A stretch of DNA of 64,000 nucleotides from Actinomycetaceae bacterium (GCA_028724265.1 JAQYDG010000004.1:186001-250000), one strand, 5' to 3'. Counted from the stretch's first letter, positions 1-64,000 are shown. Numbers and translations are program-made. The notes: a model not told the origin generated them from the sequence alone.

Positions 1-1394
1 GCCATCGACGAGGATCCGTTAGATCCCATGGTTTCCGCAACCTGACGAATGGTATACGGGAACTCCTCAACGCTGGGAAGCTGAGATTCCAAAGCCATCT
101 GAGCCAAGTGCCCGTGCCCGATTTCGCGACGCTTCGGGGAACCGACACGGCCAGTTTCGCCCACGGAGTACGGCGGGAAATTGTAATGCGTAAAGAAACG
201 ACGATACGTGTACGGAGTCAGGTTATCCAGCTGCATCTCCATTTTGAGCGTGGCCAAAGTGGTCACACCCAGTACTTGAGTTTCTCCGCGTTGGAAAAGA
301 GCCGAACCGTGCACGCGTGGCAGCACTCCCGCCTGCGCAGTAATCGTACGAATTTCAACGGGCGTACGACCATCCATCCGCTCGCCGGTGCGCAACACGT
401 GATCGCGCATCATTTGCTTGAACACGTAGTTCACCGCAGCATCGATCTGTGCCTCAGACTCGGGGAATTGCTCAGCCAATGCTTGCTGCGTCTGAGCAAT
501 GATCTCGCCCAACTTTTCTGAACGCTCCAGCTTATCGACGATACCGAGCAGTGAAGAAAGCGAATCACCCAGATGCTCCCGAACTGCAGCAAGCTGTTCA
601 TCCGTGTAATCCGGGAACAAAGGATAATCCTTCGTCGCCTTACCACACTCAGCCCGCAGCTTCGCCTGAGCCTCAACAAGCGTGCGGATCACGGGCTTGG
701 CAGCTTCCATGCCTTGAGCGACCACATCTTCGGTGGGTTTCGTCCCGCCAGCTTTGATGACGTCGTCGGCACCCTCTGGCGCTTGAGCCTCTACCATCAT
801 GACGGCGACATCGTCACCCACCACACGGCCTGCAATCGCCATGGAGAACGTGGCTCGCTCCAACTCTGCCCACCGAGGGAATGCGACCCACTGCCCGTCG
901 ATAAGCGCCATACGCGTACCACCAACAGGACCATTAAATGGCAGATCCGTCAGGCTCGTACTCATCGAGGCAGCGTTGATCGCCAGAACGTCATACGCAT
1001 CATCGGGATGCACCGTCAACACCTGCGCGTGAACCTGAACCTCATTGCGCATGCCCTTGATAAAAGCTGGACGTAGTGGACGGTCGATCAGGCGAGCAGC
1101 CAAAATGGCGTCCATGCCTGGCTTCCCTTCCCGCCGGAAGAATCCGCCCGGAATCTTGCCGGCAGCATATGATTTTTCTTCCACATCAACCGTCAGTGGG
1201 AAGAAATCGAAGTGCTCCTTTGGTTCCTTCGATACCGTCGTGGCAGAGAAAACAGTTGTTTCTCCATCCAGATACGCCAGTGCTGCTCCGCCAGCCTGCT
1301 GGGCGAGAACACCAGTCTCAAAACGAATCGTGCGCTTCCCAAAGCTTCCATTGTCGATCACAGCTTCAGAAAAGTGAACATTTGGACCCTCCAA
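1..1394 (-). CDS. pnp: Polyribonucleotide nucleotidyltransferase (PNPase), C-terminal part cut off by window edge
   Basis: Phosphorolytic 3'-5' exoribonuclease of RNA turnover. The visible 464 residues cover the first RNase PH domain, the helical linker and the start of the second RNase PH domain; near the window edge the second-domain signatures RREIGHG and SNGSSSM are readable. The KH and S1 domains lie outside the window. I chose a TTG start at 1394: it gives MEGPNVHFSEAVIDNGSFGK, the usual actinobacterial PNPase N-terminus, and it sits a few bases behind a strong AAGGAGG. An ATG five codons in would lose conserved residues and the ribosome binding site. It lies downstream of rpsO on the same strand, separated by a terminator and a structured leader. 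Confidence 0.97.
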   Translation of the reverse strand, partial: MEGPNVHFSEAVIDNGSFGKRTIRFETGVLAQQAGGAALAYLDGETTVFSATTVSKEPKEHFDFFPLTVDVEEKSYAAGKIPGGFFRREGKPGMDAILAARLIDRPLRPAFIKGMRNEVQVHAQVLTVHPDDAYDVLAINAASMSTSLTDLPFNGPVGGTRMALIDGQWVAFPRWAELERATFSMAIAGRVVGDDVAVMMVEAQAPEGADDVIKAGGTKPTEDVVAQGMEAAKPVIRTLVEAQAKLRAECGKATKDYPLFPDYTDEQLAAVREHLGDSLSSLLGIVDKLERSEKLGEIIAQTQQALAEQFPESEAQIDAAVNYVFKQMMRDHVLRTGERMDGRTPVEIRTITAQAGVLPRVHGSALFQRGETQVLGVTTLATLKMEMQLDNLTPYTYRRFFTHYNFPPYSVGETGRVGSPKRREIGHGHLAQMALESQLPSVEEFPYTIRQVAETMGSNGSSSM

Positions 1395-1429
1395 CGGGAC
1401 CTCCTTATTATTTCTTTCTATCTTCTTAC

Positions 1430-1504
1430 CTGCGGCCGTCAGTGATCGCACACACCGCTGCACACATGCGCGTACTCTGTGGATGCCGTCACCGAAGGCC
1501 GCTC
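1430..1504 (-). ncRNA. Structured 5' leader of pnp (Actino-pnp-like candidate)
   Basis: Between rpsO and pnp two inverted repeats are nested: GCGGCC at 1497-1502 pairs with GGCCGC at 1432-1437, and inside it GTGA/TCAC at 1489-1492 and 1442-1445, with symmetric 4-base spacers. On the minus strand this folds into a long hairpin ending about 35 bases before the pnp ribosome binding site. A conserved RNA motif called Actino-pnp is known upstream of actinobacterial pnp genes; I infer that this is its counterpart from position and foldability, not from an alignment. A role in PNPase autoregulation is plausible but not shown. Confidence 0.45.
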
Positions 1505-1510
1505 ATCACG

Positions 1511-1537
1511 CAAAAAGGCGACCTTAAAGGCCGCCTT
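1511..1537 (-). terminator. Intrinsic terminator after rpsO
   Basis: Inverted repeat AAGGCGGCCTT / AAGGTCGCCTT (one mismatch) on the minus strand, followed by a T run (TTTTTGCG). It begins about 12 bases after the rpsO stop codon, so pnp is expressed either by read-through or from its own promoter. Confidence 0.75.
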
Positions 1538-1548
1538 ATGTTTCAGTG

Positions 1549-1818
1549 TTAGTGGCGAATACCCAAGCGCGCAATCAATGAACGATAGCGCTCGATATCT
1601 TCGCTGGCCAGATATTTCAGCAAACGCCGGCGCTGGCCAATCAGGAGCATCAAACCACGACGCGAATGGTGATCGTGATGATGCACACGGAAATGCTCTG
1701 TTAACTCGGAAATACGAGCAGTAAGCAGTGCAACCTGAACTTCAGGAGAACCAGTATCGCCCTCATGGGTTGCGTATTCACGAATGATTTCTTGCTTCTT
1801 TTCCTTTGAAAGCGCCAT
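1549..1818 (-). CDS. rpsO: 30S ribosomal protein S15
   Basis: Primary 16S rRNA-binding protein of the small-subunit platform. The 89-residue product is full length for the family and carries the conserved [20 protein letters not shown] stretch and the basic [18 protein letters not shown] segment. ATG start with AAGGAG about 5 bases upstream. It sits upstream of pnp in the classic rpsO-pnp arrangement and downstream of ribF; a good terminator follows. Confidence 0.98.
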
Positions 1819-1989
1819 GACGCTCCTTTACTTCTCGCTGCACGGAGCCGTGAGCATGTGCTCAGGCTTGCTTATCCGTGGCCGATCTACGGCACATATA
1901 GTCTAGCAATTCACCCACAAGGACGGAGCAAGCCACGTACGCGAGATTCGTCACCCTCGCGCAGGCGAGCTTGTGCCACGGAAGATCGT

Positions 1990-3048
1990 TCACTGTGCTG
2001 TAACCGCGTGAGGATCCTGGCGCGTGGCCGGCGGAACACCCAGCACCGCAGAGACGTCCAACAAATCCTGATCCATTCGCTCAAGCAATTCCTCAACGTT
2101 GGCGAACTTCTCCATTGGCCGTATTCTGTCCACAAGATCCAGCGCAACGAATTCACCATAGAGGTTCAAATCTGATCGACCCAACACATGCGCCTCAACG
2201 GTTCGCTGTACGCCTCCAAATTGAGGATTCGACCCTATAGATATTGCCGCAGGCAAAGTCTGAAGAGGATCTGCGACTAGTAACTCCACGACCCCGGGAT
2301 GATAGTGCGCACCATCCCATCCGGGTGGAAAATCAGGAATGCGACCTAAGGAGAAGCGTTGCAACCACCCCGCATACACACCGTCGGCAGGAACCTCACC
2401 CATCTGATCGCCCACAACATTCGCCGTTGGAAATCCCAGGGCTCTCCCCCTCTGATACCCGTGGTGCACTCGCCCCGTCAAGCGATGGAAATGCCCAAGC
2501 GTTCGAGAGGCGGAACGCACGTCGCCCACGCTCAGATCGCGCCGCACCCATGTCGAACTCCACCGTTGACCATCCTCCGAGAGAAGATCATCGACGATAA
2601 CCGCATCAAAGCCCTCGTGATCGGCCATCTGCTTGAGCAGCTGTACATCGCCCTGATTTCCAGCCCCGAAACGTGAGTCGCTACCCAGAACGATCGCCCG
2701 CGCGCCGAGGTTCTCCAACAGCTGCGTGCGGATAAAACCCTGAGGACGAGCACGCGCGTAGTCCTCTGTATAGTGCTGCACATACACAGCGTCCAGGCCT
2801 AGGCGCGCCATCAACGCCAGGCGGACATCCAAGCTTGCGACTTCCTGAAACGGGCTATTCGGATGATGGACACGCACCGGGTTCGGATCAAAGGTAAGAG
2901 CCACTGCGGTTGAGCCTGTACGCCGCGCAGCCTCGATTGTTGCGCGCAGCACAGCCTGATGCCCACGATGTACGCCATCGAAGACGCCCACCGTCGCTAC
3001 CGACGCGATATTCGCCGGTACATCGGAACTTTTGTGCCAAATTTCCAT
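1990..3048 (-). CDS. ribF: Bifunctional riboflavin kinase / FAD synthetase
   Basis: Converts riboflavin to FMN and FMN to FAD. The N-terminal half is the adenylyltransferase with the nucleotide-binding motif GVFDGVHRGHQ (about residues 21-31); the C-terminal half is the flavokinase domain with GRALGFPTAN (about 204-213) and the segment around GVYAGW. At 352 residues it is slightly longer than usual, with a short polar C-terminal tail. ATG start behind AGGAG. The start lies 3 bases after the truB stop codon, so the two genes are probably translationally linked. Confidence 0.96.
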   Translation of the reverse strand: MEIWHKSSDVPANIASVATVGVFDGVHRGHQAVLRATIEAARRTGSTAVALTFDPNPVRVHHPNSPFQEVASLDVRLALMARLGLDAVYVQHYTEDYARARPQGFIRTQLLENLGARAIVLGSDSRFGAGNQGDVQLLKQMADHEGFDAVIVDDLLSEDGQRWSSTWVRRDLSVGDVRSASRTLGHFHRLTGRVHHGYQRGRALGFPTANVVGDQMGEVPADGVYAGWLQRFSLGRIPDFPPGWDGAHYHPGVVELLVADPLQTLPAAISIGSNPQFGGVQRTVEAHVLGRSDLNLYGEFVALDLVDRIRPMEKFANVEELLERMDQDLLDVSAVLGVPPATRQDPHAVTAQ

Positions 3049-3051
3049 GGT

Positions 3052-4272
3052 TCAGCTCCTCACGATCCGCTCCACATGCGGCATATTCTTACCTGTCGTC
3101 GATGCCGACGGGCTCGCCACAGGCAGCGCAGCACTGCTACGGTCGCTCGCTGAAGGAGCCTGGGCATCGCGCTGATGGGCATCGCATTCTAGGCGACGAT
3201 CCTGACCTTGCTGCACGCTGCGGTCTGATTGGATCTCGTCACCTGCGTACGGAAAATCCTGTGGGCGAGCAAAAACTGTACGTGGCTGCCAGCGATCTGA
3301 ATGGAGCACAACCAATGCAACAAGAACATCTCCATAGATAGCCGCAGCAACTGCAGAAGTATCAGTATCGTGACCTTCAGAATCCTGTGGGGACGTGTCG
3401 CGTGCGAGTGGACGCACCGTATGTCGTTCCATACGTATGGAACGACCAAAACTCAGCGAGCGCGCCTGGCCTGAATTCACACGGATCGTCGGCACAAGGC
3501 GTTGAGCCGAGCGTGCCATCGGTGCAACAGGGACAAGATCTCCGGCAGATACACGCTCAGAAAGATCCTCAAGACGAAACGCTTCATCAAGCCCGAAGGA
3601 ACCGATACACGTCCGGCGCAACGACGTCACATAGCCCCCACAGCCGAGAGCCGAACCAAGATCCCGCGCAAACGCCCGAATATAGGTTCCAGCACTGCAT
3701 TCAACAGTTACATCGACATCGAGAATAGGGACGGAACAGGAATCCGCCCTCTGCACACCAGCACGCGGCTGCTCGCGGCGCAGCGCGGAATAGATGGTGA
3801 CGCTCCTGGCGGGAAGCTCAACATGTTCGCCGTCTCGTACACGCTGATAGGCGCGTTTGCCCTGTACCTTGATCGCGGAAACAGCACTGGGAACCTGACG
3901 AATCGTCCCTACCATCGTGCCAAGTGCCGCATCGATGCTTTGTGCAGTGATGCCCGAGGCTCCGCGAACACTCGTCACCTCGCCCTCCGCATCCTCAGTG
4001 GACGTCGTGACACCCAGACGAATCGTCGCTTCGTACGATTTTCTCTCACCCTGGGCATAGGTCAGCAGCTTGGTTCCGGCGCCCACACCCACGATCAACA
4101 CACCTGTTGCGAGTGGATCCAACGTTCCGGCGTGCCCTACCTTCCGCGTGCCCGTCAACCTGCGCAGTGCACTGACCACATCATGGCTTGTGACGCCCGA
4201 GGGCTTATCCACGATAAGGATTCCGTCGCCAGGAAACTCCCCACGAGCAAGATTAGGAAAGACTGGCGGCAT
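3052..4272 (-). CDS. truB: tRNA pseudouridine(55) synthase
   Basis: Makes the universal pseudouridine 55 in the tRNA T-loop. The product opens with the conserved GILIVDKPSGVTSHDVV and carries GHAGTLDPLATGVL, which contains the catalytic Asp of this family; CSAGTYIRAFARDLG is also typical. At about 406 residues it is longer than most TruB proteins because of a low-complexity C-terminal tail after about residue 300 that has no counterpart I recognise. I prefer the ATG at 4272 (GCGGAG six bases upstream); an ATG at 4290 is possible. It overlaps the end of rbfA by about 20 bases, consistent with translational coupling. Confidence 0.93.
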   Translation of the reverse strand: MPPVFPNLARGEFPGDGILIVDKPSGVTSHDVVSALRRLTGTRKVGHAGTLDPLATGVLIVGVGAGTKLLTYAQGERKSYEATIRLGVTTSTEDAEGEVTSVRGASGITAQSIDAALGTMVGTIRQVPSAVSAIKVQGKRAYQRVRDGEHVELPARSVTIYSALRREQPRAGVQRADSCSVPILDVDVTVECSAGTYIRAFARDLGSALGCGGYVTSLRRTCIGSFGLDEAFRLEDLSERVSAGDLVPVAPMARSAQRLVPTIRVNSGQARSLSFGRSIRMERHTVRPLARDTSPQDSEGHDTDTSAVAAAIYGDVLVALVVLHSDRWQPRTVFARPQDFPYAGDEIQSDRSVQQGQDRRLECDAHQRDAQAPSASDRSSAALPVASPSASTTGKNMPHVERIVRS

Positions 4273-4912
4273 CAGTATCTCCGCGCTCATCCATAATCCT
4301 GGCAAGCTCAGCCGCACTCAAACCACCTGCGGGATTGAGCGGCGAATCGTCGCCAACCGTATCGCTGTCTGTGTCCATCGACCCCTGGCCAGTGCCCTCG
4401 TCATCGGCTGCGCGCATCACGCTGCCAGGCGCAGCCATCACAGGCGACTTCCCCACCTGACCTGCGCTATCTTCCTGCCGCAGCACCTGTGCTTGACGCG
4501 GCTGCTTATACGGATCCGCGTCACCGGCGGGCTCAGCACCATCAGAGGCCGCAGCAATCTGGGCATCCCGCGCTGCAGCAGCCGACAATGCTGCTTCAAC
4601 TGTTTCTACCGTCTCAGGGATCGAATCATAAACGAATTCAAGGGAGGGCGTGACGCGTAACCCGAGGCGTGCACCCACGCGTGAACGCAACTTGCCCGTT
4701 GCGGAACGCAATGCCTTATGGGCTCGATTTTTCTCCGCGTGATCACCCAACACTGTATAAAACACCTGCGCATGCTGAAGATCCCCCGTCACACGCACAT
4801 CCGTCACTGTGACGTTTTCCAAGCGCGGATCCTTCAAATGTCCATTATGCAACAGCGATGCCACAACAACACGAATACGCTCCTCGACTTTACGAGTGTT
4901 CTGCGTGCTCAT
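4253..4912 (-). CDS. rbfA: Ribosome-binding factor A
   Basis: Small KH-fold factor for 30S maturation. The first 110 residues are a normal RbfA domain (RKVEERIRVVVASLL; later RLGLRVTPSLEFVYD). The remaining roughly 100 residues are an acidic, Ala/Asp/Ser-rich tail, a common actinobacterial elaboration. ATG at 4912 chosen because GGAG lies five bases upstream; an upstream in-frame ATG at 4927 lacks this. It lies between infB and truB, and its 3' end overlaps truB. Confidence 0.93.
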   Translation of the reverse strand: MSTQNTRKVEERIRVVVASLLHNGHLKDPRLENVTVTDVRVTGDLQHAQVFYTVLGDHAEKNRAHKALRSATGKLRSRVGARLGLRVTPSLEFVYDSIPETVETVEAALSAAAARDAQIAAASDGAEPAGDADPYKQPRQAQVLRQEDSAGQVGKSPVMAAPGSVMRAADDEGTGQGSMDTDSDTVGDDSPLNPAGGLSAAELARIMDERGDTDAASLS

Positions 4913-4984
4913 CCTTGCTCCGATCAATCACTATGGGGCGGAGTCCGCACACCGCGACACCCCGCCCCACGTCACAACGATTCG

Positions 4985-7900
4985 TTAATCCCGAGGCTTT
5001 TCCTGCATATCGTACGTTTCGAAGGTATCACCCTCACGGATATCCTGATACCCCAAGGTGGCACCGAACTCATGTCCATCGAGAACCTCGTTCACATCAT
5101 CCTTCTCGTGACGAAGCGAAACGATCTCAAGGTCAGAAGCCACCACAACACCATCACGTACCAACCGAGCCTTCGCGCCCTTCTTAATCACGCCGGAGCG
5201 AACCACCGAGCCAGCAATATTACCGAACTTGCCAGAACGGAACACTTGACGAATCTCGGCTGTCCCCAGCTGCACTTCCTCAAAGACGGGTTTCAGCATG
5301 CCCTTCAAAGCCGCCTCAACATCTTCGATCGCGCGATAAATCACCGAGTAGAACTTCATCTCAACGCCCTCGCGATCCGCCATTTCCTGAACGCGTTCAG
5401 CAGGACGAACATTGAAGCCAATGATCACCGCGTTATCGACTGTTGCCAGATTGACATCGTTCTGAGTGATAGCACCCACACCACGGTGAATAATCTGAAG
5501 CTGAACCTCATCGGCACCCACTTCGATATCCAGCAACGAGGACTCCAAGGCCTCCACAGATCCGGACGCGTCACCCTTGATAATCAAGTTCAGCGTCTGC
5601 AACGTGCCTTCCTTGAGAGCCTCATTGAGATTCTCCAGGCTGATACGCTTGCGACGCTTGGCCAATGTTGCTGCACGCTTGGCAGCCTCGCGCTTGTCCG
5701 CAATTTGGCGTGCAGTTCTATCGTCAGAGGCAACGAGAAGTTGGTCACCCGCATCCGGCACCGAACTCAAACCAAGCACCTGCACTGGACGCGATGGACC
5801 GGCTTCCTCAACAGGTTTGCCGTTCTCATCAAACATGGCACGCACGCGACCAGACGCAGTACCCACCACAAGAGGATCGCCCACACGCAGAGTACCGGTC
5901 TGAACCAAAGCAGTAATAATCGCGCCGCGACCCTGATCGAGCTTCGCTTCTATTGCCACGCCGCGCGCAGACTTATGCGGATTGGCACGCAAATCCAACT
6001 CAGCATCAGCAGTGTAGAGAATTGCTTCCAGCAGATCCTCGATGCCCAGGCGCTCCTTAGCCGAAACGTCGACGAACATCGTGTCTCCGCCGTATTCTTC
6101 CGCTACAACGCCATACTCGGTGAGCTGAGCGCGCACCTTTCCGGGATTCGCCCCAGCCACATCAATCTTGTTGACCGCGACGATCAGCTTCACATTCGCA
6201 GCTTTGACGTGGTTGATCGCCTCAACAGTCTGCGGCATCACACCATCATCAGCAGCAACCACCAGCACAGCAATATCGGTGATATCTGCACCACGCGCAC
6301 GCATCTGAGTGAATGCTTCGTGCCCTGGAGTATCCACGAACGTCACAGCGCGCTGCTCGCCCTCATAGGTCAAATGAACCTGGTAGGCGCCAATCTTCTG
6401 AGTGATACCACCCGATTCCGTCTCGATGACGTTCGTATGTCGAATCGCATCCAACAGCTTGGTTTTGCCGTGATCGACGTGACCCATCACCGTCACAACC
6501 GGAGGACGTGCAACCATTGCGGCATCATCTTCCGCCGCCTGCTCAGCAGCAAGGTCGATATCGAAAGACTCCAGGATCTCTCGATCCTCGTCTTCAGCAG
6601 AAAGAATCTGTACGTCATAGCCCAATTCAGCGCCCAGCAGTTTGAACGTGTCCTCGTCCAAGCTCTGATTAACGGTTGCCATTTCACCCATTCGGAACAG
6701 CACCGTAATCAACGCTGCCGGGCTTGCACCAATCCTCTCAGCAAAATCTGCGAGTGAAGCACCCTGCCTGATACGCACCTGGGTTGAGCCATCGCCATGG
6801 GGAACCTGCACACCTGCAACCATTGGCGAGGCTTGTGCTTCCCATTCTTCCTTTCGCGCACGACGATTCTTGCGCGCATGTTGAGCGTGCGATCCCTTTC
6901 TTCCGAAGGCACCCGCAGTTGAACCGCCACGCGAGCGGCCACCAGAACGCGTGAAACCACCCTGACGCTGCTGAGAATTATTGGCGCCGCCAAAGCCGCC
7001 ACGATCATTGCGTGAACGCCCTGGCCGTCCAGCACCTTGCCGCGAGGCAACCGCATCGCGTCCAAGGTGTGTGGGCATCAGATTTGGCGAAGGGTGCGGA
7101 GCATGAGATCCATGGTTTCCTGCCCCAGCCTGAGGCCCACCATGCCCTTTACCGCCACCGGGACGAGGCATCCCCTGCTTGGAGGCAAACGGATTATTAC
7201 CAGGACGAGGCCCACCATGTCCCCGACCACGTTCCCGTTTGGCTTGCTGAGCTTCCTTCGAGTGCTGAACAGCAGCCTGATGCGCGCGAACCGCAGACAT
7301 CGGCGTTGGCCGATTTTCTCCAGACTGTGAGGTAACTGCGCGTGGTTTATCCTGCGCAGCACGACGGTCCTGGCCTGCTGAAGCTGCATCGCGAGCAGTT
7401 GCGTGATCACGAGTGTTCGACGCCGGCGCGTTCGCGCTCCGAGATTGTTCAGACGCTAGGCGCTGGGAAGATTCGCGCTTCGCAGATTGACTAGGAGCAG
7501 CCGAACGATCGGACGCACCGCGAGCCGAGCCAGGCTTGGCTGCCGAGGGGAGGCCAGAGCGAGACCTCACCGCTGACGGCGTCGGCGCATGCGGTGCCAC
7601 ATTCGCAGGTGACGGATGGGCAGCCTCGGGACGCGCCGCAGCCTCTCCACCCGCATGAGGGTGGCCAGCGTCCGCTGTCTCTACGCCAGAACTAACCCGA
7701 GGCGCAGGTGACTTTCCACCGTCGGGCTGAGACGAAGCGGAGCCAGAACCGCTATCGCTGCGCGGTGAAGAAGCAGAAGCACCCGCCTGAGCCTCGCCAG
7801 CATGATCGCTGCCTGAGTGATCAACCGCCGTATTATCACCAGTTGTCTGCGCGCCTGCAGTTTTGTTGGTATCAGGCTTCTTCTTACCTTTACTCGTGCT

Positions 7901-8086
7901 GCCCGGCTTCTTATCCACGACGTCGGGATGCGCCTCAACATACTCCCGCGCCTTACGCACAACGGGCGCCTCGATAGACGACGACGCGGATTTGACGAAT
8001 TCGCCTGATTCGCGCAGAACCTCCAGCAGCTTCTTGCTGGTCATCCCCAGTTCTTTGGCAAGTTCATGGACGCGGACTTTTGCCAC
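4985..8086 (-). CDS. infB: Translation initiation factor IF-2
   Basis: GTPase that brings initiator tRNA to the ribosome. An N-terminal IF2_N helical segment ([20 protein letters not shown]) is followed by about 400 residues of low-complexity Ala/Ser/Gly/Arg/Pro-rich sequence. The second IF2_N segment comes before the G domain, whose G1 motif GHVDHGKT is near residue 532, with DTPGHEAF and NKID following. Domains II-IV complete the 1033 residues, a usual length for Actinobacteria. GTG start behind AAGGAG. No ylxR gene separates it from nusA. Confidence 0.98.
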
Positions 8087-8273
8087 AGCTCTCCTTCTTC
8101 TGGGCCATCACACATATGCCCTCACGCACGTGTACGACACACGACATTTCCCCCAGCGCGACGCCCACCTTCGCTCTGGGCGCGCTGGCATACCTGATTT
8201 AGTGTAGCGCAGAAAACAGCCGGAATATTCCTCTGTGATCTGCCCAATGGGTCACGGCAGCGCCGTATCCTCG

Positions 8274-9284
8274 TTAGTTCGCGTCAGCCTCCGGAGCATC
8301 TGAAAGCTCCGACTCACCGCGAATATCGATCCCCCAGCCCGTCAGCTTGGCAGCAAGGCGCACATTTTGAGCTTCCTTACCGATCGCAAGCGAGGTCTGA
8401 TTATCTGGGACAACCGCACGGGAAAGTCTCTTATCCCGGTCAAGAATATCGACACGAAGAACACGTGCCGGCGAAAGGGCTGACGCAATAAACGTGGCCG
8501 GATCCTCAGAATAATCAACGATATCAATTTTCTCGCCGTTGAGTTCCTGCGTCACAGCGCGCACCCGCTGGCCGTTGTGCCCGATTGCGGTGCCTTTTGC
8601 ATTCATGTTTGGGTCGGCTGCCGAGACTGCCAGTTTCGTGCGATGCCCAGCCTCACGCGCTAGCGCTTCGATGGTAATCGTTCCATCCTGAAGCTCTGGC
8701 ACTTCAAGCTCAAAAAGCTGGCGAACAAAATCAGGATGGGTGCGCGACAGATGCACCGAGGCTCCGCGCGCACCAACCGTCACATCCAGAACGAGCGCAC
8801 GAATGTGGTCACCATGCTCAAAATGCTCGGTCGGCACTTGTTCCGATGCCCGAAGATACGCATCCTGATCGCCCACTCGGATCACGAGATCCTTCGACTC
8901 TCCAAACTTGCCAGCTCGGCCAACCACAATGCCGGAAACCAGCTGACCCTGCCGCCCTTTGAAATTCCCCAGCAGGCGATCCGCCTCCGCATCACGAATA
9001 CGCTGAGAAATAATAGAACGAGCCTTCATCGTTGCAATACGGCCGAAATCTTTGGGTGTATCGTCGAACTCGCCGATGACGGTGCCATTTTCGTCAACCT
9101 CAGGCGCCCACACACGCACTTCACCACTGGTGGGGTCAATCTGCACACGCGCATCTTTAATGTGACCCGGCGTATCCATATACACGTGCAGCATTGCATC
9201 TTGAACGGCTTCCAGTAGCACGTCCACGCTTAGGCCGAGCTCTTTCTCTACGATACGGAGCTCACTCATCTTGATGTCTACCAT
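8274..9284 (-). CDS. nusA: Transcription termination/antitermination factor NusA
   Basis: RNA polymerase-associated factor for pausing, termination and antitermination. The order is an N-terminal polymerase-binding domain, an S1 domain (about 130-200) and two KH domains, including NAKGTAIGHNGQRVRAV and SLAIGKEAQNVRLAAKLTGW. At about 336 residues it lacks the C-terminal acidic repeats of enterobacterial NusA, as normal for Actinobacteria. The ATG at 9284 overlaps the rimP stop codon by one base (TGATG), with GGAGG upstream; a GTG one codon earlier is an alternative. Confidence 0.96.
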   Translation of the reverse strand: MVDIKMSELRIVEKELGLSVDVLLEAVQDAMLHVYMDTPGHIKDARVQIDPTSGEVRVWAPEVDENGTVIGEFDDTPKDFGRIATMKARSIISQRIRDAEADRLLGNFKGRQGQLVSGIVVGRAGKFGESKDLVIRVGDQDAYLRASEQVPTEHFEHGDHIRALVLDVTVGARGASVHLSRTHPDFVRQLFELEVPELQDGTITIEALAREAGHRTKLAVSAADPNMNAKGTAIGHNGQRVRAVTQELNGEKIDIVDYSEDPATFIASALSPARVLRVDILDRDKRLSRAVVPDNQTSLAIGKEAQNVRLAAKLTGWGIDIRGESELSDAPEADAN

Positions 9285-9844
9285 CACGCCTCCCCAAGTT
9301 CATCCTGCAAACGCACAACTGACCGAGCACGCTCAATGTCCTCTAAGGCGATCCGTGACCGAGTCTCGCCTTCCTGAAGTTCAACGCTATCACCAAAAAA
9401 ACCCGTCACCGTGCCCGAAAGCTGATTCCCATCCTTGAGCTTCACGGAAATCGTGTGCCCTTGTTCACGCGAAAAATGACGCGGCTCCCTCAACTCCCGT
9501 TCTGCACCTGGGGTCGAAACCTCCAAGGTATAGGCTCCGGCAACAATATCATCATGCTCATCTAACTCGCGGGAGATTTTCCGAGACACCTCGGCAAGTT
9601 GATCCGACGTCACTCCGCCAGGTCCGGAAGGTAAATCAACCACGATTCGCACAACCGTCCGAACGCCACCTCGGCCAACTTTGATCCCTTCAAGAAAAAG
9701 CCCTGACTGCACGACGATCGGTTCAACCGCCTCCACAATCCGCTGCTGAGCTGCGATATGGGAGTTCTTCTGCGAACTCTCAACCCTCCGAGCAGGCTTC
9801 GAATGGTAACTATTCCTTTGATCGTGACGATGTGATTGTGCCAT
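9284..9844 (-). CDS. rimP: Ribosome maturation factor RimP
   Basis: Assists 30S assembly. The first 45 residues are a polar, His/Ser-rich extension. The RimP N-domain follows (VEPIVVQSGLFLEGIKVGRG and LEVSTPGAERELREPRHF), then a small Sm-like C-domain with LSGTVTGFFGDSVELQ. It is the first gene of a rimP-nusA-infB-rbfA-truB-ribF series on the minus strand and overlaps nusA by one base. A divergent gene of unknown function starts 87 bases away, so the promoters for both probably lie in 9845-9931. Confidence 0.93.
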   Translation of the reverse strand: MAQSHRHDQRNSYHSKPARRVESSQKNSHIAAQQRIVEAVEPIVVQSGLFLEGIKVGRGGVRTVVRIVVDLPSGPGGVTSDQLAEVSRKISRELDEHDDIVAGAYTLEVSTPGAERELREPRHFSREQGHTISVKLKDGNQLSGTVTGFFGDSVELQEGETRSRIALEDIERARSVVRLQDELGEA

Positions 9845-9931
9845 GTTTGTAGCCTAATCGAGAATAACGAACCACGCTGCACCAGTGCGATACCCCATGT
9901 CACGCCTCGAAGGCATGGCACAATAGCTCTT

Positions 9932-11050
9932 ATGAACAAAAAGACGCATCCTGGGGCAATTCTGTGGTCGGTGTTTGTTATTATCACTGGACTATTCGCC
10001 GCCGCCCTGTACATGTCCCATCCGCGTCTCTCAGATGACGTTCTGTACGGCATCACGCCTCACGCGGAAAGGATACGTGTTCAGCTTGCGAACCGCGCTC
10101 ACCGTCTCGCTACGACAGCTCAGACGGCTGGGTTCACATCTCTCGCCACAGATACCCGCACATGGGCGACGATCCTCGACGCCATGGGCGATACGCCAGC
10201 TGCGCAGAAGACCACTGCCGATACGAGAAGCAGCGCATCACCCACGCAGATCAAGGGTTCGACGACGAAAGCAGCCTCCACCATCACATCAGACCTCGCC
10301 AACGATCTTGTTGATTTTTCGAACAGCCTCTTTCAGGCCGCAGGTTCGACAGGTAGGGACACCGAACGAGCCGAGGCATATTTGACGATCAGCCTGCTCA
10401 GCGCTTTCCGAGCCGGTGCAGGCACGATTCCCCACTCAAGCGCGTTCGCTTCTTTCCCTCCCCTGAGTGAACTCACGTCCTTGGTGGGTACGAGCGGTGC
10501 TAGCCAAGGCGGCGGCAATCCTGTGATCGGAGGCGTTGTGGGAACAAGTCCGGCAGAAGTGACGGGAGCCCTCCTTGCACCAGTTGTGGATATCAGGCCT
10601 CTTGCCGCAGGTATTCAGTGGCTGCAGACTACTGACGCGCAGGTGTCTACACTCAGCGACGCCTCCACGGGATCCGCGCAGAAAACGAACACCGCACATC
10701 CGAATACACAGGAAGATACCGCTTCAGCGCCTGATTCAACTGCCGAGGGCGACAGGCGCACCAATCGAGCAATACTCACCGAGCTGGAACGTATTCAGGA
10801 AGCAGCGTTAGCGGCTGGTGCGGACGATAACCGGCTGGCATATGCCGCTGACCCAGGCACAACGTCGTCATCAGAACGTGCCACCGGTCGCACCGCGGCG
10901 ACACTCGCGGCTGTGCAATCCCTCCTTCATGCGGGAGCACAAGCACAGAACAGCGCGACCCGCCAGGCCACACTGTTTACAGCAGCCCAGTTGATCAACA
11001 CGGCACAGTTTGGAAAAGCATTGCCGAGTACCCTCACTCAAGTGTACTGA
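9932..11050 (+). CDS. Ala/Thr/Ser-rich membrane-anchored protein of unknown function
   Basis: About 372 residues. A basic start (MNKKTH) is followed by one hydrophobic segment (about residues 7-27), so the bulk is probably outside the membrane with an N-terminal anchor or uncleaved signal. The rest is predicted helical and rich in Ala, Thr and Ser, with a helical C-terminal part (about 285-372). In other Actinobacteria the place between rimP and proS is often held by Ala-rich proteins or a DUF4439 ferritin-like protein; I cannot confirm that family here. No good Shine-Dalgarno precedes the ATG, and CACAAT lies 8 bases upstream, so a leaderless transcript is possible. Confidence 0.7.
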   Translation: MNKKTHPGAILWSVFVIITGLFAAALYMSHPRLSDDVLYGITPHAERIRVQLANRAHRLATTAQTAGFTSLATDTRTWATILDAMGDTPAAQKTTADTRSSASPTQIKGSTTKAASTITSDLANDLVDFSNSLFQAAGSTGRDTERAEAYLTISLLSAFRAGAGTIPHSSAFASFPPLSELTSLVGTSGASQGGGNPVIGGVVGTSPAEVTGALLAPVVDIRPLAAGIQWLQTTDAQVSTLSDASTGSAQKTNTAHPNTQEDTASAPDSTAEGDRRTNRAILTELERIQEAALAAGADDNRLAYAADPGTTSSSERATGRTAATLAAVQSLLHAGAQAQNSATRQATLFTAAQLINTAQFGKALPSTLTQVY

Positions 11051-11110
11051 GGCACAGAACTCACTATGGCACAGAACTTACAGTGACACGGCAGCCGTGC
11101 ATAACGAAGC

Positions 11111-12901
11111 TCACTCGCCCCGGAGCGAGGCAAGCACATCGGACACGTCATCAAGTGCGCACTGAACAGAACTGGCATCCCTGCGGGAACGCACTTCAAC
11201 AACCCCGTCAGTTGCACCCCGGCCGACGACAACGGCATACGGCACACCAATCAATTCATAGTCCGCGAATTTCACCCCCGCCGACACCTTCGGACGATCA
11301 TCCAGCAGAACGTCAAAACCCATATTTTCAAGGTGCTGGGCAACGTGAGCGGCGATATCCAGCTGTGTACCCTTTCCTACCGCAATCACCTGAACATCCG
11401 CGGGGGCAACAACTGCCGGCCACATGAGCCCGGCGTCATCATGGTTATACTCTGCTAATGCAGCCAGCACTCGCGACACGCCAATCCCATAGGATCCCAT
11501 CGTCACCACACGGGACTTGCCATTCTGATCCAGTACCTTCAAATCCAGTGCTCCAGCATATTTACGACCCAACTGGAAAATATGCCCAATCTCAATACCG
11601 CGCTCGATACTCAGATGACCCGACCCATCCGGCGCGTCATCACCCTCGCGTACCTGAGCAGCTTCAATTCGGCCATCCGCCTCAAAGTCTCTGCCATAGA
11701 CGAGGTGCGCATCGTGCTTCTCTAGCTCGTTCGCCCCCGTCACCCACGCACTCCCGCGCGCGATATGCGTATCCAACAAATATCGGATAGCACCCGAAGA
11801 ATCCTTCTCCCCATCCTTGAGAATGTGTCCGCGCTTTTGAGGCCCCAGCACCTGCGGACCGATATAACCAGCCACTAGTTCAGGGTGCTGCGCCAGATCC
11901 TCTGGCAAGGCCATCTCGACTTCTGCAGGCGAAAGAGCTGCTTCCACACGTTTCATGTCCACGTCCCTGTCACCAGGAAGCCCAATCACCAGGAGCTCAC
12001 GTGTGCCATCTGGTTTGGTTGCGACCACAACGACGTTCTTGAGCGTGTCACCTGCCTCCCACGAGCGATCCTCGCGCGGAGCGACAGCATTGAGAACCTT
12101 CACAAGATCCTCAATCGACTTTGCATGCGGCGTCGTGATGACGCGGGGCGCGGGCTCAGCCGAAAAATCAACGTCGGGCGGTATTGGCGTCGTCACAGCC
12201 TCAGTATTAGCAGCGTAGCCACTCGGGGCAGAAACGAACGTGTCCTCTCCGATCTGAACTGGGAACAGGAACTCCTCGCTCTTCGAGCCTCCCATAGGGC
12301 CGGCAAATGCCTTCACGATGACGAACGGCAAGCCCAGGCGAGTGAATATCCTCTGGTAGGCCTCGCGCACACGCGCATAGGAGGAATCCAGCCCAGCATC
12401 GTCAAGATCAAAGGAATAGGCATCCTTCATCACAAACTCGCGACCACGAATCAACCCTGCGCGCGGACGTGCCTCGTCACGATACTTCGTTTGAATTTGG
12501 TACAACAGAACAGGGAGCTCCTTGTAGGAGGAGTACATGTCCTTGACCAGAAGTGTGAACATCTCTTCATGCGTGGGCGCGAGCAAGTAATCGTTGCGTT
12601 TACGATCCTGCAGGGTAAAAAGCTCCGGACCATATTCTGACCAGCGCCCTGTCGCTTCGAATGGCTCGCGGGGAAGGAGGGCTGGGAACAAAACCTCTTG
12701 CCCATCGATTGCGTTCATTTCCTCGCGGACGATCTGCTCAATCTTGTTCAGAACCTTAAGCCCGAGTGGCAGCCAGGTGTAAATGCCAGGCGACACGCGG
12801 CGAATATAGCCGGCACGTACCAGCAACTTGTGGCTCATAACCTCCGCATCAGAGGGATCTTCACGCAATGTTCTGAGGAACAGATTCGACATTTTTAGCA
12901 C
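11111..12901 (-). CDS. proS: Prolyl-tRNA synthetase
   Basis: Class II aminoacyl-tRNA synthetase charging tRNA-Pro. The N-terminus [20 protein letters not shown] is typical, motif 2 is around [21 protein letters not shown], and motif 3 is near [13 protein letters not shown]. An editing (INS) domain separates motifs 2 and 3, and an anticodon-binding domain ends the protein. At 596 residues it is the bacterial editing type. A GTG start gives [12 protein letters not shown], the common actinobacterial beginning; an ATG three codons later is the alternative. It is followed convergently by the plus-strand unknown gene. Confidence 0.97.
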
Positions 12902-12996
12902 GGTGCAAGCCTACCGTTTTAGCCACAGGCACGTGGACATCTGGCGAGGACTCCCCTGTGATATTGAGGATCCTCCACAGCTGAGCTGATGCAACC

Positions 12997-13863
12997 CTAG
13001 CTCACCAGGACGCTTGCCCAACGCCCATACTCGCGGAAGCCGACCACGTCATAGACCGCGCGCGCCCGCGTATTAAAACTGTTGACGTACAACGACACGC
13101 GTGGAACCTGAGTGAGGAGATCTTGAACCACTCCTGCGAGGGCATGACGTGCAATACCTCGGCCACGGAATTCAGGATCTGTCCACACGCCCTGAAGTTG
13201 CGCGCATTCCTGGCTCAGTGCCCCCACATCAGCCTTAAAAATGACGCGCGTCGGCTCATTCGGGTCGGTCACAATATATGTTCTGCCCTCAGCAGCGTAC
13301 TTGCTTGTTCGGGCGATAAAGCCCGCTGCTGACCGCGTCGTGGGATCGTAACCCATCTCCTCACGAAACATCGCAATCGCGGCGGGAAGAACAAACATGT
13401 CTTCCCACGGGTGTGCTTTGCGCAGCCGTGCATCCGGTTGCACCAAGGGCGGACGATCGATCACAAGGCAATACTGATTCGAACGAATTTCGCGTGCCGA
13501 TCCCAGACGGCCTTGAAGGGCGTCCCACAACTGGAGAACCTGATCCTGCACGCCAACGATAGACCCCAGACGTGTGAACGTGGATGCCACATAGGCTGCC
13601 GCGCGGTTCAATGCTTCGTCAGGTAAACCCACAGGAAAAAGATTCCAGCCTAAGAAAACAACACCATCGAGCTCACCGCTCCACGAATCCTGCCAGCCGA
13701 GAACGGGAAGATAGTGCTGAAATACTCGCTTGCTGGCCTGGGATACATTCGCTACGCTCTCGCGCGCAAGGATGCCGTCCACAGGATGCGCATCGAGAAA
13801 CTGCAGGACGGCATCCCGCTGCACATCACGCATCCGCATCAACATGCCGTGTGTGCCTGACAT
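12997..13863 (-). CDS. GNAT-family acetyltransferase (DUF4081-type)
   Basis: The C-terminal 130 residues form a GNAT fold with an acetyl-CoA-binding loop (FRGRGIARHALAGVV) and a closing NTRARAVYDVVGFREYG. The N-terminal 130 residues match the two-domain layout of actinobacterial DUF4081 GNAT proteins. The gene directly downstream of ispG encodes such a protein in mycobacteria (the Rv2867c type), and the position here is the same. The substrate is unknown to me. ATG start behind AGGTGG. Confidence 0.85.
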   Translation of the reverse strand: MSGTHGMLMRMRDVQRDAVLQFLDAHPVDGILARESVANVSQASKRVFQHYLPVLGWQDSWSGELDGVVFLGWNLFPVGLPDEALNRAAAYVASTFTRLGSIVGVQDQVLQLWDALQGRLGSAREIRSNQYCLVIDRPPLVQPDARLRKAHPWEDMFVLPAAIAMFREEMGYDPTTRSAAGFIARTSKYAAEGRTYIVTDPNEPTRVIFKADVGALSQECAQLQGVWTDPEFRGRGIARHALAGVVQDLLTQVPRVSLYVNSFNTRARAVYDVVGFREYGRWASVLVS

Positions 13864-14012
13864 ATCACCACCTGATTTTCCATGCCGCGTGAACCCAAAC
13901 GACGGTACGCTACACCATAAGGTTGCGCACGAAGCCTCAGCACGCTGCCCATCTGCCCACGCAGAGCGCTGCTGCCTAGTGAAGGGGCTCCTGATCGCCT
14001 TACGCCATCGCC

Positions 14013-15113
14013 CTACGCGGCAGGTTCAAGTTGATCGGCCATCTGGTGCGCAAGGTCAACCAGGGTAGGGACAATTTCATCTTCCGGAACAGTCTTGATC
14101 ACTTTCCCGTGCACAAAAATCTGACCCTTTTCGTTCCCAGATGCAACACCCAAATCTGCTTCTCGCGCCTCACCCGGCCCGTTGACGACGCAGCCCATCA
14201 CAGCAACTCGCAGCGGCGCTGTAATTCCTTTCATCGCTTCCTCTACCTTTTGGGCAAGGCTCAGTACGTCAACCTGTGCACGGCCACACATCGGGCAGGA
14301 GATGATCTCCAGTTCCTTCTTACGCATTCCCATAAATTCCAGGAACTTTGTTCCGACTTTCACTTCTTCGACGGGGTCGGCGGACAGCGATACGCGGATT
14401 GTATCCCCAATGCCCTCAGCCAACAGTGCACCAAACGCCGCGACAGACTTAATCGTGCCCTGAAATGCTGGGCCAGCCTCGGTCACCCCAAGATGCAGCG
14501 GCCAGTCCCCTTTGGAGGCGAGCAGTCGATAGGCCTGCACCATCGTCACCACATCGTGATGCTTGACGGAAATAGCAAAGTCGTGAAAGTCGTGCTCTTC
14601 GAACAGCGACGCCTCCCACACAGCCGATTCAACGAGAGCCTCTGGGGTTACTCCGCCGTATTTCTTTTGAATACGCGGATCGAGACTCCCCGCATTGACG
14701 CCGATGCGCAGGGAAGTTCCGTGATCCTTCGCAGCCGCACAGATCTCGCCAATCTTATCGTCAAACCGCTTGATATTACCCGGGTTCACCCGCACGCCGC
14801 CGCAACCGGCTTCAATCGCCTCGAATACATATCGGGGCTGAAAATGGATATCGGCAATTACAGGGATCGGAGAATGCGCCACGATATCTGGAAGCGCCTC
14901 GGCATCACGATCCGTGGGACACGCCACCCGCACAATGTCGCAACCGGCCGCAACCAGCTGGGCAATTTGTTGAAGCGTTGCATTGACGTCACGCGTTTTC
15001 GTGGTCGTCATCGATTGGACGCTGACCGGCGCATCCCCACCAACCGCAACTGAACCTACCTGAACCTTGCGGGACAGCCGTCGTTGAGCTAAAACAGGCT
15101 GATTGTTTTCCAT
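14013..15113 (-). CDS. ispG: 4-hydroxy-3-methylbut-2-enyl diphosphate synthase
   Basis: Sixth enzyme of the MEP isoprenoid pathway; reductively opens MEcPP to HMBPP with a [4Fe-4S] cluster. The cluster ligands are visible as [11 protein letters not shown] and [11 protein letters not shown], and the N-terminal TIM barrel carries [13 protein letters not shown] and GVRVNPGNI. 366 residues, normal length. Start at ATG behind AAAGG. dxr, an earlier enzyme of the same pathway, lies 68 bases upstream on the same strand; the site-2 protease gene often found between them is missing. Confidence 0.97.
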
Positions 15114-15181
15114 CGTTGCCTTTCAGGTCTCGATAACAGGAGTGAGTGGCACTGAATCTGCCTGTGCGTGCATGGGCAGGT

Positions 15182-16450
15182 TTAGAGTCCGGACTTCAGT
15201 ATGGCACGAGTGCGGCGTTTTGCCCAGGCCTCATACTCCTCGATCACGTCAAGCGTGATGTCGCCTGGGGTTTCGACCTCGCCCAACACGCGCTCGATCG
15301 TATCCACGATCTGAAGATACGTAATTTCGCCTGCCAAAAACGCCTCAACAGCAACCTCGTTTGCCGCATTGAACACTGCAGGGTGGACAGGGCTCGCCTT
15401 GAGTGCATCACGGGCGATGCGTATCGCGGGAAACGTCTGATCGTCCACAGGCTCGAAGGTCCACGACGTCGCTTCGTCCCAGCTGTGCGGACGTGCGACA
15501 GATCCCAACCGCTCAGGCCACGAAAGCCCGAGCGCAATGGGCAGATGCATATCTGGAGGCGACGTCTGTGCGATGACCGCGCCATCGATAAACTCCACCA
15601 TGGAGTGCACCATGGACTGCGGATGCACAACAGTCACAATCTGCTCGGCAGGCACATCAAACAGCCACGCTGCTTCTATTACTTCAAGGCCTTTGTTCAC
15701 TAAGGTTGACGAATTAATCGTCACCACCGGTCCCATCGACCAGGTCGGGTGGCTCAACGCCTGAGCAGGTGTCACACTGGCAAGCTCAGATCGACTCATG
15801 CCTCGGAACGGCCCGCCTGAGGCTGTGATGATTAAGCGCGCTAGCTCGGAGCGCCCATCTTGATTCTCACTCGTCAAACCACGATGATGAACGCCTGATC
15901 TGAGCGCCTGCGCAATAGCTGAATGCTCAGAATCGACAGGTACGATCTGACCAGGGCGAACAAGAGCGTCCCGCACGAGTGAGCCGCCTGCCACTAACGA
16001 CTCCTTATTGGCGAGCGCTAAGGTTGCACCGCTCGCAAGCGCCGCAAGTGTGGCGCGCAAACCGATTGAGCCTGTTATCCCATTGAGCACCACAGCCTGC
16101 TGAAGTGCTTCAGGATCGCTGCGCTGACGTGCGTCGAGTGACAATCCATCCACCGCCATCGATGCAATGTGCTCATTTGCATCTGATCCAACAACCACCT
16201 GCGGATGGATGCCATAATGCGCAAGGGCCTGGGTGAGGTTTGCACGAGCGGAAGGATCAGCAATGCCAACGGTGGGCACATCGAACTGAGCAGCTTGACG
16301 TGCCAGTAGGTCACTGTGAGCTCCGCCAGCCGTCAAAGCCCGAACTCGAAAACGATCCCGATGCGAGGCAATGACGTCCAACGCCTGAGTACCGATAGAT
16401 CCTGTGGAGCCGAGAATAGTCACATCGCGGATCGAATCGTGCTCGTTCAT
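15182..16450 (-). CDS. dxr: 1-deoxy-D-xylulose 5-phosphate reductoisomerase
   Basis: Converts DXP to MEP with NADPH. The N-terminal NADPH-binding motif is ILGSTGSIGTQALDVI (about residues 12-27). Metal and substrate residues are in VPVDSEHSA and in SGGPFRGM, with SHPTWSMGPVVTINSSTLVN and NKGLEVIEA following. At 422 residues it is a little longer than average. The ATG overlaps the stop codon of the upstream DivIVA-domain gene (ATGA), so the two are co-translated. It is followed by ispG. Confidence 0.97.
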   Translation of the reverse strand: MNEHDSIRDVTILGSTGSIGTQALDVIASHRDRFRVRALTAGGAHSDLLARQAAQFDVPTVGIADPSARANLTQALAHYGIHPQVVVGSDANEHIASMAVDGLSLDARQRSDPEALQQAVVLNGITGSIGLRATLAALASGATLALANKESLVAGGSLVRDALVRPGQIVPVDSEHSAIAQALRSGVHHRGLTSENQDGRSELARLIITASGGPFRGMSRSELASVTPAQALSHPTWSMGPVVTINSSTLVNKGLEVIEAAWLFDVPAEQIVTVVHPQSMVHSMVEFIDGAVIAQTSPPDMHLPIALGLSWPERLGSVARPHSWDEATSWTFEPVDDQTFPAIRIARDALKASPVHPAVFNAANEVAVEAFLAGEITYLQIVDTIERVLGEVETPGDITLDVIEEYEAWAKRRTRAILKSGL

Positions 16451-17010
16451 CTCTGCTCCACCGCCACGAGTACAGAAAACACACGATCCAGGAAGACGTC
16501 AACCACAGCTTCCTGATATGCTTTCTCCCCGCGTGCCGCAGGAAAAGCCCGCCGGCGAACCTGCAAGGACGTTAGCCGTTCGTCCCCGTTGAAATACGCG
16601 GCAATATGATCCATAAACGCATCGACGTCACTTGTGCGATACCCCCATTTTTTCGCGGGCGCAAAACGCTCGCCATGAGGCCTGAGCAATCGTGGATAAA
16701 GGGTGGAAGCTTCCTCATACACGCTGTTGAGCCATGCTTCACTGCCCTGAGAGGCGATGACCGCCTTGCGCTTACGGTGGAGGAATCGCCGATGAAGTTC
16801 GTCCACAAGCTTGTCAACCGTCGCGGGCTGGTAGCCGTTCAACGACGAGCTGAACGTCACATTCAGAACATCCCGTGGATCGACGTCCTCATCAGATCTG
16901 TAGGCGACCTGTGCTGCACGAAGAAAACTATCCACTTCTGCAACGGCATAACCCCGCGAAAAGACTCCTGTGCGGCGTATCTTCTTCGTCGCATTCCCAC
17001 TATCTACCAT
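16447..17010 (-). CDS. DivIVA-domain-containing protein
   Basis: About 187 residues. Two copies of a DivIVA-like short motif can be seen, one near the N-terminus (FSRGYAVAEVDSFLRAA) with its partner LNGYQPATVDKLVDELHRRF, and one near residue 115 (WGYRTSDVDAFMDHIAAYF). Unlike Wag31/DivIVA there is no long coiled coil, so it is not the polar growth scaffold itself; members of this family are usually annotated only by domain. Several start codons are stacked (TTG-ATG-ATG) behind AAGGGG; I place the start at 17010. It overlaps dxr by 4 bases and follows rlmN closely. Confidence 0.8.
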   Translation of the reverse strand: MVDSGNATKKIRRTGVFSRGYAVAEVDSFLRAAQVAYRSDEDVDPRDVLNVTFSSSLNGYQPATVDKLVDELHRRFLHRKRKAVIASQGSEAWLNSVYEEASTLYPRLLRPHGERFAPAKKWGYRTSDVDAFMDHIAAYFNGDERLTSLQVRRRAFPAARGEKAYQEAVVDVFLDRVFSVLVAVEQR

Positions 17011-17027
17011 CATCAACCCCTTTCACG

Positions 17028-18398
17028 TCAGCTGGCTGGTTCAGAGTGCGAATCTGAATAGGAATAACGATAGGCGACGTGCTGATCCTGGTCGTGACGA
17101 CGCTCCGAGGCTGGGCTCACAAACTTCGCCCACGCGGCGCGCATATTCGGGTGAGCAACCTTTTGCGCACGCAGATAATCCTCAACGGCCTGCACTGCAT
17201 GCTGGCTGCGTGCCGAGCGCACCGGCATATCGTAGGCAAGCTGTCCACACGCACCGTCAATGTCGGAGCCACGCGTGTCACGTATCGTCGTCGTAATGCC
17301 CGCTAAACGCAGAGTCTGAACGAAGGTGTCTTGAACCTTCGCACTGGAAGCTGTCCATATCGATCCAGGCGTTGGATTGAGCGGAATGGGGTTCACATGC
17401 ACCCATCCACGGCCACGCGCGTTGAGCTTGTCCGCCAATAACTGTGCCCGCCAACGGTGATCGTTAATATCCTTGATCAACGCGTACTCCACCGACACAC
17501 GTCGTCCCGTCTTCCGGAAATAATCACGTGCAGCGTCCAAAATCTGATCGACCTTAAACCGCGCATTGAGCGGTATCAGCCGATCCCTCAGCTCGTCGTC
17601 GGGCGCATGCAGGCTGATGGCCAATCGCACCGGGAAACCCTCGTCAGCCAGTTTGTTAATCAAAGGCACCATGCCAACGGTGGACACCGTAACGCCGCGG
17701 GCACTGATTCCAAAGCCTGACGGCGCGGGCTCAATGATTCGGTGCAGCGCACTGCGGACGTTCTTCCAGTTGGCTAACGGCTCCCCCATACCCATAAAGA
17801 CCACGTTCGAGACGCGCGTTGAACCGCCGGCGAGCTTCCCGCTCTGCGCGCATACCATTGCAAGACGCACCTGCTCGGCAATTTCGCCGCCTGAGAGATT
17901 GCGCGTCAATCCAGCCTGCCCCGTTGCACAGAACGGGCACGCCATGCCACACCCAGACTGAGACGATACACACAATGTAGTCCGATCCGGGTACTGCATC
18001 AGGACCGTTTCAATCAAGGCGCCATCCACTGCTCTCCACACGCTCTTGAGGGTTCGGCCTTCATCGGCCCACAGGTCTGTTACCTTTTCAAGCAACGGCG
18101 GGAAGATATGTGTTCGAATATCCTCTGCCATCGAGGATGGAAGATCCGTCATGGATGAGGGGTCAATGCTGTGGTGCTCGAAATAGTGACGCGAGAGCTG
18201 ATCCGCACGGAATGCCGGATATCCGAGCTCCTGGATACGGGCGCGACGCTCCTGAGGATCCAGATCCGCCCAGTGCGCAGGAGCTTTTCCTTTCACATGC
18301 GCTACTTTCGTCTGCATCTTCATAGTCGCGGCTTTCGCCTCGGGATATGCACCTTCAGCACCAGTACTCGCCGCGCCGATCCTTTGAGCTTCCGCCAC
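17028..18398 (-). CDS. rlmN: 23S rRNA/tRNA adenine-C2 methyltransferase RlmN
   Basis: Radical-SAM enzyme that methylates A2503 of 23S rRNA and A37 of some tRNAs. The cluster motif CGMACPFC (CX3CX2C) is present. The C-terminal conserved Cys is in DIDGACGQL, and MGMGEPLANW is the typical SAM-binding motif. At 456 residues it is longer than the norm because of a roughly 35-residue N-terminal extension and a C-terminal tail of about 60 residues ending in a Ser/Tyr/His-rich run. A GTG start is used with AAGG seven bases upstream; an ATG 25 codons in is an alternative. Confidence 0.94.
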   Translation of the reverse strand: MAEAQRIGAASTGAEGAYPEAKAATMKMQTKVAHVKGKAPAHWADLDPQERRARIQELGYPAFRADQLSRHYFEHHSIDPSSMTDLPSSMAEDIRTHIFPPLLEKVTDLWADEGRTLKSVWRAVDGALIETVLMQYPDRTTLCVSSQSGCGMACPFCATGQAGLTRNLSGGEIAEQVRLAMVCAQSGKLAGGSTRVSNVVFMGMGEPLANWKNVRSALHRIIEPAPSGFGISARGVTVSTVGMVPLINKLADEGFPVRLAISLHAPDDELRDRLIPLNARFKVDQILDAARDYFRKTGRRVSVEYALIKDINDHRWRAQLLADKLNARGRGWVHVNPIPLNPTPGSIWTASSAKVQDTFVQTLRLAGITTTIRDTRGSDIDGACGQLAYDMPVRSARSQHAVQAVEDYLRAQKVAHPNMRAAWAKFVSPASERRHDQDQHVAYRYSYSDSHSEPAS

Positions 18399-18655
18399 TC
18401 CTCAACCTTCTCTCCTCGTCCCGGCGATGAGTCGGGTACATCATCGCATAGACAGCCACACAGCGGATTCCGATGGCTGTGTACCAGCGGCAGCGTGAGG
18501 CAATCGCTCTGCCCGTGAGGCTCGTGCTACAACCGGCAAGTTCTTGTTGCGTTCGCACAGCAGGCACTGAAAGCACTCCTCCAGTCCGCCTGATCCATCC
18601 TGGCTGCATGGGCTTATATAGCCTACATGCATATCGAGCCCGGAGATAGCCCGCG

Positions 18656-19606
18656 CTAGGCAACACGTGAGAGGACATACCCCAGGACCATGACGCACGG
18701 CGCCCAGAGCAGAATGGAATCCACCCGATCCATCGCACCACCGTGCCCGGGGAACACCGACCCCAGATCCTTTACACCCAGATACCGCTTCACTTTACTT
18801 TCCAGGAGGTCGCCGCCAACAGCAGCGAGTGTGGCAAGAACACCCACCAGCACGCCCGCAGGGAGGTTCAGAGAATCCACATATATGCTCATCACGCTGG
18901 CAACCACCACCGTCAGCAGGAGAGATCCAGCAAAACCCTCCCAGGTTTTTCCCGGAGAAATCTTCGGCGCCATCTTGTGTTTACCGCAGAGCACGCCCAA
19001 TGCCCAGCCCCCAGTATCGGACGCAACAGGCAACAACACCAGACACGCGATCAGCCAACGTGCCTGAGCAAATGACACAAGCGATACCGCGCAGGAACCT
19101 CCGATACCCACCCAAGCGACGATCAACAACGACGGCCATATATCGCGCCGCCCATGCCGAGGAGGAATCGTACACCACATGACGATCAACACCACCCAGA
19201 TCAGGGAGGCCGCAAGCGCATACGCCACGTTCGTCACATACGAAAAACCTGCCATCATCCACACAGCGAGGACGACCGGAACGAAAGGAATATCAACACC
19301 TTTCAGCATCCACGCACCCGTGAGTTCCCACACTGCCAACGTCATGAACGCTGCGACAACAAAGCCGTAAAAGGGCAACCACACCATCGCCGCTGCAACG
19401 ATTCCTAAAAGCAACAACGCTGTGGGAACAGCCGCCTTCAGGCTGCGCCCGGCTTTGGAATGCGAGGCGCGTGATGGATGCGGTGGGCGCGGTGGATGCG
19501 GCACAAGCGCGAGAACGATCTTCCCCAGAGCGCCCATATCGTTCATATGCTGTGAGAGCGCTCCAGACTGTCCAGGAAGATCGACGGAGTCGTCCTCAGA
19601 CTTCAA
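18656..19606 (-). CDS. cdsA: Phosphatidate cytidylyltransferase (CDP-diglyceride synthase)
   Basis: Integral membrane enzyme making CDP-diacylglycerol for phospholipid synthesis. A cytosolic leader of about 55 residues is followed by 7-8 hydrophobic segments. The family signature is complete: SPGKTWEGFAGS, then GDLLESKVKRYLGVKDLG and PGHGGAMDRVDS. 316 residues. It overlaps the 3' end of frr by 11 bases, indicating translational coupling in a pyrH-frr-cdsA series. About 256 bases of non-coding sequence separate it from rlmN. Confidence 0.95.
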   Translation of the reverse strand: MKSEDDSVDLPGQSGALSQHMNDMGALGKIVLALVPHPPRPPHPSRASHSKAGRSLKAAVPTALLLLGIVAAAMVWLPFYGFVVAAFMTLAVWELTGAWMLKGVDIPFVPVVLAVWMMAGFSYVTNVAYALAASLIWVVLIVMWCTIPPRHGRRDIWPSLLIVAWVGIGGSCAVSLVSFAQARWLIACLVLLPVASDTGGWALGVLCGKHKMAPKISPGKTWEGFAGSLLLTVVVASVMSIYVDSLNLPAGVLVGVLATLAAVGGDLLESKVKRYLGVKDLGSVFPGHGGAMDRVDSILLWAPCVMVLGYVLSRVA

Positions 19607-20153
19607 GGAGCTCTTTCTCCTTCTTATCGAGCAGACCGTCTACCTTGTCCACATACTGCTTTGTGAGCGTTTCCACCTGATCCTGGGCGCGCTTCACCTC
19701 ATCTTCGCCGGCTTCCCCGTCTTTCTTGATCTTCTCCAGGGCATCCAATGCGCGGCGGCGAGCACTTCGCACAGAAACCTTGCCATCCTCACTCTTCGCG
19801 CGCGCGAGCTTCACATATTCCTTGCGTCGCTCCTCGGTCAGCGGTGGCATATTGATACGCAGCACATTGCCATCATCAGTAGGATTGAGCCCTAAATCGG
19901 ACTCCGCAATAGCCTTTTCAATCGCATGCATCGCAGTGCGGTCATATGGAGTGATCAGCACAAGCCGCGCTTCCGGAACCGCGATAGACGCCAACTGCTG
20001 CAGCGGCGTCTGAGCTCCGTAATATTCCACCATAATGGGATTGAACATTGCGGCATTCGCACGTCCAGATCGAATCGCAGCAAATTCATTTTGAGTGGCC
20101 TCAACGGCTTTTTCCATCTTGTCCTCTGCATCGAGGAGCACATCGTCAATCAT
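19596..20153 (-). CDS. frr: Ribosome recycling factor
   Basis: Splits post-termination ribosomes together with EF-G. The 185-residue length and the whole sequence are canonical, including IRSGRANAAMFNPIMVEYYG, the hinge region, and the basic C-terminal helix (SVRSARRRALDALEKI). ATG start. pyrH is 54 bases upstream and cdsA overlaps the end. Confidence 0.98.
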   Translation of the reverse strand: MIDDVLLDAEDKMEKAVEATQNEFAAIRSGRANAAMFNPIMVEYYGAQTPLQQLASIAVPEARLVLITPYDRTAMHAIEKAIAESDLGLNPTDDGNVLRINMPPLTEERRKEYVKLARAKSEDGKVSVRSARRRALDALEKIKKDGEAGEDEVKRAQDQVETLTKQYVDKVDGLLDKKEKELLEV

Positions 20154-20207
20154 TCTCGTTCTTGCCTTTCTGCATCACATGCTCTTTGCATCACGAATTG
20201 CGGGATA

Positions 20208-20957
20208 TCACGCTTCACTGAGCTGAGGCATGACGAGTGTTCCTATCTGCTCGCCGCGCAGAGCTCTCGTCACATTTCCCTCCCCTGCAAGGCCAAATAC
20301 CTGCATCGGAAGGCCGCCATCCTGTGCCAGAGAGAACGCTGCACCATCCACAACACGCAAACCGTGAACCAGGGCATCCTGAAAGGTGAGCTGCTCGATT
20401 TTTTCGGCGCTGGCATCCAACTTCGGATCGGCGGTGTAAACGCCATCCACACCGTTCTTCCCCACCAAGAGCGCATCGGCCTTCAGCTCTAACGCGCGTT
20501 GTACCGCAACGGTATCTGTAGAAAAGAAAGGCATTCCAGACCCCGCGCCAAAAATAACCACACGCCCCTTCTGTAAATGCCGAATCGCCCGAAGCGGGAT
20601 ATATGGCTCCGCTATCTGCGTCATTTGAATGGCTGTCTGCACACGAGCAGGAGCACCGGCGCGCTCAATAAAATCCTGCAAGGCCAGCGCGTTCATCACT
20701 GTACCGAGCATGCCCATATAATCGGCACGAGCCCGATCCATTCCTCGCTGCTGAAGCTCAACGCCTCGGAAGAAGTTGCCGCCACCCACAACGATGGCAA
20801 CCTGAACGCCCTCCCTCACTGCTACGGCGATCTCACGGGAGATCCTTGTCAACACATCCGCATCGAGGCCGACTGCTCCACCACCGAAAACCTCCCCAGA
20901 CAATTTAAGGAGCACGCGGCGGACGCCGTCGCCGTTGAGGTCAGAGTGTTCAGGCAT
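20208..20957 (-). CDS. pyrH: UMP kinase
   Basis: Phosphorylates UMP to UDP. It belongs to the amino-acid-kinase fold, with [11 protein letters not shown] at the N-terminus, [10 protein letters not shown], and [20 protein letters not shown] in the C-terminal half. The ATG at 20957 is chosen because GGGAGG lies eight bases upstream; this gives 249 residues. A strong terminator at 21057-21104 separates it from the rpsB-tsf pair. Confidence 0.97.
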
Positions 20958-21056
20958 TAGTTTCCTCCCTAGGTATCTATTCCTCACCAAGATTACCAGC
21001 TAGCACTAGCGCCGAATACCAAGGCGCAGCAGAGGCAGGAAACAGCCGAGCGATCA

Positions 21057-21104
21057 AAAAATGGCGGATTTTTAGACACACAGCCTAAAAAATCCGCCAT
21101 TATC
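21057..21104 (-). terminator. Intrinsic terminator after tsf
   Basis: Near-perfect inverted repeat of about 16 bases (AATGGCGGATTTTTAG and CTAAAAAATCCGCCATT) with a short loop. On the minus strand it is followed by a T run (TTTTTTGATC). It lies about 95 bases after the tsf stop codon and closes the rpsB-tsf transcript before pyrH. Confidence 0.85.
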
Positions 21105-21197
21105 ATTGAAACGACGTCAATCCCCGCCGGTAGGAATCCCGGACACCAGGATTCTCATCGGCAGAATCTCGGTCGGCGTTCTATCTCGATCGGCGCG

Positions 21198-22076
21198 TTA
21201 CTCAGCAGAAGCACCCACGCGGAGACGAACGAAGCCCGTTACCGTCCCGCCGGTCTTCTTCACGATATCGCCCACGCTGAACTGCGGATCACGCTGATAT
21301 TCCTGATCAAGCAGAACCGATTCCTTCAGCGACTTCTTCACGCGGCCTTCCACGATTTTAGCCAACACCTGTTCGGGCTTTGCCTTGTACTTCGGATTGG
21401 CTGCAGCCTTCTCCTCTTCCTCGACTTTCGTCTTTTCCATCGCAACACGGGTTTCCGTCTCACGAACTGAATCTGGAATATCAGCTTCCGAAAGGTACTG
21501 AGGATCCATCGCAGCAATTTGCACCGCAACGTCGTGCGCCACGCTCGCCGCAGCGTCGTCGGTTGCGACCAACACGCCAACCTGTGGTGGGAGGTCTGGA
21601 TTTGTGCGATGCATATAGGCCTCAACATGATCGCCCTCGAGAACGTAGAGGTGTGAAACCTCCATCTTCTCGCCCATCACCGCAATCAAACCATTGATAC
21701 GATCCTGCACTGTGCCGTCAGCAAGAGGGGCAGCCAGGAGCGTTTCAACATCTGAAGCTCCAGAATCGACGGCAGCAGATACGATCTCCTCCGCCATCGT
21801 CGTGAAGTTTTCGTTCTTCGCAACGAAGTCCGTTTCCGCATTGATCTCAAGCAGGATACCGCGCTTTGCATCTTCAGAAATGTGGTACGCCACTAAGCCA
21901 TTGCCAGCGGTACGGCCTTCGCGCTTTTCCACCTTCTTTGCGCCTTTGACGCGCAGAATCTCGATCGCCTTGGCAATATCACCATCGGCTTCCACCAAGG
22001 CATTCTTAGAATCCATCATGCCTGCGCCTGTTTTATCGCGCAGTTCCTTGACAGCAGCAGCTGTAATCTTTGCCAT
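21198..22076 (-). CDS. tsf: Elongation factor Ts
   Basis: Nucleotide exchange factor of EF-Tu. The N-terminal UBA-like domain includes VKELRDKTGAGMMDSKNAL, and the core has the conserved INAETDFVAKN. 292 residues. The ATG at 22076 (MAKITAAAVKEL) has GGAG upstream and matches family starts; an in-frame start six codons earlier is unlikely. It follows rpsB by 30 bases, so they form one operon. Confidence 0.97.
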   Translation of the reverse strand: MAKITAAAVKELRDKTGAGMMDSKNALVEADGDIAKAIEILRVKGAKKVEKREGRTAGNGLVAYHISEDAKRGILLEINAETDFVAKNENFTTMAEEIVSAAVDSGASDVETLLAAPLADGTVQDRINGLIAVMGEKMEVSHLYVLEGDHVEAYMHRTNPDLPPQVGVLVATDDAAASVAHDVAVQIAAMDPQYLSEADIPDSVRETETRVAMEKTKVEEEEKAAANPKYKAKPEQVLAKIVEGRVKKSLKESVLLDQEYQRDPQFSVGDIVKKTGGTVTGFVRLRVGASAE

Positions 22077-22106
22077 AGTACTCGTACTCCTCACGTGGTT
22101 GGCTGC

Positions 22107-22967
22107 TTATTCAGCTTCTGTTTGAGCTGCCTGTGCAGGAGCTTCGGCAGGCGTTGCTTGTTCGGCTGTCGGTTCCGCAGCTTCAGCATCGGTTCCTTCA
22201 CTCGCCAGCAGCTGGGCTTCCCACTCCGGCATCGGTTCTGCATCAGCTGACGCGTCCTGCGCAGACTCGGCCTTCTTATTGCGTTCAAGCAGACCTTCCG
22301 CTACAGCGTCCGCGACGATCTTCGTCAACAGCTCAATCGACCGAATAGCGTCGTCATTGCCAGCGATCGGATAGTCAACTTCATCAGGATCGGCATTCGT
22401 ATCCAAAATAGCGACAACAGGAATGTTCAGCTTGATCGCTTCTGATACTGCCAGGTGTTCCTTCTTCTCATCCACGATCCACATTGCCGATGGCAGTTTG
22501 TTCATATCGCGGATTCCGCCGAGAGTCTTGTGGAGCTTATCCATCTCGCGGCGCATCATCAGCAGCTCCTTCTTAGTACGCCCTGAGGATGCAACATCGT
22601 CGAAATCGATCTGTTCAAGCTCTTTGAGCCGCTGAATACGCTGATGAACCGTTTGGAAGTTGGTCAGCATACCGCCCAGCCAGCGCTCGTTCACATATGG
22701 CATACCGACGCGCTCAGCCTGCTCGCGGATGACCTCCTGCGCCTGCTTCTTCGTGCCGACGAACAGGATCGTGCCGCCGTGTGCCACGGTCTCCTTGACG
22801 TAATCATAGGTTCGATCAATATCCGCCAGTGTCTGCCGCAGATCCAAAATGTAGATGGAATTGCGCTCCATCATGATGTACGGCTTCATCTTCGGATTCC
22901 AGCGGCGGGTCTGATGCCCGAAATGTACGCCAGCTTCCAGCAGCTGGCTCATGGTTACTTGCGCCAT
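22107..22967 (-). CDS. rpsB: 30S ribosomal protein S2
   Basis: 286 residues. The conserved start [29 protein letters not shown], and [11 protein letters not shown] are all present. The last 45 residues are an Ala/Glu-rich tail, frequent in actinobacterial S2. ATG behind AAAGGA. It leads the rpsB-tsf operon; the promoter must lie in the roughly 500-base region upstream. Confidence 0.98.
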
Positions 22968-23471
22968 GATTATCCTTTCCAGTGCGCCATGCGCACGATT
23001 CGGTTATTTATCTGTGGAGTATGGCCACCTGCCTACGTCCTCAGATACCTGGCACTTCCAGATCTGCGCCCGCACTGTGTGCTGAATGTGCGTTTCCCTC
23101 CAGGATTCGCCCACACACGCACTGCAGAGCAGGACCGGTGCAGAAGAGTCGGCGACCCTCCCCAACGCTCGCTGAGGAAAGAACACCGAATACAAAGTGC
23201 GCGAAATATTCGTCGCCACAACTCGATTCGTCATGGCTCTATGTTGATTTTGTTCTTTATTCCGCGTCGATTGCTCAACGTCGGAAGCTGTAGAGGTGCT
23301 GCTTGCACACAGCTACAGCCAACCGCTTAGTTTAGTGCGAATCTGCCGATATCAAAAGCCGGATGACAAATGCAGCTTTCATACAATCCACATCCAGGGC
23401 AGGTACATCGCCATCCACAGGCATGTTCACGTTGCTTTTTCTCGCTCGTGCCCGGCTCCCAGAATATAGCT
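22968..23471. other. Divergent intergenic region between rpsB and the M23 peptidase gene
   Basis: About 500 bases without a gene I can support. It should hold the rpsB promoter and untranslated leader (minus) and the peptidase promoter (plus). Reading frames here lack ribosome binding sites and family similarity. I saw no tRNA or clear riboswitch in it. Confidence 0.5.
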
Positions 23472-24257
23472 ATGCAACTGACACATCCACGCAGCGCAGG
23501 CATGACACCACATGGCACAACCCCAGACCAGAATGACGCACCAGCCCCGAATGACCGGACAATTCCGCCTCACAGTTTCGGGAGCGGGCACGCGAGAACA
23601 GTCAACGGCTCACGTACTGCTCACGTTCACACCTCACAACGAGTCTTCACACTCCTCGTCGCGTTGGCCATGCTTTTGTCGTTAGCTTTCTGCACCCCAG
23701 TTGAAAGCGTGAGTGCCGCTGCCATACCCTCATCCCTCCCACAACACGAGCACGCAATCGCCACGGGTACTCTGCTTCAACCCACAAACACCCTCGTGAA
23801 CGACGCGACAAAGCCCCTATACGCCGCACACAAGACGGTCCAGCGAACAGACCCACAGCGATATCTATGGCCGACTGGCAAAAAAGCTCTTGTGATTCGG
23901 GGATTTAGCGTGGGTGAACACAATTGGCTTCCCGGCCACAGAGGGGTGGATTTAGACCTGAACGCTGGGCAGCCCGTCTTCGCCGCGCGCGCCGGCACTG
24001 TGCTTTATGCAGGCATCCTCGTAGATCGTCACGTCGTCTCCATCGAACACGATGACGGCATACGTACCACCTATGAGCCAGTGAACCCGTCGCTTTCCGT
24101 CGGGGAACACGTTCACGCTGGTCAACAGATAGGCACCCTGGAACCGGGACACTGTTTGCTAGGTGACTGCCTGCATTTTGGAGCCAAACGCGGTAAAGAC
24201 GACTATCTCAATCCGCTGTTCCTGCTCCATGCACGCCACATTCGACTCTATGAATAG
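23472..24257 (+). CDS. M23-family (LytM-type) peptidase, secreted or membrane-anchored
   Basis: A cytosolic leader of about 55 residues is followed by a hydrophobic segment (TLLVALAMLLSLAFC) and a small signal-peptidase-like region (SVSAAA). The exported part ends in a peptidase M23 domain with HRGVDLDL (metal His and Asp) and CLHFGAK (the LHF-type metal His). The expected middle HxH-type histidine is less clear, so activity is likely but not certain. Family members cut peptidoglycan cross-bridges or act as regulators. The start is uncertain: ATG at 23472 or 23502, both with weak ribosome binding sites. The position next to rpsB is conserved in Actinobacteria. Confidence 0.8.
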   Translation: MQLTHPRSAGMTPHGTTPDQNDAPAPNDRTIPPHSFGSGHARTVNGSRTAHVHTSQRVFTLLVALAMLLSLAFCTPVESVSAAAIPSSLPQHEHAIATGTLLQPTNTLVNDATKPLYAAHKTVQRTDPQRYLWPTGKKALVIRGFSVGEHNWLPGHRGVDLDLNAGQPVFAARAGTVLYAGILVDRHVVSIEHDDGIRTTYEPVNPSLSVGEHVHAGQQIGTLEPGHCLLGDCLHFGAKRGKDDYLNPLFLLHARHIRLYE

Positions 24258-24316
24258 TGCACGGCGCTATCCACAAAAATAGTGACTATTCGCCACTGCC
24301 CACCACAGCGTTTCCG

Positions 24317-25315
24317 TCATGCTCGCGGATGGGCGAGGCGATACGCGCCCATCAGGCGCTGCGCACTGACATGCGTATAACGCTGAGTTGTGGCGAGAGA
24401 CGAGTGACCAAGCATTTCCTGTACACTACGCAGATCTGAGCCCCCATCGAGCATATGGGTGGCTGCCGAATGCCTGAGCGAGTGTGGAGCAACGTCCGGA
24501 AGACCCGCATCGGACGCTGCACGGTGCACAACATCCCGCATCGACCGTGGATTGAGCCTGCCACCCCGTGCGCCGAGAAAAAGAGCTGTGGTTGGTTCCT
24601 TCTCAAGGTTGTGCCGAACCTCCAGGTAGCGCATCAACGCACGCTGTGCCGGCACGCCGTAGGGCACGATCCGCTCTTTATTTCCCTTGCCGATAACGCG
24701 TACTGTGCCATCCGGGATGAGCGACTGTACATTCAATGCGCAGAGTTCACTGATTCGCAGCGCCGAACCGTAGAGCAGTTCGAGCGCAGCCCAATTGCGG
24801 ATCTCGATGGCGTCACCGCTTTCTGCACGTTCCCGCGCACGCTGAAGGAGAAGAGCCACCTGACTTTGGTTGAGTACGCGCGGTAGACGGTTATGCACTT
24901 TCGGTGATTTAAGGTTCTGCGCTGCATCCCGCTCGGTGAGACCCTGCTTGAAGAGCCAGGCAGAAAAATTTCGTATCGCAGCAGTGTGACGCGCGAGCGT
25001 CGCTTTCGCCTCCTGCGGTGGAAACGACGCAAGCCAACTGCGTACATCGTCCAAATCAAGCAAGGTGAGATCCATCGGCGCGACCTCGGGTGATGCAGCG
25101 TCCTGCTGCTTCTGAACTTCACTATGCTCGTTGGGTTCACGCACTGACTCATGGCCGCTCACAAGCGCCCCCAAGAACAGCAAAAAAGACCGCGCATCAG
25201 ATACGTAGGCTGTGACGGTGTAGTGAGAAAAGCCACGGCGCAGCGCCAGATCTCGTTCATACGCCTGCAGAATCTGGTGTGCGGACAATCGCCGAGGTGT
25301 TGGATCCTGTTCCAC
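24317..25315 (-). CDS. xerC: Tyrosine recombinase XerC
   Basis: Site-specific recombinase resolving chromosome dimers at dif. The N-terminal SAM-like DNA-binding domain covers residues 1-140. In the catalytic domain the Arg of ALRISELCALN, the HxxR of HSLRHSAATHML, the His of LGHSSLATTQRY and the nucleophilic Tyr of QRYTH are present. 332 residues, with an approximately 30-residue insertion near residue 60. GTG start. It lies downstream of dprA, as in other Actinobacteria, so it is the housekeeping XerC and not a phage integrase. Confidence 0.92.
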   Translation of the reverse strand: MEQDPTPRRLSAHQILQAYERDLALRRGFSHYTVTAYVSDARSFLLFLGALVSGHESVREPNEHSEVQKQQDAASPEVAPMDLTLLDLDDVRSWLASFPPQEAKATLARHTAAIRNFSAWLFKQGLTERDAAQNLKSPKVHNRLPRVLNQSQVALLLQRARERAESGDAIEIRNWAALELLYGSALRISELCALNVQSLIPDGTVRVIGKGNKERIVPYGVPAQRALMRYLEVRHNLEKEPTTALFLGARGGRLNPRSMRDVVHRAASDAGLPDVAPHSLRHSAATHMLDGGSDLRSVQEMLGHSSLATTQRYTHVSAQRLMGAYRLAHPRA

Positions 25316-25519
25316 ATGTTCAGGCTAGTCCATTAATCTGGCGAGTCGATTATTCAGATTCGTCGATTGCTCAGGTTCGTCGAGCGCACTTACTCATTGA
25401 TCGCACTTCATTGCGCTGAATCAACCGACAACTGAGCTAAGCCACAAGCCAGACGGCGTCAGACACCAGAAGCAATCCGTCAACCACAACGCTGCCAAGA
25501 GCAGGGTCGCATCAACGTG

Positions 25520-26986
25520 TCACCGCGGTGAGACCCCCACGCTCCGGTTCAGTTTCCACAGCGTGCCATTCGTTGACGCGAACCCGCGCAGACTCAGTTC
25601 CCCAAGTCCTGCCAGTGCCTCCTTAATACTCACGCCTGCGCGCGCCGCGACCTGTTCCACGCTCGCACCGCGCCGAAATGTCAATCCTTCCGCACATCGA
25701 ACCGCAAGCTCAGAAGCCGAACTCTCAAGCTGTCGGTGCCACGCCCGGGTTCTCAGCTCGGCATCGGTATGATGCTCGTCATCCTCAGCCACGTGTGCTG
25801 CTGCGCTGGCTCGCCACGCCGTGCCAGTCGAACCGTGCTGCCTTTTGCCGGATAGACGATGAGCTGCTTTGCCTGATCCGCCTCGCTCCTGCTTACCTTT
25901 CATCGGCGTCGAGGTCTGGCCTTCATCTGGAATAAGCTCAAGCACATCCTCTGGACGCGTGATACAGATAGCACCCTGGCGAAGCAGCCTCAAGCATCCC
26001 TGATAACTCGGCATCGTCAACGAACCCGGGATAGCGCCTAACGGCCTGCCGATCGTGAGTGCGTGATTCGCAGTGGAAATTGCACCCGACCGGAACGGAG
26101 CCTCGACGACGAGCGTCACTGCGCCGAGCGCAGCAACGAGACGGTTGCGCGCTAGAAATCTGTATCTGAACGGCTCGCTACGGGGAGGATATTCCGAAAC
26201 AATCACACCTGAGGAGGCAAGGATGTTGGAGAAGAGTTCAGCATGTGCCCGCGGGTAGGCTCGATCGACTCCACACGCCAGAACACATACAGTTGTCCCA
26301 CCTGCGTCCAGGCAACCCTGATGTGAAAATGCGTCGATACCAAATGCTCCCCCAGAAATGACGGTATAGCCGCGGTGAGAGAATTCGCCGGCAAAACTGT
26401 GTGCGATTTTCTCCCCATATCGAGTGGAAGCTCTGGAACCAACCATGGTAATGCCAGGTTGAGAAAGGGCACGAATATCACCGCGATACCACAAGCCTAA
26501 CGGAGCATCGAGACCCAATGCGGACACGCAGCTCGGCCAGTCGGGATCCAGAGGGCACACAAACTCACAGCCGGAGTCCGGCTCATCGGCGCCCTGCGTT
26601 GGAAAGGCACGCGCCCCCTGGCTCTCAACGCCTTGACGGTAACTTCCTTGACCGTAGCTCTCGAATCCTTGGAGCAGCTGTGCTGGTTCATTACTTGTTC
26701 CGAGCGCCGCAGCCAGGCTGCGCGTATCAACGGCAAGTGGGAGTCGGGAGTCTTTGCCTGAGCGCAGCGCGTGCAGCCGCAGTGCCCATCGCTGGAAGTG
26801 ACGCTGGGCGTCAGGAGTCGAAGGAGATTGCTCGCCCTGATTGATAAAATCCACCAACAATGTCAGCGCACCCACATAGCCGTGCTCATCAATCAACAGG
26901 TGCGCAGCTTCATCTGCGCCCTCACACACATACGTCCAAAACTTCGCCGCCTCCCTCTCAAGATAGAGATCCTCATTCGTCAGCAT
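25520..26986 (-). CDS. dprA: DNA processing protein DprA
   Basis: Loads RecA onto incoming single-stranded DNA during transformation. The Rossmann-like core is complete: MVGSRASTRYGEKIA, ISGGAFGIDAFSHQGCL, VLACGVDRAYP and FRYRFLARNRLVAALG. A C-terminal winged-helix region covers about the last 70 residues, joined by an acidic/polar linker. 488 residues. ATG at 26986 chosen for the GGAGG upstream; it overlaps the comM 3' end by 14 bases. Whether the organism is naturally competent cannot be told from this window. Confidence 0.94.
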   Translation of the reverse strand: MLTNEDLYLEREAAKFWTYVCEGADEAAHLLIDEHGYVGALTLLVDFINQGEQSPSTPDAQRHFQRWALRLHALRSGKDSRLPLAVDTRSLAAALGTSNEPAQLLQGFESYGQGSYRQGVESQGARAFPTQGADEPDSGCEFVCPLDPDWPSCVSALGLDAPLGLWYRGDIRALSQPGITMVGSRASTRYGEKIAHSFAGEFSHRGYTVISGGAFGIDAFSHQGCLDAGGTTVCVLACGVDRAYPRAHAELFSNILASSGVIVSEYPPRSEPFRYRFLARNRLVAALGAVTLVVEAPFRSGAISTANHALTIGRPLGAIPGSLTMPSYQGCLRLLRQGAICITRPEDVLELIPDEGQTSTPMKGKQERGGSGKAAHRLSGKRQHGSTGTAWRASAAAHVAEDDEHHTDAELRTRAWHRQLESSASELAVRCAEGLTFRRGASVEQVAARAGVSIKEALAGLGELSLRGFASTNGTLWKLNRSVGVSPR

Positions 26987-28565
26987 AAAATCCTCCTTGA
27001 GCATGAATACTGAATGCGAAGGCAATATCGTCTGTTTCCGGCATATCGTGGTGAGCCAAATCGGCAAGTGTCCAGGCAAGACGAAGTATTTTCGCACAGC
27101 CTCGCATCGAAATTCTGCCGTGAACAAGTGCCTGCTCTATCATGTTCTGCGCGCTGGCCGCTAATCGCGTATTGCGCTGCAGCCAAGCTGCATCAAGCGC
27201 AGCATTCGTTGCCATCGTCGTATCTGCCAGCCGTCGGTGCTGCCGTTCACGCGCCTCACATACCCTCGACCTCACGTCAGCGCTTCCCCGTGCTGAGCTG
27301 CTGTGCATATCCGAGGCGGTCAGCCGACGCAGAACAATCTTGATATCAAAACGATCGAGCAGTGGGCCACCGATCCGTTGAAAATACATACGCCGCTGCG
27401 AGGCAGAACATCGGCACCGTCGCGGCTCGTCGATATAGTTTCCACACAGGCACGGATTCGCTGCGCCAACAAGTTGAAACTGCGCTGGGAACGTGACGGA
27501 TGCTTTCACGCGGTCAATTCTTACCCGCCCTTCTTCCATGGGTTGACGCAAAGCTTGAAGGGCAGGCCGAGAAAATTCTGGGATTTCGTCCAGAAACAAA
27601 ACCCCATGATGAGCCAGCGTTGCGGCTCCCGGATTCGGCACAGGTCCCCCGCCGATCAACGATGACGCAGATGCCGTATGGTGCGGAGCGACAAAAGGTG
27701 CACGCGTATTTAGGTTCCCGTCAAAATCGCCCGTCACCGACCTAATCGCCGCAACCTCAATCGCTTCGTTGTGTGTGAGTTGAGGAAGTATCCCTGGAAG
27801 ACATTGTGCAAGCATCGTTTTCCCGATACCGGGCGCGCCCGTCATCAGCATATGATGGCCGCCCGCAGCAGCCACCTCCAATGCCATTTTGGCCTCATCG
27901 TGACCACGAACCTCGCCTAGATCTGGAAACGGGGGTTCAGGAGTTATCTTCGCTGGCTCCAAGGCGGGCTGCGCAGGTATTGGGCCGCACGTGACGCCAA
28001 CAAGCTTGGCCAGCTGGGTCAAATGCCAAGCTTCCACCGTATTCGCACCAGCGAGGGCAGCTTGCTCACCACATCCGAAAGGGACAAAGAGCCGTGGATC
28101 ATACTCAGGTATCCGATTGCTCTGATCTGGCTGCGCGATCGAGACCTGCCCGTCAGCAGGATCACAGCTTCCCGTCGTCTGGGCACAGAAGCCGAGAGCC
28201 GCAGGAAGAATTCCATGAACCGGCCTAATGCTTCCATCTAAGCCGAGCTCACCCACATACGCATCACGAGTGCTCACCCGCCCTCCCATCGCAGCAAGGA
28301 TTGCCATCGCGATGGCAAGGTCGAATCCTGTGCCCGACTTCGGGATATTCGCCGGAGAGAGATTGACAGTGAGCCGTACCTGCGGAAATGAGATACCTGA
28401 GGACGAGAAAGCTGCACGGATCCGCTCCCGTGATTCATTCACCGCGGTATCAGGAAGCCCAACGATCGTAAAGTGAGGTAAACCAGAAAGCATCACTGCC
28501 TCGACGCCCACAACCGCAGCACTCACACCGATCACAGCGAGCGCCTGTGCTTTCCCCACACTCAT
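26973..28565 (-). CDS. comM: YifB/ComM-family Mg chelatase-like AAA+ ATPase
   Basis: 530 residues. A lon-protease-like N-terminal domain (VVGVEAVMLSGLPHFTIVGLPD) comes before an AAA+ Mg-chelatase domain with Walker A GAPGIGKTMLAQ and Walker B GVLFLDEIPEF. A small C-terminal helical domain ends it (RNTRLAASAQNMIEQAL). ComM of Vibrio is a branch-migration helicase for recombination of transforming DNA; that role is inferred here. It overlaps yraN (ATGA) upstream and dprA downstream, a conserved trio. Confidence 0.92.
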   Translation of the reverse strand: MSVGKAQALAVIGVSAAVVGVEAVMLSGLPHFTIVGLPDTAVNESRERIRAAFSSSGISFPQVRLTVNLSPANIPKSGTGFDLAIAMAILAAMGGRVSTRDAYVGELGLDGSIRPVHGILPAALGFCAQTTGSCDPADGQVSIAQPDQSNRIPEYDPRLFVPFGCGEQAALAGANTVEAWHLTQLAKLVGVTCGPIPAQPALEPAKITPEPPFPDLGEVRGHDEAKMALEVAAAGGHHMLMTGAPGIGKTMLAQCLPGILPQLTHNEAIEVAAIRSVTGDFDGNLNTRAPFVAPHHTASASSLIGGGPVPNPGAATLAHHGVLFLDEIPEFSRPALQALRQPMEEGRVRIDRVKASVTFPAQFQLVGAANPCLCGNYIDEPRRCRCSASQRRMYFQRIGGPLLDRFDIKIVLRRLTASDMHSSSARGSADVRSRVCEARERQHRRLADTTMATNAALDAAWLQRNTRLAASAQNMIEQALVHGRISMRGCAKILRLAWTLADLAHHDMPETDDIAFAFSIHAQGGFYADE

Positions 28566-28993
28566 GACGCCACATTCCTAATATGTTCCAAGTCCCACCG
28601 TCCGTCTGCGTAGACGGTAATTGCAATAACGTCAACGGCGAGCAAGAGTTCATACGTCGGCAGCGTACTCGCATACTGCGCAACGAGGCCGCGTAATCTC
28701 CTCAGCTTTATAGGCGTGACTGCATTCAGAGCGCTGACCCTGGAGGAGGCTCGTCTCGTTTTGACCTCGATGCCGACAAGTGCCCGTTGATTCGCCGGTT
28801 GCGCCACGATGTCGAGTTCGCCGTATCGCGTACGCCATCGTCTATTCACAATTCTCCATCCAGACGAAACCAGATAAGCACAGGCGAGATCTTCGCCCCG
28901 GTCACCTAACTCACGACCTGTCAGATGCTCAGGCATACAAATATGCAGCCACCGGTTATCGGCATATGCTGGATGTTCGATCGTGATCGTCAT
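28562..28993 (-). CDS. YraN/UPF0102-family nuclease-like protein
   Basis: 143 residues with a restriction-endonuclease-like fold. The family motifs are GRELGDRGEDLACAYLVSSG, RTRYGELDIVA, and EVKTRRASS, supplying the Glu-Asp-Glu-x-Lys type residues. The function in vivo is not settled. An N-terminal extension of about 22 residues precedes the usual family start; an ATG at 28936 is an alternative. It is the first of three overlapping genes (yraN-comM-dprA). Confidence 0.85.
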   Translation of the reverse strand: MTITIEHPAYADNRWLHICMPEHLTGRELGDRGEDLACAYLVSSGWRIVNRRWRTRYGELDIVAQPANQRALVGIEVKTRRASSRVSALNAVTPIKLRRLRGLVAQYASTLPTYELLLAVDVIAITVYADGRWDLEHIRNVAS

Positions 28994-29143
28994 ACATCAA
29001 AGTACACACGCTCACTGCGTATCACAGAAGCGCACGGCACGCCACAGTGGATGAATCCGACGCACTGCGCCCATGTGAATAGGTTTTCGGCCCGACGCGC
29101 CCGGAGCGAGCGACGTCTCAGCGACATACAGCTGGGAAAGCCG

Positions 29144-29458
29144 CTAATCGTCCATATCTAGTTCGCGGGTGATATCTTGCTTATTGAGTTCCTCCACGTT
29201 CAGGTCTTTGAAGGTCAGCACGTGAACCGAGGGTACGAAGCGCGACGTGCGGTATATATCCCACACCCACGCATCGGTGAGAGTGACATCGAAGAAAATA
29301 TCTCCATTTTTTGATGACCGAACGTTCACATCGACGTCATTAGCTAAATAAAAACGCCGCTCAGTCTCGACAACATAGCGAAAGATCTTAATAACATCGC
29401 GATATTCACGATACAAAGCAAGCTCATTTTCTGCTTCGTAATTGTCAATGTCACCCAA
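29144..29458 (-). CDS. DUF2469-family protein
   Basis: About 104 residues, very conserved in Actinobacteria and of unknown function: ENELALYREYRDVIKIFRYV, ERRFYLANDVDV, and VTFKDLNVEELNK. I chose a TTG start at 29458, which gives MGDIDNYEAENELALY, the normal family beginning, with AAAGGA six bases upstream. Longer reading in the same frame runs into rnhB and lacks family similarity. It sits directly after rnhB, the usual neighbour. Confidence 0.9.
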   Translation of the reverse strand: MGDIDNYEAENELALYREYRDVIKIFRYVVETERRFYLANDVDVNVRSSKNGDIFFDVTLTDAWVWDIYRTSRFVPSVHVLTFKDLNVEELNKQDITRELDMDD

Positions 29459-29522
29459 TTTAAGTCCTTTCTTTGCCTCGATAAGTGTATCGGCAACGTC
29501 GGTCGTAGAGAAAAATGACGAA

Positions 29523-30296
29523 TTAGTGCGCCCCCGATACGTGCCATGAATGACGATGCCAGCGCGTGAGACCCCGATCCGCAATCGCCTGTCGATGCGT
29601 TGGCGAGGCATACCCCTCATTGGAATCCCAGCCATAGTCAGGATAGAGCCGAGCCAAATCTCCCATGAGCTCGTCACGAGCCACCTTTGCGAGCACTGAC
29701 GCGGCAGACACCACAGCACATGTGGCATCCCCGCGAACAACGGTCATCACAGGGAGTGCAGGAAGGAGATGTTCCATATCGCCTCCTGGAACACCAAACT
29801 GCCGACCAGGAAATGAATCCGTACGAAACAGGCGGCAGAACAGCTCAAACTGCTGTGCGATATCGCCGTCTTCTGGCCTCGACGCACTAAACCAGTCGTG
29901 TGAGCCGTCAAGCAGGATAGCATCAGGGTAAAAACCTGCAACCGCAAGCTGACTGAGCGCCGCTCGCGCTGCCCACCGCAAAGCCTGAATGATACCCCAC
30001 TGATCCACCACAGAAGGCAGAGCATAGCCCACAGCACTGGCACGAACCCACCTGCGCACGGGCTCAACAAGTCCAACGCGCGCGCGAGGAGTCAGCTGTT
30101 TGGAATCAGCAAGGAGTGCTGGAAAAGAGTCCGACGTGCGCGCATCAATCAACGCCACGCCAACGCCAACTGGACCAGCCGGGGACCCGCGCCCCACTTC
30201 ATCGATGCCTGCAACAATGGCGTCATTCTTGCCCAAGGCTCGACAAACGGAAGCCAGAAGCGCTCGTTCAATATCGCGACGAGGACGTTCACGCAC
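29523..30296 (-). CDS. rnhB: Ribonuclease HII
   Basis: Removes ribonucleotides from DNA. The metal-binding start GIDEVGRGSPAGPVGVGV is near residue 30; further acidic residues are in LLDGSHDW and KVARDELM. 257 residues. GTG start 8 bases after the lepB stop codon, so both genes are probably in one transcript. Confidence 0.93.
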   Translation of the reverse strand: MRERPRRDIERALLASVCRALGKNDAIVAGIDEVGRGSPAGPVGVGVALIDARTSDSFPALLADSKQLTPRARVGLVEPVRRWVRASAVGYALPSVVDQWGIIQALRWAARAALSQLAVAGFYPDAILLDGSHDWFSASRPEDGDIAQQFELFCRLFRTDSFPGRQFGVPGGDMEHLLPALPVMTVVRGDATCAVVSAASVLAKVARDELMGDLARLYPDYGWDSNEGYASPTHRQAIADRGLTRWHRHSWHVSGAH

Positions 30297-30304
30297 ACGA
30301 ACTC

Positions 30305-31147
30305 CTACGCCTGCGAACCACGAGCTTGAGGAACGTTCGCGAATACGGCTGATCCGTCAGGAAGCCCACCGAACTGGCTCAACGGATAAAAAATCAGCGA
30401 GACGCGGCCAACCACATTATTCATTGGCACAAAGCCATGGTTCTTATCGTCCTGATGAAAACGTGAATCCGAGGAATTCGCACGATTGTCGCCCATGACC
30501 CAAATCATGTGCGCAGGAACAGTCACGTCAAATGGCAAAAGGGACGGGTCGGTTCCAGGATCAAGATAAGTCTCATTGACTTTCACGCCATTGATTTCAA
30601 GCGGCTCACCCGCTCCGCTGCACACAATGTGGTCTCCAGGAAGCCCGATGACGCGCTTGACCAAGTGCTCATTGGCATGCTGCGGAATAAGCCCAACTGA
30701 TTCAAGGACGCTCGTCATTTTGGCAGAAAAGCCCGTCTGTTCAGGAATATCAGCTAACCACCGATCAGGATCGACAAAAACCACCACATCTCCGCGGTGC
30801 ACATCAGAACCGGATGCCATCATATTCACTGCAATCCGATCACTCGGCATCAGCGTTGACTCCATAGATCCGCTCGGTACATAAAACGCTTGGAAAAAGA
30901 ACGTCTTAAACACCACTGACATCACAAGTGCCGCAACCACGACCCCCACAATCTCCACAAAACCACGCAGCCTCGACGGTTTCTGAGGGGAAATCAGCGC
31001 CATACCGTCATCTTCTTCAGGAACCTGCGGCTGCGGCATCTGGACGTGCCGTGGAACGTGCTTTTCTGGGGGATATGACGGCGGAAGCCCGCGAGACATA
31101 TCGTGGTGGTCGTTTGACGCCCCGCCAACGCCACCCGTATCGTCCAT
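30305..31147 (-). CDS. lepB: Signal peptidase I
   Basis: Membrane protease removing signal peptides from exported proteins. A polar, Pro-rich cytosolic segment of about 55 residues is followed by one transmembrane helix (FVEIVGVVVAALVMSVVFKTFF). The catalytic Ser is in YVPSGSMEST (about residue 94) and the catalytic Lys in HLVKRVIGLPGD. The GDNR box (VMGDNRANSSDSR) is complete. Start uncertain: ATG at 31147 has AAGGAG 11 bases upstream, ATG at 31171 has AAGG closer. The rplS-lepB order is conserved. Confidence 0.94.
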   Translation of the reverse strand: MDDTGGVGGASNDHHDMSRGLPPSYPPEKHVPRHVQMPQPQVPEEDDGMALISPQKPSRLRGFVEIVGVVVAALVMSVVFKTFFFQAFYVPSGSMESTLMPSDRIAVNMMASGSDVHRGDVVVFVDPDRWLADIPEQTGFSAKMTSVLESVGLIPQHANEHLVKRVIGLPGDHIVCSGAGEPLEINGVKVNETYLDPGTDPSLLPFDVTVPAHMIWVMGDNRANSSDSRFHQDDKNHGFVPMNNVVGRVSLIFYPLSQFGGLPDGSAVFANVPQARGSQA

Positions 31148-31531
31148 ATTCGTGGGTTCTCCTTCCCTCATGTGACCTTGTGTGAGTATCACTGTGCCCG
31201 CGAACCTGAACGTCATCGCAACGCACCTGTGCAGTGAGCACGTTTACAGTGCAAGTGTAGCGGGTTTTATTGATTCTCAGCACTCCGAGCATGACGCTTG
31301 CCGCACAGTCGCACCGGACGGTAATCGAGCGTGAGGAGCCACATAACAGAAGACATTAAAAAAGTAGGACGGAGGCAACCCCCGCCCTACACAATGCCCC
31401 GCATCGCTCACTGTGCTACAACGCCGGCATAGCTACAACGCCAACATCGTCTGCCGGCATCTTCACGGTGCTCGATGCGATGCCACGCTCCACAATCATG
31501 AGGAGACGATGCTCTGCTTGTGACGCACTGC
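31148..31531. other. Intergenic region between rplS and lepB
   Basis: About 380 bases. It contains the rplS terminator at 31358-31390 and presumably the lepB promoter and leader. No reading frame here has a plausible ribosome binding site with family similarity, and I saw no known RNA motif. Confidence 0.5.
31358..31390 (-). terminator. Intrinsic terminator after rplS
   Basis: On the minus strand GTAGGGCGG pairs with CCGTCCTAC (one G-T pair) around a 9-base loop and is followed by TTTTTTAATG. It lies about 140 bases after the rplS stop codon. Confidence 0.75.
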
Positions 31532-31888
31532 TTACTTCGCCTGGTCGATACGGCGTTCCTTGATCTTCGCCGCCTTGCCATGGCGATCGCGCAAGTAATA
31601 GAGCTTTGCACGCCGCACATCGCCGCGGGAAATCACCTCAACCGACTCGATCGATGGGGAATGCATCGGGAAACGACGCTCCACACCCACACCAAACGAA
31701 ATCTTGCGAACAACGAACGTCTTCGCAATACCGGCGCCGTCTTTCGCAATCACAACACCCTGGAAAGCCTGGGTACGCGTCCGATTGCCTTCCACAACCT
31801 TCACGTTCACACGCACGGTGTCACCAGCGCGAAATTCCGGGATATCGGTGCGAAGCATAGGCTTCTCGACGAAATCGAGCTTTTGCAT
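31532..31888 (-). CDS. rplS: 50S ribosomal protein L19
   Basis: 118 residues, full length: the family segments [29 protein letters not shown] and [13 protein letters not shown] are present, with a basic C-terminus. ATG start. It is about 200 bases downstream of trmD in the conserved rpsP-KH-rimM-trmD-rplS order. Confidence 0.98.
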
Positions 31889-32091
31889 TGTTTATCCTCC
31901 AGCTGTTGCCGCAGATCACCAGCCTTACCCGTGGTACACGCCCGCTGCGCGTACCCCATGCTCGCCATGATGCGCACCTCTGCGGCAGCGCATGCATCAC
32001 GTTCGGCGAGGAACCACTCTATTTTGCCACGTTCAGCTGCTCGGCGCACCACACAAGGTACGCACGTGGATGTTTTCATGCTCACGAATGG

Positions 32092-32970
32092 TCACGGACG
32101 CTCACGCCTCAGGTGGCCGTCGATGCTGCTGAATCCCACCGCCTTCAACACCTCAAGATCTTTGCGATTGAGGTGCGTCGCATCGAGTGCCTCGATCATG
32201 TCGGGTCGGAAACGAGCAGTCCTCCGCAATGCCTCGTCGCGCCGAAGCCGATCCACCGCAGCATGGTTACCACTCGTCAGAACCTCAGGAATAGAAAGAC
32301 CACGCCATACCTGTGGGCGAGTATATTGTGGATACTCGAGCAATCCAGCCGGGGAAAACGACTCCTCCACAAGCGATTCAGCGTTACCCACCATGCCCGG
32401 AAGCAACCGGCTGACAGCCTCGATAACGGCAACAACGGCGATTTCTCCACCGTTGAGTACATAATCCCCCAACGAATACTCCACAACACGGACTCGCTGC
32501 CGGTAGTAGTCCACCACGCGCGCATCAATTCCCTCATACCTTCCGCACGCGAAAACAAGATGACGCGCATTATCTGCAAGATTCTGGCACAAGTGTTGCG
32601 TGAGCGGCTCGCCTGACGGTGTAGGAACCATCAGCACTGTTCCTTCCGGCACGCTCACGCGACTGCCAAGACCAGGCTGAACATCCTCTCGATCATCCGC
32701 CTGATCATTGCTCGTATCCGAACCGGTGACGTCTGCAGAGTCGAGGCTCAACACGTCATCCAAAGCTCGTCCCCACACATCGGGACGCATCACCATACCT
32801 GCACCACCGCCAGCTGGCGTATCATCAACAGTTCGGTGAACGTCATACGCCCAGTCACGCAGATTGTGGATATCGATCTGGATAATAGACTTCGCTTGAG
32901 CCTTACCCACTAAGGAAAGGTCGAGCACGTCAAAGAACTCAGGGAAAATCGAGATAACCGAGAATCTCAC
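32092..32970 (-). CDS. trmD: tRNA (guanine-N1)-methyltransferase
   Basis: Makes m1G37 in tRNAs, preventing frameshifts; a SPOUT-fold enzyme with a SAM-binding trefoil knot. Motifs DTPAGGGAGMVMRPDVW, CGRYEGIDARV, and YSLGDYVLNGGE are present. An acidic insertion of about 35 residues (about 75-110) separates the GGGAGM region from the knot and makes the protein 292 residues. A GTG start overlaps the rimM stop codon (GTGA). Confidence 0.96.
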   Translation of the reverse strand: MRFSVISIFPEFFDVLDLSLVGKAQAKSIIQIDIHNLRDWAYDVHRTVDDTPAGGGAGMVMRPDVWGRALDDVLSLDSADVTGSDTSNDQADDREDVQPGLGSRVSVPEGTVLMVPTPSGEPLTQHLCQNLADNARHLVFACGRYEGIDARVVDYYRQRVRVVEYSLGDYVLNGGEIAVVAVIEAVSRLLPGMVGNAESLVEESFSPAGLLEYPQYTRPQVWRGLSIPEVLTSGNHAAVDRLRRDEALRRTARFRPDMIEALDATHLNRKDLEVLKAVGFSSIDGHLRRERP

Positions 32971-33539
32971 TGATCGTTATCCTCCGCATCTCGAACCACA
33001 GGCGCATCGTCACGCGGAACCATATCGAGACCCTCATCACTGAGTAATCCTGGCGGGGCATCGATAACGAGGTAACCAGCATCCACATTCACGTCAGGAA
33101 CAATTTGGCGGACGAAAGGAACAAGGACGGTGGACGAGTCAGCCAGGCGCACCTGCAGAAGATCCTGAGCCGGCATCGGCTCGAACCCAATCACACTCCC
33201 GAGCACGGATCCGGACGGATCTCTTGCCTGAAGACCCTTCAATTCATGCAGATACCACGAGTCTGGTTCCCGATTGTCTTCTTCGTCCGTTTCGATCGTG
33301 AGCGCCACTCCACGTAGTTCTTCTGCTGCACTCCGATTCGTCACGTCATCAAAACGGGCAAAAACACTCCCCTTCGCCTCGCGCACATTCTCAAGTGTCA
33401 AGGGGCCAAAATCCGCTGGGTCAGTTTCAAAGGTCGCACCAACAGTTAAGCGCTGGTCAGGATCGTCAGTTCGCACGTCCAATTTCACCTCGCCTTTGAG
33501 TCCATGCGCACTACCGATCACTGCAACAACAAGCTGCAT
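32967..33539 (-). CDS. rimM: 16S rRNA processing protein RimM
   Basis: Helps mature the 30S head and binds S19. The N-terminal RimM barrel begins VVAVIGSAHGLKGEVKLDVRTDD, and the PRC-barrel domain follows with DSWYLHELKGLQ and VPFVRQIVPDV. About 190 residues. ATG at 33539 with AAAGGA upstream. It overlaps trmD by 4 bases; a hairpin terminator precedes it, after the KH gene. Confidence 0.93.
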   Translation of the reverse strand: MQLVVAVIGSAHGLKGEVKLDVRTDDPDQRLTVGATFETDPADFGPLTLENVREAKGSVFARFDDVTNRSAAEELRGVALTIETDEEDNREPDSWYLHELKGLQARDPSGSVLGSVIGFEPMPAQDLLQVRLADSSTVLVPFVRQIVPDVNVDAGYLVIDAPPGLLSDEGLDMVPRDDAPVVRDAEDNDQ

Positions 33540-33689
33540 CACAATCCTTTCATGTCCCTGCAGTATTGCACTCGGGCGTCATACCTCACTATGCCGCCAC
33601 AACCGATGACGAAGCCAGCACAATTGCGGCACCGCACTGCACGTTATGCCGCGTCCCACGTCTGATGAGGAAGAGAATCGCAGGCGAAA

Positions 33690-33725
33690 AGCAAAGGCCG
33701 GCACAACATCGTTGTAACCGGCCTC
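33690..33725 (-). terminator. Hairpin terminator or attenuator between the KH gene and rimM
   Basis: GGCCGG pairs with CCGGCC (33696-33701 and 33718-33723), and inside it ACAAC-GAT-GTTGT continues the stem. On the minus strand a weak T-rich stretch (TTTGCTTTTC) follows. It begins about 30 bases after the KH gene stop codon and may lower expression of rimM-trmD-rplS relative to rpsP. Confidence 0.7.
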
Positions 33726-33753
33726 AGCCTTTTGCAAGCATTCTGCACAACAC

Positions 33754-33993
33754 TCAGCGCACGTCAGTTTCGATGACGTCCACACGCACGCCCGACTTTC
33801 CAGCCAAGGCATTCATCACTGTACGCAGCGCCCGTGCGGTGCGACCATTACGGCCGATCACCCTGCCGAGATCGTCAGGGCTCACACGCACTTCCAGCAG
33901 GCGGCCTCGATGAGTACTGCGTTCGCGAACCGTCACATCGTCAGGATTGTCAACAATCCCCGAAACTAAATGTTCTAATGCGCTTTTGAGCAT
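33754..33993 (-). CDS. KH-domain RNA-binding protein (KhpA/YlqC type)
   Basis: 79 residues, a single KH domain with the GxxG loop in VIGRNGRTARALRTVM. In other bacteria KhpA binds many RNAs and works with KhpB in division and sRNA control. The ATG overlaps the rpsP stop codon by one base (TAATG), so synthesis is coupled to S16, the standard arrangement. Confidence 0.92.
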   Translation of the reverse strand: MLKSALEHLVSGIVDNPDDVTVRERSTHRGRLLEVRVSPDDLGRVIGRNGRTARALRTVMNALAGKSGVRVDVIETDVR

Positions 33994-34457
33994 TAGGCAT
34001 CCTCTCCGGCACTGTCAGCAGCCTCATCCGCTGACTCGGCAGCTCCCTCGCTCGCAGCTTCTGCTTGAGCCTTTGCCCTCGCTTCGGCTGCAGCAGCACG
34101 AACCTTTTCTGCCTCATTCTGCACGGATTCCACAGCAGACTTGCGTGCCTGATCCGTATCCACAACCTCCTGCGCAGCAAGATGACCCTCTGCACCAGCC
34201 AAGCCCTTGAACTTCTGCCAGTCGCCGGTAATCTTCAACTGCTTGGCAACTGCCTCTGTTGGCTGTGCACCCACCGAAAGCCAGTACTGCGCCCGATCAG
34301 AATCGATCTTGATCAGCGACGGATTCTGCTGGGGATCGTACACGCCGATCTCCTCGATGACGCGCCCGTCACGCTTCTTCCGCGAATCGACGACCACCAC
34401 ACGATACTGCGCAGCACGGATTTTACCCATGCGCTTCAAACGAATCTTTACTGCCAC
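33993..34457 (-). CDS. rpsP: 30S ribosomal protein S16
   Basis: A GTG start at 34457 gives [20 protein letters not shown], the family N-terminus, with AGGGAAG upstream. [13 protein letters not shown] and [11 protein letters not shown] follow. 154 residues: the first 85 are the S16 fold and the rest is an Ala/Glu-rich tail common in Actinobacteria. Longer in-frame reading upstream has no family similarity. It overlaps the KH gene by one base. Confidence 0.97.
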
Positions 34458-34699
34458 TTTTGCGGCTTCCCTTTCTTGAACACTTGGCCGATCTGCATAA
34501 CAGTGGGAGAAGTTATACACACCGTCCGCCGAGGGGAGCACTGCACAATGAGAGGGGTACAGGCCACCCAGAGCAACAGTGATTATTGTGCCATTGTTCG
34601 TACCTTTCAGCAATCTGTTTGCTTCAGTTGCATGGTGCAATTGCTCGCACTTTAAACGCAACCATGCGCACCAAGCTTCTGATACTCCACAATAAAGTT

Positions 34700-35647
34700 A
34701 TGGCACAATCTCCGAAGGAACACGTGAATCTCACCCGATACGCCTGGCTATCGCTCGCCGCAGCTGTCGCAACGATTGTTCTCAAGACCTCAGCCTATGC
34801 GGTAACGGGCTCAGTTGGGCTCCTCTCTGACGCGGCAGAGTCACTGGTGAATCTCGCTGCAGCTGTGATCGCGCTCCTTGTGCTTCGTACTGTTGCGAAG
34901 CCTGCTGATTCTCGATATACCTTCGGGAGATCAAAAGCCGAGTATTTTTCTTCAGCAGTTGAAGGATCAATGATCTTTGTTGCTGCCGGGTTCATCATGT
35001 ACGCAGCCGTCGGTCGTCTTCTACATCCTCAGGCAATCGACAAGCTGGGTGTTGGACTCGTCATCTCTGTCATCGCATCCCTCATCAACGGGGCAGTATC
35101 ACTCGTCCTGTTGCATGCAGCGAAACTCTATCGCTCCCCCACCCTGCACGCCGACGGCATTCATCTCGGGACTGACGTGGTGACAAGCGCAGGCGTCGTG
35201 ATCGGCGTTACCCTTGTGGGCATCACCCATTGGCAGCCTCTCGACCCGATCGTCGCACTTCTGGTTGGAATCAATATTATTGTTGCCGGCTTTAGGTTGG
35301 TGCGCGGGTCATTGGCCGGTTTGATGGACGTGACGCTGCCTGACGCCCAAAATAAAGCGTTGTTAGCCGTTCTACGCCAGTTCACCACACCGACAGTCCA
35401 ATTTCACGGCTTACAAACTCGAGTGTCAGGGCACGAAGCCTATGCAAACGTGGATATTCAAGTGCCCGGCCAGACCAGCGTCCTTGCAAGTCACCAACTC
35501 GCTGAGGACGTTAAAACGGCGATGAAGTCTGCCGTTGACGACCTGCACGTGATGGTTCACGTAGAGCCAATCGAAGATCAGCTTTCCTATGAGGATATTC
35601 CTGAGGGATATATCCCCATTAATATGGAGAACCAGGAGAACCTGTAG
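34700..35647 (+). CDS. Cation diffusion facilitator (CDF) metal transporter
   Basis: Likely exports Zn, Mn, Co or Fe from the cytosol using the proton gradient. About six hydrophobic helices lie in residues 12-215. The helix-II metal-site segment LLSDAAESLVN and the helix-V segment HADGIHLGTDVVTS have the Asp/His pattern of the family. A cytosolic CTD-like domain with conserved His (HVMVHVEP) ends the 315-residue protein. The ATG at 34700 is chosen because conserved sequence begins there; an ATG at 34664 is possible. It is on the opposite strand to its neighbours rpsP and ffh, so it looks like an insertion into the ribosomal-SRP block. Confidence 0.9.
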   Translation: MAQSPKEHVNLTRYAWLSLAAAVATIVLKTSAYAVTGSVGLLSDAAESLVNLAAAVIALLVLRTVAKPADSRYTFGRSKAEYFSSAVEGSMIFVAAGFIMYAAVGRLLHPQAIDKLGVGLVISVIASLINGAVSLVLLHAAKLYRSPTLHADGIHLGTDVVTSAGVVIGVTLVGITHWQPLDPIVALLVGINIIVAGFRLVRGSLAGLMDVTLPDAQNKALLAVLRQFTTPTVQFHGLQTRVSGHEAYANVDIQVPGQTSVLASHQLAEDVKTAMKSAVDDLHVMVHVEPIEDQLSYEDIPEGYIPINMENQENL

Positions 35648-35736
35648 CAACGCGTCAACCCACCGCCCGGACTGCATGAGCTGAGCGACCACGCGGCTGA
35701 GCAGCCACGCTACCGGCACTGTTGAGTGACGAGATT

Positions 35737-37320
35737 CTAGTGCAAGAACTTCGAGAGCTCCGCTATCTGTTCGGCGTTCGGTATCTGTGGCGAACCGCCC
35801 TCAGCGCCCGGTTTCGGTTTTGCGCCAAAAGCGCTACCTGCTCTCGATTGCGGTGACTGAGAGTTGAGCCGTGCTTGCGCCTCTGCTTCCTGCCGTGCAC
35901 GTTTTGCCGGATTCCCGCTGCGGCCTTTCTTGTTTCCTGATTTCTTCTTTACTGCCCGCTTCGCTTTACGAGATCCGCCGCCCATGCCCGGCAGCCCTGG
36001 CATACCTGGCATTCCTGCACCAGACGCCATGCGTTTCATCATCTTCTGGGCCTGTTCAAAGCGCTGAATAAACGCATTAATCTCCTGAACGGTGGTTCCG
36101 GAACCTCGTGCTATACGCGCGCGGCGTGACCCGTTGAGTATCTTCGTATCGTTGCGTTCCGCCGGCGTCATCGACTGCACAATGGCTTCCAGGTGCACAA
36201 TCGAGCCTTCATCAAAATTCTCGAGTGCTTCGCGGTACTGCCCCATCCCCGGAAGCATACGGAGCAGCTTCTTCATCGAGCCCATCTTCTGAATCTGGTG
36301 CATCTGATCGACGAAGTCCGTCAACGTGAATTCGCCAGAGCTCATCTTGGTGGCAAGGTCACGCTGCTGCTGCTCATCCCACGTACGCTCCGCTTGTTCA
36401 ATCAGCGTCAGGATATCTCCCATATCGAGGATGCGCGACGCCATCCGATCCGCGTGGAACTGCTCAAAATCTGTGATCTTTTCACCCGTGGACGCGAAGA
36501 GGATAGGTTCGCCCGTCACACCACGCACAGAGAGCGCCGCGCCGCCACGGGTGTCACCATCCAGCTTCGAGAGCACCACGCCAGTGAAGCCAACACCGTC
36601 TTTAAATGCGTTCGCAGTAGCAACTGCATCCTGACCGATCATGGCGTCAACCACGAAGAAGATCTCGTCAGGCGAAACCGCATCCCGAATGTCACGTGCC
36701 TGCTGCATCATTTCTTCGTCAACGCCCAGGCGCCCAGCAGTATCCACGATGACGACAGAAAAGCCGTTGCTATCCGCGTATTCCACGCCCGATTGAGCGA
36801 CCTGAACGGGATCCCCCACGCCGTTGCCGGGCTGCGGAGCCCACACCTCGACCTCGGCACGCTCGCCCATCACCTGCAGCTGCTGGACAGCGTTCGGGCG
36901 CTGTAAATCGCTGGCAACGAGGAGTACCTTGTCATCCCCACGCTCCTGGAACCAATAGCCAAGTTTGGCAGCCAACGTCGTTTTGCCTGCACCTTGAAGG
37001 CCGGCAAGCATAATCACCGTCGGGCGTCCATGCGCACGCGTAATCTCACGCGCCTGCCCACCAAGAACCTCCACAAGTTCCTGATAAACAATCTTCACCA
37101 CCTGCTGAGCGGGATTGAGCGCCTGGGACTTCAACGTCTCAGTCGCTTTTTCCCTCACATCAGCAGTAAACGTGCGCACAACGGGCAAAGCGACATCCGC
37201 ATCAAGCAATGCACGCCGAATATCCGAGACGGTCTGTTCAATATCCGATTTAGAGAGTCTGCCTTTACTCCGCAGCGCTTTAAACGATCCCGTGATGCGG
37301 TCAGATAACGAATTGAACAC
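35737..37320 (-). CDS. ffh: Signal recognition particle protein Ffh
   Basis: GTPase and signal-sequence receptor of SRP. N domain residues 1-85. G domain with GLQGAGKTTLAAKLG near residue 110, DTAGRLGVDEEMM and SKLDGDTRGGAALS. The Met-rich M domain (QKMMKRMASGAGMPGM) is followed by a basic Lys/Arg tail. A GTG start at 37320 is chosen: AAGGG lies five bases upstream and it gives MFNSLSDRITGSFK. 527 residues. ftsY, its receptor, lies just upstream on the same strand. Confidence 0.97.
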   Translation of the reverse strand: MFNSLSDRITGSFKALRSKGRLSKSDIEQTVSDIRRALLDADVALPVVRTFTADVREKATETLKSQALNPAQQVVKIVYQELVEVLGGQAREITRAHGRPTVIMLAGLQGAGKTTLAAKLGYWFQERGDDKVLLVASDLQRPNAVQQLQVMGERAEVEVWAPQPGNGVGDPVQVAQSGVEYADSNGFSVVIVDTAGRLGVDEEMMQQARDIRDAVSPDEIFFVVDAMIGQDAVATANAFKDGVGFTGVVLSKLDGDTRGGAALSVRGVTGEPILFASTGEKITDFEQFHADRMASRILDMGDILTLIEQAERTWDEQQQRDLATKMSSGEFTLTDFVDQMHQIQKMGSMKKLLRMLPGMGQYREALENFDEGSIVHLEAIVQSMTPAERNDTKILNGSRRARIARGSGTTVQEINAFIQRFEQAQKMMKRMASGAGMPGMPGLPGMGGGSRKAKRAVKKKSGNKKGRSGNPAKRARQEAEAQARLNSQSPQSRAGSAFGAKPKPGAEGGSPQIPNAEQIAELSKFLH

Positions 37321-37428
37321 AGCTACCCTTTCGGCGCCCGCCCGAACGGGCACATTTGCTCAACACTGATAAGCCTTGAGCCATTGTACTGAATCTCAAT
37401 GGCTCACGATGTTTCTACCTCGGCACTG

Positions 37429-38712
37429 CTAGGATTGCGACACCAGTGCATCGACGAAGCTCTCGGGGTCAAACGGTGCGAGATCATCTGGCCCTTCACC
37501 GAGCCCGACAAACTTCACAGGCACTCCGAGCTCCTTTTGCACCGAGACCACGATGCCGCCCTTTGCCGTGCCGTCGAGCTTCGTCAAGACGATACCCGTC
37601 AATCCCGTGACCTCGGAGAAAATCTTCGCCTGACGCATACCGTTTTGCCCGGTTGTCGCATCAAGGACAAGCAGCACTTCAGAAACTGGAGCCTGCTTGT
37701 GCATCACACGCTTAATTTTGCCAAGCTCATCCATCAAACCTGCTTTGTTCTGCAGGCGGCCTGCCGTATCGACAAGCACAACATCCACACCACGGTCTTT
37801 ACCCGCTTTAACAGCATCAAACGCGACCGACGCCGGATCCGCGCCTTCTTTTTCTGAACGAATCACATCGACGCCAACCCGGTCACCCCACGTCTGCAGC
37901 TGATCGGCTGCAGCGGCACGGAATGTATCAGCCGCACCCAGCAGAACAATATGATCTTCGGCGACGAGGTAGCGCGCCAGTTTACCAATCGTCGTCGTCT
38001 TCCCCGTGCCGTTCACGCCCACAACGAGTATCGCGGCAGGATGGAGGCTCCCATCTTCGCCACGAACCGGGTCGAGATTCAGAGATCGATCCAGCGTCGG
38101 ATCAACCAAATTCAGGAGCTCATCGCGTAAAATCCCGGTGATGCGTTCCGGATCCCGCGTCCCTTCAACTTGGATGCGGGTACGCACGTTCTGCAAGACC
38201 TCATCCGTCGCGTCAAGACCGAGGTCCGCCATCAGCAAAGTGTCTTCAAATTCTTCCCAATCGCTTGAGGAGAGATCCGAACGAGAAAGGATGGAGAGGA
38301 GTTTTTTACCAAAAGCCCCAGAATGTGCCAAACGCGAGCGCAGCCGCTGAAGACGGGTCAGCCCACTCTCTGGGACATCAACAGTACCTGAAGCAGGCTC
38401 TGATACCGACGTCGATCCATCGGCTGTCACATCCTGTGGCAGAGCATCGAGACCGGCCTGATCGCCGATGCCTTCGCCAGCCTCCGGCTCGTGCACAGGA
38501 GATACACGCCTGCCCGCCCTGAGCTCCTCAGCTGCAGGCTCTTCAGTGGCAGTGCGTTGAGAAGCTGTGACGTGTTGCGAGGAAGAACCCGCAGCAAGTT
38601 GTGGCCTTTCTTGAGCGGGCGGCAGTTCCTTGTGATGATGTGCAACGCTGAGTCCGAGCGCGAGAAGCAGAACGACCAGAACACCCGCGACCCACAGGAT
38701 AGTTGTCGGCAT
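37429..38712 (-). CDS. ftsY: Signal recognition particle receptor FtsY
   Basis: Docks SRP-ribosome complexes at the membrane. An N-terminal transmembrane segment (ILWVAGVLVVLLLALGLSV) is present, as in many actinobacterial FtsY, followed by an acidic linker up to about residue 120. The NG domain carries GVNGTGKTTTIGKLA near residue 237, DTAGRLQNKAGLM and TKLDGTAKGG. 427 residues. ATG at 38712 with AAAGG upstream; 108 bases separate it from ffh. Confidence 0.97.
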   Translation of the reverse strand: MPTTILWVAGVLVVLLLALGLSVAHHHKELPPAQERPQLAAGSSSQHVTASQRTATEEPAAEELRAGRRVSPVHEPEAGEGIGDQAGLDALPQDVTADGSTSVSEPASGTVDVPESGLTRLQRLRSRLAHSGAFGKKLLSILSRSDLSSSDWEEFEDTLLMADLGLDATDEVLQNVRTRIQVEGTRDPERITGILRDELLNLVDPTLDRSLNLDPVRGEDGSLHPAAILVVGVNGTGKTTTIGKLARYLVAEDHIVLLGAADTFRAAAADQLQTWGDRVGVDVIRSEKEGADPASVAFDAVKAGKDRGVDVVLVDTAGRLQNKAGLMDELGKIKRVMHKQAPVSEVLLVLDATTGQNGMRQAKIFSEVTGLTGIVLTKLDGTAKGGIVVSVQKELGVPVKFVGLGEGPDDLAPFDPESFVDALVSQS

Positions 38713-38928
38713 AAGTAACCTTTCATCCAGAAAATGCATCTACCCGCTATTTTACCTACATCACATTTTTTACTTTCATGACCATGTCGCCGAATCTCTA
38801 CAGTTTCTCTACAGTTTGATCCACACAGATCCACGCACAGAAGCAGGGAGATGACGACATACACGTGACGATACGAATACCATGTTAGGAGCGGTACTAC
38901 GTAAAGAGCTGGAAGTCGATCACAACGC

Positions 38929-38966
38929 AAGGAGGGGCATCGCTGTACTCAACGATGCCCCTCCTC
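38929..38966 (-). terminator. Hairpin after the smc-linked membrane protein gene
   Basis: Perfect 12-base inverted repeat GGAGGGGCATCG / CGATGCCCCTCC with a 10-base loop, about 35 bases after the stop codon of the 39001-39489 gene. The T run on the minus strand is weak (CCTTGCGTTGTG), so termination may be inefficient or factor-dependent. Confidence 0.6.
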
Positions 38967-39000
38967 CACACAAGCGACCAAGCTAGGCAGCTACGACGTG

Positions 39001-39489
39001 CTAGGCAACGACAACCCCTGGCCGAACATGCGGATATGGGGTGTGCTGAGGACGAGGAAAACGAGCGTGACCTACACCCGCTTTTGTTTTCCGCTCACCC
39101 TGCACAGAGCCTCGGCCGGCCGCACGCGGAGAATGGTCAGAAGAGACATCAGGCTGTCCTGCGTCCTCTACTGTATCCTTATCGGATTTACCCTGCTCGG
39201 ACTCCTGAGCGCGCTTGAATGCAGCCACCTTCACCGCGTTAGGCAAGGAGAACCATTCGTCGAGGAGATCATCGGGCGTCTCTTGATCGTCAGACGTCGG
39301 AAAACTAGCGAAAACGTCATCTACACGAGCAACATTGACCTGAACATCAAACTGCTGGGGTTCGAGCTCTTCATCTTTCCACGCCTTCATTGAATCAGAA
39401 ACCCACTCGCCCACATCATGATGTTCGTAGAACACCGACAGCAGCACAGCCACTGCTATCAACACAATCACCACAATCAATAACGCCAC
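39001..39489 (-). CDS. Small membrane-anchored protein of unknown function between smc and ftsY
   Basis: About 162 residues. A single N-terminal hydrophobic helix (about residues 1-19) is followed by an acidic, Asp/Glu-rich region and a basic, Pro/His/Arg-rich C-terminus (ARFPRPQHTPYPHVRPG). I do not recognise the family. Start GTG at 39489 with AAAGG six bases upstream (a GTG at 39495 is too close to it). Its place just downstream of smc and upstream of ftsY suggests co-expression; no function can be read from the sequence. Confidence 0.65.
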   Translation of the reverse strand: MALLIVVIVLIAVAVLLSVFYEHHDVGEWVSDSMKAWKDEELEPQQFDVQVNVARVDDVFASFPTSDDQETPDDLLDEWFSLPNAVKVAAFKRAQESEQGKSDKDTVEDAGQPDVSSDHSPRAAGRGSVQGERKTKAGVGHARFPRPQHTPYPHVRPGVVVA

Positions 39490-39646
39490 TAGCACCCTTT
39501 AATTATCCCGAATTTCTGATAAAAAGCGCTAGACCACGCCGATCACGAAGGCTGTGAATACTACCACCTTGGTAACGTCCTTGTAACCTTTTATATCGAA
39601 ATTATAACACGCCCAGCTGGCTCTCCCGCGTCGGCGTGATGGATCT

Positions 39647-42600
39647 TCACGCACGGAAGCCGTCTGTGTCTGAGGAACCGTGTGAGGCGTTTCGAACCAC
39701 ATGACCCTCGTCATCCATCAGATCCGCCATCCTTTGAGAAATCACACCAGAAACCCCATCGTCGTGCATGGCAACGCCATAAAGGGTATCCGCAATCTCC
39801 ATCGTCCGTTGTTGATGCGTGATCACAATCAACTGGGAGTGCGTTTTCAATGTGGAGAAAATCCCGAGCAGCCGCGTCAGATTCACATCGTCAAGGGCAG
39901 CCTCCACCTCGTCAAACACATAAAAAGGAGACGGGCGCGCAATAAATATTGCAACGAGGAACGCCAGCGCCGTCAACGAGCGTTCACCGCCGGAAAGCAA
40001 ACTCAGCTGTCGTACCCGTTTGCCGGCTGGACGTGCGTAGATTTCGATGCCCGTCGTCAGCGGAGAATCAGGTTCCGTCAGCACCAGTTTTCCTTCACCA
40101 CCAGGAAACAACTGCGCAAACACCTCCGCAAACGCCGTCTGCACATCCAGTAATGCTGAGCGCAACACATCATTCACGTGGTCATCAATACGCTTGACGA
40201 TATCCAGGAGATCCTTCCGGGTCTTTTTCAGATCGTCCAGTTGATCGGCCAAGTATTTCTGTCGTTCCTCCAAAGCCTTATGCTCCTGAAGCGCAAGAGG
40301 GTTGACGGTACCTATCCTCGCGAGCGACTTGCGTGCTTTCTCTAGGCGTTCCTGTTGTTCATCTCGCCGATATGGCACGTCTCCGGCTTCCGTGTGGACG
40401 AGCTGATCTGGCCCGTATTCCGCGACGAGAGTTTCTGGATCCGTTGCGAGCTCCTGACGCACGCGCCGCGCTAATTCGTCAAAGGATTGCGAAGCAGACG
40501 AGACCTGAAGTTCGGCTCGATGCACCTCATCCTGCTTTCGATTCAGCAGCGAGCGCGCTTCTTCCAACGCTGCGCGGCTATTCGTGAGAGTCGCGGCGTG
40601 GGATTCAGCTGTGCGTTGGGCTTCACGTCGCTCAGCTGCCGCATCGCGTGCCAGCTTCTGAACGATATCTAGAGCTGCTTGTGCAGCCCGACGAATACTC
40701 TGCACACGCTGGGTGAGTATTTGCCTGCGCTGCTGAGCCCGCGACTCTCTGTCGAAACGTGCCTGAGCGGCCTCAGCCTGCTTCACAATCCGGTCTGCCG
40801 TCCCCACCGCAGCCCTGTAGCGTTCTTGAGCCGAACGCTGAGCAAGCCGGGCAGCCGTTTGTTGTTCACGCGCCTCATGCAGTGCACGGCTGGCAGCGGC
40901 GTGTTTCTCCGAGACTTCCCGAATTTGAGCGGTCAGGGAATCGTCTTCGGGCACAGCGCGCAACTCTTGGCGTTCGCGCCATGCTGCTTGCCGCTGCTCC
41001 AAATTCTGACGAGCCTCATCTCGCGTGCGGCGCGCCCTGACAGTTTCTGCTCTCCTCGCCTCGAGCGCTGCCTGCGCACCAGCGAATGCGGCCTGACGGT
41101 GCGCGAGTTCCGCGGCAGTTTCGCTCGCTCGCGTGCGCAACGATGTCACCTCGGCACGTGCCCGAACAAGGCTGTGCTGAGCGTCATCATCGCGACGCTC
41201 AGCATCGCGAACCGCATCCCGGGCTTGTGTGGCTTGCTCCTGAGCTTCTCGAACATATCGCTTCCGCTCCAGGATTGACGACCCAGCTTCACCACCTGTG
41301 AGGGAGGCACGTGCAAGGATATCTCCATCTTTCGTCGCCACCACTCGCGCTCCTGCCGCTACAGCACGAGAGGCAGCTGCCGCATCGGGTGCAATCCACA
41401 CTCCGTCAAGCAAAGAAACGAGGGCGCGCTGAATCCCTTGATGAGCTGAGTGCACGGCAGTGAGCGCGGGACGTGCACCTTCGCGGGCGGCGGATCCAGA
41501 GCTCTCATCCTGCTCATCTGTACCGTGCGACGAAGCAGGAGCACTCTCGGCACTACCCGACTGAACATCGCCCTCACCCACATCGTGCGCAACGTCGTTT
41601 GGTTCAGCGATGAGAACACTCAGCCGGCCGACGCCATGTTCGACGACATCGTGCAGCACGGAGAGACCATCTGGAAATGACTCCACCCACACGCCCGACG
41701 CAAGTCCCTTCAAGGCCGCGTCGATAGCTCGCTCCCACCCCGGCTCGACGACCAGAACGTCGCGCGTCAAACCTCCTATTTCCGGCTTGTTCTTCTGCGC
41801 CCAGCTCGTTGCATCATCTGGTTCGAGAGTCGCGCTAAGCGCCTCAACACGCGCCTGTGCGCTCGCTAAGTTTTCACGGGCGCGGGCAAGATCGGTTCGT
41901 GCACGATCCGCGTGAGCCTCCTCATCCAGGAGTGCCGCTTCTGCAGCAGCAAGCACATCCGTCTCCGACTCCGCTCCCGTATCAGTACGCGTGGACTCTG
42001 CAGGCTGTAAAGAGGCGAGATCCGCATCAGCCGCATCGTAGGCTACACGCGCGCGATCTTCTCGCTCCTGAGCCTCGACGAGGTGACGTACTGCTCGATC
42101 TGCCGCATCAGACGCAGCTTCAACCGCCGTACGCGCCGAATCCAGTTGCGCCTTGCGTGTGGCATTCGCTTCGCGCATATCGGCTGAACGACGCGTCAGA
42201 TCCTGAAGCAGACGCGCTAAGGACTGTTCTTCCGCTGCCCGCGCATTCTGGGTGTTGTTTGCTTTTTCAAGCGAGCCCGCTGCATCATCCACGTCCTTGC
42301 CCAGCTGTTCTTCCTTGTCGCGCGCTGCGCGAGCACGGGCATAGAGATCTTCAGCTTCGTGGGGCTTGAGTTTCGCATCTTCATGACTGAAACTGTGGAG
42401 CCTTTCATCTGCCACTGATACGAGCCCGCGGAAACGCTCCTGCAGCGCAGCAAGCTTTTCCACACGCGTATTGAGGTGAGTAATCTCAGGGGTTGATCGC
42501 GCCACAGCGTCCTCGAGATCCGCGACTGCGGCACGCTGCTCGTCCACATGACGATTCGCGCTCACCACAGCCTTCTTCGCTTCATCGGCAATGCCCTGCG

Positions 42601-43330
42601 CAGTACTCAGCCGCTGATCTGCCTGGAACACATCGTCCGCAAGCAGACGCGCCCGCGCATCACGTTCTGTCGCTTGAACAACTTGTGCGCGCCGCGCAGC
42701 CTTCGCCTGACGAGCCAATGGACCTAGCTGTCGACGCAGTTCTGTTCCGAGGTCATCAATACGATCGAAGGATGACTGCATTCCCTCAAGTTTCCGAAGC
42801 GTCTTTTCTTTTCTGCGCCGGTGCTTGAGCACACCCGCCGCTTCTTCCACAAAAATTCGACGCTCTTGCTCCGAGGCTCGAAGGACGTCGTCAAGGCGGC
42901 CTTGTCCAATGATGACGTGCATCTCCCGTCCCATGCCGGTGTCAGAAAGCAGCTCCTGAATATCCAGGAGTCGGGCAGGAGTGCCATTAATAGCGTATTC
43001 GCTGCTGCCTGAACGGAACAGAGTACGGGAAATCGTCACTTCAGAAAAATCGAGCGGCAACGCATGATCGGAGTTATCGATGGTGAGGCTCACCTGTGCT
43101 CTGCCCAATGCATCCCTGTGTGCGGTTCCGGCAAAAATGACGTCCGCCATCGACGTACCACGAAGATTTTTCGCACCTTGTTCGCCCATCACCCACGTGA
43201 GTGCGTCAACAATATTTGACTTTCCAGATCCGTTCGGGCCAACAATCCCATTAATACCCGGCTCAAAATCCAGCCGTGTTGGTGAGGCGAAAGATTTGAA
43301 TCCACGCAAGGTCAAGCTTTTCAGGTACAC
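39647..43330 (-). CDS. smc: Chromosome segregation protein SMC
   Basis: Condensin ATPase that organises and segregates the chromosome. N-terminal head with Walker A GPNGSGKSNIVDAL (about residues 32-45); the Q-loop lies beyond it. Two long coiled coils, rich in Ala, Glu, Arg and Gln, flank the hinge domain, which is around residues 500-690 and contains an acidic Ser-rich insertion. The C-terminal head has the signature LLSGGERSLTALAFLVA (near residue 1113) and Walker B YVFDEVEAALDD. 1227 residues. GTG start. The kleisin partners scpA and scpB are not in this window. Confidence 0.97.
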   Translation of the reverse strand: MYLKSLTLRGFKSFASPTRLDFEPGINGIVGPNGSGKSNIVDALTWVMGEQGAKNLRGTSMADVIFAGTAHRDALGRAQVSLTIDNSDHALPLDFSEVTISRTLFRSGSSEYAINGTPARLLDIQELLSDTGMGREMHVIIGQGRLDDVLRASEQERRIFVEEAAGVLKHRRRKEKTLRKLEGMQSSFDRIDDLGTELRRQLGPLARQAKAARRAQVVQATERDARARLLADDVFQADQRLSTAQGIADEAKKAVVSANRHVDEQRAAVADLEDAVARSTPEITHLNTRVEKLAALQERFRGLVSVADERLHSFSHEDAKLKPHEAEDLYARARAARDKEEQLGKDVDDAAGSLEKANNTQNARAAEEQSLARLLQDLTRRSADMREANATRKAQLDSARTAVEAASDAADRAVRHLVEAQEREDRARVAYDAADADLASLQPAESTRTDTGAESETDVLAAAEAALLDEEAHADRARTDLARARENLASAQARVEALSATLEPDDATSWAQKNKPEIGGLTRDVLVVEPGWERAIDAALKGLASGVWVESFPDGLSVLHDVVEHGVGRLSVLIAEPNDVAHDVGEGDVQSGSAESAPASSHGTDEQDESSGSAAREGARPALTAVHSAHQGIQRALVSLLDGVWIAPDAAAASRAVAAGARVVATKDGDILARASLTGGEAGSSILERKRYVREAQEQATQARDAVRDAERRDDDAQHSLVRARAEVTSLRTRASETAAELAHRQAAFAGAQAALEARRAETVRARRTRDEARQNLEQRQAAWRERQELRAVPEDDSLTAQIREVSEKHAAASRALHEAREQQTAARLAQRSAQERYRAAVGTADRIVKQAEAAQARFDRESRAQQRRQILTQRVQSIRRAAQAALDIVQKLARDAAAERREAQRTAESHAATLTNSRAALEEARSLLNRKQDEVHRAELQVSSASQSFDELARRVRQELATDPETLVAEYGPDQLVHTEAGDVPYRRDEQQERLEKARKSLARIGTVNPLALQEHKALEERQKYLADQLDDLKKTRKDLLDIVKRIDDHVNDVLRSALLDVQTAFAEVFAQLFPGGEGKLVLTEPDSPLTTGIEIYARPAGKRVRQLSLLSGGERSLTALAFLVAIFIARPSPFYVFDEVEAALDDVNLTRLLGIFSTLKTHSQLIVITHQQRTMEIADTLYGVAMHDDGVSGVISQRMADLMDDEGHVVRNASHGSSDTDGFRA

Positions 43331-43462
43331 AGGCTAAGTGTAGGGCATCGGGCATCTCCTCCTGCGGATCCGCACAGCCACAACATGCTGCCACAACGAG
43401 GAATTTTGCCGCGTACGCTGCGTTTTCATTGGGGTATCGGCATACCCACGATTGGAGTTTCG

Positions 43463-44344
43463 ATGAAATACGGCATTACGGCGGCAAGTTCCCACTATGG
43501 AAGTACCGTTATTCAGACCATGCTCAGTGCAGGCGTCGACGAACAGAATATCGTGGCATATGCTCGGCATCCCAAGAACCTCGACGTTCTTGAACGCCGG
43601 GGCGTCACTGTCCGTGATTTAGATTACGCGCACGACTTTGCCGGCAAGTTCGACGGTGTAGACCGGCTGATGTACATTCCCACGCGAGATTCGTCACGAA
43701 GGGACGCGGTGGCGCAACGCCTCATTGCAGAGGCCGAGCGGGCAGGAGTACAAGACTTCGTCTACATTAGCTTTATTAATGCCGATCGTTTCCCGGATAA
43801 TCCGCTGACACCGGATCACCGTGCCACCGAGCAATTGATGGACGCATCCGCGATGAATACGCTGGCGCTCCGAAGCGGTTACTATACCGAAAATATTTTG
43901 GAGTCGCTTCCGTCGTATCTGAGCCGCGGTGTTCTGCCGAGCACGTCGCGCGACGGTAAGATGTCCCTTGCCTCCCGTGACGAGATGGCGCAAGCAGCTG
44001 CGAAGCTCTTTATCGCACCAACCTTTGAGACCGGTGTGAAAACCTTCGCTGGAGCAGCCTACTCAAAGGCTGACGTCGCACGGATTCTCTCTGATGCGAC
44101 AGGAGCGAATATCGTGGTCAAGGAACTGGAACCGGCCGACTATTATGCAGCACTTGTTGAGGGCGGCATGCCAGAAGCCGCCGCAAAGGTATACACGGGC
44201 GTTGATGTTGCTGTTCGCCGTGGTGCTCACTATACGGAATCGACGGATTTGGCAACGGTGCTCGGGCGCAACCCCCGGAGTTTTGAAGACTCTGTACAGG
44301 CGTGGGCGCGAACCCAACACAATGGCACCGAAACGGCAAGGTAG
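43463..44344 (+). CDS. NmrA-like NAD(P)-binding reductase (QorB type)
   Basis: 293 residues, atypical short-chain dehydrogenase. The nucleotide-binding N-terminus reads MKYGITAASSHYGSTVIQTM, a modified glycine-rich loop in which Ala/Ser/His replace glycines. Family proteins such as QorB reduce quinones or sense NADP(H); the residues I can see (RSGYYTENILESLPSYL) fit that group. ATG with GGAG five bases upstream. It is divergent from smc, with the promoters in 43331-43462, and the MATE gene begins 15 bases after its stop codon, so the two are likely one operon. Confidence 0.82.
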   Translation: MKYGITAASSHYGSTVIQTMLSAGVDEQNIVAYARHPKNLDVLERRGVTVRDLDYAHDFAGKFDGVDRLMYIPTRDSSRRDAVAQRLIAEAERAGVQDFVYISFINADRFPDNPLTPDHRATEQLMDASAMNTLALRSGYYTENILESLPSYLSRGVLPSTSRDGKMSLASRDEMAQAAAKLFIAPTFETGVKTFAGAAYSKADVARILSDATGANIVVKELEPADYYAALVEGGMPEAAAKVYTGVDVAVRRGAHYTESTDLATVLGRNPRSFEDSVQAWARTQHNGTETAR

Positions 44345-44359
44345 AGTCCGAGACAGAGC

Positions 44360-45679
44360 ATGACGAACACGCCCACTTCCGGCAGGAGGATTCTGTCACT
44401 TGCGCTTCCGGCCTTAGGGTCACTGCTTGCCGAGCCACTGATGGTTCTCGGTGATTCCGCTATGATCGGGCACGTTGGTACCGCTGCGCTCGCCGGGCTG
44501 ACTGTTGCCTCGTCAGTCAACGTGCTGATCACCGGCATGTGTATTTTTCTGGTGTACAGCACCACGGCAGTTGCGGCACGAAAACTCGGTGAAGGTGATC
44601 AGGCCGGTGCGGTTAAAACCGGCGTGGACGGAATGTGGCTGGGCCTGATCGTCGGGATCATTCTGGCATCTGCGGTCTTTATGCTCGCGCCGTGGATCAT
44701 GTCACTGTTTGGCACCGATCAGGCCGTTGCTCGTGAGGGAATCCGCTATTTGCGTGCGAGCAGCGGAAGTCTTGTTGGCATGATGTGGGTTCTTGCCGGA
44801 ACGGGAGCGCTCCGAGGCCAACTGGACACGAAAACACCGCTGATCATTTCGGTATTCGGGGCTATCGCAAACGTCTTATTCAATGCTGTATTTATTTTCG
44901 CCCTGCACATGGGCGTCGCCGGCGCAGGTGTAGGGACAACACTGGCGTGTACAGGAATGGGACTCGCTTTCATGGGGAAAGTTATACGCGGTGCTCGGCT
45001 TTCCGGCGTTGCGATGCATCCAGAATTCCATGGGATCCTTGGAGCGCTCGGATCCGGCATCCCGCTCATGATACGTACGGCAACGATGCAGGCTGTGATT
45101 ATGGCAACCGTCTGGGTTGCAGCAAGCCAAGGAACAGTTGCTGCTGCAGGGCGTCAAATCGCCAATAGCACGTGGAGCCTCACCTCAAATATTCTCGATG
45201 CGCTGGCCATCGCCGGACAAGCGCTGGTGGGGTTTGAACTTGGCCACGGTGACGAAACGCGGGTGCGTGGACTCGTCACAACACTGACCACATGGGGAGT
45301 AATCGCCGGTCTCTGCATCGGTCTGATTCAAGCACCGGCTGCATTTTTCTGGCCTCAGCTGTTCAGCTTAGATCCTGACGTTGTTGCCGGGGCGCGCATC
45401 GCCCTCTGGGTTGCCGCAGCGTTTATGCCTCTGGCCGGAATCGTCTATATGTACGACGGGATCTTAATCGGTGCGAACGACGGCTGGTATCTGGCCGTCG
45501 CAGGCCTCGTCAACATGGCTCTCTACGCTCCATCACTTGCGGCGGTATGGCTGTGGGCGCCAGACGGCGCGGCTGGATTAGGTTGGCTGTGGGCGTGTTA
45601 CTGCGGCGTCTTTTTCCTCGCCCGATTCCTCACGCTTGGGCTTCGACTACGGACAAATGGCTGGACTCATCTCAGCTGA
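44360..45679 (+). CDS. MATE-family efflux transporter (DinF type)
   Basis: 439 residues with about 12 hydrophobic helices in two repeats. The N-terminal stretch LALPALGSLLAEPLMVLGDS and IGHVGTAALAGL are characteristic of MATE proteins, and the second half repeats the pattern (LTSNILDALAIAGQALVG). It exports cationic or other drugs or metabolites with Na or H antiport; the substrate cannot be told. Its start lies 15 bases after the NmrA-like gene. A bidirectional terminator follows. Confidence 0.92.
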   Translation: MTNTPTSGRRILSLALPALGSLLAEPLMVLGDSAMIGHVGTAALAGLTVASSVNVLITGMCIFLVYSTTAVAARKLGEGDQAGAVKTGVDGMWLGLIVGIILASAVFMLAPWIMSLFGTDQAVAREGIRYLRASSGSLVGMMWVLAGTGALRGQLDTKTPLIISVFGAIANVLFNAVFIFALHMGVAGAGVGTTLACTGMGLAFMGKVIRGARLSGVAMHPEFHGILGALGSGIPLMIRTATMQAVIMATVWVAASQGTVAAAGRQIANSTWSLTSNILDALAIAGQALVGFELGHGDETRVRGLVTTLTTWGVIAGLCIGLIQAPAAFFWPQLFSLDPDVVAGARIALWVAAAFMPLAGIVYMYDGILIGANDGWYLAVAGLVNMALYAPSLAAVWLWAPDGAAGLGWLWACYCGVFFLARFLTLGLRLRTNGWTHLS

Positions 45680-45724
45680 CGGTGACAGGCCAACGACCAC
45701 AGTACCAACCCGTCCATCAGCTCG

Positions 45725-45773
45725 ATAAAGCCCTACAACCGGTGAGCCGAGACAATCGGTTGTAGGGCTTTAT
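45725..45773. terminator. Bidirectional intrinsic terminator
   Basis: Perfect 17-base inverted repeat ATAAAGCCCTACAACCG / CGGTTGTAGGGCTTTAT around a 15-base loop, between the convergent MATE gene (plus) and the dehydrogenase gene (minus). The A/T-rich ends (CTTTAT in both directions) allow it to work both ways. Confidence 0.85.
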
Positions 45774-45823
45774 CCGAGGTAGCCAGTTAACTGGTCAGCT
45801 AGCTCGTCAGCCGAAACAATCTG

Positions 45824-46732
45824 TTAACCGAGGACGATATTCTCGAATGGCTCGCCGGCCAGTGCATGACGAATCTGGCGCTCAATCAGAGCCTTCATCC
45901 TTGGCTGCATGGCGCGCGAGTTACCCGCATTATGCGACGTAATGATCTTCGCAGCTCCCCACAGAGGAGAATCGGCTGGAAGCGGCTCCGGATCGACTGT
46001 GTCGATCAGCAAATTGAGGCGATCTCCTTCGGCGGCCAGATCCTCCGTCACAGCAACGGAGCCGCGACCGGCGTTGAGGAAGTAGGCGCCATCCTTCATC
46101 TGAGCCAGAAAGTCCTTGTTAACAAGACCCTTTGTGTGTTTGTTCGCCGGAACGATGACGATCACAACATCTTGCTCTGGCAGAAGCTTATTGAGCTCAT
46201 CCATACCATGCACATGACCGAACTCCTCGTCACGCGCATGGGAGGCAACCAGCGTCAAGTCAACTTCAAAAGGCTTCAGCCGCTGAATAATAGCACGGCC
46301 AACGCCGCCGACGCCGATGAGCATCACTTTCTTGTCCGCTAGCCCATCGACATAGAACTGACCCCATTCGTTGTGATCATCGTTGTGAACAATCGTAGGA
46401 ATATCGCGCACCCCCGCTAGCAACAGGGTCAGCACCATTTCAGAAGTGCCGGTCTCATGCACCGTTGAGGCGTTAGCAACCTGAAGGCCTTCGGGTACGT
46501 TCTCCGGCAGCATATCAAAACCAACAGATCCAATCTGCAACAGACGAGCACCGGCGTTCTTTGCGATATCGACTCCATTCGCCGGAGTCCAATGGCCGGT
46601 CAGAATAATGTCGAAATGACCCGGCTCAGGTGCGGTGCCGTCCTTCTTAATATCCCACCGCGTCACATCCACGCCGGGAATGCCGATGTCAAAATCCCAG
46701 AATGGATCAATCGATACTTGCAAATTCGCCAT
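45824..46732 (-). CDS. D-isomer-specific 2-hydroxyacid dehydrogenase family protein
   Basis: 302 residues. The NAD-binding motif is VMLIGVGGVGRAIIQ (about residue 135). Catalytic Arg is in LNAGRGSVAVTEDL, catalytic Glu in DTVDPEPLPADSPLW and catalytic His in TSHNAGNS, so the triad is complete. Substrate is unknown; relatives reduce 2-oxoacids or oxidise phosphoglycerate. The ATG at 46732 has GGGAGG upstream. It lies 90 bases downstream of folC on the same strand. Confidence 0.9.
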   Translation of the reverse strand: MANLQVSIDPFWDFDIGIPGVDVTRWDIKKDGTAPEPGHFDIILTGHWTPANGVDIAKNAGARLLQIGSVGFDMLPENVPEGLQVANASTVHETGTSEMVLTLLLAGVRDIPTIVHNDDHNEWGQFYVDGLADKKVMLIGVGGVGRAIIQRLKPFEVDLTLVASHARDEEFGHVHGMDELNKLLPEQDVVIVIVPANKHTKGLVNKDFLAQMKDGAYFLNAGRGSVAVTEDLAAEGDRLNLLIDTVDPEPLPADSPLWGAAKIITSHNAGNSRAMQPRMKALIERQIRHALAGEPFENIVLG

Positions 46733-46822
46733 GTTGCCTCCCATACTGATCTACATCACAAGCCAACGCACTCACACACAAAATATTTCATGGTCCAAAA
46801 TATTCCGCGATCAATGAGGGGG

Positions 46823-48370
46823 CTACGCCTCATCCGGATTCGCTTTTCCCATCAAGGCACGCACATTGCCAACCAGCTCGAAGCTGCCGAGAGCAACGAC
46901 CACCGGCGGCGTCAGATCTTCAGCGGAATCCGTTTCCGCGATCGCAGTGGCGTGATCGATAGCTTCAGCAAGGTCAGGCTCAACAACGACGCGATCCTCA
47001 CCAAACACTCCCCTGGCGATCTCACCCAGCTGTTCAGGATCCATCGCTCGCGCGCTCTCCATACCCGTCACCACCACGGAGGCAAGCACGGGCTCCAAGA
47101 CGCCCAGATAGTCTTCCTGATCCTTGTCACTCATCTGCGCAACAACACCCACGATCTTGGACTGAGGATAGTATTCGCGCAGCGCACTCACCTGCGCTTG
47201 AGCTGCATGCGGGTTATGTCCGCCATCCACCACAACCAGAGGGGAGGTACGCACCACTTCTAGCCGCCCTGGGCTCGATACGCTCATCAGCGCCCGCTCC
47301 ACCACGTCACCGGGCAGAGCAGATCCATCAAAAAACGCCTCGACGGCAACAAGAGCAACTGCAGCGTTGTGCGCTTGAAACGCTCCGCGTAAACCGAGAG
47401 GGATATCGGTGTAGGTGGCAGCGGGAGTTGTGATCGTCACCATTTCGCCTCCGACAGCAGTTTCGCGGTGTATCACACGGAAATCGCGGTTTTCCAACAG
47501 ATACCTCGCATGGTTTTCCTCCGCGCGCGCAGCTGATAGCTCCACCACCGACTCTCGTTGAGCCGCAGAAACAAGTATTTTTCCTCGTTTGAGGATGCCC
47601 AATTTGGTGTCCGCAATCTCCTCGATTGTGTTCCCCAGCCACTCCATATGATCCAAAGCAACAGGAAGGAGCACCGCAACATCAGCATTGATCACATTCG
47701 TCGCATCCCATTCTCCCCCCATGCCGACTTCCACAACAGCAACGTCGATCGGCGCATTGGAAAAAGCGTCGTACGCCATAACGGTAAGAACCTCGAAGAA
47801 GGATAGCCTTGGTCCGCCTGCAGCCACAGACTTCTTATCGACGATGTCGATATAAGGCTTCACGTCATCCCAGGTGTCGATGAAATCCTCACGAGAGATC
47901 GCCCTTCCATCGATGGAGATGCGTTCGCGCATGTCTTCCAAATGTGGTGACGTGAAGCGACCTGTGCGCAAGCCGCGCTCCCGCAGCAATGCTTCGATAA
48001 TTCTGGCAGTGGTCGTTTTGCCATTCGTCCCTGTGATATGGATCGCGTGGTAATTCCTTTCAGGATTGCCAATCAGCGCAAGGACGTCTCGCACCCGATC
48101 GAGCGTCGGTTCGAACGCGTGCTCAGGATTCCGACTCCAAATATCAGCGTAAATCTCCTGTAAACGGGCATCGAGTTGAGAACGAGCCGCGAGTTTTTCA
48201 GCCTCCGTCGGTGCTTTGATAGGCGCCTGATTCATAATGTCCTCGATGACGGAGGGATCCGGGCCGGCGATTTCCGGGCTCGAAATTGCAGCTTTAATGC
48301 GCTGATCGAAACGCAGATCCTCTGCCACTTCTTCTGGTGTACGTGGATCCTCGCCTTCGCCTTGGATCAT
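46823..48370 (-). CDS. folC: Bifunctional folylpolyglutamate synthase / dihydrofolate synthase
   Basis: Adds glutamate to folates. A non-conserved, acidic N-terminal extension of roughly 70 residues comes before the Mur-ligase-like domain. The ATP-binding loop ITGTNGKTTTARI and GRFTSPHLEDMRERI follow, with EVGMGGEWDATN and a C-terminal VVVDGGHNPHAAQAQ. About 515 residues. The start at 48370 is chosen for AGGAAG upstream; other in-frame ATG codons exist further in. Confidence 0.92.
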   Translation of the reverse strand: MIQGEGEDPRTPEEVAEDLRFDQRIKAAISSPEIAGPDPSVIEDIMNQAPIKAPTEAEKLAARSQLDARLQEIYADIWSRNPEHAFEPTLDRVRDVLALIGNPERNYHAIHITGTNGKTTTARIIEALLRERGLRTGRFTSPHLEDMRERISIDGRAISREDFIDTWDDVKPYIDIVDKKSVAAGGPRLSFFEVLTVMAYDAFSNAPIDVAVVEVGMGGEWDATNVINADVAVLLPVALDHMEWLGNTIEEIADTKLGILKRGKILVSAAQRESVVELSAARAEENHARYLLENRDFRVIHRETAVGGEMVTITTPAATYTDIPLGLRGAFQAHNAAVALVAVEAFFDGSALPGDVVERALMSVSSPGRLEVVRTSPLVVVDGGHNPHAAQAQVSALREYYPQSKIVGVVAQMSDKDQEDYLGVLEPVLASVVVTGMESARAMDPEQLGEIARGVFGEDRVVVEPDLAEAIDHATAIAETDSAEDLTPPVVVALGSFELVGNVRALMGKANPDEA

Positions 48371-48571
48371 TCCAGCTTCTTCCTTTCCTCGCCGTCTTCT
48401 CGCCGCTCCAGATTCCTGAATGCCGCGAGGAGAATACACGCGTGTCGTACCTTGACGTTCAACCTAGAACAGCCAACACAACGCGCGTTCTACCGATACG
48501 ATTAACGCTACACGCCACACGATTATTCATCGTGCGCACGGATTGCCTTCGCCTGAATTATTGCGTCTCCG

Positions 48572-48613
48572 CTTCCCTACCGGTTGCCTCTTCTTCCCTA
48601 CCCGTTGCCTCTT
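48572..48613. repeat. Two tandem copies of a 21-base unit
   Basis: The unit at 48572-48592 is repeated at 48593-48613 with one C/G difference (CTTCCCTACCGGTTGCCTCTT then CCCGTTG). It lies in the folC-TPR intergenic region. Confidence 0.9.
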
Positions 48614-48700
48614 CCTTGTCTTTGTTTCGGTTGTGTGCTTGCTTCGGTTATTCACGGCCGTCGTTTCGATTGCCACGCATTGTCCTTTCGGCTGTCCCAT

Positions 48701-48735
48701 CTCGTCAGCTTGCCCCGTCTCGTCAGCTTGCCCTA
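48701..48735. repeat. Two tandem copies of an approximately 18-base unit
   Basis: CTCGTCAGCTTGCCCCGT at 48701-48718 is followed at once by CTCGTCAGCTTGCCCTA at 48719-48735. It is the second short tandem duplication in the same intergenic region, about 90 bases from the first. Confidence 0.85.
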
Positions 48736-48945
48736 TCTTGCGTGCGACCACTGCGGACTGTCGTCATATCATGCCCACATCGTGCAACAGAACAAAAAAA
48801 CAGCAGCATTGTTGGATGTTTTTTCATTGCGATCTGCCTCACTGATACGAGAGACTAGAAGTGATCTGCAGAGAGCTGACTGTCACGCGCATCTGCATTG
48901 GTGGGGACGTGTTCAGCTCGTCAAAGGTGATGAAGAGGAAGAACA

Positions 48946-49830
48946 ATGCTCGACCAAGAATCTATGCTGCGCGAAAAAGTCGCCGACCTTGAACGTCAGG
49001 GACGTTATTACGATATGGTTCAACCGCTCGAAGAACTCGTGAGTCTATTGAGCTATCGATGCAGCGGTGGCGGATGTTCCACCGCACGCGAAACACCTGA
49101 GTACGCTGCCGCACTCGACCAGCTGGGTGGACTACACCGAAACCTCGGCAATCTGGATCGCGCACATGATATTTATCAGCAAGCGGTGATGACCAGCGCT
49201 ACCGTTTTCGGCACCGACGATCCGAATTATGCCACCACGCTGAACAACTACGCAGGTCTGCTGAGGCTGCGTCAGGACTTTGATGGAGCAGATGACGCGT
49301 ATCAGCGAGCTGAAAAAGTATATAACGCCACCATTGGCCCAACCCATGTCCTGACAATTTCCTGCCTGAACAATCGTGGTTTGCTCCGCCAAGATCAGGG
49401 ACGTTTCGATGAGGCTCTTGAGCTCCACCACGAAGCACTGCGCCGCCTCCGTTCTGTTCCTGGCAACGAGGTAGCTGAAGCGACAACACTGAACAACATT
49501 GCGAGCGTACACGCCAAGATGAAGGACTACGCACAGGCTCGCCAGTATATGGAAGAAGCCTCCGAGATCTACGAACGCACAGTTGGCAAGCAGTCCGATC
49601 TCTACGTGGGGCAGCTACATAATCTCGCTTCAATCCAAGCTCTTTCAGGCGATTATGAGGGAGCCCTTGAACGCCTGGAATGGGTTGCTCAGCGCAGCCA
49701 GGAGATGTTCGGCCCGCGCAGCGACAATACACGTGCCGCGCTGCGCAACCTCGCAGCAGTCTATGATCACCTCGGGCAAACCGAGAAAGCTCAAGCCGCG
49801 CGTGCACAAGCGGATCGGGGACTCCACTAA
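48946..49830 (+). CDS. Tetratricopeptide-repeat protein (kinesin-light-chain type), first of a three-gene cluster
   Basis: 294 residues without signal peptide or membrane helix. After about 65 residues of helical leader, which contain an unusual CSGGGC motif, roughly five TPR units follow, each with the LNNxAxxxxxxxxxxxA pattern (for example LNNYAGLLRLRQDFDGADDAY and LNNRGLLRQDQGRFDEALELH). Such proteins are scaffolds for protein-protein contacts. ATG with GAGGAAG upstream. The DUF4037 gene starts 36 bases after its stop codon. Function unknown. Confidence 0.85.
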   Translation: MLDQESMLREKVADLERQGRYYDMVQPLEELVSLLSYRCSGGGCSTARETPEYAAALDQLGGLHRNLGNLDRAHDIYQQAVMTSATVFGTDDPNYATTLNNYAGLLRLRQDFDGADDAYQRAEKVYNATIGPTHVLTISCLNNRGLLRQDQGRFDEALELHHEALRRLRSVPGNEVAEATTLNNIASVHAKMKDYAQARQYMEEASEIYERTVGKQSDLYVGQLHNLASIQALSGDYEGALERLEWVAQRSQEMFGPRSDNTRAALRNLAAVYDHLGQTEKAQAARAQADRGLH

Positions 49831-49866
49831 CGCTGCTGCACGACCTATTCGGAGAACGGAGACACG

Positions 49867-50769
49867 GTGAATGAACCCGTGAACAACACGTATATTAAAG
49901 GGCTTGAGCGCTCCTCCATGTGGTGGATGATCGACGTTGCACCCGCACTGCAGGAACGCACCCCAGAGCTCTATCCCTACATCGCAGCAGGGCTTGTTGG
50001 CGACGGCTCTGACTGCTTCGGTTTTGACGACGACATTTCGCGCGATCATGACGCAGACACGCGCGTGAAGATATGGATACCGATTGGCATCGGCGGCGAG
50101 GCGGCTGAATACCGTATCCGCACTGCCATCGGCATGAGCACGAAAGGGGTGGTGAGTGTCGAAGAAATCCCACACTTTTACCGCCGCTATACTGGGCTCG
50201 ACTTTTCACCCAGCACATGGCGCGAATGGTTCGCCATTCCTCAACACAACCTCGCAGCAGCAACGAATGGCGACGTTTTTTACGATGCCTCTGGGCGTTT
50301 CACCCAGCGCCGCGATGTGTTGTTGGATTATTATCCGGCAGATGTGCGCCTCAAACTCCTGGAGGGTGCAACACTCCAGATGGGTCAGGCTGGTCAGTAC
50401 AACTACTCACGCTGCTTGAAGAGGAATGAAATCGTTGCTGCAAGCATGGCAAAGAACATTTTTATCAAAAATGCACTGCGTGCTATTTTTTTGTTGAACA
50501 AGCGCTATATGCCTTTCTACAAGTGGGCACACCGCGCGGCACGTGAATTGCCGATCCTCGGCGAGGAGGCAGCAGTTCTTCTCGATCGTATCGCTACTGA
50601 GCAAGACGCCACCGAAGACATCGAAATTCTCAGCCAGGCTGTGATTGATGAACTGCATCGCCAACAGCTCTCCAGCAGTAGTGCAGATTTCCTTGTTGAT
50701 CACGCACGAATACTTCGTGAACAAATTATTGAGCCAGAGCTTCGAAAGGAAAATCCATGGAAACTCTAA
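49867..50769 (+). CDS. DUF4037-domain protein, possibly of nucleotidyltransferase fold
   Basis: 300 residues. The DUF4037 hallmark is at residues 45-62: GDGSDCFGFDDDISRDHD, with Gly-Ser followed by clustered Asp. This resembles the GS...DxD catalytic pattern of the polymerase-beta-like nucleotidyltransferases, but the fold assignment is my inference. The C-terminal half is helical. A GTG start at 49867 with GGAG upstream; the ATG visible one base further on is out of frame. Its end overlaps the DUF4125 gene by 13 bases, so the products are made together. No function is known to me. Confidence 0.85.
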   Translation: MNEPVNNTYIKGLERSSMWWMIDVAPALQERTPELYPYIAAGLVGDGSDCFGFDDDISRDHDADTRVKIWIPIGIGGEAAEYRIRTAIGMSTKGVVSVEEIPHFYRRYTGLDFSPSTWREWFAIPQHNLAAATNGDVFYDASGRFTQRRDVLLDYYPADVRLKLLEGATLQMGQAGQYNYSRCLKRNEIVAASMAKNIFIKNALRAIFLLNKRYMPFYKWAHRAARELPILGEEAAVLLDRIATEQDATEDIEILSQAVIDELHRQQLSSSSADFLVDHARILREQIIEPELRKENPWKL

Positions 50770-51407
50770 ATTCACACGACAATACCGCCAGCGCCACATC
50801 TGAACGAGACTCCATTATCAGCGAAATTATTGACGCTGAATGGGAGATGTTCACAGCTGTCAATAACGTTGGCGGCCCGGCTGCCTGCCAGAGCCAGGAT
50901 GACACTTTTAGAATTATGAGAACTGCACAATTCGCCACCTGGAGCCTCGACACCTTGATGAGCTACCACCGCGACGTGCTTGAAGCCCGAGTTCAAGGCC
51001 GGAACTTGATGACGGAGAAATACGCACGCATGATGGCCGTTACACATCCGGACGAATATGCAAAGATGGAATCGCTCCTTCCCGCGATCTCACAAAAAAC
51101 GTTTGATCTTGTGGATGCAATTTGCGCACAGCACGAGATCTGGGATCGCCAAGTGTCAGAAGAATTCCCTCGCTTACGTGGTCGAGGCCGCACCCGCAAT
51201 GACGATGCCCAACTCGGTGCTAATCCCACTGCCAGCACATACATGGCTGGGGAGCTGCTCACGTACTCGCTGCCCACACTCGAAAGCCTGATGTCGGACG
51301 TCGAAAATGCGATGAATCATGGTAAGAATCTCGTGCGTGACCAGCTAGAAGCCACCGTCAAACAATATGGGTGGCCTGATCTGGAAACAGCAGAAGCCCA
51401 TCAATAA
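50757..51407 (+). CDS. DUF4125-family protein
   Basis: 216 residues, soluble and mostly helical. The family signature is near the N-terminus: IIDAEWEMFTAVNNVGGPA, then CQSQDDTFRIMRTAQFATW. The conserved Trp, Cys and Asp suggest a binding or catalytic pocket, but I know of no characterised member. ATG at 50757 overlaps the DUF4037 gene by 13 bases with GAAAGGA upstream, so the two proteins are probably made in fixed ratio. It ends the TPR-DUF4037-DUF4125 cluster. Confidence 0.85.
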   Translation: METLNSHDNTASATSERDSIISEIIDAEWEMFTAVNNVGGPAACQSQDDTFRIMRTAQFATWSLDTLMSYHRDVLEARVQGRNLMTEKYARMMAVTHPDEYAKMESLLPAISQKTFDLVDAICAQHEIWDRQVSEEFPRLRGRGRTRNDDAQLGANPTASTYMAGELLTYSLPTLESLMSDVENAMNHGKNLVRDQLEATVKQYGWPDLETAEAHQ

Positions 51408-51817
51408 GATCACAGTGCTGCAACAGCGGCCAATGATGAGAGCCAGCGCCTGAGCATCTGAGCGTGCGCGGGCGCTGCTAGTTCCATAAGCTGCTACGCC
51501 CAACCTCGGAGGCCGCCTCCATATATTGGACATCTCCGATAGCTTGAGAGCCTCGCTGTTGAAGAGCTCGATGTTGAAAGGCCAAGCTGCGATCATCGTT
51601 GACATATTGTGATCCACATACAAATGGCTGATTTCGGGGATCTCGAAATCAGCCATTTGTCTTTTAGGCCTCTATTTCTTTAGCGCGCTACACACACTAT
51701 CGGCAAACACCAACCTCTCTATAAGCACGCACTATTTTCACGCGCGATCGACAAAGACGCACGAAGTGCGCTCTATCGATACAACACGAGCCACATCGAG
51801 GTCGCGTACCTGAACCT
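51408..51817. other. Convergent intergenic region
   Basis: About 410 bases between the DUF4125 gene (plus) and the activase gene (minus), whose 3' ends face each other. It contains the strong hairpin at 51620-51660. I see no supported gene, tRNA or mobile element. Confidence 0.5.
51620..51660. terminator. Bidirectional intrinsic terminator
   Basis: Perfect 17-base inverted repeat ACAAATGGCTGATTTCG / CGAAATCAGCCATTTGT with a 7-base loop, followed on the plus strand by CTTTTAGG. It separates the DUF4125 and activase genes. Confidence 0.8.
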
Positions 51818-52774
51818 TTAGAACGGAGTGTCGGAGCCAACGTAGCAGGTCAAACCGGCACGACGAATACGCTCAGCGATATGCTCCATCAACTCGTTTG
51901 ACGGGGTCTGCAGATCCTTACCTTCGTATTCGACGTCCAGTTCCTCATACTTCGATTCGCCCAGACGATGGTACGGCAGGAGATTGATTTCTTTCGTGCC
52001 TATCGACTTCACAAATTCAGCAGTCGCATCGATATTTTCGTCGTCATCGTTGTACCCCACAATCACAGGGATGCGTATGATCTGCCGCAGCTTGCCTTCA
52101 TGCGCTAAATCTGCAATATGGCGAAGATTTTCGAGAATAACACGGTTGCTTTTACCAGTGGCAGCCTTGTGCTTGGCCGGATCCATCTGCTTGAGGTCGT
52201 TAAACGCCCAGTCCACATTCTCGTAAATCTTGGAGAGATGCTCCCAGGGACCCATCGACGATGTTTCTACCGCCGTATGAATCCCCATCTCGTGCAAGCG
52301 ACGCAAGAAATTGGCAACAAAACGGTATTGTTGGGCAATTTCTCCGCCGCCCACAGTGACGCCTCCCCCGTCGCCCCAATACCGGGAGTCACGCTCAACG
52401 CGGTTCACAAGTTCATCCAACGTATACACTTTCCCAGCGATACCCAGAGCATCGTGGTAGCAGCCATCCGCACACGGCATGTCTTCACAATGCAGGCACT
52501 TGGAACGGTCAATTTTGATATACGAGTCTGGACCATCTGCAGAAATGGCGTCGTACGGGCAAATATGGCGGTCGATGCATGCATGGCACTTATCGCACTT
52601 GGAACGCTTGTACATTATTTGGCGCTGCATATGAATGCTCTCTGGGTTAGAGCACCAATAGCAGTGTAACGGGCACCCTTTAAAGAACACGAGGGTGCGC
52701 GAACCTGGACCGTCATGCACAGAAAAACCCTGCACGTCGAAAACCATTGCTTCGTTCTCTGGATCAAGTTTCAT
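51818..52774 (-). CDS. Glycyl radical enzyme activase (radical SAM, HpdA-like)
   Basis: Installs the glycyl radical on the partner enzyme using SAM and an electron. The radical-SAM cluster ligands are C34, C38 and C41 in GCPLHCYWCSNPE. An insert carries two ferredoxin-like Cys clusters (CDKCHACIDRHICPYDAI and CLHCEDMPCADGCYHDAL), as in activases of glycerol dehydratase and HPAD and unlike the small pyruvate formate-lyase activase. The GGGVTVGGGE motif is complete. 318 residues. ATG behind GAGG, 15 bases after the PucR-type gene; it is the last gene of the glycyl-radical locus. Confidence 0.93.
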   Translation of the reverse strand: MKLDPENEAMVFDVQGFSVHDGPGSRTLVFFKGCPLHCYWCSNPESIHMQRQIMYKRSKCDKCHACIDRHICPYDAISADGPDSYIKIDRSKCLHCEDMPCADGCYHDALGIAGKVYTLDELVNRVERDSRYWGDGGGVTVGGGEIAQQYRFVANFLRRLHEMGIHTAVETSSMGPWEHLSKIYENVDWAFNDLKQMDPAKHKAATGKSNRVILENLRHIADLAHEGKLRQIIRIPVIVGYNDDDENIDATAEFVKSIGTKEINLLPYHRLGESKYEELDVEYEGKDLQTPSNELMEHIAERIRRAGLTCYVGSDTPF

Positions 52775-52789
52775 CGGTGAACCTCTTCA

Positions 52790-54514
52790 TCATTTGCAGC
52801 GCGGCGTAGCCGGACTGCCTTTTGTCAAAATCTTGTTAATGCGCATTGCCAACCAAATCGCGCCCTTACCATCTGAACTGGTGAGGTCAACGGGCAACAA
52901 TTCAGCAATTTTCGCTATTCGGTAACGAACCGTGTTGACGTGAACATATAGCTCCTTGGCTGCCGCCGCATACGAACCGTTGACCTTCAAATAGACTTCT
53001 AAGGTCTCCAACAGTTCGTCACGGTACTGCGATTCCTGGTTCAGCAGTGCCCCGAGAATAAAATCCACATATTCGCGTGACGCGTCTGCCGAACAGAGAG
53101 CCGCAGACAGGAACAGGTACGAACCCAATTCGTCATACCGAATTACCTTTTCGGATAACGAGAAAAGCTCAATGCATTTCACTGCATAAAACGCGTTCTC
53201 AGCGGATTGGTGTATGCCTGCGATGCCGCTTCCCGCCTGACCAATGCCAGCAATAACGTCGGTTATCGCCGGAGCCGCACTCAGAGCATTCACCACCGAT
53301 TCAACAATTTCTGAATAGCGCTCTGGAGTGTGTTTCTCCTCAGTAAAGATAATCGCTACACCCCGCTCCCACGGGCAGACGAACAGCGTCTCTTCCGACC
53401 CGAGAATGCTGTGGAGCTGCTGTGAGACAGTGTTCATCGCCCTGCGTTCCTGCTCCCCAAAAAACGACGACTCTGTAGTGAAATTTCCTGTCTGCGGCGA
53501 AAAACTAATGATTGCAATACGCATCGGCTGTACATAGTTGAGACCGATCAGGTCCGCCAGGTGCAGTGCGCGGCGTTCGTCCATCTGCGGCTCCGAGATG
53601 GCAGCGAAGAAATCCCTGCGGGAAGTCAGCGACGAGGTCTCCACCATCGCATGCTGCGACATATCGATCGTGAGAACCTCTGCAAGAGACGCGAAGAAGT
53701 AAATATCCTCGTTACTCAATGGCTTTTCGGCACCGACCATACAGACGTATCCGAGATTTTCACCCGCATAGACGATATCTGTGGCGACCAGCTGATACCC
53801 CACACCGTAGCTGTCCCTGGCCTGGAGGCTATATATAGTCTGTCCCTCTGTGACGGCAACCTGCTCAAGGGTATCGCCAGCGGTGATTGCCTTCTTCACA
53901 TTCCGCCCTAGCTCAGACACATCAATGTCGGAGTCACCTCCATCGAAAGATGTCCCAAGGAAGTCGAAGTCGGCGGAGAGGATAGCGACCGGATGATGCA
54001 GGTAGACTGCCATTCGTTCCGCGTCGTGGCTCAGCACATGCGGGCCAGATAAGTCCCTGACCATGTCGGTAAATAGTTTCGTACGCCGTTGTTCGCGTGC
54101 CTGTTCGGCCTCTGAAATCATCTGAAAGACGATGCTGGAAATTCGAGCCTGGATCACGCCTTCCGGCAGCTCGATGATGGGAAAACCTTCCTCGTCACCG
54201 AGCTGGAGGACGGACTGTGGTACCTCGTTGATATAACGGTGGGTCTTCAGAGCAAGGCAGGCTGCCCCACCATCAATGAGGTCGCGCACCCACTGAAGGA
54301 GTGCTGCCTCATCAACAGTGCCGTTCGCCTGCCCGAAAAAACTACCCACGCCGTGGACAAAATCATTGCCGTTCAGCCAATGCGCAATATCGGGGATTTC
54401 AGCCACAGTAACAGACTCGACAGGCTTGTCGAGATTTTCAGCGCCGGCCAAGACATGCGCACCCTCAAACTCGGGGTGCTGCAAAACCCGCCGAACAGTA
54501 ACGCCGCTATACAT
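52790..54514 (-). CDS. PucR/CdaR-type transcriptional regulator
   Basis: 574 residues. An N-terminal PucR domain (residues 1-130: VRRVLQHPEFEGAHVLAGAEN, IPDIAHWLNGNDFVH) is followed by a GAF-like middle region (about 170-290), a GGDEF-like CdaR segment (about 300-440), and a C-terminal HTH (about 500-555: TLEVYLKVNGSYAAAAKELYVHVNTVRYRI). Members sense small metabolites such as purines or glycerate and control catabolic genes. The ATG overlaps the transporter stop codon by 8 bases. It probably senses the substrate or product of this locus; likely targets are the palindromes upstream of the glycyl radical enzyme gene. Confidence 0.9.
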   Translation of the reverse strand: MYSGVTVRRVLQHPEFEGAHVLAGAENLDKPVESVTVAEIPDIAHWLNGNDFVHGVGSFFGQANGTVDEAALLQWVRDLIDGGAACLALKTHRYINEVPQSVLQLGDEEGFPIIELPEGVIQARISSIVFQMISEAEQAREQRRTKLFTDMVRDLSGPHVLSHDAERMAVYLHHPVAILSADFDFLGTSFDGGDSDIDVSELGRNVKKAITAGDTLEQVAVTEGQTIYSLQARDSYGVGYQLVATDIVYAGENLGYVCMVGAEKPLSNEDIYFFASLAEVLTIDMSQHAMVETSSLTSRRDFFAAISEPQMDERRALHLADLIGLNYVQPMRIAIISFSPQTGNFTTESSFFGEQERRAMNTVSQQLHSILGSEETLFVCPWERGVAIIFTEEKHTPERYSEIVESVVNALSAAPAITDVIAGIGQAGSGIAGIHQSAENAFYAVKCIELFSLSEKVIRYDELGSYLFLSAALCSADASREYVDFILGALLNQESQYRDELLETLEVYLKVNGSYAAAAKELYVHVNTVRYRIAKIAELLPVDLTSSDGKGAIWLAMRINKILTKGSPATPRCK

Positions 54515-55865
54515 CGAGCATCAACGATTCCTCTGGTGTGCCAAGGTCTTCTTCCGATGCTTCGACCCCAGACACCCCCGTCTTTGGTTTCGCCATCAGA
54601 ATGAAGAATGCCGCTAACAAACAGAATACACCGAGATAGCCGAACACGATGTTGAATGAACCCGTCTTGCCTAAAACATAGGAGGAGAGCAGAGGCCCGA
54701 CGAGTCCGCCAACGAAACCGTAAGCAGTGAAGATGTATCCGAAGATCAGGCCGAAGTATTTCAAGCCAAAGAGGTCAGTGCCGAGCGGAGCCGTCACAGC
54801 AAACAACGTGCCAAAAGCAAAGCCGACGAGCGCACACAGTACACAGAGCATCACAACGTTGTGGACGAACGGGAGGACGAAATAACCAACAGCGGCGAGC
54901 ACGAAAGTGATCGCAGCCAACATGTTTCTCCCGATGATGTCCGAAAGAGCACCTGCAACGATACGGGAAACACCGTTGGTCAGGTTGAAGGCTGTCAGCA
55001 AGGCAACCGCAGCGACTGCATACCCACTGGCCGAGAGGTATTCACCGTAGCCGGTGGAGAGCGTCACCATGGAAATGCCAGCTGCTCCCATAAAGCACCA
55101 CGCGAGCCAAATAAACCAGAACGACCGCGTACGCACCGCAACCTTGGGCTCCACATCGGCGGCCGGCACTGAACCGGAGGAGTCATTCGCCACGCGATCC
55201 ATCAACTCCTGGCGAGCCAGCTGCTGCTGCTCGGTCATAGGCGTTCGATCAGGCATTTCGGTAATAGCAGCTGCGATCAGATTCGTCACGATAATGAGGA
55301 CGATCGTCGCCCAGCCCATACCGACATATCCGAATGCATCGAACATGACCTTGAACAGCGGCGACATCACGGCCGCAGAAAGGCCGAACACCAGGTTGAC
55401 GATGCCCGTCACCAGGCCACGGCGATGCGGATACCAATTCTGCACTGTTGCCAACGAAGGAGAGTACACAAAGCACGACGCAGTTCCGTTGAGGAAAGCG
55501 AAAAGGTACAAGAGCCACACGTTAGGCGAATATATGACAATGAGCATGCACACCACGAGAATCGCCGTTCCCACAATATAGGATCGGCGCGTACCGAGTT
55601 TCATATGCCATTTGCCGGCGAAAAAGGTGAAAATACCCAGCGATAACACAACGAAGGTCATAATCCATCCGAGCTGGCCGGGCGTGGCGTTGAACTTCTG
55701 TGCCCAAATGGATTTCATCACGCCTGGATACCCGAAAATTAATGCCCCAGACCAGAACGTCGAAAGTGCGGAACCGATCACCGCATTCCTGGCATAGCGC
55801 TCGTAGCCCGCATAATCAGCGACAGGTCGCGCTGCTGGCGCATGATGATTTGTAGTAGTAGCCAT
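54507..55865 (-). CDS. MFS transporter, oxalate/formate antiporter (OFA) family
   Basis: 452 residues with 12 predicted transmembrane helices. The central family motif is RRGLVTGIVNLVFGLSAAVMSP (near residue 150); ASCFVYSPSLATVQNWYPHRRG comes before it. OFA members exchange or take up small carboxylates, so import of an arylacetate or export of a product is plausible. ATG at 55865 is chosen because conserved sequence starts soon after; an earlier in-frame start at 55898 lacks a ribosome binding site. It overlaps the PucR-type gene by 8 bases and lies 107 bases after the glycyl radical enzyme gene, beyond a hairpin. Confidence 0.92.
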   Translation of the reverse strand: MATTTNHHAPAARPVADYAGYERYARNAVIGSALSTFWSGALIFGYPGVMKSIWAQKFNATPGQLGWIMTFVVLSLGIFTFFAGKWHMKLGTRRSYIVGTAILVVCMLIVIYSPNVWLLYLFAFLNGTASCFVYSPSLATVQNWYPHRRGLVTGIVNLVFGLSAAVMSPLFKVMFDAFGYVGMGWATIVLIIVTNLIAAAITEMPDRTPMTEQQQLARQELMDRVANDSSGSVPAADVEPKVAVRTRSFWFIWLAWCFMGAAGISMVTLSTGYGEYLSASGYAVAAVALLTAFNLTNGVSRIVAGALSDIIGRNMLAAITFVLAAVGYFVLPFVHNVVMLCVLCALVGFAFGTLFAVTAPLGTDLFGLKYFGLIFGYIFTAYGFVGGLVGPLLSSYVLGKTGSFNIVFGYLGVFCLLAAFFILMAKPKTGVSGVEASEEDLGTPEESLMLDV

Positions 55866-55914
55866 CTCTGCATCCCAAAAACTAACAAAAACTAACAATA
55901 CACAGGTAGTAAAA

Positions 55915-55948
55915 GGCGGGGCTGGAACTCAACAGCTCCAACCCCGCC
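55915..55948 (-). terminator. Hairpin between the glycyl radical enzyme and transporter genes
   Basis: GGCGGGGTTGGA pairs with TTCCAGCCCCGCC (one G-T pair) around a short loop and is followed by TTTTACTACC on the minus strand. It starts about 24 bases after the enzyme gene. It may act as a partial terminator that makes the enzyme mRNA more abundant than that of transporter, regulator and activase. Confidence 0.75.
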
Positions 55949-55971
55949 CGGCTGGATCACAGCAATCGAGA

Positions 55972-58623
55972 TTAGATCTCGTCGTACTCTGTACGTGCGA
56001 TCAATTCATCCTGGATTGGCTTGGCAACCTCAACCCAATACTGAGTAAAGCCAGCCACACGCACCAACAAGCTGCGATATTGATCCGGATGTGCCTGCGC
56101 ATCCTTCAACATACGGGAGTCAACCACGTTGAACTGAATATGATAACCACCCTGATCCATGAAGGACTTGATCATCTGCAGAAGCTTCTTCGAGCCCTGA
56201 GGCCCCTTGATCGAGGCCGGATGAACCTTCATGTTCAACTGCGTGTTCTTGAAATCGGAATGGTCGATCGTGACAGCCGAATTCAGCACCGCATACGGGC
56301 CATTCAGGTCAGTACCTGGATATGGCGACTGCCCGCCATCAGCCAAGGTCACGCCTGCCAAACGACCATCTGGGGATGCAATATCCGCCTGGCCGAGTGG
56401 TCCGTGTGTAGACGTCGAAAGCATCGAGCCAACCCACTTGCGCCCGAACGGATCTGTTGTTGCCTCTGTTGCGTCACGGAACGTTGTGGAGACGTCAACA
56501 TAGATATCATCCACATAGTGATCATCGTTTCCGAACTTTGGTGCGCGATCGCACAGTGCGTGGATCCGCTCCCAATCCGGATTGTCCTTCACCTTGTGCT
56601 GTTCCATCATCGAATACTTGCCCGTAATCAGAGCGGATTCGTAACCGAAGTTGTTCAGCAGTGCATCCTTGAGTTCGTCAAGTGTGAAAGCCTTGTCCTC
56701 ATAGACATTCTTCCGCAACGATGCGAGGGAGTTCGCCACATTCACCTGGCCGGTGATCCACGTTGTGAAGCAACGGTTGTACCGGTTGCCCTCATGATCG
56801 ATATCGGCACCTTTTTCGAGGCAGTCGCTGGTCAGCGCAGAGAACAAAATCGGTTGATCGATCTCGAAGGCGGACTTGGTCTTGAAGTTGTACAGTTCCT
56901 GGAAAATCCTCGTCACTTCGCGGAATTTGATCTTGAACTCATCCATGACGTCGTCGAAGGTTTCAAACTTCAGATGCTTTTCAGGGAACACCTGCACGCC
57001 CGTACGCGGATCCTTACCGTCAAAGAGAACAAGTTCAAGAATCTTCGGCACGTTGATGAAGTTGATGCCGCTGGATGAATAGGAGCCAGCACCCACCTTG
57101 CCGTAGGCCATCGCCCCAGGCTGAATCTCCAAGCAGCCGCCAACAGACCAGGAACGGGCATCTTCAATGGTGATGTTTTCATCCTGGAAGTACTTCATGC
57201 AGTATTCAATACCAACGCGGTTATTCACCCACGCAGGCATACCTGCACCCGTCTTGTTGCATTCAATAGCCTTGTTCAGGAAGGCCTGCGAAAGCCTGCC
57301 ATCGTACAGAACTGTCAGGGTCGGCGAAACAGTCGGCATATTGATGCACGCTTGCAGGAACAGGATCTCCAGCTCGTTGTCACCGGCTGTACCGTCTGGG
57401 TTCTGGCCACCCAAGCAAATATTGTTGAATGTGTTGCCAGCCAGAATACCCGTCGTCGCTGTTGACGTTGCAATTTCCAACTCTGTGTACTTGACGCGCA
57501 TGCACTCAAGAACCTCTAGCGTGAAATCGCGGGTGATCTTTCCTTCGTCCATATCCTTCTTCCAATATGGATACAGGACAGCACCCAAACGCCCCGGCGA
57601 GAAGCCAGATCCCTGCATTTCGTTGTAGACCTCAAGCTGAGCAGTCCAGTGCAGCTGTACTGCCTCCATGAAATCACGCGGAGGATTCTCGGTGACCCAC
57701 TCCAAGCGATCTGCAATATCGAGGTACTCTTGCTTCTGCTTCGCGTCATTCTCAATGGAAGCGAGGCGACGAGCCTCAGCAACATACTTGCGCATCCAGG
57801 TCTGGACGCCTTCGATCGTTGCAATCGTGCTGAGCCAGAACGCAACCTTGTCCACGTTGTTGCCTTCGTGGCAGTTTTCTTCGATCAGTTCGCGGCAACG
57901 CTTCTTAATCCCCTCGAAGCCGAGCGTAAAGACGATCGCATACGAGTTGACAGAGCGGCCGTGACGGTTGCCGTATTCCATATCGGAGCTCATCAGCACG
58001 GCATCCTTGAACTTAACCAAGGTGTCGTACTCCGGATGCATTCGTCCCCACATCCAGGACGTCTCTTCAACGGATGCCCTCTCCCAGTACTGGCACGCCT
58101 TGAGCATGTCCTCATACTCGCTACGCGGCAAGCCATAGCGCTTGGAGATCGAAATCAGGTCTTCGGTGTCCTCAGCGACCACGCCGCCGCCGGTGGCAAG
58201 AATCGTCACATCTTCCAAAGCCTTGTTCGATGCGCGGCCTTCGAGCCTCTTCGCACGCTCCTCTTCCTTCAAGATTGCACTGTTCGCAGTCCATGGAACC
58301 AGTGAGGCACCGCGGACGTAGCGGTTGCGGCTCATCACAATCAGTTCGCCTGGGCGGATATTCGGCTCCAACGCCGAGAAAGCCGCCTTGAAGGCGAGGC
58401 CACGACGCAGAACAGGGTGGTTGCCTTTTGCTTCTTCCCACGCCTTGGTATAGGCAATCGGGAACGAGCAATCCAGCATCAGCTTGGCGTTGTAGTAATC
58501 ATTGATCAGTTTCTCGGCGCGGGGGCTCGCTTTGCCCTTGATTTCGCGATCCTCAACATTCTGAGGCCGCTCGCCGTATGTGAACGTCATTTCGTCTGGC
58601 GTTTGAGTCTCAACAGCAGTCAT
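55972..58623 (-). CDS. Glycyl radical enzyme, arylacetate-decarboxylase-like
   Basis: 883 residues from the ATG at 58623 (AAGGAG upstream). The N-terminal three-quarters is the PFL-like barrel. The active-site thiyl Cys is in VGGCLEIQPG at about residue 497; with the Glu two residues later it makes the Cys-x-Glu pair of 4-hydroxyphenylacetate decarboxylase (Cys503/Glu505), not the CVEP of glycerol dehydratases. The glycyl radical loop is RVAGFTQYWVEVAKPIQDE, Gly at about 858, and the QYW variant fits HPAD and indoleacetate decarboxylase. The stretch QVNVANSLASLRK carries Asn where I place HPAD Glu637, which contacts the substrate hydroxyl. No HPAD small-subunit gene is nearby. Likely substrate: an arylacetate such as indoleacetate or phenylacetate; unproven. 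Oxygen-sensitive, cytosolic. Confidence 0.9.
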   Translation of the reverse strand: MTAVETQTPDEMTFTYGERPQNVEDREIKGKASPRAEKLINDYYNAKLMLDCSFPIAYTKAWEEAKGNHPVLRRGLAFKAAFSALEPNIRPGELIVMSRNRYVRGASLVPWTANSAILKEEERAKRLEGRASNKALEDVTILATGGGVVAEDTEDLISISKRYGLPRSEYEDMLKACQYWERASVEETSWMWGRMHPEYDTLVKFKDAVLMSSDMEYGNRHGRSVNSYAIVFTLGFEGIKKRCRELIEENCHEGNNVDKVAFWLSTIATIEGVQTWMRKYVAEARRLASIENDAKQKQEYLDIADRLEWVTENPPRDFMEAVQLHWTAQLEVYNEMQGSGFSPGRLGAVLYPYWKKDMDEGKITRDFTLEVLECMRVKYTELEIATSTATTGILAGNTFNNICLGGQNPDGTAGDNELEILFLQACINMPTVSPTLTVLYDGRLSQAFLNKAIECNKTGAGMPAWVNNRVGIEYCMKYFQDENITIEDARSWSVGGCLEIQPGAMAYGKVGAGSYSSSGINFINVPKILELVLFDGKDPRTGVQVFPEKHLKFETFDDVMDEFKIKFREVTRIFQELYNFKTKSAFEIDQPILFSALTSDCLEKGADIDHEGNRYNRCFTTWITGQVNVANSLASLRKNVYEDKAFTLDELKDALLNNFGYESALITGKYSMMEQHKVKDNPDWERIHALCDRAPKFGNDDHYVDDIYVDVSTTFRDATEATTDPFGRKWVGSMLSTSTHGPLGQADIASPDGRLAGVTLADGGQSPYPGTDLNGPYAVLNSAVTIDHSDFKNTQLNMKVHPASIKGPQGSKKLLQMIKSFMDQGGYHIQFNVVDSRMLKDAQAHPDQYRSLLVRVAGFTQYWVEVAKPIQDELIARTEYDEI

Positions 58624-58738
58624 TTGTTTTCTCCTTGAACCCTCATGGCGCATGTGCATCTGTGCACGGTGCTTTTTGAGTCACTTTTAGAGTAGAAAAA
58701 TCCCAGAAATAAGTCATCGGAGATTCATACAAACGTTG

Positions 58739-58786
58739 CTGACATCAGTTAGCTAACGCATACAAGGCTGGGACTTTAGCCTTGTA
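58739..58786. promoter_or_regulatory. Cluster of three palindromes, candidate operators of the glycyl radical enzyme locus
   Basis: Within 48 bases: CTGA-CA-TCAG (58739-58748), GTTAGCTAAC (58748-58757, perfect palindrome), and TACAAGGCT-N8-AGCCTTGTA (58761-58769 and 58778-58786, perfect arms). They start about 115 bases upstream of the enzyme ATG. No T run follows on either strand, so I read them as protein-binding sites and not as a terminator. The PucR-type protein encoded in the locus is the obvious candidate. Confidence 0.5.
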
Positions 58787-58906
58787 CAACCGCTGACGAC
58801 GGAGGATGCGCGTACATATACTGAGATATTTTTCCTCAAACATCCTGACAAATACCCAGAACAACGCTACACGGATTTCCTTAAGGACATCGCAGAAATC
58901 ACCGAA

Positions 58907-58948
58907 AGTGGCGGATCTCCAGGATCAAAGCCCGGAAGATCCGCCACT
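58907..58948 (-). terminator. Terminator after ileS
   Basis: Inverted repeat AGTGGCGGATCT / AGATCCGCCACT (12 bases, perfect) around an 18-base loop. On the minus strand it is followed by TTTCGGTGATTT. It is about 85 bases after the ileS stop codon. Confidence 0.7.
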
Positions 58949-59033
58949 GTGTGAAACCCAGTGCGGGAATCCTATTGCGCGAAGACGCGAGGATACCCCT
59001 TCGCCTCGCACTACCGCGTTAGTCGATACGCGA

Positions 59034-62000
59034 TTACTCGGCACCTACTGCATCGCCACTTCCCGCATCGGCACTCACCTTTTCCACGTCGGCATTGATC
59101 GCTCCCTCGGGAGCATCGGGGACAACGACCATCGACGTTGCAAGGGTTTCGCCGGCGATCATCTGCGCATATGCGTTGGCCTGGTCTTCACGATCAGCAG
59201 GTACGTGCAACGTCAAGCTAATCCGATCCTCAATATGTAGCCCGGCTGCTTTACGAGCATCCTGCACAGCACGAACCGCATCACGCGCGTAGCCCTCTGC
59301 TTCCAGCTCTGGCGTGACAACCGTATCCAAGGCAATGTACGCACCGGAGGGCAGCACAGCCGCGACGCTGCCTTCTGGAGCAATGACATGCTCGGTGATC
59401 TGATACTGATTTTCAGACAAATCGACACTCTCGCCGTCAATCAGCACCCGCACACCAGTGTCGGTCTGCTCGTAATTCCCTGCCTTCGCCGCCTTGAACA
59501 GCTTGGACGTGAGTTTGCGCTTTTCTGGCTCTAACTCAGCAGGCAGGACGGCCATGGTACGCGTCACGCTCATACCGGAATGTGCAATATCGTCAAACTC
59601 GACGTTCTTCACATTCACTTCCCGTGCGATCAGGTCAGCGAACCGGTCAAGCTTCTGTGCCGTCACAACCGAGAGCTTAGCCAAGGGCAGACGCACGCGC
59701 AGCGAGTTAGATTTGCGCAGCGAATGCGTGGCCGACACAATAGCGCGAACCTCATCCATTTGAGCAACCAATTCGTCATCCACACACGTTTCAGGAATGA
59801 CCGGATAGTCAGTGAGATGCACAGACCGTCCGCCCGTCAAACCACGCCAAATTTCCTCGGCAGTCAACGGGAGCAAAGGCGCAGCAATCTGCATCAGCGT
59901 CACAAGCGCTGTATACAGCGTGTTGAACGCGTCCGGATCCTCGTTCCAGAACCGATCCCGAGTTGTGCGCACATACCAATTGGTCAACACATCCAAGAAG
60001 TCCTGCACAGCAGCGCACGCCTCCGGGATTTGATACGTGTCGAGATCCGTGCGCACGAGGGCAGCCAGCTTATACAACCTGGCCAGAAGGTAGCGATCCT
60101 GAACGTCGAGTTTTCCAACCGTTACCGCATCAACCCAGTCCACGATGTGTGCGCTGAAGCCTTCCCCGTGGTTCGCCGCATTCGTATAGAGAGTGAAAAA
60201 CTTGTAGGCATTCCACAGCGGCAGAATCGTATGACGAACCGCGTCACGAATGCCCTTCTCGTTGACGATTAAGTTCCCGCCGCGCACAACAGGCGAGCTC
60301 ATCAAGAACCAGCGCATTGCGTCCGAGCCGTCACGATCGAACACCTCGTTCACGTCCGGATAGTTGCGCAAGGACTTGCTCATCTTCGTCCCGTCATTCC
60401 CCAACACGATACCGTGAGAAATGACGTTGAGGAACGCCGGTTTGTCGAAAAGCGCAGTGGCTAACACATGCAAGGTGTAGAACCATCCACGCGTCTGCCC
60501 AATGTACTCCACGATGAAATCGCCAGGATAGTGAGTTTCGAAATGCTCCACGTTCTCAAAGGGATAATGCTGCGAGGCATACGGCATCGACCCTGATTCG
60601 AACCAGCAGTCCAGCACTTCGGGGACTCGGCGCATCATCGATTTCCCCGTCGGGTCATCTGGATTGGGGCGCACGAGCTCATCGATATAGGGCCGGTGCA
60701 GGTTATCTACCTTTACACCGAAGTCCTTCTCCAACTGTTCAAAGGATCCATACACGTCGATACGCGGATAGTCCGGATTATCCGACTTCCACACGGGAAT
60801 CGGAGCACCCCAGAACCGGTTGCGTGAAATCGCCCAGTCGCGCGCGTTGGCCAGCCAATTACCGAAAATGCCGTCCTTCGTATGTGCCGGCACCCAGTTG
60901 ATCTGCTGATTGAGCTCAACCATTCGGTCTCGGAAATCAGTGACCTTCACGAACCATGACGATACTGCCTTATATATCAAGGGCTTGCGGCAACGCCAGC
61001 AGTGCGGATAGCTGTGCGTAAAGGACGCGACACGCACCAAACGAGCTCGAACCTGCGGATCGCGCTGCGCAATTGGACCCGACTGATCGCGCAAATCAGC
61101 GATCACGTAGCGATTCGCATCAAAGACATTAAGCCCTGCATAATCCGGCACGTCTGGGGTGATATTCCCGTCGTCATCCACAGTGACAACAACCCCCAGG
61201 TTGTTCGCAGATCCCGCGATCATATCATCCTCGCCGAACGCCGGCGCAAGATGCACCAACCCAGTACCATCCTCGGTGCTCACATAGTCAGCAGGAATGA
61301 TCGTCCAGGCTTTCGATCCCGGACCGTTGTGTCCAGCCTCGTCAGCAGTCCCATCGGCAACAGCAGATGCCTGAGCATCCTCGAAATAGCCAAAAATCGG
61401 GGCGTAGTGCGTTCCCACCAGCTCGGATCCCTTAAATGGCTCGGATACCTGAGGATCCTCACCGAGTTCCTTGGCGTAATCCTGCAGTCGTGCCTGAGCA
61501 ACGATCACCGTTTCGCCCTTCAAATCGCCCTCTACAGGTTTGACGCGCACGTAATCGATGTTTGGTCCGACAGCGATGCCGAGATTTGCTGGCAGCGTCC
61601 ATGGCGTCGTTGTCCAAATCAACGCCAGCTCCCCAGTTTCCAGACGCATACCGACGGTCACCGTTTGATCGGTGCGATCCTGGTACACGTCGTCATCCAT
61701 CTTCAACTCGTGGTTGGAAAGCGGCGTCCCATCATGCCAACAGTATGGCAAAACCTTGAAGCCCTCATAAATGAGCCCCTTATCGTAAAGCGTCTTGAAC
61801 GCCCAGAGCGTGGACTCCATAAACGTTGGATCCAGCGTCTTGTAGTCGTTGTCAAAATCCACCCACCGTGCTTGACGCGTCACGTACTCGCGCCATTCCT
61901 GGGTGTACTTCAGGACGGACTTGCGGCACGCATCGTTAAAGGCTTCAATACCCATGCCGTTCGGGCCTTCGATCTGGGACTTGTCCTCAATACCCAGTTC

Positions 62001-62324
62001 GCGTTCGGCCTCTAGTTCAGCTGGCAAGCCGTGGGTATCCCAGCCGAAACGCCGCTCCACACGGTTACCCAGCATCGTCTGGTATCGGCCAATCACGTCC
62101 TTGACGTATCCCGTCAGCAAATGGCCATAGTGAGGCAAACCGTTGGCAAACGGCGGGCCGTCGAAAAACACGAATTCTTTTCCGCCCTCTTCTTCTGTTG
62201 GGCGCTGATCAATCGACGCCTGGAATGTGCCATCTTTCTGCCAATAGGCGAGCACATCCTCCTCCATCTGCGGGAAGGAAGGATTTGCAGGCACATCTTC
62301 AGTGCGATGAAGCGGGTAATGCAT
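59034..62324 (-). CDS. ileS: Isoleucyl-tRNA synthetase
   Basis: Class I aminoacyl-tRNA synthetase charging tRNA-Ile. The HIGH-type motif is in [15 protein letters not shown] (near residue 58). The large CP1 editing domain, [14 protein letters not shown] and the KMSKS loop ([16 protein letters not shown]) follow, then an anticodon-binding domain. No C-terminal zinc finger is apparent, as in the eukaryotic-like IleS type found in many Actinobacteria, which tends to resist mupirocin; that is inferred from length (1096 residues) and layout. ATG behind GGAG, directly after a T-box leader. Confidence 0.96.
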
Positions 62325-62339
62325 GAGTGTTTCTCCTGG

Positions 62340-62640
62340 TATTCCTTATCCAGGCGAGGACGAACCTGACACTTGTCACGTCCGCGGTACCACCCCGCTT
62401 GCCACTTGCGTGGCCGCTCGTGTGGGCTGATGACGAGCCCGTCCGCTCGGTTCTACTAGTTGGGATAGGCGCAGAGCACGAAGGCTCAAAACCCTTCTCG
62501 ACTTCGCAGTATGGACAACGACACTGCGCACCGCAAGGCCCCGCATCCCAACGTTCTTCCGAGAGCTCCCCGGTGATGCCCGATCCCACATGAACCCCAG
62601 CACAGCAAGAGCCACGTAGAACCGGCCGGATCACAGCAAT
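62340..62640 (-). promoter_or_regulatory. T-box leader of ileS
   Basis: On the minus strand the T-box core GGGGTGGTACCGCGG lies at 62382-62398, about 60 bases before the ileS start, and is the antisequestrator/antiterminator element. About 180 bases further 5' the stretch ATCGGGCATCACCGGGGAGC (around 62566-62585), followed by TCGGAAGAAC, fits the short stem I of actinobacterial ileS T-boxes, with a specifier codon ATC (Ile) at 62575-62577. Actinobacterial T-boxes mainly act on translation; uncharged tRNA-Ile would free the ribosome binding site. No clear terminator hairpin with T run lies downstream of the core, in agreement with translational control. Confidence 0.88.
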
Positions 62641-62646
62641 GCCATT

Positions 62647-62652
62647 ATTTTA
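62647..62652 (-). promoter_or_regulatory. Candidate -10 box for the ileS T-box transcript
   Basis: On the minus strand TAAAAT is placed so that transcription would start about 62640, at the 5' end of the T-box. A convincing -35 is not visible. Confidence 0.35.
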
Positions 62653-62729
62653 AGCACACCGATCAGCCGATGCCGTGCTGCAGGGCACATGAACCCCGCC
62701 ACATCCTGAAAATCGAGGATTGTCTTTTT

Positions 62730-62805
62730 TGTGCCCGCTCAGCCGTTCTCGGTACGAGAGCGCTGTCGGCGCTTTGTCACACCGGTATTCGATTGAGCGG
62801 GCACA
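62730..62805. repeat. 76-base structured inverted repeat with inner hairpins (tRNA-like remnant?)
   Basis: A 12-base perfect stem (TGTGCCCGCTCA at 62730-62741 with TGAGCGGGCACA at 62794-62805) encloses hairpins TCTCG-GTA-CGAGA (62747-62759) and AGCG-CTGTCGG-CGCT (62759-62773). On the plus strand there is also a T-loop-like TTCGATT (62788-62794). The T stem does not pair, so it is not a functional tRNA. It lies between the DUF4352 gene and the ileS leader. Confidence 0.6.
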
Positions 62806-62858
62806 CAATTAATGTTGCACGAAGTGCTTTGGTTATGTTGCACCAGGAACTTGCTCGG

Positions 62859-63674
62859 CTACTGAGCCTTCCACGAGGCTGCTGCGTTATCGTCAAAGAC
62901 GAAGTTCCCGTAGTACTCGATCGTCACCGTGCCTGCTTTGAACGGAACCTTACCAGTAACCGTGCCGTTTGCGTTCAACGATCCGCTCTCGAGCAACTTA
63001 ACGTCGTCAAACATAGGAACTTCGGGATTGGTCGCCGCGCCATTGGCGTCCACGCCTTTCCAATCAAAGGAGTCGTAGTCTACTTTCTCCTTACCGGTGT
63101 TGGTGTAGCTCACAGTAGCTACCAGATAGGTATCCCCAATCGTGTCTTTCACTTCTTTATCCACAGCATCGACAGAAACGACAAGCCCATTGCTCAGCGT
63201 CGCTTTCGTACCCACTCCTAAATTCGTGGTGGCAGCAGGTTTGTCTGCATCTTTCTCTGCGCTCTTGTCAGAGGCTTTTGTTGCTCCATCGGTTTTTGTA
63301 CCATCAGCAGCCTGGCTCGTCTCGGTCACCTTCGGCGACGAGAACTCTTCATCGATTGCCTTGCTCCAGGAATTCTGCAACACGAGCGCGATAACAATCG
63401 CGAGGATGTTCAGGACGAGACCCGCAATGGCAAGTCCCTTGCCAGTTTTCTTTCCCTTCCTGATTGCGACGAGACCGACAATAGCGAGAACGACGCCAAC
63501 GATACCGAGCACCACAGAAAAGTTGTTGAGAATCGGTATCCAGGAGCCAAGGATCGCCAGAACACCAGCCACGAGTGCTGCGATGGCAAGGACTGAATGT
63601 TTAACTGCTGCCACGACCACTGTTGGCGTTGGTGAATCCTGAGATGCCGACTCAGGAGTCGGAGATTCCGTCAT
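62859..63674 (-). CDS. Membrane protein with DUF4352-type extracellular domain
   Basis: 271 residues. After a Thr/Pro/Ser-rich N-terminus come two hydrophobic segments (about 25-65 and 78-98) joined by a basic GKKTGKGLA loop, like DUF4190 membrane anchors. A linker rich in Thr, Lys, Asp and Ala (115-150) leads to a DUF4352/telokin-like beta domain with VDAVDKEVKDTIGDTYLVATVSYTNTGK. Such proteins are surface-exposed with unknown role. ATG behind AAAGGAC. It lies 218 bases upstream of the ileS leader on the same strand. Confidence 0.85.
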   Translation of the reverse strand: MTESPTPESASQDSPTPTVVVAAVKHSVLAIAALVAGVLAILGSWIPILNNFSVVLGIVGVVLAIVGLVAIRKGKKTGKGLAIAGLVLNILAIVIALVLQNSWSKAIDEEFSSPKVTETSQAADGTKTDGATKASDKSAEKDADKPAATTNLGVGTKATLSNGLVVSVDAVDKEVKDTIGDTYLVATVSYTNTGKEKVDYDSFDWKGVDANGAATNPEVPMFDDVKLLESGSLNANGTVTGKVPFKAGTVTIEYYGNFVFDDNAAASWKAQ

Positions 63675-63865
63675 GATTGTGTCCTTTCAATTGTAGCTAT
63701 GACAATCCAACTTTTCCTCGGGGGGGGTCAAAGTCAAGCTTCCATGACGGGAATGAGATTTCTGCCTAACTCATGCAGATACGTTCACACCCGGCTTGCG
63801 TGATGCACCGTAGTTGAAGGAGCTACACAATCATCACCACGTTCAACACCCGCAGAATTCCACGA

Positions 63866-64000
63866 TCGATTTCTTGGGGCATGACGGAATTCTCCGGCGG
63901 TGAGAACCTTTGCGCTGGATAGTGGAACTGCGGCACTCTCACCAATCAGAGTGTGGACGAGCACGGTTGGTTTCACACTGGCGATATGGCAATGTATGAC
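63866..64000 (+). pseudogene. Decayed AMP-forming acyl-CoA synthetase fragment, running off the window
   Basis: One plus-strand frame reads SWGMTEFSGG, the A5 core motif of acyl-CoA synthetases, then a stop codon in GxWN (GGATAGTGGAAC, where the family has GYW), then DEHGWFHTGDMAMYD, the A7 motif. About 60 residues normally separate these motifs but only about 10 do here, and stop codons cut the frame upstream (63815) and between the motifs. I conclude that this is a degraded gene; the part beyond the edge is unknown. A minus-strand reading frame over the same bases has no similarity. Confidence 0.6.

Follow-up and report, generated by a model that had tools for sequence, protein, structure and literature searches.

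Introduction

Glycyl radical enzymes (GREs) of anaerobic gut and environmental bacteria are responsible for the formation of trimethylamine, skatole and p-cresol, for hydrocarbon activation and for the anaerobic formation of DNA precursors. Their glycyl radical is destroyed by oxygen. To our knowledge, little is known about how GREs are assembled, protected or switched off beyond the activase, spare-part proteins and MoxR chaperones.

The described systems closest to the locus studied here fall into two kinds. The first comprises accessory genes of GRE clusters, such as the BssE-type MoxR AAA+ chaperones of fumarate-adding GREs. In a metaproteome of limonene degradation, the DUF4125/DUF4037 proteins LrcL and LrcM were expressed from an operon in which they follow bssE, and no function was proposed for them (PMC12583861). 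DUF4125 also lies near MoxR-like genes in two of our loci (L157 and L160). The set of TPR, DUF4037 and DUF4125 proteins (the trio) differs from BssE in being of unrelated fold, in having no ATPase and in occurring also in clusters without BssE. Similarly, the trio is found inside cut-type operons of GRE microcompartments (GRM1) in Coriobacteriia and one clostridial genome, but the locus taxonomy (PMC4207490) does not name it in its main text among the ancillary proteins.

The second kind comprises nucleotidyltransferases. As in GlnE/GlnD, a nucleotidyltransferase-type motif in DUF4037 is followed by a helical domain, placed in the same HEPN superfamily (PMC3710099). GlnE/GlnD regulate enzymes by nucleotide addition, which for the trio is a proposal; unlike them, the trio has its own partners, TPR and DUF4125, and it showed no sequence match to them. 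DUF4037 has also been grouped with the HEPN C-terminal domain of aminoglycoside nucleotidyltransferases (Aminoglycoside_NT_C), a group for which occasional TPR fusions were noted (PMC3710099), but the DUF4037 set resides in GRE operons, not in resistance islands.

Among 5.39 million open-access papers, we found five that mention DUF4037 or DUF4125 and none that assigns either a function, in agreement with the original prediction for this locus, and nothing relevant on GREs together with TPR or nucleotidyltransferase proteins. What is new here is not the existence of GRE accessory genes but these proteins and their breadth, and there is a real chance that they represent a new kind of control. 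That a conserved module is tied to GREs whose substrates are unrelated suggests a common, so far unrecognised step, open to direct testing, and a role in GRE systems would assign functions to two Pfam families now without any.

Gene organization of the locus

The window is a stretch of 64,000 nucleotides from an Actinomycetaceae bacterium. The trio, its left neighbours and the partner cluster on its right are as follows.

45824-46744, minus strand: 2-hydroxyacid dehydrogenase, second left neighbour
46823-48439, minus strand: Mur-ligase-family protein, left neighbour
48946-49830, plus strand: TPR protein of 294 aa, probably a docking scaffold (ATG start; Pfam TPR_12, 2.2e-58)
49867-50769, plus strand: DUF4037 protein, 300 aa, probable nucleotidyltransferase, C-terminal half helical (GTG start; PF13228, 1.2e-34)
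50757-51407, plus strand: DUF4125 protein of 216 aa, entirely helical with an internal duplication, the member bound most closely to PFL-type GREs (ATG start; PF13526, 2e-64)
51617-51663, no strand: terminator-like hairpin with a 19-bp stem, between trio and activase gene (inverted repeat; fold z-score -5.8)
51818-52774, minus strand: radical-SAM GRE activase (NCBIfam TIGR02494, 319 bits, above its cut-off)
52790-54514, minus strand: PucR-family regulator (Pfam PucR, 5e-26; HTH_30, 5e-21)
54507-55898, minus strand: MFS transporter, lactate/oxalate-formate type (Pfam MFS_1, 7e-43)
55972-58659, minus strand: GRE, HPAD/IAD-like (PFL-like, 1e-132; Gly_radical, 1e-27)

An ORF check of the window reproduced exactly the predicted three plus-strand genes, with a gap of 36 bp between the TPR and DUF4037 genes and an overlap of 13 bp between the DUF4037 and DUF4125 genes. 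The trio had been described as opposite to all neighbours. This was true of the two left genes (45824-48439) and of the called genes on the right (51818-62324), which are all on the minus strand, but not of 43385-45679, farther left, which is back on the plus strand. The trio is convergent with the activase gene, and the strong hairpin between them has as its core a 17-nt perfect inverted repeat (51620-51636/51644-51660); the trio is therefore probably carried on its own transcript in the window, apart from the activase. An Rfam search of window positions 44000-60000 found no RNA element. Two short tandem direct repeats of 21 and 18 nt, in two copies each, were observed at 48567-48728, within the 506 bp that precede the TPR gene.

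A genome search identified the window GRE as the sole PFL-type GRE of its genome. It scored 929 bits against the NCBIfam equivalog model of 4-hydroxyphenylacetate decarboxylase (HPAD; 1150 needed) and 821 bits against that of indoleacetate decarboxylase (IAD; 1100 needed). The gene adjoining it encodes the MFS transporter, which scored 193 bits against NCBIfam SfMCT, below the cut-off, and is not a small-subunit gene. The PucR regulator keeps the same place in L028, L029, L031 and L032, and the block TPR-DUF4037-DUF4125-activase-PucR-435-aa gene-GRE is kept in four other Actinomycetaceae, in which the left flank varies. Because it lies below both cut-offs, has a transporter gene instead of a small-subunit gene beside it and stands in a conserved gene order, the window GRE is a candidate for a new arylacetate-type decarboxylase group.

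Recurrence of the trio

An alignment search of GTDB genomes with DUF4125 gave at least 565 confirmed stretches, the best 80 of which were taken with their flanks; in GC-rich loci, genes were called with a caller trained on homology seeds. Counting only those of the best 80 that had 3 kb on both sides (53 loci), DUF4037 lay within 5 kb of DUF4125 in 44, TPR in 44 and both in 42. Among the matches listed, all three domains were encoded by one ORF of 756-866 aa in ten loci, and TPR and DUF4037 were fused in nine further ones, giving 19 fusion loci altogether. An AlphaFold model of one three-way fusion (L090) had a mean pLDDT of 95.6 and a pTM of 0.76. In an evenly drawn sample of Clostridia, DUF4037 adjoined DUF4125 in nine of the ten genomes with DUF4125. 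Since dozens of genomes from several phyla have these three domains side by side or in one protein, the trio is a real unit and not a set of chance neighbours, and gene fusion is the strongest evidence in this analysis that the proteins act jointly. The original prediction of a tightly coupled unit is thus borne out by the ten three-way fusions, the nine TPR-DUF4037 fusions and the operons elsewhere.

The three genes do not always travel together, however. DUF4125 was found without any DUF4037 in the genome in eight actinobacterial genomes (families f23 and f37) and in G628, and strong DUF4037 was found without DUF4125 in 14 of 23 genomes of the Clostridia sample. These nine and 14 genomes demonstrate that the trio is not obligate, and the nine indicate that DUF4037 is dispensable to DUF4125. 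In two further genomes (family f20), DUF4125 and TPR genes stand beside a GRE, and DUF4037 appears elsewhere as a weak, distant match.

Several variants of the gene set were observed. In L026 (8977-11073) and L027 (8658-10754), a TPR gene stands between two divergent DUF4125 genes; this DUF4125-TPR-DUF4125 arrangement adjoins the genes of HPAD and of its putative small subunit, and DUF4037 is missing from the vicinity. A Christensenella locus (L101, 14476-15429) has a second TPR gene after the GRE, besides the trio upstream of the activase. Lone DUF4125 genes without DUF4037 occur in GRE-bearing genomes (L018-L024, families f23 and f37), and the f23 proteins among them have a cysteine near the C-terminus (PPCS, ACT or PCT).

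Features of the three proteins

The Pfam match of the DUF4037 protein covers residues 121-220 only and scored 119.5 bits against a curated cut-off of 22.1. The nucleotidyltransferase-like motif of the original prediction was present in the window protein as GDGSDCFGFDDDISRDHD, and its key residues were invariant among 12 diverse relatives (G47, S48, D60, D62 and D140), in the pattern GxGSxxxGFDDxxSxDHD with the later Asp 140. In a pol-beta-type active site, G-S is expected ahead of D-x-D and a third acidic residue; here these are GS47-48, D60-H-D62 and D140, the last being assigned by position only. Profile-profile comparison of DUF4037 with MNT proteins by hhalign gave no signal (probability below 1), and a PDB sequence search with the DUF4037 profile found no relative. 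No significant match to aminoglycoside nucleotidyltransferase families or to a solved structure was obtained. DUF4037 is a probable nucleotidyltransferase whose membership of the superfamily rests on motifs; as the MNT comparison and the PDB search gave no confirmation, its catalysis is suggested by a motif arrangement typical of nucleotidyltransferase active sites. A fold search with the model of the TPR-DUF4037-DUF4125 fusion returned, among the matches listed, TPR proteins only.

The DUF4125 protein matched PF13526 with 217 bits (cut-off 25) over model positions 2-196 of 197. In keeping with the predicted conservation of Trp, Cys and Asp, residues W29, C44, W62 and W129 were nearly invariant among 70 relatives, and E28, D73, E166 and S171 were invariant. 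The AF2 model is all-helical (pLDDT 92.7), and the two halves of the protein align with each other (hhalign probability 93, E 4.8e-8), pointing to an internal duplication. Comparison with the PDB revealed no recognisable fold, with a best Foldseek E of 0.51 and a best VIA Z of 4.0 over 61 residues, although a missing match of this kind does not prove a new fold.

Nucleotidyltransferases accompanied by HEPN-like helices are a known layout of toxin-antitoxin systems (PMC3710099), and the trio might accordingly be an MNT/HEPN-type toxin-antitoxin or anti-phage system. We consider this extremely improbable, because an RNase motif is listed as absent in this HEPN group (PMC3710099), neither DUF4037 nor DUF4125 is matched by any PADLOC model, and the loci lie in metabolic operons. 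As a candidate defence system the trio was rejected: beyond unspecific TPR matches, PADLOC returned a single weak one, of PDC-M71B to the TPR protein.

Linkage to glycyl radical enzymes

The survey for a common fourth gene returned a clear partner. The fourth partner common to trio loci is a GRE together with its radical-SAM activase, and no other recurrent family was found among the 122 nearest neighbours of GRE-less loci, in which the commonest Pfam family occurred four times. The link with glycyl radical loci that the original prediction had envisaged was also found, and is a strong one, but its idea of a stress system has to be replaced by that of a specific partner.

In a sample of 396 actinobacterial genomes, DUF4125 was present in 13 and a PFL-type GRE in 69. 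All 13 DUF4125 genomes, from six families, had a GRE (hypergeometric 5e-11, with no correction for relatedness), and so did 49 of 50 further named DUF4125 genomes, the exception being G424, in which no PFL-type GRE was detected. GREs are too common in Clostridia (193 of 245 genomes) for the co-occurrence test to be informative there. A GRE lay within about 10 kb of 15 of 50 primary DUF4125 loci, where the number of GREs and the genome sizes would predict 1.4; P values for linkage are nominal and the counts inflated by the common descent of loci from related species. In an independent set of 218 Coriobacteriia genomes, sampled by DUF4037 and not by DUF4125 (L017, L025 and G238 included), a GRE or activase was within about 10 kb of 13 of 18 strong DUF4037 loci; in the Clostridia draw, four of ten DUF4125 loci were linked to a GRE or activase.

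The genes were often closely spaced. In 12 loci, variously arranged, DUF4125 and an activase gene were no more than 450 bp apart. Orders seen among the linked loci were as follows.

L062, L157, L160: activase-DUF4125
L092, L101: DUF4125-activase-GRE
L017: GRE-activase-TPR-DUF4037-DUF4125
L244, L246: GRE with MFS

Each of the three DUF4125 copies of Peptococcaceae BRH_c4a (G416) lies inside a GRE/activase cluster.

It could be argued that the GRE link reflects a shared anaerobic lifestyle and that the function of the trio is unrelated. The named hosts of DUF4125 are nearly all anaerobes, and most DUF4125 loci have no GRE nearby: a PFL-type GRE or activase was absent from 71 of 120 DUF4125 stretches, some of which end at contig ends. 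The three-way fusions of Lachnospiraceae are mostly unlinked to a GRE, in genomes that do have GREs, and in G337 the trio is missing from an HPAD locus (L156). Lifestyle does not, however, account for a physical linkage ten times above chance, for the placement inside GRE operons, for the copy-by-copy pairing in G416 or for the split of loci by GRE type described below, and we regard this explanation as very improbable. Instead, the trio is very probably tied to GREs in its function, and its recurrent linkage to GRE and activase genes marks it as a probable GRE accessory system. An 813-aa neighbour in L151 was of suggestive length for a GRE, but matched no GRE profile and was not counted.

Range of linked enzymes

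According to NCBIfam models, the linked enzymes include choline TMA-lyase (CutC; above the cut-off in L060, partial in L231 and L232), indoleacetate decarboxylase (L246, 1766 bits), HPAD (L026, 1663 bits), sulfopropanediol dehydratase (HpsG; L100) and several unnamed PFL2-3 members. The GRE clusters of L157 and L160 resemble the fumarate-adding type, as judged from gene sizes and from MoxR-like neighbours recognised by eye only. GRE microcompartment operons contain DUF4037 and DUF4125 in L231, L241, L232 and L152, and TPR in L231, L241 and L152; in these last three the trio is located between the aldehyde dehydrogenase and MerR genes. Genome comparison thus establishes a specific GRE/activase linkage across unrelated GREs: their substrates are unrelated, and only the glycyl radical, with its activase, is shared by all of them.

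This range bears on the possibility that DUF4037 is a small-molecule nucleotidyltransferase, resembling those acting on aminoglycosides, which modifies a metabolite of the neighbouring pathway. Its classification with the C-terminal domains of those enzymes (PMC3710099) would fit such a role. Choline, indoleacetate, hydroxyphenylacetate, sulfopropanediol and nucleotides offer no metabolite common to the linked GREs, however, and the TPR partner suggests a protein target, so that we judge this role improbable.

TPR-DUF4037 pairs without DUF4125 had another partner. NrdG or NrdD genes stood beside four of 12 such loci, in the following orders.

L194, L197: TPR-DUF4037-NrdG-NrdD, on one strand
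L199: NrdG-NrdD-thioredoxin-reductase-like-TPR-DUF4037
L201: NrdG-like gene adjoining the TPR-DUF4037 pair

In L194, NrdD and NrdG2 were above the cut-off. Class III ribonucleotide reductase (NrdD) is itself a GRE. Loci with DUF4125 had a PFL-type GRE or activase in 49 cases and NrdD/NrdG in none, whereas those without DUF4125 had none and four, respectively (Fisher 3e-6, from small numbers). This split suggests that TPR-DUF4037 is the general part of the system and that DUF4125 is the part specific to PFL-type GREs.

Proposed function

We lean towards the view that the trio is an accessory or control module for GREs, in which the TPR protein would dock, DUF4037 would nucleotidylate and DUF4125 would give specificity. 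We infer docking, nucleotide transfer, the target protein and the direction of control along the following lines. The TPR protein would dock on a partner protein, and DUF4037 would attach a nucleotide to one of the proteins of the GRE system, be it the GRE, the radical-SAM activase or DUF4125. Nucleotide addition would then switch GRE activation on or off. DUF4125 may be an adaptor recognising PFL-type GREs or their activases or, alternatively, the regulator that is modified. That GRE control works by protein nucleotidylation is offered tentatively. A regulation of the whole class from choline lyase to NrdD, with a TPR-guided nucleotidyltransferase modifying the GRE/activase machinery and DUF4125 as the specificity subunit for PFL-type enzymes, is a more speculative extension.

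The main rival is a structural chaperone, in which DUF4125 and TPR hold the GRE open or bring GRE and activase together, and DUF4037 is a secondary regulator or an enzyme of free nucleotides. It would explain why DUF4125 is the constant GRE-linked part, present in whole genomes without DUF4037, and why some genomes have DUF4125 and TPR without it, as in the f20 DUF4125-TPR-DUF4125 set beside HPAD (L026 and L027). DUF4125 often adjoins the activase, and TPR folds bind peptides, both of which are consistent with a chaperone. Left unexplained are the invariant transferase residues, the DUF4037 fusions and the DUF4125-less TPR-DUF4037 pairs beside NrdD, and a chaperone function therefore appears rather unlikely to us. 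According to the control module that we favour, the form serving class III ribonucleotide reductase (NrdD/NrdG) would work without DUF4125.

Two minor features of the loci without DUF4125 were also observed. The TPR proteins of L194, L195, L197 and L199 start with Y-x-(E)P-x-C-x-x-C, a possible metal site or NrdD-specific feature that the window TPR protein does not have. In L200 (8633-10608), desulfoferrodoxin-like and thioredoxin-like genes come after TPR-DUF4037 on its strand, a setting compatible with a connection to oxygen stress.
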